IMG/VR virus record: IMGVR_UViG_3300006790_000091
Span: 1-27,851 of that record
From: a virus
Direction: 5' to 3' (one strand)
Length of the DNA: 27,851 nt
Shown here: in pieces, positions 1 through 27,851 of the stretch
Numbering within the stretch: the stretch's first letter is position 1
How the letters are laid out: each line of letters opens with the position of its first letter
Notes under the pieces: model-generated
What the model was told of the DNA's origin: nothing
Databases searched by the model: none
What the model saw: the letters and a program-made list of their open reading frames with translations, nothing else
Program-made: the position numbers and the translations under genes

Positions 1-311
1 TAAGAACTAACGAAGAGGGTAAAGTAGATACAAGATTTCTTCCTGTAGATTACCAAGCTACAAAAGAACTATGGGCGAGAATGTATCCAAATAAAACAGA
101 AGAAGAAATAAAACAAATACCAGATAGAAAAAGAGTGTTCCTTCGTAATACACATTCTTCTGGTTATATTTATGGTTGGTTTTATAACAAGTTTACTTGT
201 AATGCCAAGAATAAATCAGTATATTATTTTAAAGCTAGTAGAACTAATACTAGAGAACTAGCTAAATATGTTAAATCAGATGATTTTCAAGATCATTACT
301 TTGCTTATTAA
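1..311 (+). CDS. 3' end of an unrecognised phage gene (partial)
   Basis: The frame is open from the first bases of the window and ends at a TAA at 309-311. The last 102 residues are visible and the start lies upstream. An ATG at 81 exists, but the frame continues in coding style before it, so I take it as internal. The visible part is soluble-looking and basic to neutral, rich in Lys, Tyr, Phe and Asn, with an aromatic stretch at the centre (around 165-240) and one cysteine. No membrane segment or catalytic motif is visible. It sits 2 nt before the connector gene, so it is likely co-transcribed with the tail genes and may be a structural or assembly protein. That role rests on position only; I do not recognise the family. 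Confidence 0.75.
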   Translation, partial: RTNEEGKVDTRFLPVDYQATKELWARMYPNKTEEEIKQIPDRKRVFLRNTHSSGYIYGWFYNKFTCNAKNKSVYYFKASRTNTRELAKYVKSDDFQDHYFAY

Positions 312-313
312 TT

Positions 314-1051
314 ATGATGACAGGTAAAAGAACTAGTCTTAAAAGAGTACTAGAAAAAGTATATAGAGATTTCCACTTCAACACTGAGATTGCTTGGGGG
401 GATGTAATAGAGTGGTCTTCAGAAGCTATTAACATTCTTGGTGTTGGTGTTGGATTTGAAGATAAAATATCTAAAGAAATAGAACTAACTAATGGTAGGG
501 GCAAATTACCATGTGACCTTATGTACATTAAAATGGTAAGACAGTTTGATACACATAGAACTTTAGTTCGTTCTTCTGACCAGTTTCACTTATCTAATTG
601 GTATAGATGTGAAGATGAACAAGTATCTACCTGTGATGATTACTGCAGCCCTTTAGATACATATACAACTGAAGGAGATTATATCTTCACTAACCTTGAT
701 GATGAATCTTTAGAAATAGCTTATAAAGCCATACCTACTGATTCAGATGGTTTACCAATGATACCAGATGATGATAAGTATATTAGATATGTAGCTCATT
801 ATATTGCTGAGAAATTAGCATTTAAACTTGCTATGCAGAATAAATTACCTGCTGGTATGTTAGAAAAGATTGAACAAAAACTTGCTTTCTCTACAGGCTC
901 TGCTAAAATGAAAGCTGTTATTCCAGATACAGATGGTATGGAAGCTTGGAAAAATTCTTTCTTAAGATTAGTTCCTACTTTAAATTCACATAGTAATGGG
1001 TTTAAATATGACGCTCAACCACAACAACAAAGAAACCATAACTCCTATTAA
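314..1051 (+). CDS. P22 gp4-like connector / tail ring protein
   Basis: This 245-aa protein probably forms a ring below the portal that joins the capsid to the short tail. The clearest sign is the segment at residues 122-175: a strand-rich stretch leading into a Tyr-Lys-Ala-Ile-Pro-Thr-Asp...Gly-Leu-Pro-Met-Ile-Pro-Asp motif (about 137-152). A helix containing Tyr-Ile-Ala-Glu-Lys follows. This is the pattern of phage head-tail adaptors and of the crAss-like proteins compared with P22 tail accessory factor gp4. The N-terminal 30 residues look helical and the C-terminus is a Gln/Asn-rich tail. The start at 314 lies 2 nt after the upstream stop; an adjacent second ATG at 317 is equally possible. 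The gene ends 2 nt before the muzzle-type gene, as expected for translationally coupled tail genes. The family call is from memory of the motif, not from a search. Confidence 0.72.
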   Translation: MMTGKRTSLKRVLEKVYRDFHFNTEIAWGDVIEWSSEAINILGVGVGFEDKISKEIELTNGRGKLPCDLMYIKMVRQFDTHRTLVRSSDQFHLSNWYRCEDEQVSTCDDYCSPLDTYTTEGDYIFTNLDDESLEIAYKAIPTDSDGLPMIPDDDKYIRYVAHYIAEKLAFKLAMQNKLPAGMLEKIEQKLAFSTGSAKMKAVIPDTDGMEAWKNSFLRLVPTLNSHSNGFKYDAQPQQQRNHNSY

Positions 1052-1053
1052 TC

Positions 1054-4000
1054 ATGCAACATAAAGTAGGTTATGTAAAAGGTATTAATCAAGACCTTGC
1101 TAACGACAAATATAGTAACCAGAACTATTTCACAGCTAATAATATAAAAGTAATAACTGCATCAGGTAGTTCAACTGGTTCAATAGAAAATGAACAGGGT
1201 AATAAATTATTATTTCAATTTCCTACAGTTGGAGCTAGATATTTAATGACAGTTACTTTGTTCAATACTTGTGTTATTAATGGTAACTCAGTATCAGTAG
1301 GTGCTGGTGAAAGTAATGAAGATTTTTATAATAAACTTTTAGCTAATTCAGCCATTAAATCTCTCAATGACAATAGTGATATATATATTTTCTATAATGA
1401 TTCTGGAGTTTATATACAAGTATTAGATACTACAGTAACTGTAACAGGTACAGGTATTTCAACATATACTGCAGCAGTGTCTACTACTTATATATGTGGG
1501 TGGACTAGGTTAAACGAATGGTTAATTGTTTTTACTTCAGATACAGAAACAGCTACTCCTTCTTCTAGTATTTGTCAAATATGGAAATTTAAATTTACAT
1601 CTGGTTCAAGAACAACTATAGATGGTGCGTCAGGTACTACACTAGATGCCTCTACACATTTAATATATAATGATAAACTTAACTATTCTACCACCACTTA
1701 TATTAGAGATATTGTTAGTAATTACGAAACTAGCACTAAGGGTAGAGTATATTGGACTGACTATTATAATCAGGTTCGAGTGGCTAATGTACTAAGTACT
1801 GATTTAATGGAAGTTAAACCTGAAGATCTTGGTTTGGTTTCTGAAGTTACTTTATCTAAACCTGTAATTAATAGTATAAATAATAATGGTAGTTTACCAG
1901 CAGGGGCGCACTATCAATATTACTATAAATTAGTAGCTACAGATGGTAGAGAGTCTATCTTTTCTCCAGGTTCTCAATTAATAGATGTACAGGAAGAATT
2001 ATCTGATAACTCTTCTTTATCTTACTATGATGTAGTATCTACTCCTGGTGGAAGTGTTGATACAAAAGAAATAACAGTTAATATTACTGATGTAGATAGT
2101 GATTTTGATCTACTTGAATTATACTGTGTAATATGGGAATCTTTAAACTCACCTGCTATATATAAAGTAGACGATTACCTAATTACAGGTAGTACAATGT
2201 CTGTAGTACATTCTAATTTAGATTCTTCTATACCATTCTCATTAGTAGAATTTATGGGTATTGGTATTCCATTTACTTGTAAAACATTAGAAGATAGAGA
2301 TAAACAACTAGTTGCTGGTAATATTAAAGAATCCAAATTTGATATAGATTTTGATGCTAGAGCATATAGACATAATTCATCTGGTAATTTTGATATACTA
2401 GATAATGATGGTAGTTCTGATACATATACTGGGCCAGCTATAGATTATACAGCAATACCAGAAGATCACGGTTGTATAAATCCTACCAATGATGATACAA
2501 ATACTGGGTATAATATTAAACAAGCTACCAAACAAGTATTTAAAGCTGACGGTACTACTTTAGGTGGTGAAGGTACTAATGTTAGTTATACTTTTGCTAC
2601 AGATGCTAGAACAGGGGCTACTGGTATTAAAGCTATTAAAACCACTGATTCTGACACTAGTGGATATAATGTTTCTGAAACTAGAATAGGGGGTACTTCA
2701 TATTCAATAGGAGTTACTGACTTAAATGGTGATAATATAACAGTTGATTTATCAGATGAATTAAGTAATACTAAATCAGCACAACTTAACGCCAATTACC
2801 AAGGGTATGCTAGAGGTGAGACTTATAGATTCGGTATTGTATTTTACTCTAAAACAGGGCAACGTTCTTATGTAAAATGGATAGGTGATATTAAAATGCC
2901 TGATCCATCTTACTCTGATGCAGCTAAAGTTAGTGATGCTCAAAGTGATTCTTTTGTTGTATTAGACCATCAACCAAATACTAGTACTAACACATATAAC
3001 TTATATCCAGTATTTACTGTAGACATCTCTTCAATACAATCAAATATATCTGGTTTTGAAATAGTAAGAGTACATAGAAGTTCTTCAGATATGACTAGAC
3101 TAGGTACAGGTATTTTATCTAATTTTGTTAATTATTGTACTGGGGGTGGTAGCGGTGGGCCTGCTACAAGTGCAGCCGCTAATTTAAATACTTTACTTAG
3201 AACATATGCTACTACAGGGGGGGCCTCTGTTCAGTACTACTCTGGTGCTACAGTAACGAAACCTGCTTTTTCTAACACAACAACTAAAATAGATGGCACT
3301 ATTACGGTAGGTACTACAGTTTATGGGGACAGTGAAGATGATGATGGTACTTGGCCTTATGGTACTTTAATGTTAGCAGATTATCCATCTTTCTTAGGTA
3401 GGTTAGATGCTTTGACTGTAACTAGTACTGCTAATAAAAGACTCACAATATTTAATTCTCCTATAGTAGATTTTAGAGATTCTACAGGATATAATGTTAA
3501 TACTTCTGTAGACTATATTCAAGATTTTGGGTATTATACAGGAGTACCTTTTGTGTATCAAGATGATGATGCTTATCATGGTACTACAGGTAATTTAAAT
3601 GACTTTAATCTAGGATTTCTATATAGAACTCAAAACTTTACTTCACTAAGTACTGCAGGACAGACTGTTCAGTTCTATGAAATAGAAAAAGAAAAACTAC
3701 TTGATGTAGGAGAAGTATTATTTGAAGGTGATGATGTACTAGATGGTCTACTAGGTTCTTATATAGATAACTATAAAATACAAGCAGTATGTAATACTTC
3801 ATATACATATTATGATAAAAGTGCTGCTGATGATTACACACCTTTCGGTTTAGGTACAGAAAAACAACTACTTAATTTAAAAGCAGGTGGTGGTAGTGCT
3901 TTTGCAATATCTGCAGCTTCTTTAAATGTATATAACCCAGATGGTAATTCTGGGGGTCTTTGGACTAATTATCATACATTCTCAGCGTCTGCATCTGCAC

Positions 4001-5748
4001 CTGCTGATTTAGTATATTTTAAAGAAGTGGCTTACTGCAGACAGGTTACTGGTCAATACGGTGGTAATACTTATGAAGCTAGAAGTAAAAATGAATACAT
4101 TACTACAGGGGCTTATCAAATAGTAGATGAAGATTCTGCTACTAGTTTAACAGTAAATGCTTTTGGTGGTGATGTAGTAGTTGCTTTTTATGATAGAGAA
4201 TATATAAAACAATATCATAGTGGACATACTCCATCAGCTCCACTTAAAACAGCCACATCATCTAGAATGTCTGTTGGGCTAATATATGCATCTGAATGTC
4301 CTATTAATATAGCTTTCAGAACTGGTAAACATTGGGGTGGTGAAAATGATGATTTCTTTAGAGGGTCTATTGCTAGTGATGGTAGTAGAGATCCTAATGA
4401 TTTATCTGGAGATGAAACATTTAATTTTGATTCTAGACACCTACAATCTAATAATCTTAGAACAGATTATTTAGCTAAAGATATACTAGCACAAGATGAA
4501 ACTATTTTTCCTAATCAAATTAAAGTATCTAGAACTAAAGTTGATGGTGAATTAGTAGACAACTGGAGAAGTTTCCCTGCTAATCAATTTGATAATGTAG
4601 ACGGTTCACTCGGAGAAATACATAAACTAATATCTTATAAAGATCAATTAATGTTCTTCCAAGACAGGGGTGTAGGAGTACTACCTATTAATGAAAGAGC
4701 TTTGATTGAAGATGTTACTGGTGCAGAGCTTGTATTAGGTGACGGTCAACTCATTGGTAAATACAGGTACCTAACTGAAACTTCAGGTACTACACATCAA
4801 CATTCAGTTGTAGTAACAGATAAAGGTATTTACTACTATGACTCATTACAACAAAAGATATACATGGTGCAAGGTGAATCCTTAACTGAAGCTTTAGGTA
4901 TGCATGGATTCTTTCATACTAAACTTAAAGAAGTACTTAGAGATTCAGATGATCTGTATAAAGCATCCCCTATAGGTGTACATGGTATATATGATAAAAA
5001 GAATGAAAGAGTTTTATGGACTTTTCTTGGGGGTAATATTACTAGAACCCATAGTGGTAGCGGTACAGAGTACTTCGAGGTAGGTGATATTGTTTCAACT
5101 GCTACAGGTTATGTACAATGTCTTGTTCAAGGAGATTACCTAACATCAGAGGTGACAACTACTAATGGTAAATTTGGAGCTTTGTCAAATTACATACCTG
5201 GTTTTACTCTTGGATATAGAGAGAGATTACAAGCATTTGAATCTTTCTATAGTTATAAACCCGGTAAATACTTAAACATAGATGATAAGTTATTATCTAT
5301 TGATCCTACTGCTAGAAATACAGGGTATGTACACGAAGAAGGAAACTATAATACTTTCTATGGTAATAGTTACCCTTCAGACATAACATTAGTTGTTATG
5401 CCTAATCCTAACATTATATCTATATTTAATAACATAGAGTATTATAGTGAGGTAACAATTGACAGTAAAGATATAGTAGACTCCACTTTAGATACTGTCT
5501 TAGCTTATAACAAATATCAAAATACAGGAGAGATTACATTAACTGTTGGTACAATTGCTAAGAGAAGAATGAGAACATGGCGTCACAAATTAAAACGTGA
5601 TTCTATCTCAACAACCAATCTAAACAGTTTAGCAAATCCTAGACTAAGAGATTATTATTTACTTCTAAAAGTAAAATTTGATACTTCTACAAACGAAAGA
5701 TTAATACTCTCAGATGTAGTTATTAGCTATACGCCTACAAAAATGTAA
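1054..5748 (+). CDS. Tail muzzle / P22 gp10-like stabilisation protein
   Basis: This is a very long tail protein of 1564 aa. In crAss-like phages the gene after the gp4-like protein encodes the muzzle (also annotated as stabilisation protein), which closes the end of the short tail and holds cargo. The N-terminus has the usual opening of this family: Gly-Val/Ile-Asn-Gln-Asp near residue 10, then Asn-Tyr-Phe-Thr-Ala-Asn-Asn, then Ser-x-Gly-Ser-Ile-Glu-Asn-Glu-x-Gly (about 39-50). Much of the body is low-complexity Ser/Thr/Gly/Asp/Tyr sequence that looks all-beta. The most conserved-looking block is residues 1165-1300, including Trp-Arg-Ser-Phe-Pro-Ala-Asn, a Gly-Ile-Tyr-Tyr-Tyr-Asp strand and a Leu-Gly-Met-His-Gly turn; this resembles propeller-like phage tail hubs. 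No signal peptide is seen. It ends with tandem in-frame stops (TAATAA, 5746-5751), followed by the first promoter-like gap of the cluster. The family call is good; the finer structure is inferred. Confidence 0.78.
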   Translation: MQHKVGYVKGINQDLANDKYSNQNYFTANNIKVITASGSSTGSIENEQGNKLLFQFPTVGARYLMTVTLFNTCVINGNSVSVGAGESNEDFYNKLLANSAIKSLNDNSDIYIFYNDSGVYIQVLDTTVTVTGTGISTYTAAVSTTYICGWTRLNEWLIVFTSDTETATPSSSICQIWKFKFTSGSRTTIDGASGTTLDASTHLIYNDKLNYSTTTYIRDIVSNYETSTKGRVYWTDYYNQVRVANVLSTDLMEVKPEDLGLVSEVTLSKPVINSINNNGSLPAGAHYQYYYKLVATDGRESIFSPGSQLIDVQEELSDNSSLSYYDVVSTPGGSVDTKEITVNITDVDSDFDLLELYCVIWESLNSPAIYKVDDYLITGSTMSVVHSNLDSSIPFSLVEFMGIGIPFTCKTLEDRDKQLVAGNIKESKFDIDFDARAYRHNSSGNFDILDNDGSSDTYTGPAIDYTAIPEDHGCINPTNDDTNTGYNIKQATKQVFKADGTTLGGEGTNVSYTFATDARTGATGIKAIKTTDSDTSGYNVSETRIGGTSYSIGVTDLNGDNITVDLSDELSNTKSAQLNANYQGYARGETYRFGIVFYSKTGQRSYVKWIGDIKMPDPSYSDAAKVSDAQSDSFVVLDHQPNTSTNTYNLYPVFTVDISSIQSNISGFEIVRVHRSSSDMTRLGTGILSNFVNYCTGGGSGGPATSAAANLNTLLRTYATTGGASVQYYSGATVTKPAFSNTTTKIDGTITVGTTVYGDSEDDDGTWPYGTLMLADYPSFLGRLDALTVTSTANKRLTIFNSPIVDFRDSTGYNVNTSVDYIQDFGYYTGVPFVYQDDDAYHGTTGNLNDFNLGFLYRTQNFTSLSTAGQTVQFYEIEKEKLLDVGEVLFEGDDVLDGLLGSYIDNYKIQAVCNTSYTYYDKSAADDYTPFGLGTEKQLLNLKAGGGSAFAISAASLNVYNPDGNSGGLWTNYHTFSASASAPADLVYFKEVAYCRQVTGQYGGNTYEARSKNEYITTGAYQIVDEDSATSLTVNAFGGDVVVAFYDREYIKQYHSGHTPSAPLKTATSSRMSVGLIYASECPINIAFRTGKHWGGENDDFFRGSIASDGSRDPNDLSGDETFNFDSRHLQSNNLRTDYLAKDILAQDETIFPNQIKVSRTKVDGELVDNWRSFPANQFDNVDGSLGEIHKLISYKDQLMFFQDRGVGVLPINERALIEDVTGAELVLGDGQLIGKYRYLTETSGTTHQHSVVVTDKGIYYYDSLQQKIYMVQGESLTEALGMHGFFHTKLKEVLRDSDDLYKASPIGVHGIYDKKNERVLWTFLGGNITRTHSGSGTEYFEVGDIVSTATGYVQCLVQGDYLTSEVTTTNGKFGALSNYIPGFTLGYRERLQAFESFYSYKPGKYLNIDDKLLSIDPTARNTGYVHEEGNYNTFYGNSYPSDITLVVMPNPNIISIFNNIEYYSEVTIDSKDIVDSTLDTVLAYNKYQNTGEITLTVGTIAKRRMRTWRHKLKRDSISTTNLNSLANPRLRDYYLLLKVKFDTSTNERLILSDVVISYTPTKM

Positions 5749-5771
5749 TAAAGTAGTCCATTTATTATTGG

Positions 5772-5779
5772 TATATTTG
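5772..5779 (+). promoter_or_regulatory. Candidate Bacteroidota -7 promoter element, TATATTTG
   Basis: TATATTTG matches the TAnnTTTG -7 element known from Bacteroidota housekeeping promoters. It lies in the 47-nt gap after the muzzle-type gene, with 16 nt between the motif and the ATG at 5796. No convincing TTTG -33 element lies about 20 nt upstream. The whole gap is AT-rich and has no clear hairpin or terminator. A TATAAT string at 5789-5794 touches the start codon and is too close to act as a usual -10 for this gene. The same 9-mer TATATTTGT recurs in the only other gap longer than 2 nt. Confidence 0.4.
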
Positions 5780-5795
5780 TCTATATTGTATAATT

Positions 5796-8700
5796 ATGGC
5801 TAAGAAAAAATCTAAAAAACCTCAGTATGCTAGAGGGGGTAAGCTGGGGAGTAAGATTGGTGATTCATTTAAATTTGCAGGAGATACATTACTTTCAACA
5901 ATAGGTTTATCAGATGTTATCGGTGATGAAAATTATCGAAATCAGGGTTTTGCTGATGCATCTAGAGTAGGTGAACAAATTGGTAAAGGTGTTGGTCAAG
6001 TTGCTGGTAATCTTATACTTCCAGGTATGGGAGGTAACATTGTTAAAACTGGTCAAAACTTATTAGGTAACGTTGATGGTGAAGATCAAGAACGTGCTAG
6101 AATAGAACAAATGAGAGCTAATAAAGATAGCTATGGTAAATACTCTGATTCTATTACTGACATGAATAAAGCTGTTAACCCATTAGTAGCTGGAACACAA
6201 GCAGCTACTGGTTTAGCTAATATGGCTGCTGGTAATTTTGCACAAACAGGTAATGTATTAGGCGATTTATCTGGTTTAAAAAATTCTTTTGGTCAAGGTA
6301 TACTAGGGCAAGCTGCTCCAGCTACAGGTGATATGATGGGGGCTGCTATAGGTGCTTTAAAAGGTCAACCTAATAACCAAATTAATTACGAGTTCGCTAC
6401 AGATATGCAGAAGATAAATAATCCTGCTGCTGGTACAATGGGAATACAAGCCGCTTTAAATCAAAGCCAAGGAGACATAATGACAAATTATCAACAACCT
6501 ATAAGTACTGTTCAGAATCAAGTACCCTTTAATTTTAATGCTTTTGCATACGGAGGAAATATGAAAACAAAATATCAAACAGGTGGGCCAATTTCGCTTT
6601 CACCAGAAATTACAGAAGGTTCACCAGAACATCAAGAATATCTTAGAAGATTATCTAATTTTCAAAGTCAAGATCCTACGGAGTTTCAAAAATATCAAGA
6701 TATCTACGGAGCAGATAACATCACTCCTACAGGTGGTTCTGTAGTTGATTTCTTTACTAATGAGTGGAGCGATAGAAAAAAGGTATGGGATACTACTTCT
6801 GAATTAAATAGAAGAGGTATGGCTAACCCATATGATTATAAAAATGTAGACGAGTATTATTCTACTCAATACGGTACAGGTGAAGCTGGTTTTACATTAC
6901 CTAGAGGTGCAGCTATGTATTCAGCACCACATCAAGATATAAGTAATGAAGTAGATGCTAAGATAGGTAAACATATGTACCGAGGTGTAGGAGATAAAGA
7001 CCATGACTACTTCTGGCAATATACAGACCCATCTGGTGATTATGATGTTACACCTGCTGAAGAAAATATGCAGGTATACCCAGAAGATACTAGATTAGAT
7101 GCTACAACAGGGATTAAAGAATTTCAATCAGGTAATTATAAAACAAGAAATTTAGGAGATATATATGTACAATCTCCGGGTGGAGAAACTGTAGACGGTA
7201 TGGATTTTTTATCTCCAGAAAACTATAATCCTAATGCTTTTGAGTTTGTACCTAACCAAGATTTCAAACCAAATAGAGATTGGATTCAACCAAAATATAT
7301 GGGAGAAGGTAAAGATAGAGTTAATATTTTTGAACACCCGTCTGTACCTACTACATCAAATTCAAATGTTAACCCATTACCTACTACACCAATGCAAACT
7401 ATACCTAACGCACCAAGTATGTCTCCATCTGATTTTAAAGGTAGACATATCTACGGAGCATTAGACCAAGGTACTATAAGAGATATATCTAATAAAACAT
7501 CATTTGCATATGGTGGTAATGTAGAAGAAATGCCTGATGGTGGTAAGTTTGTTCAATATGATGGCCCTACTCATGGTCAAGGTGGTATTGATATAGATCA
7601 AAACGGTATGCCAACAGTGAACCCTAATGCTCAAGCTGAAGTCGAAGGTCAAGAAACTATGCATGATAACGGTATAGAAAAATACATGTTCTCTGCTAGA
7701 TTGATTCCTCAGTCTGAACTTGATAAAAAGAATGATAAGAAAAAACATAATGTTAAGACATACGCTGACCTAAGTAAAGAAATTCATAAAAGATATCCAG
7801 AAGCAGACAAAGACCCTATTCAATTGAAATCAAGAAACATGGAACTTGAAAGATTGAAAGCTGAACAAGAAGCTGATAGATCAATGCTTAATGGTATTGA
7901 ACAAGGTAATGGTCAACAGCAATCACAATTACCAGATATGTTTCAGTATGGTGGAACATACGGGGGTAGAGACAACGAAAATATAGGCACTTACAAACAA
8001 GGTTATTCTAAAGTATTTGATAGACAAGATGTAGCTTATGATAACACTCACCGAGAAGATACAATGCCCTCAGAATCTTGGATTCTTGAAGCAGATGACA
8101 GACAACACGGTTGGGACTTATACCCAATTCAAAATAATGCTTACATGCCAGAAAAATTCGGATTTAATAAAAACCTTATGATGAAATATTACAAAGGCGA
8201 ATTAAATGCTAAACCTAGATTTGGGGCAGACGGTAAACCTATTAAAAAAGCTGATGGGGGTAGATTAGAAGGTAACGTTACTAGAGATAGAACTGGTTCT
8301 TCTACTTTTAGAGATAGTACAGGTAAAGTACACTTTCAACTTGGGGGAGAGTTAACTAAAAAACAACCTGTACAGGAAGACCCATTTATATTAGATCAAC
8401 AGTCTTTGCAATTTATGCAGCCTATACATGAAGACCCCTTTGTTCTAGGTGGCCTACCACAAGACTTATTAGCTTTAAGTGGTGCTTTAGGTACTACTAC
8501 TGATGACATAACTAAGTTTGATAAAGAAAAAAAGGATCAAGTATCTGTACTTCAACATAAAGCTCAATCTGAAAATTGGAATCCGTATAAAGATGTAGCC
8601 CGTGATTTAATAAATATGAGTGGAGAAAATACTCCTAATACAGCTGATTCTGGTTCTCAATTACCTCAAGAAAGAATTAATCCAATGGGACTAGCTGCTT

Positions 8701-9344
8701 CTATGATTGGCCCTGCTTATGATTTATTTCAAGCTGGTCAAGAAACACCTGCTAATGATTTTGGTAGAGTAAACCCTAAAACAATTGATTTATCTAAACA
8801 AAGAACTGAACTAGAAAAACAAGCTGGTTTATCTAGAGCTATTGCTAGAGAGAATGCTAGAAACGCACCTTCTGCAGGTGGAGCTATGACTAATAGAGTA
8901 ATTTCTAATGCTATAATTAATTCTCAATTAGGTTCTGGCTTATCACAAAGTTATCAAACTGAAGAGGCTCAAAATGTTCAGATACTTAACCAAGCTGAAT
9001 TTGCTAATCATCAAACTAGAATACAAGAGAAATTAGCAGACCAACAAGATTTAGCATTGAGAAAATCAACTATCTCACAGGCTATGCATAACATTGGTAT
9101 GAATCTTCAAGGTTATACTAGAGATTTAGAATCAGCTAGAGTAGGAAATCTTAATAATAAACTTTGGTTTGATGCTGTTAAAAATGGTAAGTATTTTGAT
9201 ATGAAATGGGACGAAAGTACCCAGAGCATGATTATGATTCCTAAAGTCAAAGCTGATGGTTCTAAAAATGATGACCAAAGTGAAGTACACATTAATACTC
9301 AAGGAAAAACTTCTGTAGTTACCAAAGATAATACTTCACAATAA
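5796..9344 (+). CDS. Large glycine-motif virion (cargo-type) protein
   Basis: This 1182-aa protein follows the muzzle-type gene, the position of cargo/structural proteins in crAss-like phages. The N-terminus is Lys-rich, then a Gly/Ala-rich mildly hydrophobic region (about 40-90) and a Gly/Ala/Asn-rich helical region to about 220. Short glycine motifs recur: Phe-Ala-Tyr-Gly-Gly-Asn at 250-255 and identically at 570-575, Phe-Gln-Tyr-Gly-Gly at 716-720, Ala-Asp-Gly-Gly-Arg at 819-823 and Phe-Gln-Leu-Gly-Gly at 847-851. Residues 569-715 form a recognisable module of Bacteroidota phage virion proteins: a Gly-Pro-x-His-Gly-Gln-Gly-Gly-Ile turn, an Ala-Glu-Val-Glu-Gly-Gln-Glu strand, a Tyr-Met-Phe-Ser-Ala segment, then a charged helix. 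Residues 1003-1125 are mostly helical. No enzyme motif is seen. The start is ATGGCTAAG. A role as packaged or ejected protein is inferred from position and composition. Confidence 0.68.
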   Translation: MAKKKSKKPQYARGGKLGSKIGDSFKFAGDTLLSTIGLSDVIGDENYRNQGFADASRVGEQIGKGVGQVAGNLILPGMGGNIVKTGQNLLGNVDGEDQERARIEQMRANKDSYGKYSDSITDMNKAVNPLVAGTQAATGLANMAAGNFAQTGNVLGDLSGLKNSFGQGILGQAAPATGDMMGAAIGALKGQPNNQINYEFATDMQKINNPAAGTMGIQAALNQSQGDIMTNYQQPISTVQNQVPFNFNAFAYGGNMKTKYQTGGPISLSPEITEGSPEHQEYLRRLSNFQSQDPTEFQKYQDIYGADNITPTGGSVVDFFTNEWSDRKKVWDTTSELNRRGMANPYDYKNVDEYYSTQYGTGEAGFTLPRGAAMYSAPHQDISNEVDAKIGKHMYRGVGDKDHDYFWQYTDPSGDYDVTPAEENMQVYPEDTRLDATTGIKEFQSGNYKTRNLGDIYVQSPGGETVDGMDFLSPENYNPNAFEFVPNQDFKPNRDWIQPKYMGEGKDRVNIFEHPSVPTTSNSNVNPLPTTPMQTIPNAPSMSPSDFKGRHIYGALDQGTIRDISNKTSFAYGGNVEEMPDGGKFVQYDGPTHGQGGIDIDQNGMPTVNPNAQAEVEGQETMHDNGIEKYMFSARLIPQSELDKKNDKKKHNVKTYADLSKEIHKRYPEADKDPIQLKSRNMELERLKAEQEADRSMLNGIEQGNGQQQSQLPDMFQYGGTYGGRDNENIGTYKQGYSKVFDRQDVAYDNTHREDTMPSESWILEADDRQHGWDLYPIQNNAYMPEKFGFNKNLMMKYYKGELNAKPRFGADGKPIKKADGGRLEGNVTRDRTGSSTFRDSTGKVHFQLGGELTKKQPVQEDPFILDQQSLQFMQPIHEDPFVLGGLPQDLLALSGALGTTTDDITKFDKEKKDQVSVLQHKAQSENWNPYKDVARDLINMSGENTPNTADSGSQLPQERINPMGLAASMIGPAYDLFQAGQETPANDFGRVNPKTIDLSKQRTELEKQAGLSRAIARENARNAPSAGGAMTNRVISNAIINSQLGSGLSQSYQTEEAQNVQILNQAEFANHQTRIQEKLADQQDLALRKSTISQAMHNIGMNLQGYTRDLESARVGNLNNKLWFDAVKNGKYFDMKWDESTQSMIMIPKVKADGSKNDDQSEVHINTQGKTSVVTKDNTSQ

Positions 9345-9349
9345 TTTTA

Positions 9350-9357
9350 TATATTTG
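9350..9357 (+). promoter_or_regulatory. Candidate Bacteroidota -7 promoter element, TATATTTG (second copy)
   Basis: This TATATTTG sits in the 28-nt gap between the two cargo-type genes, with 15 nt between it and the ATG at 9373. That is almost the same spacing as the copy at 5772-5779. No TTTG -33 element is evident upstream, where the sequence is the end of the preceding coding region. A purine-rich stretch (GAGAAAGAG) directly abuts the start codon, too close to be a normal Shine-Dalgarno sequence. The recurrence and the matched spacing are the evidence; the motif alone is weak in such AT-rich DNA. Confidence 0.4.
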
Positions 9358-9372
9358 TAATAAGAGAAAGAG

Positions 9373-12084
9373 ATGGCTTATAATAGATTCGTCAAACCAG
9401 GTAAATCTGGTTACATGTCACAATACGTTCCAACTAAACTTCCATTTAATTTATGGGAAAAAAACTTAGCACAAAAAGATGCTCAAGTTGATGAACTTAA
9501 AGCTTGGAAATCTGAAATGGACAAGATTCAAGCTATGGGTAGTGAAGAGGCGTATTTACCAGAAGTTATGTCTGAATACTTAGTTGGTGAAGATGGTCAA
9601 AAAATTAAACAAGAGTTTAGTTCTTTACAACTAGATGACTATAACCGTTCTAAAAGTAAATACAATGAGTTGCATTCTTTTATTGATGGCCTAACTCAAG
9701 ACGACTTTGTTAATTCTGTAGCTAGTGGTGAAATGACTGATATGATTCTTAAAGGTAATAAGATGTATCAGGAACTTCAATCTATTAATACTACTAATGA
9801 GAAAAGAGCAGAATGGTTAAAAAAATCTGGTGAAGTATTACAAGATAATCCACAAGTATTAACTACTCCTTGGGTTATGGGTCACTACAAAGTAATGTTA
9901 GAAGACTTTAAAAAGAACCCTAACTACGTACCAGATAGTATGCCTGTTATTGGTAAGTCTATTGATAGAGTTGGAAAACTAGTTACTATCATGGACAAGA
10001 AAAAAGATAGTGGCTACAGTAAAGAAGATCTCCAGCCTGGAGAACTATATACTAGAATATATGGTGGTAAAGGAGTTACAGCAGATGCTTATAAAAACTT
10101 TGCTACTAAAGTTCTTACTCCTAACTCTGAAATATATAAAGATATTGAAGCTGAAGCTGATTCATGGATTGCTACTAATGATTTAAATCCAGAAGATAGA
10201 CAAGCATTTATTGACATGCAAGTTAAATCTTTGATTGATACTGCTAAAGAATTAAAACATTGGGATAGTCATGAAAGTTATGGTAAAAAATCTCAATACA
10301 CCCATGAGAACGAATTAATTAATCAAGAAAACGGTTTCATTAGCTATGGAGCTGAAACTGATGAGTATAAAGAAAATACTTCTGTAAATGGTCAATTAGA
10401 GGAGCTAGACAAAGTTAATAAAGAATTAAATACTTTATATGAAGATTTAGCAAGATTTAACAGATTAAAAGCTCAAGGACAAAATATAACAGACATACCT
10501 TTATATAATCAAACTTTAGATAAAATAGAAATATTAGAAGGTAAAAAAAATAATTTAACTTATACCACAGAAACAGGTGTCTATGATGCTAAAAATAGAA
10601 TAAACTACGGGGATAGAAACATAGCAATTCAAAAAGAAGAATTACCTTATATGTTACTAGATCAACCAGAATTATCTAGAGATTTATTTACATATGATAA
10701 ATCTACTCAAAAGTGGCAAGTTAATCAAGACCAATTTAAGAAGATACAAAACTCTAAAGAATTTAATCCTTATAAAAGTATAATACTAGATTTACCAAAA
10801 ACTGCACAGGGACAGCAGTTTTTAAATAACTTTGAAGATATGAATGGATTATATCAAGTATATAATACATCTGGAGTATTTGGAACACCTAGACCTGGAG
10901 TAGATCCTAAAGGGGTGCATAACATTGGAGACTATAACCAAGCAAAAAAAGGTTTAATTTCTTCTGGTAAATTTACTTTAGAAGAAGTAGAAAATATGAA
11001 TAACAATGAAGTAGCAGAAACTTTTGTAAAATTATATAAACAAGCTGCTGGGTTTATGGCAGAAAAACATAAGACTAGCCAAAAAAGAAGTAAATTAAAT
11101 TACGACTTAGATAATGCTTTAAACACAGTTGCAGCTTTCAATCCCTACCAATATAGAGTAGACCCAGAGATAACTTATACTTTAGATAAAGGAGACTTAA
11201 ATGCTATATCTCAGACCCTTAATGTGGAAGGCTCTAAAGTAACCGGTCTAGATGGAGATATTTATACTTCACCAGAAATTTTAGAAAAGATAGCTATAAA
11301 ACTAAGAGACGAAAATTCTAGTATAGTATCATCAGTAACTGGAGATGGTAAAGCTGTCATTAAAAGCGGTCTTTCTAGATATGATTTGCTAACTGATTTA
11401 CAAGTACAAGAAATGTATGCTAAAGGGGTAGACAAAGGTACTATAAACGAAGATAAAGTTTCTATTCTTGATTTCAAACAACAGTTACAAGAAGAAAAAA
11501 CAGTTGGTAAAATAGTAATAGACTCTCCAGCTTACGGACATAGATTAAAAAATAAAGCTGTAAATTCAGTTATAAATAGTGACGCTTCTCCATCAGAAAA
11601 AAGTTCTGGACTAACTAGAATTAAAAATGATGACTTATTAGACAGATTAAGTGATGAGATAGCCCCAATGGGTCCAAGTAGTTTAGGAGCTAGTTACACA
11701 ACTAATAGTAATGGCATATATACCAATAGTGCTGGGCCTCTACTTCAGTATGATGGATATAATGATGCACACGTAATAAGTCCAGAGTTAAGAAACTATA
11801 CTAAAAATTTCAAGGGTAAGTATGATTTTAAATTAGATTACTTTACCCAAGATGGTAGACAAGGTGAATGGGAAGTAAGTCCTGTAAGTGCTACTCCAGT
11901 AGGTAATTATTACAACCAAGAAACAGGTGCTACAGAAGTATTGTTCTCTTGGGAATATTTTTTAGAAGGTGAAGACCAACCAAGATATGCTATAATTAAT
12001 GGCCCAAACGCTGGCAACTTTGTTGAATATGTAGAAGGAGCTTTAAGAGAAGACGAAATAAATAATATACAAAATAATCAATAA
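9373..12084 (+). CDS. Large virion (cargo-type) protein, family not named
   Basis: This 903-aa soluble protein lies between the glycine-motif protein and the giant RNA polymerase gene, where crAss-like phages keep proteins that travel in the capsid. The N-terminus (Asn-Arg-Phe-Val-Lys-Pro, then Gln-Tyr-Val-Pro-Thr-Lys-Leu-Pro-Phe-Asn-Leu-Trp at about 17-28) looks like a conserved opening I associate with structural proteins of Bacteroidota phages. Residues 30-160 are charged and helical. Residues about 337-400 carry heptad-like Leu/Ile spacing and probably a short coiled coil. The last 150 residues are more beta-like, with Trp, Tyr and Gly. There is no signal peptide, membrane segment or catalytic motif. 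It begins ATGGCT and ends 2 nt before the giant gene, so the two are probably translated from one message. I cannot assign a specific function. Confidence 0.62.
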   Translation: MAYNRFVKPGKSGYMSQYVPTKLPFNLWEKNLAQKDAQVDELKAWKSEMDKIQAMGSEEAYLPEVMSEYLVGEDGQKIKQEFSSLQLDDYNRSKSKYNELHSFIDGLTQDDFVNSVASGEMTDMILKGNKMYQELQSINTTNEKRAEWLKKSGEVLQDNPQVLTTPWVMGHYKVMLEDFKKNPNYVPDSMPVIGKSIDRVGKLVTIMDKKKDSGYSKEDLQPGELYTRIYGGKGVTADAYKNFATKVLTPNSEIYKDIEAEADSWIATNDLNPEDRQAFIDMQVKSLIDTAKELKHWDSHESYGKKSQYTHENELINQENGFISYGAETDEYKENTSVNGQLEELDKVNKELNTLYEDLARFNRLKAQGQNITDIPLYNQTLDKIEILEGKKNNLTYTTETGVYDAKNRINYGDRNIAIQKEELPYMLLDQPELSRDLFTYDKSTQKWQVNQDQFKKIQNSKEFNPYKSIILDLPKTAQGQQFLNNFEDMNGLYQVYNTSGVFGTPRPGVDPKGVHNIGDYNQAKKGLISSGKFTLEEVENMNNNEVAETFVKLYKQAAGFMAEKHKTSQKRSKLNYDLDNALNTVAAFNPYQYRVDPEITYTLDKGDLNAISQTLNVEGSKVTGLDGDIYTSPEILEKIAIKLRDENSSIVSSVTGDGKAVIKSGLSRYDLLTDLQVQEMYAKGVDKGTINEDKVSILDFKQQLQEEKTVGKIVIDSPAYGHRLKNKAVNSVINSDASPSEKSSGLTRIKNDDLLDRLSDEIAPMGPSSLGASYTTNSNGIYTNSAGPLLQYDGYNDAHVISPELRNYTKNFKGKYDFKLDYFTQDGRQGEWEVSPVSATPVGNYYNQETGATEVLFSWEYFLEGEDQPRYAIINGPNAGNFVEYVEGALREDEINNIQNNQ

Positions 12085-12086
12085 CT

Positions 12087-15000
12087 ATGGCTAAGAAACC
12101 AGAGTATAAACCACTTATTAAAGATGATTTATCTGATTTAAAAAGTAATGTAGCAAATAAACCATTTGACTATAAAGGTACTAAGGGAACTAAAAATTAT
12201 TCAATTAGTAGATCTAAACATCTTGGCGGTCAGACTATTGAAGATTTTAGAAAAAGTACTGGTACTGGGGTATCTATGCTTACTCCAGATAATTTATCTA
12301 ACAGATCTTATTTTGAAGAAGTAATTAATGATAAGGAGACACTTAGAAATGATATCAAAGCTTATGAACAATCTACTTGGGACAAAGTTGGTAACGGTAT
12401 AATGAAATTTGCTGGTAGAGCAGGTACTTCTATTATCGGTTCTACTATTGGTACCTTCTATGGTTTATATGCATGGGCGAGAGATGGTGAATTTAAATCA
12501 TTTTATGATAATGAATTTCAACATGGACTTGATGGTATTAACGATTATATTAGAGAAGAATTTCCACATTACTATACTTCAGACCCAGATGATTGGGAGA
12601 TTGGTAACTTCTGGTTTGATAAAGTATTTGATGGTTTGGGTTTCGCTACAGGTGCTGTAGCATCTGGTATGTTAGGTGGCGGGGCAGTTAATGTTTTAGG
12701 TAAAGTAGGTAAAGCTATGAAGCTAGGTAAACTAGCTAAATACAAAGCTGTTAAGAATCTTAAAAATCTACAGGCATCTGGTGCCTCTACTGCAGAAATT
12801 GGTATAGCTAGAGCTAATATTGATAAGGTAGGGGCATCTATGAGTAGACTATCTAAAGTGCCACATGATATTGCTGCATTAACAACTGGTGCTGTATATG
12901 AATCTGGTTTTGAAGGTAGAATGGTATTTAAAGATACTAAAGAAAGATTAATAGAACAATACAAAGCAGAAACAGGTTACGCCCCTACTGGTAAAGAACT
13001 AGAAGAAATTAATAAGATTGCTGGTGAATCAGCTAACGGTGTATTTGCTGCTAACATGGCTTTAGTTGGAGGTTCTACATATGCTCAATTTGGTAAGCAT
13101 TTAGGTTTAAGTTTTCCACAAATGAAGAACTTAATTAAACCTAGAATTGCTAAAGAAATAGTAGAGGAAGGTTCTAAAAAATATGTTAAGAAAGGTAGTA
13201 GTATAGTCCGAGGCACAGCAACTATTGCTAAAAAACCTTTTGTGGAATCTCAAGAAGAAATGCTTCAATCAGTATTTTCTAAAACTGGTGAAGAGTATGC
13301 AATGGCTAAATACAATAACAACGGTAAAGCTAGTGTCAGTGACTTAGCTAAAGCAGCAATTACTTCTGCTAAAAAAGTATATACATCTAAAGAAGGTTGG
13401 GAAGAAGGTTTGATTGGTGCTATCATTGGTTCTATTGGTGTTTATAGTGGAGCTAAGTCTGAAACAGGGGGTAGAGAATTACCGTTACCTGCTGTTATAA
13501 AATCTATTGGTGAAGCTAGAAATGAAGAACAACTTAGAAATATGATTGTAGATGGAATCAATAATAATGAGATTGCTTCTACTCTTACTTCTACTGCTGA
13601 ATACATGATTAGAGATGGTAAACTAGAAAGAACTAAAGACCTTGCTTTAGTTGAGGGAGACGAACATATCTACAATAATGCTAAAGATGAACAATTATTT
13701 AGCTACTTTGATTCTAGAATGAAAGCAGGTATGTTCGCATCTGTTCAAGAAGACATTCAAGGTTTAAGAAGTATGCCTGTAGAAAAGTACAAAGAACTTG
13801 TAGGTATTCCAGAAGAAGTAGAATTTACTGAAACAGATAAAAGTCAGTTAATTAATTCCTATGAAAGAAAGATTAAAGAGTATAAAGAAGCTCACGACTT
13901 TATAGAAAAGAATTATAAAGAATATGATGAAGACGCTAAAACTGCTTTAAGATATAATCTAGCTACACTTAAAAGAATTGAAGCTAGACAAAGAAATATT
14001 AGTGAACAAATAGATAAATTAACTGAAGGTTCTTTTGCTCAAGAAATTTCAACTCTTAGAAAAGCTGGTGCTAGACCAGGTGCAGATGAGTTCTTTGGAG
14101 AAGTAGATTCTAAAATCAAAACTATCCATAAAGAAAATCTAACTAATTTATATGATGATTATTTTAAACTAGAAGATAGAGCTAACGATATTTTAAAAGA
14201 ATATGATAAAACTGTTAGAGATCCTCAAGGTTTAGAAGAGAAGATTGAAAAAGCTGTTACTGAATTAGAGAAAGAGCTTAACAAAGATTCTGATGAAATT
14301 GAAAAGACTAATAGAAAAGAGAACCAAGTTAAACAGGGTATCGAAGATAACGAAACCAAGAAACAACAAAATAAATTAAAAGAAGCTGAACAAGCAGTTA
14401 TAGACCAAACTGAAGATGAAGCTTTTGAAGCTGCTTACAGAGATTTAGAAGAAAGAGAATCTAATGAGAAAATCATTAACGATAAGATTACTAATCTAAA
14501 AGACAGACAAAGTAAATTATTAAATGAACAAAGTGCATTAGACAATACTTTAAATTTTTTAGATGAAATACTTCAAACCAATTCAGAGTATTCTTCAAAA
14601 GAAGTAGAAGGGCTGTTGAAACAAATCAATACTCTTAAAGGTCTGTTATCTAATAACTTAGCTAAGACTAAAAGAGGTAAAGCTACAATTGCTACTATAG
14701 AAGAACTTGAAAATCAGATTAGAAATGAGTTCTCTTTAGGTCATGATATACTAAATAGAGTTAGAGAATTAAGAGAAGAGTCAATTCAGCTTGAAGCAAT
14801 TCTTAAAGATTTGAATAATCAAATTAGTTATTATCAAAATTTGATAGCTAATTCTAACATGACTACTCTTAGTCAAAACGAACTTAAAAAACAACTTAGA
14901 AAAGTTGAGTCTAAAGCTTCTACAGTTAGAAAGTTAATTGATGCTATTAAGAATGCTATATCTAAATCTTTAGCTTACTTAAATGAGTATATTGGTATAT

Positions 15001-18000
15001 GGAATAAAACATATAACAAACTAGAAAACTTTAAAGATAAGAACAACTTTAAACCTTTATCTCAATCTGAGCTTAAAGAAATCATAGAGAAAGATGATGT
15101 TCAATCTCAAGAATGGTTAAATAAATATACTGAACTAGCTCAAAGATATGCTGGACTCGAAGAACAAGTACTAGCACAAATGACTGACATTGAATTCTTA
15201 GAAGAAGTTAAAGCCAAAGAAGGTGATAGACTTAACGAACTTATTGAAGCTCTTAGAAAATATGATAACCAAGCTAGATACTTAAAAGAATTAATTGACA
15301 GTTATGATGCTGCAATTAAAGAATCACCTATATCTACACCACAAGGTACACCACAAGGACCAGCTCCTGTTAATACTAAGGGTACTCAGCAACATACAGA
15401 AGCTAGAGTCGGTAATGCAGAGGCTACAAAAACTCCAGCTAAAACTGCTGGTTTAGACCAAGAAACTATTAATGGTCTTGTAGCTGCTATTAATGATGCT
15501 AAAGACTTAACTGCACTTGCTAAAGTAGCTAACTTTATTAATGAACTTAAACAAGAAGAATCTCTTGATGAAATGCCAGATGCTATTAAAGAAGCATACC
15601 AGGCTAAAAGAGATGAACTTAAAAATAAACTTGTTCCTAAAACTAAAACTGAAGAAGACAGTGAGGTTGATGAACCCCATGAAATGAATGAAGCCCCTAG
15701 AGATTTTTCTGACGAAGAAGCTAAACAAGCTGCAGAGAAACTCAAAGATGCTAACCAAGGTGAACAAGATGGTACTGATAATAACGATCCTATTATTAGA
15801 GATAATGGTATAGTGTATCTTAGAAAAAGATTAGTTGATGCATGGAATGCTATTGCTGTTAGAACTAGAAACTTTGTTGAGAATGTAGCTAAAGGTGAAA
15901 TTAATGAATCAGAAGATGAGCTTTCTTCTCTTACTACTTTAGATATACTATCTTCTAAATTTATTAATAGAGGAGATAAAGTTCAAATTAGTTTACATTA
16001 TGGTGAATTATTTGACCCACAAGGTAATCCTTTAGAAATTAAAAATGAAGAAGGGCCAAATCAGATAATGAAGATAGAAAAAGATGGTCAACTAATTGGC
16101 TATCTTCATGACCTATCTTATATACGTCCAGACAGAGTAGTAGAAGCTACTGAACAATACCCAGATAACCTTGCTAGAAATAGAGAAGAACTAGAACAAA
16201 CTAGAAAAGATCTTTATAAAGCACTATCTACAAATAACAATACTCCTATAACTGCAGTTGTTGGGGGTAAAAGTGCTGGTACTATTAATATTAAAACTAA
16301 CCAGAAGTACGATACTCCACTATCTCAAGCTATTGAAAAAGATGATAGACCTAAAATATTGGTGGTTAAATCTGGAGGTCTTTACTTAGGTACCTCTAAT
16401 GTTGAAGACATGGATTTAGGAGAACAAATACATACTCCTTCTGCTGAATTTTTAGAAGAGTATGCAGGTATGACTTTAGTTGCATTACCTACAGCTAACG
16501 GTGGTTACTCTACTGTATTTGCTAGAAATCCTAAATTAAAAGACGTCAAGATTAATGATGAATCAGTTACTGACATCATTAAAGAAGTAGTCACTTCATA
16601 TCTTACTTCAGATTATGCTACTCTAGAACAATACGGTTTAGCAGATGCTGAAGCTAAAGAAATGTATGCAGAAGATATTGAACAGTATCTTAAGAACTTC
16701 ATGCATATGTCTTCAATTGTTTTTGTAGATGGTACTACAGACCATAATAATCACTTCTTTTACATTGGTAAAAATGATTATGGTCCAGTAATTCAATTCG
16801 TACATGAAGGTAGTCAGATTAATCTACACAAGAAATCTGATCTAAGTGTATTAGAAGCTAAATTAGATGGGGCACTTTTAAATACTAACTTAAATATGTT
16901 AAACCCTAACAGAGTTAATGAAGTTAGATTAAAAGATGGTACCAAAGTTAATTACGATACTTTTATCAAAGATAACTTAATGGTTAACTTCTTTGGTGAA
17001 GAAGTACATATGAAACATAATAACAAGAAAGAAATGGTATACGTTTCTAACCCTGTTATTACAATTAACAAACCTAATTTCATTGAAGAAAAAGCACCAG
17101 TAATTGAAGAGGGGAGTGAGTTCTTCTTTGAAGATGACAGTCCATTAGCTGATATAGAAAGAAGAAGACAAGAAGCTTTAGAAAACATTACACAATTTGA
17201 AGATGTTGATGGTAATGGTTTATTTAAAGATGGTTCTTGGGGTACTATTTTTGCTGAAGAAGATAGAATGACTATTACTGAAGCTATTGAATTAGGATTA
17301 GCTGAAACTGACACTAGAGAAGAATTAGTAGATAATATAAATGCTAAATATGATGCTGAAATAGCTGCTCTAGGTAAAGAAACTACTCCAGTTGAAGAAG
17401 TAGAAATAGCAGAAGCTAAAGAAAATATTTCTGAAGATTCCCCAGAAGCTACAGGACAACCATTAAGTAAAGAAGAAACTACCTTACCTCCTAAAAAAGA
17501 TAATCCTTTAGATAAACTAGAAGATTCTTTTTCTCCTAAAAGAGAGTATACTAATAGTGATTTAAGAAAAGGCCTTAATACTATTGTAGATGATAAAGGT
17601 GTTATCAATGCTTCTAAACATAACAGAGACATTACCAACACCATTACTGCAGTAATGGTAAGCTTACTTGAGAATAAACCAGGTATTACTGTAGGAGAAA
17701 TCATGTCTGTCATTGATGAAGCTTTTAATGATAAGTTTGATATATATAATTACTTCGGCTCTCAAACTTCTATTGATGAAGATCTAGCTACTGAAAGAAA
17801 TGCTTTATTAACAGTAGAAGATAATGCTGAAATGGCTAGACGTTACAAATTAGTTCTAGACAACATGCCTATATTTAAACAGTTAGCATTAGCTAAACTT
17901 AAAACTTATGGGTATTCAGTTAATGCTAACACAGGTTCTTTAGAATATGTTCAAGAAGATACTACTGATATTGAAGAAAAAATAGAAGCTGAATCAGAAG

Positions 18001-21000
18001 AAATGATTAGTGGAGGTGAAGCTGAAAATGCTAGAACTTCTTATGATGAGGGGGAAGTGCTTAGAAAAGATCCAGTTGAATCAATGTCAGCTAGAGTTAG
18101 ACATTTATTATCTACTATCAAAACTGGTGAGAAGAACTTCTTAAATAAACCTCAATACCATGATATGTATCATGTATATTATAGTATACTTGATATATTA
18201 GCTAATACCAATAATGAAACTCTTGATAAGAGTATTATTGAATTAGAAAGAAATATTAAATCTAAGCCATACCTACAAGAAGTAGTTAACATGCTTAGAA
18301 GTGAGAAGATTGAAATGCATGATAAACTAGAATTCCACTCTGTTATCAAAAAAGCATTACTTGTTCACGAAACTGTACTAGTAGAACCTAAAGAACAGGG
18401 TACTGATATTAAAGTAATTAACACTAATAGAAATACTTTAGCTCAACAAATAGCTGAAGATTGGGTAGTTAATCAAGAAGGTGTTTCTATGTGGAAAGAC
18501 CAAAATGGTATTAGCGTTCTTAATAAAGACTATATTAACACTACTCTTCAAGATAAATGGGTAGCTGTTATTGAAGCTGGTAGAAAAGATAAAGAATCTA
18601 GTGAGAAAACTAGATACGCTGTTAAAGCTTTACAGTCTTATCTTAAAGCTGTAGGTATTTACATGTCTGAAGAAGCTCTAATGTATTTAGAAGACAACCC
18701 AAGTTATCTAACAGGTAATCCTAATACACAGTTTGCTTCATTATTTAGTACAAAAAAGAGTGGTGTATTTAGTGAAATCAATAATAGATTAAAAGAAGCT
18801 ACTAAAGATACAGAAGAACATCCACTAGAAACAGAAGGGTACATTAAAAAGTTAGCTACTTTACAGGCAGAGTTCTCTGAAGATGTATCCACACACTCTT
18901 TCATTAACTCAGAGAAAAATAATATCTTCTCGTTTATCAATAGCTCATGGATGATTGAAAGATTATCTAGACTAAAACATAAAAGAAAAGGTATTAGAAA
19001 GAAGATGATTAACAGATTATTAGCTCTACCTTTTAGTAAACACTCTAACTGGTTAAAAGAGCTTGGTCCTAATGCTAACGAAAAGTTTAGAGATCATTTT
19101 AACATTACATTATTAGATACTCTTAAACAAGCTAAAGAAGATGGAGCTTCTTTCTCATCTCTATCTGAAAGAGAACAATTGGTTGCTCAGTTGAACTTGT
19201 TTGTAAATAATGAACAGGGTACTAAAGATCAGAAGATTAGTAAATTTATTGTAGCAAAAGCTGATAAACATCTATTACATGTTGTTACTGCTTTAAGACA
19301 TATGATGGATTCATCTAATGCTGAAATTAACAAAGGTGAATTTGGTACTAATGATAAGAATGCCTTATTAGATTTAGTTAAATCTGAATATTCTAGAATA
19401 CTAGATGCCCAAGAAAAAAGAAAGAATGGTATTGACTTTACGGATTTAGCATATAAGACTGATTCTGAAGGTAACATAACTCATGGATACAACCCTTTCC
19501 AGTTCTATTTTTTTGAGGGGCTTAACGATAAATCTAACAAACAAGTAGCTAAACTATATCACAACGGTGAACTTAAAACTTGGGAAGAACTTACTTCTTC
19601 TGGTTTAATTGATACTGTACTTTGGGAAGTAGTTAAAACTCAATTTAATAATGAAGCTGCTAAACTTAGAAAAGAGTTAATTAGTAAAAATATTATTATA
19701 CCTAAAGACCCAGATGTAGAAGACTCTCAAGATATGATTAGATCTGGTCTTAAATATAATAAGAGTGCTAACTATTTTGTAAGAGACTACTTATTAAATT
19801 ACATGATTGCTAATGTCAATTATGCACAAATCTTTCAAGGTGACCCTGCGGTAGGTTTTAAAAAATCTATTGATGGTACTTTTGCTAATTTGTTTAAACG
19901 TTTAGCTAAAGATATTGCTCCAGCTACTAGAGGAGGTAAACTTAAATTATCTGCTCTTAGAAAGTTAACAGGTGGTACTAACTATAACAAATATAACCAG
20001 ATTGTATTAAGAGATTCGTATGGCAACTCTCTTAACATACAAGAATTAATGGCAAAACAAATACCTGGTTATGAAGGTATGGACACAAGTGTTGATGCTC
20101 AAGAGGTTACTACTCTTGAAGAACACTTAAACATTATGTACCATTATGGTAAAATTAAAACTAAGCAATATTTAAATCTTTTAAAGAAAGCTCAAAAAGG
20201 CCAAGAATTAACGCAAGAAGAATTAGATATTGTTCTACAACCAATGAAACCAGTACACTCTGGTAACTATATTATGAATGAGTATGGTGTAGATATGCCT
20301 ATCTATATTAAATCATCTTCATTCCCACTAGTACCACAACTACTTGGTGAGAATAGTCCATGGGCACAGTTAGAAAAAACCATGCGTAAGAAAAATGTTC
20401 AACGTGCTGTATTCCAATCAGGTATAAAGCTAGGAGCATTTAAAATTATTGATGGTTGGAATAAGATGACTAACCCAAAAACTGAAGAGTTAATGGGTAC
20501 TACTTCTGAAGATGGTAAATTTACTCCATTCACTAACGGTACTTTTAATATTAAAGAAATAGAAGCACAAATAGATAACGGTGCTTTCATGACTTTAAAT
20601 AGAGATAACTTTGGTATTCAGCAAGATATGCCGTATGATCCTTTCAAAAGCAAAATTCTAGAAGGTTCTCAGTTAGTTAAACTTATCATGAATGGTCTTG
20701 ATACTTCTACACCATATGGTGCTAAAGTAAGAGATAGATTTAATGAATTACATAATGAGTTAACTGATATAGGTTTTGAAAACTTCTTAGATAAAATTGG
20801 TTTTGAAGAAGTAGGTGGTAAAATCTCTCCTAAAAATGGTTCATTAGAAAAGTTCAAGAATGTAATTATTCAAGAACTAATTACCAGAGGAGACTACAAT
20901 CAAAATGATTACCTAGCTTTAGAACTAAACAAAGAAGGTACAGATTTCTTAACACCACTTTGGGCTAATCCTAAATCTGCTAAGTTTGAAGCAGTACTTA

Positions 21001-24000
21001 ATTCACTGATTAGTAAGAATGTACTTAGACAAAAGATGCCTGGTAAGTCTTACATTCTAGCTACTGAAGAAGGTTGGACACATAAAGATGTTACTATTGA
21101 AAAGGTACCTAAATCTAAACTTAAAGGTAGTGCTTATAAAGCTGGTGAAGGTTTAAAACCTCAAAGAACTGGTTATAAAAACGAATCTACTGGTCAAGTT
21201 ATGGAAGTAGATAATTTCAATAAACTTGTCGAAGAAGGTACTATTAAAGCTACTGATTTTGTTGAAGTGGTACTACCAGCTCAAATATTAATTGCTAAAC
21301 CTAAGAAAAAAGTTATAATAGAAGATGCTGATGGTAATAGAATCTCTATGGCTACATATAACAGATTAAGCGAGATTGAAAAATCTGACTATACTGTTAA
21401 TACATTAAGATTTGAAAACCCTCAAATGGTTGGTTATCGTATTCCAACACAGGATTTGAACTCAATGTCTGCTATGGAAGTAGTTGGTTATCTACCAGAT
21501 TACATGGGAGATATTATAATTGCTCCAAAAGATTTCACTGTTCAGATGGGATCTGACTTTGACATTGATAAATTATATGTTCATAGATGGAATGAATCTG
21601 ATAGTGGTAAACCTATAGATGAGACTACTGCTAAAAGAGCTTGGGACTATCAGAAAAAGAGTTCTGATAATTCTGAAATGGCTGCTAAACTTGAAGCTGC
21701 AGGTTTAGAGATTCCAGAAGATACTGAAAGCTTTGAAGAATTTAAAAAGAAATTCCAAAAAGAAGTTATTCAAAATAAAATAATGGATGAGTATTGGAAA
21801 ATTCTTACTGATCCTTCTAACTTATCTGATATTCTTAAACCATTAGACTTTGGTAATCTACCAGAGGTAGTAAAAACAATTAACAGAGAACAAGAATCTG
21901 AAGAACGGGCACATATATTATCACCTACTAGACAAATAGAAAACTATCAAAATGGTAATGCTGGTAAATTTGGTGTGGCTGCTACTTCACTTGTATCTAC
22001 CTTTAATGCAACTGCTCAATCTATTACTGAAGAATTAGAGTTAATGGAAGAAGTTGCTATATATGAGAAAGGTGTGTATAAAGGTAGTAAAATTGTACCT
22101 AGATTCTTCAACTTTAATATTGATGGAGAACCTAAACCATTATCTAAAATTAATAATACCAAAGAAACTGCTAATGGTAAAACCACTAAAGCTGCAGTTA
22201 TCTCTGCGTATCAGTCTGCTGCTGTAGATAATATTAATGAGCTACTTATTAACACGCTAAACTATAATAAGCATACACATGATGCATTTACTGCATTGGC
22301 TATGTTAGGTTTAGATGAAGACTACATTGGTTATTTATTAGCTCAACCTATCATTAAAAGATTTGTTAAGCTAAATGAAAATGCCAAAGATATGTTTGCA
22401 GTTCAAGGTGAATCAGCTTACACTGAACTATTTGATGAGTTAAGTGATATGATTGGTAATCCAGAGGTTGAAAGAGCTATCTTTACTGGGGGGTGGAATG
22501 ATGCCTACTCTACTGAAGATTTAAAAAACTCTTTAAATAGTAAAGATCCAATTTATAGTTTAAAAATCTTAGTTAAGTTCTATAAACTATCTAATGCTGG
22601 TAGAGATATTAATAGTTTAATTAGAGCTACTCAACCAGCTACTTCTGGTATTGGTAAGAACAGAATCAATTCTGAACTTAAAGAACTTAGTGCAAACAGT
22701 GCTATTACTTCTAAAGCTATTAGAAATGCTGACGCTATCTTTGGTACTGTAGAAGTAAAAGAATCTGAACCAGGTAGGAACCAAGATTTACAAGTTAATG
22801 TAGAAGGTACTACTATTATTGGTAAGGGTGTTCAAGTAATGAAGAAAGCTAATGATATATATGGCAATTACTTCCATATCAATAAGTTAGGTACTAAGTT
22901 AGCTAACATGATTAAGTTCCTTAAGAATGATACTGAACTTAACTTTACTGAAAAACAATACGAAGATTTTATAAGTTTTGCTAAATCTTATTTATTCTCT
23001 GCTGAATTACAAATGTATGGGAATGAAGAAGCTGTTGCTTATAGAGAAAGACTACTATTTGGTAACGAATCTTTAGCTCACAGATGGAATAAATTTAAAA
23101 AAGATATTCCTAAACACTGGTTAGCTAAAAGAATTAGAGTTAGAATTACATTAGGTAGTAAAAAACCTAACACAATCCGTTACAATGCTGCTCAGTCTGA
23201 AAGAAGTGATGACCTTGAAAACGTTATTACATTAATTGAAATGTTAGAAAGTAATGACCCTACTCAAATAGAGTTAGCTGAAGATACTATTGCGTATACT
23301 TATTTAAGAGGAGGTAAACAAGATGCTCTATCACTACTTAAATTTATACCTAATAGATACTTACAAGTAACTAAAATGGGAGCAGATATTACTGAGAAGT
23401 TTAAAGAAACTTATACTGGAGAAGATCTTTCAGCTTCACTATTAGAACAATATCTACAACATAAACCATTTTATGCCTATAACCCTACTACTCAATTTAT
23501 TAATGGAGATTTCCTTAAACGATTAGAAGTAGAAGTTAGACCTAATGGTAAGGCCACTATTCAGTATATGGGTAGAACTTATAAAATGTTTGATACTGAA
23601 GCAGAGGCTGAATTAACTTTAGCTAGACTTCAACAAATAGAGAAAGGTACTATAGAAATTCAAAAATCAGAATTAGAATCTGAATACATACCTAAATATA
23701 CATATGGTAAGTATAAAGGTAAAATGACCTTGTATAAACTAGATAATAATTCAGCTAAGAGCGATGCTGTAGTTTATAGACCTATGGACAGACTTGGTTC
23801 TTCTGAGTTTATGGAAACTCAATATCGTCAACTTAATGCTACTAGTTCAATTCTAGAAAATCAAGTTGATCCAGAAGATACTGCAGAAACACAAGAGCCT
23901 ACAAAAGTAGATCTTCCACCATCATCTAACAGACAAAATGTTAGAGATAACGTGCAAAACAATGTTAAAGATACTAGTTCTTTAGCTACTAAGTTTAAAT

Positions 24001-26189
24001 TGCCCCAAGGTAGTCAATCTGCTACAAGAGTTGATTCAGTTATAGATGATATAATTGATTCTATGGCAAACCCTCAACTTAAAAATGTACTTAAATTTTT
24101 AAAACCATTACTAGGAACCACTACAATTAAAGTAGGTAGACCTAGTAGAGATGATGTTGATGGTGAGTATAGTTCAACATATGATGTTATTATTATAGAT
24201 AATAAGATAACTTCTGAAGAAACTTTTGCTAGAGTATTAGTACATGAAATGGTACATGCTGTATTAGATAAAGCTATTGTTTCACCTACTGCAGCTCAAC
24301 AAAAACATGTTGATGCTCTTAAAAACTTATTCAAAGAATTTAAAAGTCAGTATAAAGGTAACATACCTAATGCTAAATTAAACCTTAAAGAGTTTGTAGC
24401 TGAAATCATGACTGATGCTGATTTTCAAGTAGAGCTTGATAACATGAGGTTCGGTAAGGACAAAACATTCTTACAGAGATTCTTAGAAATAGTTAGTGAA
24501 ATTTTAAATTCAGCTAAGTCTTTATTAGCTGCCGATGTTAATACTGTAGGTGTAACAGCTCAAGCTATGTCTGAAATTGTCAGACTTACTAATGCTGGTA
24601 ATCAAACTACTGTTAGTACTGATACTGCAGCTATAATCAAAGCTTCTGAAAATGTAGAAATTTCTGAAAGTATAGAAACAGAAGAAACAGTTACCCTAGA
24701 TGACATACCTACCGAAGATGATGTTGTAGTTAATGAAGACCATATGATATTTAAATCAAGAGACACTAAGTTAGACTACACTGAAGATCAAAAAATAGCT
24801 TTAGGTAAGTTAGGTAGATTCATTGATTCTAAAGATAGCGGTAACTTCTTCTTATTAGCTGGATATGCTGGTACTGGTAAAACTACATTAGTAGAAAACA
24901 TCTTAAAGTATGGTGAAACTACTAAAAATGATGTCAGAATTACTGCTACTACCAATAATGCTGTAGATGTACTTAAAAACAAGTTTAAAGGAAGTAAGAA
25001 AAAATTCTCTACTATACATAAACTTATTGGTCTAGTACCTTCAGAAGTTGAGGGGAAAGAAGATCAAATCTATGACAAGATTCCTAACGGTTCTATAGTG
25101 GTTATTGATGAAGCTTCTATGTTAGATAAGAAACTATTAGATTTAGTAGTAATGCAAGCTAAAGTTGGTAATGCTAAAGTTATATTTGTAGGAGATTCTT
25201 TCCAACTAGAACCTGTTGGAGAAGACCCTAAATTATTTAGCGAATTTGATTTTGGAGATAATAAATACGAATTATCTGAAGTTAAAAGACAAGATGGTGA
25301 CATCTTAAAAGTAGCTACACATATTAGAACTGTTAAGAGAAACGAACTCTTAGATATCAATTCTAAAGAGTTTGCTGTAGTTGAACAGGCTCAAATCAAA
25401 GAAGAGATAGATAACGACATTGCAAATAATAATGACTTTGTTGTTCTAGTTACTACTAATAAAGATAAGATTAAAAAGAACAACTACATTAGAGCTAAGA
25501 AGTATGGTAAAGAGTTAGCTGGAGAACATAAGATTCTTAAAGGAGAAAAGTTAATGTTTATCTCTACCAATGTTTCTTCTAATGGTAGTCTTTATACCTT
25601 ACCTAATAATGTAGAAATTGAAAAAGTAATACCTTTTACATATAAAGAGAAATCTTATGAAGGTCATTTAGTATCTATACCAGGTACTAAAAAGAAAATC
25701 TTTGTTGTACCAAATTACGAAGGTCCAAGTTTATACGGTAGCCAGTTAACTAAAATAGAAGAACTTGCCCCTATTATGCAAAAGAAGACAAGCAATTTTG
25801 GTACTGAATACTATAAGTGGAATAAAGAGATTGACATTGCTAACTATGGTTATGCTAGTACTATTCATAAATCTCAAGGTAATGAATGGGACAACGTATA
25901 TATAACTGCTAATTATATGGCACAAGGTTGGGATGCAGCTAGAATGATTTATACTGCTGTTACTAGAGGTAAAAATAAAGTTAGAGTACAAAATACTTCA
26001 GTTATCAATATAAAAGAAGACTTAAGTATGTATGAAGAGAATTTACCAGATCCAACTCCAGAAATGTTATCTCCTTCACCATTTATTAGTAAATCTCCGA
26101 AGAGGGGTATTAAACCAGCTAAAAATGGTATCTTTACAGAAATGAGTAACGAAGATTTAGAAGAATTTAAAAAACAATGTAATGGCTAA
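12087..26189 (+). CDS. Giant virion RNA polymerase fused to a zincin peptidase and an SF1 helicase
   Basis: This is a single open frame of 4700 codons, starting ATGGCTAAG 2 nt after the previous stop. Parts in order: glycine-rich hydrophobic segments (109-131, 183-210, 439-455) in an otherwise helical N-terminal 500 residues; charged coiled coil (about 560-1075); Thr-Pro-Gln-Gly linker (1084-1091); uncharacterised acidic modules to about 2100; single-chain RNA polymerase core (about 2150-3720); zincin-like metallopeptidase (about 3990-4190); acidic linker; SF1 helicase (about 4225-4652). In crAss-like phages the two-barrel polymerase is packaged in the virion and transcribes early genes after ejection; phi14:2 gp66 is the characterised example. 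The frame has no internal stop or visible frameshift. At 4700 aa it is far longer than gp66 (roughly 2200 aa, from memory), mainly because of the N- and C-terminal additions. The polymerase call is strong; the joint packaging of helicase and peptidase is inferred from the fusion. Confidence 0.9.
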   Translation: MAKKPEYKPLIKDDLSDLKSNVANKPFDYKGTKGTKNYSISRSKHLGGQTIEDFRKSTGTGVSMLTPDNLSNRSYFEEVINDKETLRNDIKAYEQSTWDKVGNGIMKFAGRAGTSIIGSTIGTFYGLYAWARDGEFKSFYDNEFQHGLDGINDYIREEFPHYYTSDPDDWEIGNFWFDKVFDGLGFATGAVASGMLGGGAVNVLGKVGKAMKLGKLAKYKAVKNLKNLQASGASTAEIGIARANIDKVGASMSRLSKVPHDIAALTTGAVYESGFEGRMVFKDTKERLIEQYKAETGYAPTGKELEEINKIAGESANGVFAANMALVGGSTYAQFGKHLGLSFPQMKNLIKPRIAKEIVEEGSKKYVKKGSSIVRGTATIAKKPFVESQEEMLQSVFSKTGEEYAMAKYNNNGKASVSDLAKAAITSAKKVYTSKEGWEEGLIGAIIGSIGVYSGAKSETGGRELPLPAVIKSIGEARNEEQLRNMIVDGINNNEIASTLTSTAEYMIRDGKLERTKDLALVEGDEHIYNNAKDEQLFSYFDSRMKAGMFASVQEDIQGLRSMPVEKYKELVGIPEEVEFTETDKSQLINSYERKIKEYKEAHDFIEKNYKEYDEDAKTALRYNLATLKRIEARQRNISEQIDKLTEGSFAQEISTLRKAGARPGADEFFGEVDSKIKTIHKENLTNLYDDYFKLEDRANDILKEYDKTVRDPQGLEEKIEKAVTELEKELNKDSDEIEKTNRKENQVKQGIEDNETKKQQNKLKEAEQAVIDQTEDEAFEAAYRDLEERESNEKIINDKITNLKDRQSKLLNEQSALDNTLNFLDEILQTNSEYSSKEVEGLLKQINTLKGLLSNNLAKTKRGKATIATIEELENQIRNEFSLGHDILNRVRELREESIQLEAILKDLNNQISYYQNLIANSNMTTLSQNELKKQLRKVESKASTVRKLIDAIKNAISKSLAYLNEYIGIWNKTYNKLENFKDKNNFKPLSQSELKEIIEKDDVQSQEWLNKYTELAQRYAGLEEQVLAQMTDIEFLEEVKAKEGDRLNELIEALRKYDNQARYLKELIDSYDAAIKESPISTPQGTPQGPAPVNTKGTQQHTEARVGNAEATKTPAKTAGLDQETINGLVAAINDAKDLTALAKVANFINELKQEESLDEMPDAIKEAYQAKRDELKNKLVPKTKTEEDSEVDEPHEMNEAPRDFSDEEAKQAAEKLKDANQGEQDGTDNNDPIIRDNGIVYLRKRLVDAWNAIAVRTRNFVENVAKGEINESEDELSSLTTLDILSSKFINRGDKVQISLHYGELFDPQGNPLEIKNEEGPNQIMKIEKDGQLIGYLHDLSYIRPDRVVEATEQYPDNLARNREELEQTRKDLYKALSTNNNTPITAVVGGKSAGTINIKTNQKYDTPLSQAIEKDDRPKILVVKSGGLYLGTSNVEDMDLGEQIHTPSAEFLEEYAGMTLVALPTANGGYSTVFARNPKLKDVKINDESVTDIIKEVVTSYLTSDYATLEQYGLADAEAKEMYAEDIEQYLKNFMHMSSIVFVDGTTDHNNHFFYIGKNDYGPVIQFVHEGSQINLHKKSDLSVLEAKLDGALLNTNLNMLNPNRVNEVRLKDGTKVNYDTFIKDNLMVNFFGEEVHMKHNNKKEMVYVSNPVITINKPNFIEEKAPVIEEGSEFFFEDDSPLADIERRRQEALENITQFEDVDGNGLFKDGSWGTIFAEEDRMTITEAIELGLAETDTREELVDNINAKYDAEIAALGKETTPVEEVEIAEAKENISEDSPEATGQPLSKEETTLPPKKDNPLDKLEDSFSPKREYTNSDLRKGLNTIVDDKGVINASKHNRDITNTITAVMVSLLENKPGITVGEIMSVIDEAFNDKFDIYNYFGSQTSIDEDLATERNALLTVEDNAEMARRYKLVLDNMPIFKQLALAKLKTYGYSVNANTGSLEYVQEDTTDIEEKIEAESEEMISGGEAENARTSYDEGEVLRKDPVESMSARVRHLLSTIKTGEKNFLNKPQYHDMYHVYYSILDILANTNNETLDKSIIELERNIKSKPYLQEVVNMLRSEKIEMHDKLEFHSVIKKALLVHETVLVEPKEQGTDIKVINTNRNTLAQQIAEDWVVNQEGVSMWKDQNGISVLNKDYINTTLQDKWVAVIEAGRKDKESSEKTRYAVKALQSYLKAVGIYMSEEALMYLEDNPSYLTGNPNTQFASLFSTKKSGVFSEINNRLKEATKDTEEHPLETEGYIKKLATLQAEFSEDVSTHSFINSEKNNIFSFINSSWMIERLSRLKHKRKGIRKKMINRLLALPFSKHSNWLKELGPNANEKFRDHFNITLLDTLKQAKEDGASFSSLSEREQLVAQLNLFVNNEQGTKDQKISKFIVAKADKHLLHVVTALRHMMDSSNAEINKGEFGTNDKNALLDLVKSEYSRILDAQEKRKNGIDFTDLAYKTDSEGNITHGYNPFQFYFFEGLNDKSNKQVAKLYHNGELKTWEELTSSGLIDTVLWEVVKTQFNNEAAKLRKELISKNIIIPKDPDVEDSQDMIRSGLKYNKSANYFVRDYLLNYMIANVNYAQIFQGDPAVGFKKSIDGTFANLFKRLAKDIAPATRGGKLKLSALRKLTGGTNYNKYNQIVLRDSYGNSLNIQELMAKQIPGYEGMDTSVDAQEVTTLEEHLNIMYHYGKIKTKQYLNLLKKAQKGQELTQEELDIVLQPMKPVHSGNYIMNEYGVDMPIYIKSSSFPLVPQLLGENSPWAQLEKTMRKKNVQRAVFQSGIKLGAFKIIDGWNKMTNPKTEELMGTTSEDGKFTPFTNGTFNIKEIEAQIDNGAFMTLNRDNFGIQQDMPYDPFKSKILEGSQLVKLIMNGLDTSTPYGAKVRDRFNELHNELTDIGFENFLDKIGFEEVGGKISPKNGSLEKFKNVIIQELITRGDYNQNDYLALELNKEGTDFLTPLWANPKSAKFEAVLNSLISKNVLRQKMPGKSYILATEEGWTHKDVTIEKVPKSKLKGSAYKAGEGLKPQRTGYKNESTGQVMEVDNFNKLVEEGTIKATDFVEVVLPAQILIAKPKKKVIIEDADGNRISMATYNRLSEIEKSDYTVNTLRFENPQMVGYRIPTQDLNSMSAMEVVGYLPDYMGDIIIAPKDFTVQMGSDFDIDKLYVHRWNESDSGKPIDETTAKRAWDYQKKSSDNSEMAAKLEAAGLEIPEDTESFEEFKKKFQKEVIQNKIMDEYWKILTDPSNLSDILKPLDFGNLPEVVKTINREQESEERAHILSPTRQIENYQNGNAGKFGVAATSLVSTFNATAQSITEELELMEEVAIYEKGVYKGSKIVPRFFNFNIDGEPKPLSKINNTKETANGKTTKAAVISAYQSAAVDNINELLINTLNYNKHTHDAFTALAMLGLDEDYIGYLLAQPIIKRFVKLNENAKDMFAVQGESAYTELFDELSDMIGNPEVERAIFTGGWNDAYSTEDLKNSLNSKDPIYSLKILVKFYKLSNAGRDINSLIRATQPATSGIGKNRINSELKELSANSAITSKAIRNADAIFGTVEVKESEPGRNQDLQVNVEGTTIIGKGVQVMKKANDIYGNYFHINKLGTKLANMIKFLKNDTELNFTEKQYEDFISFAKSYLFSAELQMYGNEEAVAYRERLLFGNESLAHRWNKFKKDIPKHWLAKRIRVRITLGSKKPNTIRYNAAQSERSDDLENVITLIEMLESNDPTQIELAEDTIAYTYLRGGKQDALSLLKFIPNRYLQVTKMGADITEKFKETYTGEDLSASLLEQYLQHKPFYAYNPTTQFINGDFLKRLEVEVRPNGKATIQYMGRTYKMFDTEAEAELTLARLQQIEKGTIEIQKSELESEYIPKYTYGKYKGKMTLYKLDNNSAKSDAVVYRPMDRLGSSEFMETQYRQLNATSSILENQVDPEDTAETQEPTKVDLPPSSNRQNVRDNVQNNVKDTSSLATKFKLPQGSQSATRVDSVIDDIIDSMANPQLKNVLKFLKPLLGTTTIKVGRPSRDDVDGEYSSTYDVIIIDNKITSEETFARVLVHEMVHAVLDKAIVSPTAAQQKHVDALKNLFKEFKSQYKGNIPNAKLNLKEFVAEIMTDADFQVELDNMRFGKDKTFLQRFLEIVSEILNSAKSLLAADVNTVGVTAQAMSEIVRLTNAGNQTTVSTDTAAIIKASENVEISESIETEETVTLDDIPTEDDVVVNEDHMIFKSRDTKLDYTEDQKIALGKLGRFIDSKDSGNFFLLAGYAGTGKTTLVENILKYGETTKNDVRITATTNNAVDVLKNKFKGSKKKFSTIHKLIGLVPSEVEGKEDQIYDKIPNGSIVVIDEASMLDKKLLDLVVMQAKVGNAKVIFVGDSFQLEPVGEDPKLFSEFDFGDNKYELSEVKRQDGDILKVATHIRTVKRNELLDINSKEFAVVEQAQIKEEIDNDIANNNDFVVLVTTNKDKIKKNNYIRAKKYGKELAGEHKILKGEKLMFISTNVSSNGSLYTLPNNVEIEKVIPFTYKEKSYEGHLVSIPGTKKKIFVVPNYEGPSLYGSQLTKIEELAPIMQKKTSNFGTEYYKWNKEIDIANYGYASTIHKSQGNEWDNVYITANYMAQGWDAARMIYTAVTRGKNKVRVQNTSVINIKEDLSMYEENLPDPTPEMLSPSPFISKSPKRGIKPAKNGIFTEMSNEDLEEFKKQCNG
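12411..13455 (+). other. N-terminal glycine-rich hydrophobic segments of the giant protein
   Basis: Three stretches in the first 460 residues are rich in Gly, Ala, Ile and Val with small-residue spacing. They are about 109-131 (ending in Phe-Tyr-Gly-Leu-Tyr-Ala-Trp), 183-205 (Gly-Leu-Gly-Phe-Ala-Thr-Gly-Ala-Val, then four more glycines) and 439-455 (Gly-Leu-Ile-Gly-Ala-Ile-Ile-Gly-Ser-Ile-Gly-Val). The spacing resembles glycine-zipper or membrane-active helices. Basic clusters follow the second stretch. Such segments are unexpected in a cytoplasmic polymerase. They would fit a domain that contacts or crosses the cell envelope during ejection, but could also be buried helices of a soluble fold. 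Confidence 0.45.
13764..15311 (+). other. Long coiled-coil region of the giant protein
   Basis: Residues about 560-1075 are almost entirely Glu, Lys, Asp, Asn, Gln, Leu and Ile with heptad-like hydrophobic spacing and almost no Pro or Gly. This predicts long helices, probably coiled coil. It separates the N-terminal hydrophobic region from the enzymatic parts and ends at a Pro/Gln/Gly linker. A spacer or oligomerisation role is likely. The boundaries are by eye. Confidence 0.6.
15336..15359 (+). repeat. Two-unit 12-bp tandem repeat encoding Thr-Pro-Gln-Gly
   Basis: The 12-bp unit ACACCACAAGGT is followed at once by ACACCACAAGGA, encoding Thr-Pro-Gln-Gly twice (residues 1084-1091), then Pro-Ala-Pro. 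This flexible linker marks the end of the coiled coil and the start of the next module in the giant protein. The near-identical codons suggest a recent duplication. Confidence 0.8.
18550..23250 (+). other. Two-barrel RNA polymerase core of the giant protein
   Basis: This stretch carries both catalytic double-psi barrels of a crAss-like virion RNA polymerase in one chain. The beta-like barrel is marked by Tyr-Ile-Lys-Ser-Ser-Ser-Phe-Pro-Leu (K2742, 20310-20312) and Ser-Gly-Ile-Lys-Leu-Gly (K2781, 20427-20429), the likely counterparts of the two conserved lysines. The beta'-like barrel has Arg-Ile-Pro-Thr-Gln at 3118-3122 and Met-Gly-Ser-Asp-Phe-Asp-Ile-Asp at 3154-3161. D3157, D3159 and D3161 should bind the catalytic metal. 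Downstream, Asn-Gly-Asn-Ala-Gly-Lys-Phe-Gly-Val (3289-3297) precedes a long helix that may act as the bridge helix. All key residues are present, so activity is expected. The outer limits are approximate. Confidence 0.85.
21555..21569 (+). other. Catalytic DFDID motif of the RNA polymerase
   Basis: These 15 bases encode Asp-Phe-Asp-Ile-Asp (3157-3161), the metal-binding signature of crAss-like virion RNA polymerases. It corresponds to the DxDxD/DxDGD motif of two-barrel RNA polymerases generally. Gly-Ser just before it and Lys-Leu-Tyr just after it agree with the family pattern as I remember it. Confidence 0.88.
24054..24656 (+). other. Zincin-like metallopeptidase domain of the giant protein
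   Basis: Residues about 3990-4190 contain Val-Leu-Val-His-Glu-Met-Val-His-Ala, an HExxH zinc site at 4053-4057 (24243-24257) on a predicted helix. It is preceded by an edge strand (Asp-Val-Ile-Ile-Ile-Asp), as in zincin folds. About 45 residues on, Lys-Glu-Phe-Val-Ala-Glu offers E4102 or E4106 as the third, gluzincin-type ligand. The domain lies directly between polymerase and helicase. It could cut the giant polypeptide to separate its enzymes, cut another virion or host protein, or be structural; the sequence does not decide. Zincin-like domains have been described in crAss-like giant proteins, as I recall. Confidence 0.75.
24759..26042 (+). other. SF1 (Dda/RecD-type) helicase domain of the giant protein
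   Basis: The C-terminal 430 or so residues hold a full set of superfamily 1B helicase motifs. These are the Q-like Tyr-Thr-Glu-Asp-Gln-Lys; Walker A Gly-Tyr-Ala-Gly-Thr-Gly-Lys-Thr (4259-4266); Thr-Ala-Thr-Thr-Asn-Asn-Ala (Ia) and Ser-Thr-Ile-His-Lys-Leu-Ile-Gly (Ib). Next come Asp-Glu-Ala-Ser (II, 4341-4344), Gly-Asp-Ser-Phe-Gln-Leu-Glu-Pro-Val (III, 4369-4377) and the Val-Lys-Arg-Gln arginine R4401 (IV). The last two are Thr-Ile-His-Lys-Ser-Gln-Gly-Asn-Glu-Trp (V, 4592-4601) and Tyr-Thr-Ala-Val-Thr-Arg-Gly (VI, R4627). A beta-rich insert between IV and V (about 4485-4550) resembles the SH3-like pin domain of Dda/RecD2. By family it should move 5'-to-3' on single-stranded DNA using ATP. A tail of about 48 residues follows. 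Confidence 0.88.
26182..26189 (+). promoter_or_regulatory. 8-nt stop/start overlap coupling the two giant genes
   Basis: The start of the second giant (ATG at 26182-26184) lies inside the last codons of the first, whose TAA is at 26187-26189; the shared bases are ATGGCTAA. There is no Shine-Dalgarno sequence upstream, so initiation probably depends on ribosomes finishing the first giant (termination-reinitiation). The overlap supports this ATG over later ones, together with the family-like Met-Ala-Lys-Ile-Cys-Pro-Asn-Lys-Asn opening. Confidence 0.65.
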
Positions 26190-27851
26190 AATTTGTCCAA
26201 ATAAAAATACTAAACTATACAAACGATTATCTAGACAACTTTCACAAGATAATGTATACAGAGTCTGGGGTGCAATTACCACTCCAGAATTTGATGCTTG
26301 GTATGGTAATAGAAGAAGAGATAATGACGATATGCCTATCATTGATAACTTCTTTGAAATACAAAACGACAAACTTGTTAAAGGTACACTATTAGAGAAT
26401 GCTATTAAATTAGAATCTAAAGAAGAGGTTGAAAGGTTATTTAGTAGTTTAGAAGCTAGAGGTATCTCTAAACAACATGGTTCATATTATGTATCCAAAA
26501 ATAACAGGGAAGCGGGAGTTAAATTTTTAAAAAAGCTTGTAAAACACTACCCTAATCTTATTGTTATTAAAAAGTCTAGACCAACTACCCAAGAACTTGG
26601 TGTTGTAGATCAATCTATCCCAGAAACTTATAGAATAATAATTAATGAAGCTGCTTTAGGTACTAATGTAGATTCTTATTCTCCTAAAAGAGCTAGAAAA
26701 ATAGGTAACTCTGTTGCTAGAAAGTCTAGAAAGTCTAGAAAAGTAGGAGCCAATATTAAAAAAGATACTACTGCTGGACCTCAATTTATTATTAATCGTA
26801 TCAAAGAATACGGTGAAAGTATTAATAATAAACTACAAGATGAACTTAAAAAAGCTAGAGAAACCAAAGATTATTCTAAAGTTGAGAAACTTAGAAAACA
26901 ATATGATGGAGTTCAAAGAGCTATCGTAGAATTACAAGATAAAAACTTTAAAGAATCTATTATTAGAGTAGCAAACAATAGTCTAAAATATGTAGAGAAT
27001 ATTGTAAATAAAGAAAATGTTACTGCTGAAGATTTAGTAGAGGCACATAGAATTATTGCTCTATATGAAAACTTAGGTTCTAGAGATCCGAGAAAGAATA
27101 TGAGTATTCTTACTGAAAACGACTTCAAAAAAACTGAAGTAGTTAAAACAGATCCAGAAACAGGTAAACAAACTATTGTTAAAGATTTACTTGATACTAC
27201 CAAAAAGATTATTGATATATCTAAAGAAGCCCAAATGCTCCATGAAAGTTTAGATGTATTAACTAGAAAACTCATCACTCAAGAATATAATGAAAGATTT
27301 GATTCTGAAGTAGATGAGGAAACATTATTTGAAAACATTACTGACATCAATGCATTCTCTCAAAAAATGAGAGGGGGAGCTAGTGTTAACAATGCTATGT
27401 TAACATTACTTACTACAATATCAATGGATGCTACTGCTAAATCTACCCAAGAAACTTTAAAAGATAAAGCTAGACTTAACGAAGTTATTAATAAAGCCAA
27501 AGGTTCTAAACTATATGGTAGGCTGCAAGATAAACTTTTTACTGATTTCTTTTGGCAAAAAAATAAAAAAGGTGAAAAAACTGGTGGTAGATTGGATGAG
27601 TGGAGCCATGCTTATTATCAACTAAGAGGTAAACTACTTGGTACTATCTATGGTAATAAGAACGCTGGTATGGTTAAAAAATCTAAAAAAGAATTTTATA
27701 AAAACCATACATTTGTAGGTTACTTTCTTAATGAAGACGGTACTGTAAATGAACAAGTTAAACAAGAGCAAATAGATAAACTTACTGAAGAGTTTGGTGC
27801 TGTTAAAGCTTTGAAAGAAGTTACAGATGCTGAAACAGTTTTCAAAGATTA
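26182..27851 (+). CDS. Second giant virion protein, 5' part (partial)
   Basis: The frame starting at 26182 is open to the window edge: 556 complete codons and no stop. The N-terminus (Ala-Lys-Ile-Cys-Pro-Asn-Lys-Asn, then Val-Tyr-Arg-Val-Trp) matches an opening I associate with large virion proteins next to the polymerase gene in crAss-like phages, which may reach several thousand residues. Residues about 165-200 are strongly basic, with an Arg-Lys-Ser repeat at 180-187. From about 210 to 260 and again 320-375 the sequence is charged helix, probably coiled coil. Around residues 390-430 there is a less charged helical stretch with small residues. No catalytic motif is visible in this part. A role as packaged and ejected partner of the polymerase is inferred from position. 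Its real length and enzymatic domains lie outside the window. Confidence 0.75.
   Translation, partial: MAKICPNKNTKLYKRLSRQLSQDNVYRVWGAITTPEFDAWYGNRRRDNDDMPIIDNFFEIQNDKLVKGTLLENAIKLESKEEVERLFSSLEARGISKQHGSYYVSKNNREAGVKFLKKLVKHYPNLIVIKKSRPTTQELGVVDQSIPETYRIIINEAALGTNVDSYSPKRARKIGNSVARKSRKSRKVGANIKKDTTAGPQFIINRIKEYGESINNKLQDELKKARETKDYSKVEKLRKQYDGVQRAIVELQDKNFKESIIRVANNSLKYVENIVNKENVTAEDLVEAHRIIALYENLGSRDPRKNMSILTENDFKKTEVVKTDPETGKQTIVKDLLDTTKKIIDISKEAQMLHESLDVLTRKLITQEYNERFDSEVDEETLFENITDINAFSQKMRGGASVNNAMLTLLTTISMDATAKSTQETLKDKARLNEVINKAKGSKLYGRLQDKLFTDFFWQKNKKGEKTGGRLDEWSHAYYQLRGKLLGTIYGNKNAGMVKKSKKEFYKNHTFVGYFLNEDGTVNEQVKQEQIDKLTEEFGAVKALKEVTDAETVFKD
26719..26742 (+). repeat. 9-bp tandem repeat encoding Arg-Lys-Ser in the second giant
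   Basis: The unit AGAAAGTCT occurs twice and is followed by a partial third copy (AGAAAA), giving Arg-Lys-Ser-Arg-Lys-Ser-Arg-Lys at residues 180-187. It lies in a basic patch (Lys/Arg-rich from about 172 to 195) that could bind nucleic acid, for example packaged DNA. The near-perfect nucleotide repeat suggests slippage-type expansion. Confidence 0.75.

Follow-up and report, generated by a model that had tools for sequence, protein, structure and literature searches.

What does a helicase do in the same polypeptide as a virion RNA polymerase, and is such a chain real? The window, a 27,851-base piece of a viral record, contains a single 4700-residue ORF that was predicted from the bare sequence to join a virion RNA polymerase, a metallopeptidase and a complete helicase, of which the union of polymerase and complete helicase was regarded at the time as the most unusual feature of this DNA. 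Here we examine the domains of this chain, its relatives and the role that the helicase might play.

The giant chain and its genomic setting

The features of the window are as follows.

314–1051, + strand, crassvirus tail ring protein 1 (Pfam CrAss_Ring_1, 8e-48)
1054–5748, + strand, crassvirus muzzle protein (Pfam crAss_MUZ, 1e-143; crAss_MUZ_C, 2e-12)
5796–9344, + strand, cargo protein 1 homologue (Pfam crAss_CARG1, 6e-10)
9373–12084, + strand, 903-residue protein in the cargo protein 2 slot (by position only)
12087–26189, + strand, 4700-residue ORF: N-terminal module, virion RNA polymerase (vRNAP), zincin-like domain, SF1B helicase (ORF call; collinear relative L017, 4426 residues)
12234–14336, + strand, N-terminal module, residues ∼50–750, homologous to crAss001 gp47 residues 41–835 (phmmer with sequence chunks)
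17832–23504, + strand, phi14:2-type single-chain virion RNA polymerase, residues ∼1916–3806 (profile A5 against PDB entry 6vr4; ends approximate, from profile positions)
21555–21569, + strand, DFDID catalytic motif, residues 3157–3161 (motif and alignment)
24054–24521, + strand, zincin-like domain, residues ∼3990–4145, with HEMVH at 24243–24257 and E4102 at 24390–24392 (alignment A2, AlphaFold, weak Foldseek matches)
24522–24728, + strand, acidic linker between zincin-like domain and helicase, residues ∼4146–4214 (sequence)
24729–26066, + strand, Dda-type SF1B helicase, residues 4215–4660 (profiles, motifs, fold match)
24861–24884, 25107–25118, 25191–25205 and 25866–25880, + strand, helicase motifs Walker A, DEAS, GDSFQ (GDxxQ) and HKSQG
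26182–27849, + strand, downstream cargo subunit, 556 residues, running off the window end (similarity to relatives)

The giant ORF starts with ATG, has zero internal stops and encodes a 530 kDa product, in agreement with the single uninterrupted frame that had been proposed; the order of polymerase, HEMVH site and SF1 helicase likewise holds. Because genes for ring, muzzle and cargo protein 1 flank the polymerase block, the phage is assigned to the Crassvirales, and the window is read from its gene content as the virion and transcription-cargo region of a crAss-like phage. The 903-residue protein has no Pfam or PHROG match, and the subunit that follows the giant ORF is 38–40% identical to the ORF in the same position in the relatives L267 and L017.

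The 13-row profile A5 matches the phi14:2 virion RNA polymerase (PDB entry 6vr4) over residues 122–2116 with E = 1e-277; even as a single sequence the polymerase region reaches E = 4e-24. Columns D1252, F1253, D1254 and D1256 of the DFDID (DxDxD) motif are invariant in this alignment. The predicted polymerase site and family are thus confirmed by a nearly full-length match, and the window polymerase is placed by sequence in the phi14:2-type crassvirus vRNAP family. Chunks of the N-terminal module match crAss001 gp47 with E values of 1e-16, 5e-14 and 2e-8. The long hydrophobic and coiled-coil N-terminal regions that had been described are only partly recovered: the best 21-residue stretch (residues 184–204) has a Kyte–Doolittle score of 1.36, while residues 701–800 are 64% charged or polar, a composition compatible with a coiled coil.

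The HEMVH zinc site is found at residues 4053–4057. His4053, the catalytic Glu4054, His4057 and the candidate third ligand Glu4102 are invariant among 28 homologues (alignment A2). In the AlphaFold model of this domain (pLDDT 85.7) the HExxH motif and the downstream glutamate lie on modelled helices. A Foldseek search of the PDB with this model returned no significant match, the best zincins having E values of about 0.1; the weak matches (E of about 0.1–0.9) include a minigluzincin, IrrE and N4 gp50. Domain-by-domain profile searches, suggested with the original prediction, support the polymerase and the helicase clearly, whereas the single-sequence match of the zincin-like domain to Pfam Peptidase_M76 stays below the cut-off.

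The helicase region matches AAA_30 (5e-24), UvrD_C_2 (8e-14) and the Dda-like phrog_325 (3e-75), all well over the cut-offs. The UvrD family model PF00580 does not match the record, being the wrong model for this helicase. The window helicase has the Q-motif, Walker A, DEAS, GDxxQ, Arg4401, HKSQG and Arg4627, each conserved in about 19–23 of the 23 homologues, so that the claim of a full set of SF1 motifs stands. T4 Dda is the top fold match (E = 2e-21) of the helicase model (pLDDT 78.8). From its motifs and modelled fold the domain is classified as an SF1B helicase (Dda/RecD2) with a complete set of SF1 motifs. SF1B helicases travel along single strands in the 5′ to 3′ direction, and by analogy the same is expected here. 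A misassigned gene from the replication block is ruled out, as the helicase is in frame with the polymerase and lies beside structural genes. The match from the phage collection that covers the helicase best, MT835724 (L002), is a short ORF (11439–13478, 679 residues).

Shifting gene boundaries and exchange of the helicase

Among relatives the boundaries between these modules move. In phi14:2 the polymerase and the HExxH protein are encoded by separate adjoining genes, in crAss001 an HExxH motif is found near the end of gp47, and a cr110_1 product is labelled 'RNAP associated protein fused to zincin protease'. The joining of polymerase and zincin is common in this lineage, with 57 such ORFs among environmental relatives, and in four helicase-less loci (L021, L025, L026 and L079) the downstream cargo subunit is fused directly after the zincin. 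The close relative L267 (42–46% identical) has no helicase, and its polymerase and zincin are in different frames. Here a 23-nt tandem duplication at 11870–11920, lying between the ORFs for polymerase and zincin, splits the frame on the zincin side, and the split may therefore be recent or an assembly error. Given these shifting boundaries, the giant chain is an ordinary, variable arrangement and the helicase is the added part. Compared with these layouts, gp47-like module, polymerase and zincin are not divided in the window by the gene boundaries seen in other crassviruses, and a Dda-type helicase appears to have been added where the zincin would otherwise adjoin the following cargo subunit.

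Searches with single proteins from the locus recovered almost no relatives, and alignment-based searches were needed. Using the polymerase alone as bait, 80 IMG/VR loci were recruited, of which 18 (a few of them near-copies of one another) encode a Dda-like helicase and the polymerase in a single ORF. The remaining 62 related vRNAPs are without one, and a fused helicase is therefore optional. Over all searches about 26 distinct ORFs combine polymerase and helicase, including those of the RefSeq genomes cr50_1 and cr118_1. The domain assignments and the family of the original prediction thus survive, but the joint presence of polymerase and complete helicase is no peculiarity of the window, and a fusion unique to it is ruled out by this IMG/VR and RefSeq survey. 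The same survey bears on the suspicion, natural for a single metagenomic contig, that a missed stop or a frameshift has artificially joined separate genes. This is contradicted by the many independent in-frame fusions, seen in some 26 separate contigs and RefSeq genomes, and by the collinearity of L017 with the window, and we give it next to no credence.

On a 90-row polymerase tree the fused-helicase trait requires ten changes, at least nine of which are forced by supported branches. The polymerases of the window, L017 and L267 fall in a single clade (support 100/100), yet the window and L017 carry different helicase subfamilies and L267 carries no helicase. In the helicase tree the window falls together with L187, L188 and a further four giant ORFs, and L017 with L085 (46% identity). 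Between the window and L017 the helicases are 25% identical, compared with 44% for the polymerase cores and 49% for the N-terminal modules. AU tests reject joining the window and L017 helicases (p = 3.6e-4), placing all fused helicases in one clade (p = 7e-12) and joining the polymerases of the window, L187 and L188 (p = 3.7e-5), with p values that are only indicative because the clades were chosen post hoc from the trees, which are deep. A single ancestral fusion followed only by losses is rejected by these tests for the sampled helicases and the models used. Stand-alone phage Dda-like helicases interleave with the fused ones in the helicase tree. With the polymerase and helicase trees in conflict in either direction, the helicase is shown to be an exchangeable module, acquired or swapped independently more than once.

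The position of the helicase also varies. In the window and most other cases it comes after the zincin; in L055, L061 and L076 it comes before, and in L028 it has an ORF of its own. In the L238 ORF (7940–19849) the helicase (residues 669–1141) is N-terminal to the polymerase (residues 2618–3502), with two HExxH motifs at residues 232 and 1469. Since the position varies in this way, no fixed geometry relative to the polymerase is required.

Several further variants were observed. The L042 ORF (IMGVR_UViG_3300048839_001287, 7220–16819) carries an RNase H (residues ∼2708–2923, Pfam 1e-10) in the helicase slot after polymerase and zincin, and downstream of it a 'VFVFGSN' stretch similar to one that precedes the cr50_1 helicase. 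L189, L190 and L191 (2673, 3002 and 3210 residues) contain a helicase of the window's subfamily and share a long region after it; the polymerase profile found no RNA polymerase in them. Seven giants of gut Suoliviridae (L009, L012, L013, L015, L097, L099 and L100) contain 38–148 in-frame TAG codons, which is consistent with TAG recoding, and such giants are missed by ORF scans using the standard code.

Possible roles of the helicase

By analogy with its homologues, the chain most probably travels in the virion and is ejected together with the DNA: mass spectrometry detected crAss001 gp47, gp49 and gp50 in virions (PMC10172136), and for phi14:2 the database records gp76, gp77 and gp78 as structural proteins identified by MS/MS. 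The zincin-like domain is the most likely candidate for processing the chain, assuming that it is an active peptidase.

Different helicases have repeatedly been joined to the same partner, which argues for a helicase function linked to the polymerase and suggests joint work early in infection. A precedent for the need of such help is the N4 vRNAP, which is inactive on native DNA and requires supercoiling by host gyrase as well as host SSB, the latter displacing the transcript from RNA:DNA hybrids (PMC4496689, PMC12633501). The C-terminal region of N4 vRNAP may itself bind or unwind DNA, as suggested by the authors of that work (PMC12633501). By analogy, a Dda-type helicase, or an RNase H as in L042, attached to a crassvirus vRNAP would meet N4-like needs. 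Our leading interpretation, to which we give slightly less than an even chance, is that the window encodes a crassvirus vRNAP cargo polyprotein with an added Dda-type helicase that most likely serves its own polymerase in cis on the genome entering the cell. The helicase would enter the host with the polymerase and open the duplex, exposing the template during early transcription, and/or strip the transcript off RNA:DNA hybrids so that the template can be reused. These would be the jobs that host gyrase and SSB perform for the unrelated N4 vRNAP. Two observations speak against this reading: the fused helicase is optional, being absent from 62 of the 80 loci, and its place relative to the polymerase is not constant. 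A bolder version, which we regard as doubtful, is that SF1B helicases were joined to the ejected crassvirus RNA polymerase repeatedly, in independent events, giving a transcription machine free of host gyrase and SSB, with the helicase melting the template or clearing RNA:DNA hybrids in the first minutes of infection.

A serious rival, possible rather than probable, is that the helicase is a co-delivered passenger effector, freed by the zincin, that serves replication start, recombination or counter-defence and not vRNAP transcription. Polyvalent phage proteins join zincins to varied nucleic-acid domains and are proposed to process themselves (PMC5512222), and with polymerase, zincin-like domain and helicase in one phage ORF the window protein fits that description. 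The variable content of the slot after the zincin (helicase, RNase H or other tails), the changing position of the helicase relative to the polymerase and the intermingling with stand-alone phage helicases all agree with a passenger. Within the sampled set, however, helicases are the recurrent choice, and a Pfam/PHROG-type domain search of the window protein identified no defence-related domain.

Two further roles would place the helicase outside transcription of the incoming genome. If the chain were cut during assembly, the helicase part could be left unpackaged and be active in the producing cell, in late replication. This agrees with the acidic linker between zincin and helicase, for which no domain match was found, and with P1 DdrB, which is processed before packaging, the proposed protease being a zincin (PMC5512222); N4 vRNAP, however, also bears a zincin and is packaged uncut (PMC5512222), and we consider such cutting unlikely. 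The helicase could also haul the genome into the cell on exit from the tail. Cargo proteins are thought to exit before the DNA (PMC10172136) and transcription-driven genome uptake has been proposed for N4 (PMC12633501), but Dda and other SF1B helicases travel along single strands while the incoming DNA is a duplex, and most relatives, including L267, manage without a helicase. Such an entry motor, which is the DNA motor of the original prediction, is quite improbable.

Annotation and comparison with known systems

Polymerase and zincin in one ejected chain are already known from N4 and have also been recorded for crassviruses, and public records already contain chains that unite RNA polymerase and an SF1 helicase. 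The literature text searched contains no discussion of the latter combination, and Fig. 3 of PMC7886860 may already draw a helicase domain. What is new is the helicase as an exchangeable module on crassvirus vRNAP. The giants of cr50_1 and cr118_1 bear no annotation beyond 'DNA helicase' and 'exonuclease V', and these RefSeq entries should be corrected to virion RNA polymerase polyproteins. More widely, the labels 'DNA helicase', 'exonuclease V' and 'nuclear pore complex protein-like' hide the polymerase of giant proteins in NC_055868 (gp059), NC_055872 (gp14) and several cr* genomes. The 'DNA helicase' label in cr124_1 is supported neither by the helicase profile nor by a Walker A scan.

The phi14:2 vRNAP matches the window polymerase nearly end to end and also has an adjoining HExxH (gp76 residue 245), but polymerase, gp76 and gp78 are three separate genes and there is no helicase. 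In crAss001, gp47 resembles the N-terminal module of the window and has an HEAFH motif near its end, and gp50 resembles the polymerase; here too the genes (gp47, gp50 and gp49) are separate, zincin and polymerase are in different proteins and a helicase is absent. Suoliviridae cr50_1 gp059 (YP_010110216) and cr118_1 gp14 (YP_010110531) each combine HExxH, polymerase and a C-terminal SF1 helicase in one chain of 4774 and 4946 residues, respectively, but their zincin precedes the polymerase and their helicases are found elsewhere in the tree. T4 Dda and RecD2-type SF1B helicases share fold and motifs with the window helicase, yet are stand-alone enzymes outside any polymerase polypeptide. N4 vRNAP (gp50), like the polyvalent proteins, offers the parallel of a giant ejected chain with polymerase and HExxH domain (PMC12633501, PMC5512222), and gp50 shows the weak fold match to the window zincin. 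In contrast, its polymerase is of the unrelated T7 type and has no helicase, and it is host proteins, gyrase and SSB, that give the ejected enzyme access to a single-stranded template. A polymerase that carries its own helicase, gained and swapped several times, provides a direct test of template access in crassviruses.

Follow-up and report, generated by a model that had tools for sequence, protein, structure and literature searches.

It is not settled how an ejected virion RNA polymerase (vRNAP) opens duplex DNA when infection begins; the vRNAP of N4 is active in vitro on denatured templates only. A polymerase that carries its own helicase allows a direct test, and such an arrangement is found in the window (the whole stretch of 27,851 nucleotides analyzed here), a 27.8-kb fragment of a crAss-like phage genome.

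Domain organization of the giant ORF

The 4700-aa ORF contains no internal stop codon and is real. Judged from domain matches and structure prediction, it is a crAss-type vRNAP to which a complete SF1B helicase and a zincin-like segment are attached, arranged in the order RNAP body, HExxH site, and helicase (Table 1). Both sequence features by which crAss-type vRNAPs are recognized are present, i.e., the DxDxD site and similarity to the phi14:2 RNAP (PDB 6VR4), and the Cys-containing tail that is common to the ORFs of this type follows the helicase. By analogy with crAss001 and phi14:2, the protein would be carried in the virion and function as an RNAP. As in polyvalent proteins, several unrelated enzymatic domains (RNAP and helicase) are combined in one chain; the zincin is assigned by its HExxH motif only.

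Table 1. Features of the window and their positions
Feature	Position	Strand	Remarks
Crassvirus tail ring protein 1	314..1051	+	
Crassvirus muzzle protein	1054..5748	+	11 cysteines
Cargo protein 1-like ORF	5796..9344	+	1182 aa; 0 cysteine
Cargo-block ORF	9373..12084	+	903 aa; 0 cysteine; without family match
Giant ORF	12087..26189	+	4700 aa; N-terminal region, crAss-type virion RNAP body, HExxH segment, helicase, Cys-containing tail
RNAP body (profile A1, residues 2667-3430)	20085..22376	+	Matches PDB 6VR4, E 2.3e-45
RNAP catalytic DxDxD site GSDFDIDKL (residues 3155-3163)	21549..21575	+	
Zincin-like HExxH site HEMVH (residues 4053-4057)	24243..24257	+	Equivalent position in L004 and Fpv3
SF1B helicase, Dda/RecD2 type (residues 4217-4652)	24735..26042	+	Domain matches, AF2 model, structure comparison
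Helicase motif I (Walker A) GYAGTGKTT (residues 4259-4267)	24861..24887	+	
Helicase motif II VIDEASM (residues 4339-4345)	25101..25121	+	
Helicase motif III FVGDSFQLEPV (residues 4367-4377)	25185..25217	+	
Helicase motif V GYASTIHKSQGNEWDNVYI (residues 4588-4606)	25848..25904	+	Includes TIHKSQG
Helicase motif VI RMIYTAVTRGKNK (residues 4619-4631)	25941..25979	+	Includes YTAVTRG, R4627
C-terminal tail FKKQCNG	26166..26186	+	Holds Cys 4698

Residues 4216-4634 match the Dda-like helicase family PHROG 325 (E = 3e-75), and the helicase region also matches Pfam AAA_30 (5.5e-24) and UvrD_C_2 (7.9e-14), both of which exceed the cut-off. The closest solved chains found by phmmer are 9kwf, T4 Dda (3upu; 5e-15), and RecD2 (3e1s). 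All of the SF1 motifs (I-VI) were found, from Walker A at residue 4259 to Arg4627, where the first-pass annotation had placed them; their key residues are unchanged across 39 aligned relatives, and every aligned fused copy retains the catalytic ones. The AF2 model built from 11 sequences was poor (pLDDT = 57.8), whereas that built from the 39-sequence alignment reached a pLDDT of 80.5 and a pTM of 0.78. The latter model resembles DSH9 (Z-score = 32.3), T4 Dda (Z-score = 29.9, 386 residues), and RecD2 (Z-score = 28.7), with Z-scores of about 21 or less against other SF1 helicases (Pif1, TraI, and UvrD). The β-rich insert that had been noted from the sequence follows motif IV in the model, and the motifs, whose failure to form a helicase fold had been named as grounds for refutation, do assemble into one. 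The claim of a complete Dda/RecD-type helicase at the C-terminus is thus borne out by the PHROG and Pfam matches, the motifs, and the predicted fold, and the reading of the domain as a relic, which that annotation had already doubted, is rejected on the basis of the complete motifs, the confident fold, and the recurrence of the architecture.

Cys4698, the third residue from the end, is the sole cysteine of the protein. Fused helicases contain 1 cysteine in 8809 residues versus 141 in 11665 residues of free helicases, a comparison that comprises only 3 independent contrasts, with counts taken over related sequences. A lack of cysteine has been proposed as a requirement for the ejection of N4-like vRNAPs (PMC3715699; PMC3915230), and the RNAP-associated proteins of crAss001 were detected in virions (PMC10172136). 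Since the fused helicases share this lack, the fusion is very probably carried inside the virion. N4 gp50-gp52 fit the cysteine-poor pattern of ejected proteins; the absence of cysteine is not exclusive to such proteins, as the N4 coat protein also has none. The proposed fusion to a virion-type polymerase agrees with the 6VR4 match and gains added support from the scarcity of cysteine and the vRNAP-type Cys tail. Loss of cysteine may serve as a simple sequence test for phage protein domains that are ejected into cells.

Recurrence and origin of the fusion

In about 16 further crAss-like records, among them the complete genomes cr50_1 and cr118_1, the RNAP ORF likewise ends in a helicase; an assembly artefact is ruled out by the same architecture in independent contigs and complete GenBank genomes. 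One N4-like contig (L180) encodes a related helicase within a vRNAP of unrelated type. A scan of the genome contigs with the window helicase alone detected no relative. In no searched record do fused and free full-length helicases occur together, and those relatives with the fused form that are complete or long yielded no free copy, an absence that is also compatible with a replication role. Neither form was found in many crAss-like phages, phi14:2 and crAss001 among them, so the need for the helicase is not universal.

A single clade of fused helicases is rejected (AU p = 6e-6), and one ancient fusion is ruled out by the AU tests; by these phylogenies, crAss-like relatives acquired the helicase tail several separate times. 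In the larger tree, the window helicase groups with the fused copy of L145 (support 97/98), and the pair sits in a supported set (100/97) of mainly non-crAss helicases. The main clades of free crAss helicases, with which the window copy shares no clade, fall elsewhere, and its derivation from a crAss replication helicase is not supported. The first-pass annotation had placed free Dda-like helicases in replication modules, which holds for the free crAss copies in Intestiviridae (these adjoin UDG and DNA polymerase genes). It had also asked whether the fused copy came from a free one, and the tree speaks against that simple expectation for the crAss replication helicases. In the first tree, a sister relationship of the window and L004 helicases was borderline (p = 0.057), and the two belong to different supported groups in the larger one. 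The join of the window copy with LUZ7 in the first tree was flagged as a long-branch join and vanished once L145 was added. The very long branch of L060 led to its exclusion from the second tree.

Possible roles of the fused helicase

The separate gains of the helicase tail suggest that unwinding of DNA is recurrently needed by the injected polymerase, and repeated independent fusion argues for a function. The best explanation overall, which on sequence and model falls just short of an even chance, is an ejected motor that opens the incoming DNA for the polymerase. The whole RNAP-helicase chain would be a cargo of the phage head and leave it together with the DNA, probably partly unfolded. Inside the cell, the helicase would refold and travel along the entering genome, in the 5'-3' direction expected for SF1B, and the attached polymerase would receive opened template from it; early transcription would consequently rely less on gyrase or other factors of the host, and the movement of the helicase may also help to pull DNA in. 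That supplying opened template to the attached polymerase is the specific job of the helicase is quite possible, although we would not call it probable. The wider proposition that crAss two-barrel and N4 single-subunit vRNAPs repeatedly capture Dda-type helicases, shed cysteines for ejection, and use them as a DNA-opening motor in the first round of transcription is tentative, and we would sooner doubt than assert it.

The fused copy might instead stand in for an absent free Dda-like helicase, either when replication starts or in repair, with the polymerase as its delivery route only. The separation of fused and free full-length copies in the searched records and the position of free copies beside replication genes are in keeping with this role, which is nevertheless unlikely; the window copy lies outside the free crAss helicase groups, linkage to RNAP recurs, and the job must be dispensable, since many crAss-like phages have neither form. 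SF1B helicases are translocases, which would suit a genome-pulling motor acting on the incoming DNA once the pressure is spent. Co-ejection with DNA, as judged by composition, is consistent with such a motor, and DNA pulling by transcription has been discussed for N4 (PMC12633501). Pulling is improbable all the same, as translocation by SF1B enzymes requires a single-stranded track, whereas the genome enters as duplex, and the sequence bears no sign of it.

Cleavage by the HExxH segment could detach the helicase from the chain, which counts against the DNA-opening motor. A helicase released by cleavage, e.g., by this adjoining zincin-like segment, would act free or in counter-defence like polyvalent injected proteins, among which zincin processing and helicase domains are recurring themes (PMC5512222). 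Although the site lies just upstream of the helicase, the likelihood of release is slight, as an HExxH motif is absent from the stretch joining RNAP and helicase in cr50_1 and cr118_1, and the Cys tail follows the helicase in the chain. Cutting may still take place after ejection. A decaying, functionless domain, in favor of which only sequence divergence speaks, is highly improbable given the catalytic motif residues kept in all aligned fused copies, the confident fold, and the repeated separate fusion.

Comparison with known systems

QOR58058.1 of cr50_1 and QOR58373.1 of cr118_1 have the same architecture as the window ORF and are annotated as "DNA helicase" after the C-terminal domain, with no mention of a polymerase; no paper discussing either protein was found, and none describing a vRNAP-helicase fusion was found in the open-licence literature. 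The phi14:2 vRNAP (PDB 6VR4) and the RNAP-associated cargo proteins of crAss001 share the DxDxD site and the gene block with the window ORF but not its helicase. The N4-type vRNAP resembles the window protein in being giant, cysteine-free, and ejected, and L180, with its related helicase, is of the N4 class; however, the N4 type is a single-subunit RNAP unrelated to the crAss type, and to our knowledge N4 gp50 has no fused helicase domain. Polyvalent injected proteins likewise carry many activities per injected chain, zincin and helicase domains among them, but in the parts of the source used here (Iyer 2017, PMC5512222) their helicases are SWI2/SNF2 or UvrD-like, and the crAss RNAP-Dda combination does not appear. 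T4 Dda and RecD2 of D. radiodurans share the fold and motifs of the window helicase; they are free proteins, whereas the window helicase is the cysteine-free C-terminal part of a virion-type RNAP.

Domain composition of the giant, probable virion protein

The window record is a 27,851-base fragment of a phage genome, and statements on it refer to that fragment. It belongs to a crAss-like phage, with matches to crassvirus families for its tail ring 1 and muzzle proteins. Downstream of the muzzle gene come a cargo 1-like ORF, an ORF of 903 aa, and then the giant ORF. In most relatives, the position downstream of the giant ORF is occupied by an ORF of 1200-2100 aa. Pfam gave no convincing match for the window piece of this downstream ORF or its counterparts in L003 and L004 (loci from compared records).

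Coordinates of the ORFs and segments discussed
Feature	Locus	Positions	Remark
Giant ORF	window	12087-26189	4700 aa
C-terminal Cys tail	window	26166-26186	
ORF downstream of giant ORF	window	26182-27849	8-base overlap with giant ORF end; continues past window edge
Helicase frame	L063	12903-17504	1534 aa
Helicase-vRNAP frame	L180	3484-12600	
Helicase-vRNAP frame, full	L225	5538-17243	

The profile of the RNA polymerase (RNAP) body, made from the window, L003, L004, and Flavobacterium phage Fpv3, matches the solved virion RNAP of phi14:2 (6VR4) with an E value of 2.3e-45, and the RNAP site DFDID is at residue 3157 of the window protein. An HExxH site lies between the RNAP and the helicase, at a place common to L004 and Fpv3. 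Residues 4216-4634 match PHROG 325, "Dda-like helicase" (E 3e-75), as well as Pfam AAA_30 and UvrD_C_2, both well over the cut-offs. The AlphaFold2 model of this domain, which was built from 39 aligned relatives (pLDDT 80.5, pTM 0.78), is similar to T4 Dda (Z 29.9 over 386 residues; Foldseek E 1e-22) and to RecD2 (Z 28.7). The first-pass annotation had described a complete Dda/RecD-type helicase at the C-terminus of a virion polymerase; the family matches, the motif positions, which were correct in the window protein, and the predicted fold all agree and confirm this observation. The domain is thus complete and is a predicted helicase.

Recurrence and origins of the fusion

The RNAP profile scan gave 80 loci, in which the helicase is downstream of the RNAP in the same ORF in L004, L036, L048, L053, L060, L067, L069, L091, and L095, and L068 has a partial helicase match. 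The helicase profile scan added fused copies in L145, L156, L157, L183, and L186. The complete GenBank genomes cr50_1 and cr118_1 (Suoliviridae) also carry a helicase on the RNAP protein; GenBank names this whole protein of 4.8-4.9 thousand residues "DNA helicase" or "exonuclease V" because the name was taken from the C-terminal domain. In L063, the helicase frame overlaps, and is downstream of, the end of a 3883-aa RNAP frame, which is either a frameshift (programmed or a sequencing error) or a split gene. In the 2021 crAss survey, an SF1 helicase is listed with the conserved proteins and multidomain transcription proteins, but its text does not mention an RNAP-helicase fusion (PMC7886860).

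Among 25 phage records, 50 IMG/VR records, and 6 more, full-length matches to PHROG 325 occur either within the giant frame of the RNAP or in a free-standing frame of approximately 420-560 aa, and no record has both, a pattern weakened by fragmentary records. Long or complete fused records also have no free copy (cr50_1, cr118_1, G015, G025, G031, G043, and the L145, L183, and L186 records). Free copies occur in Intestiviridae, Crevaviridae, and Fpv1-like phages, where most of them have genes for DNA polymerase and UDG nearby. In the records compared, neither a fused nor a free helicase is present in Steigviridae (among them crAss001 and phi14:2) or in several Suoliviridae.

Close RNAP relatives differ in that the helicase is present in L004 and absent from L003, and the fused label changes at least 10 times on the RNAP tree, which is a quick tree on which some records without the helicase may be incomplete. 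Such counts alone cannot distinguish helicase gain from loss. In the helicase trees, the fused copies do not form one clade, and a single fused clade was ruled out by AU tests (p 0.00096 and 6e-6). An origin of the window copy from a crAss replication helicase was not borne out; the copy is instead sister to fused L145 (97/98), inside a supported set whose other members are mainly non-crAss helicases. Another supported set contains L004, L048, L053, L091, L095, and L157, while the helicases of cr50_1, cr118_1, L036, L063, L069, L156, and L186 group with free copies of Intestiviridae. As judged from these trees, the helicases came from different sources, which implies that RNAP ORFs gained one more than once.

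Cysteine content and the C-terminal cysteine

The window protein has 1 cysteine in 4700 residues, at position 4698; there are 4 in ring 1 and 11 in the muzzle protein, and cysteine is absent from both cargo ORFs. Fused helicase domains have 1 cysteine in 8809 residues (n=16), versus 141 in 11665 for free copies (n=25) and 126 in 8731 for other phage helicases (n=20), with a Fisher p of 1.7e-33 when kinship is ignored; when pairing takes relatedness into account, only 3 contrasts are independent, and all of them point the same way. The ejected N4 proteins gp50, gp51, and gp52 have no cysteine, and it has been proposed that a vRNAP without cysteine is able to pass the tail and periplasm (PMC3715699; PMC3915230). 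The N4 major coat protein and gp57 likewise have none, and low cysteine content is therefore not exclusive to ejected proteins. By this measure of sequence composition, the fused helicases resemble ejected proteins, whereas the free copies do not.

A cysteine occurs in the last four residues of 63 of 78 closed RNAP ORFs, with or without the helicase; the proportion is 5 of 60 among the ORFs immediately downstream and 7 of 114 among other ORFs. In loci L003-L111, these RNAP ORFs are otherwise nearly cysteine-free. In L053, L057, L064, and L100, two consecutive ORFs together encode the RNAP, and both halves end in the Cys tail. As a guess, this residue may serve as a tag for packaging or ejection; we found no paper on it.

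Possible role and a helicase on an N4-type vRNAP

A helicase tethered to the RNAP would open the entering duplex for the polymerase, and such template opening would account for the acquisition of helicases by RNAP chains in particular. The helicase could alternatively act in replication start-up, genome pulling, or counter-defence. The interpretation in the first-pass annotation is partly supported, and the recurrence of the fusion together with the composition signature makes helicase function testable.

A related arrangement, provisional because a single contig shows it (L180, 29.5 kb), is a 3902-aa frame in which a complete Dda-like helicase (approximately 810-1300) immediately precedes a vRNAP region of N4 type. 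After codon 1 of its open frame, this protein has no cysteine. The helicase is sister to the fused helicase of L004 (100/98; 32% identity), and the vRNAP region matches PHROG 2206 (E 6e-223) and N4 gp50 (E 5e-36).
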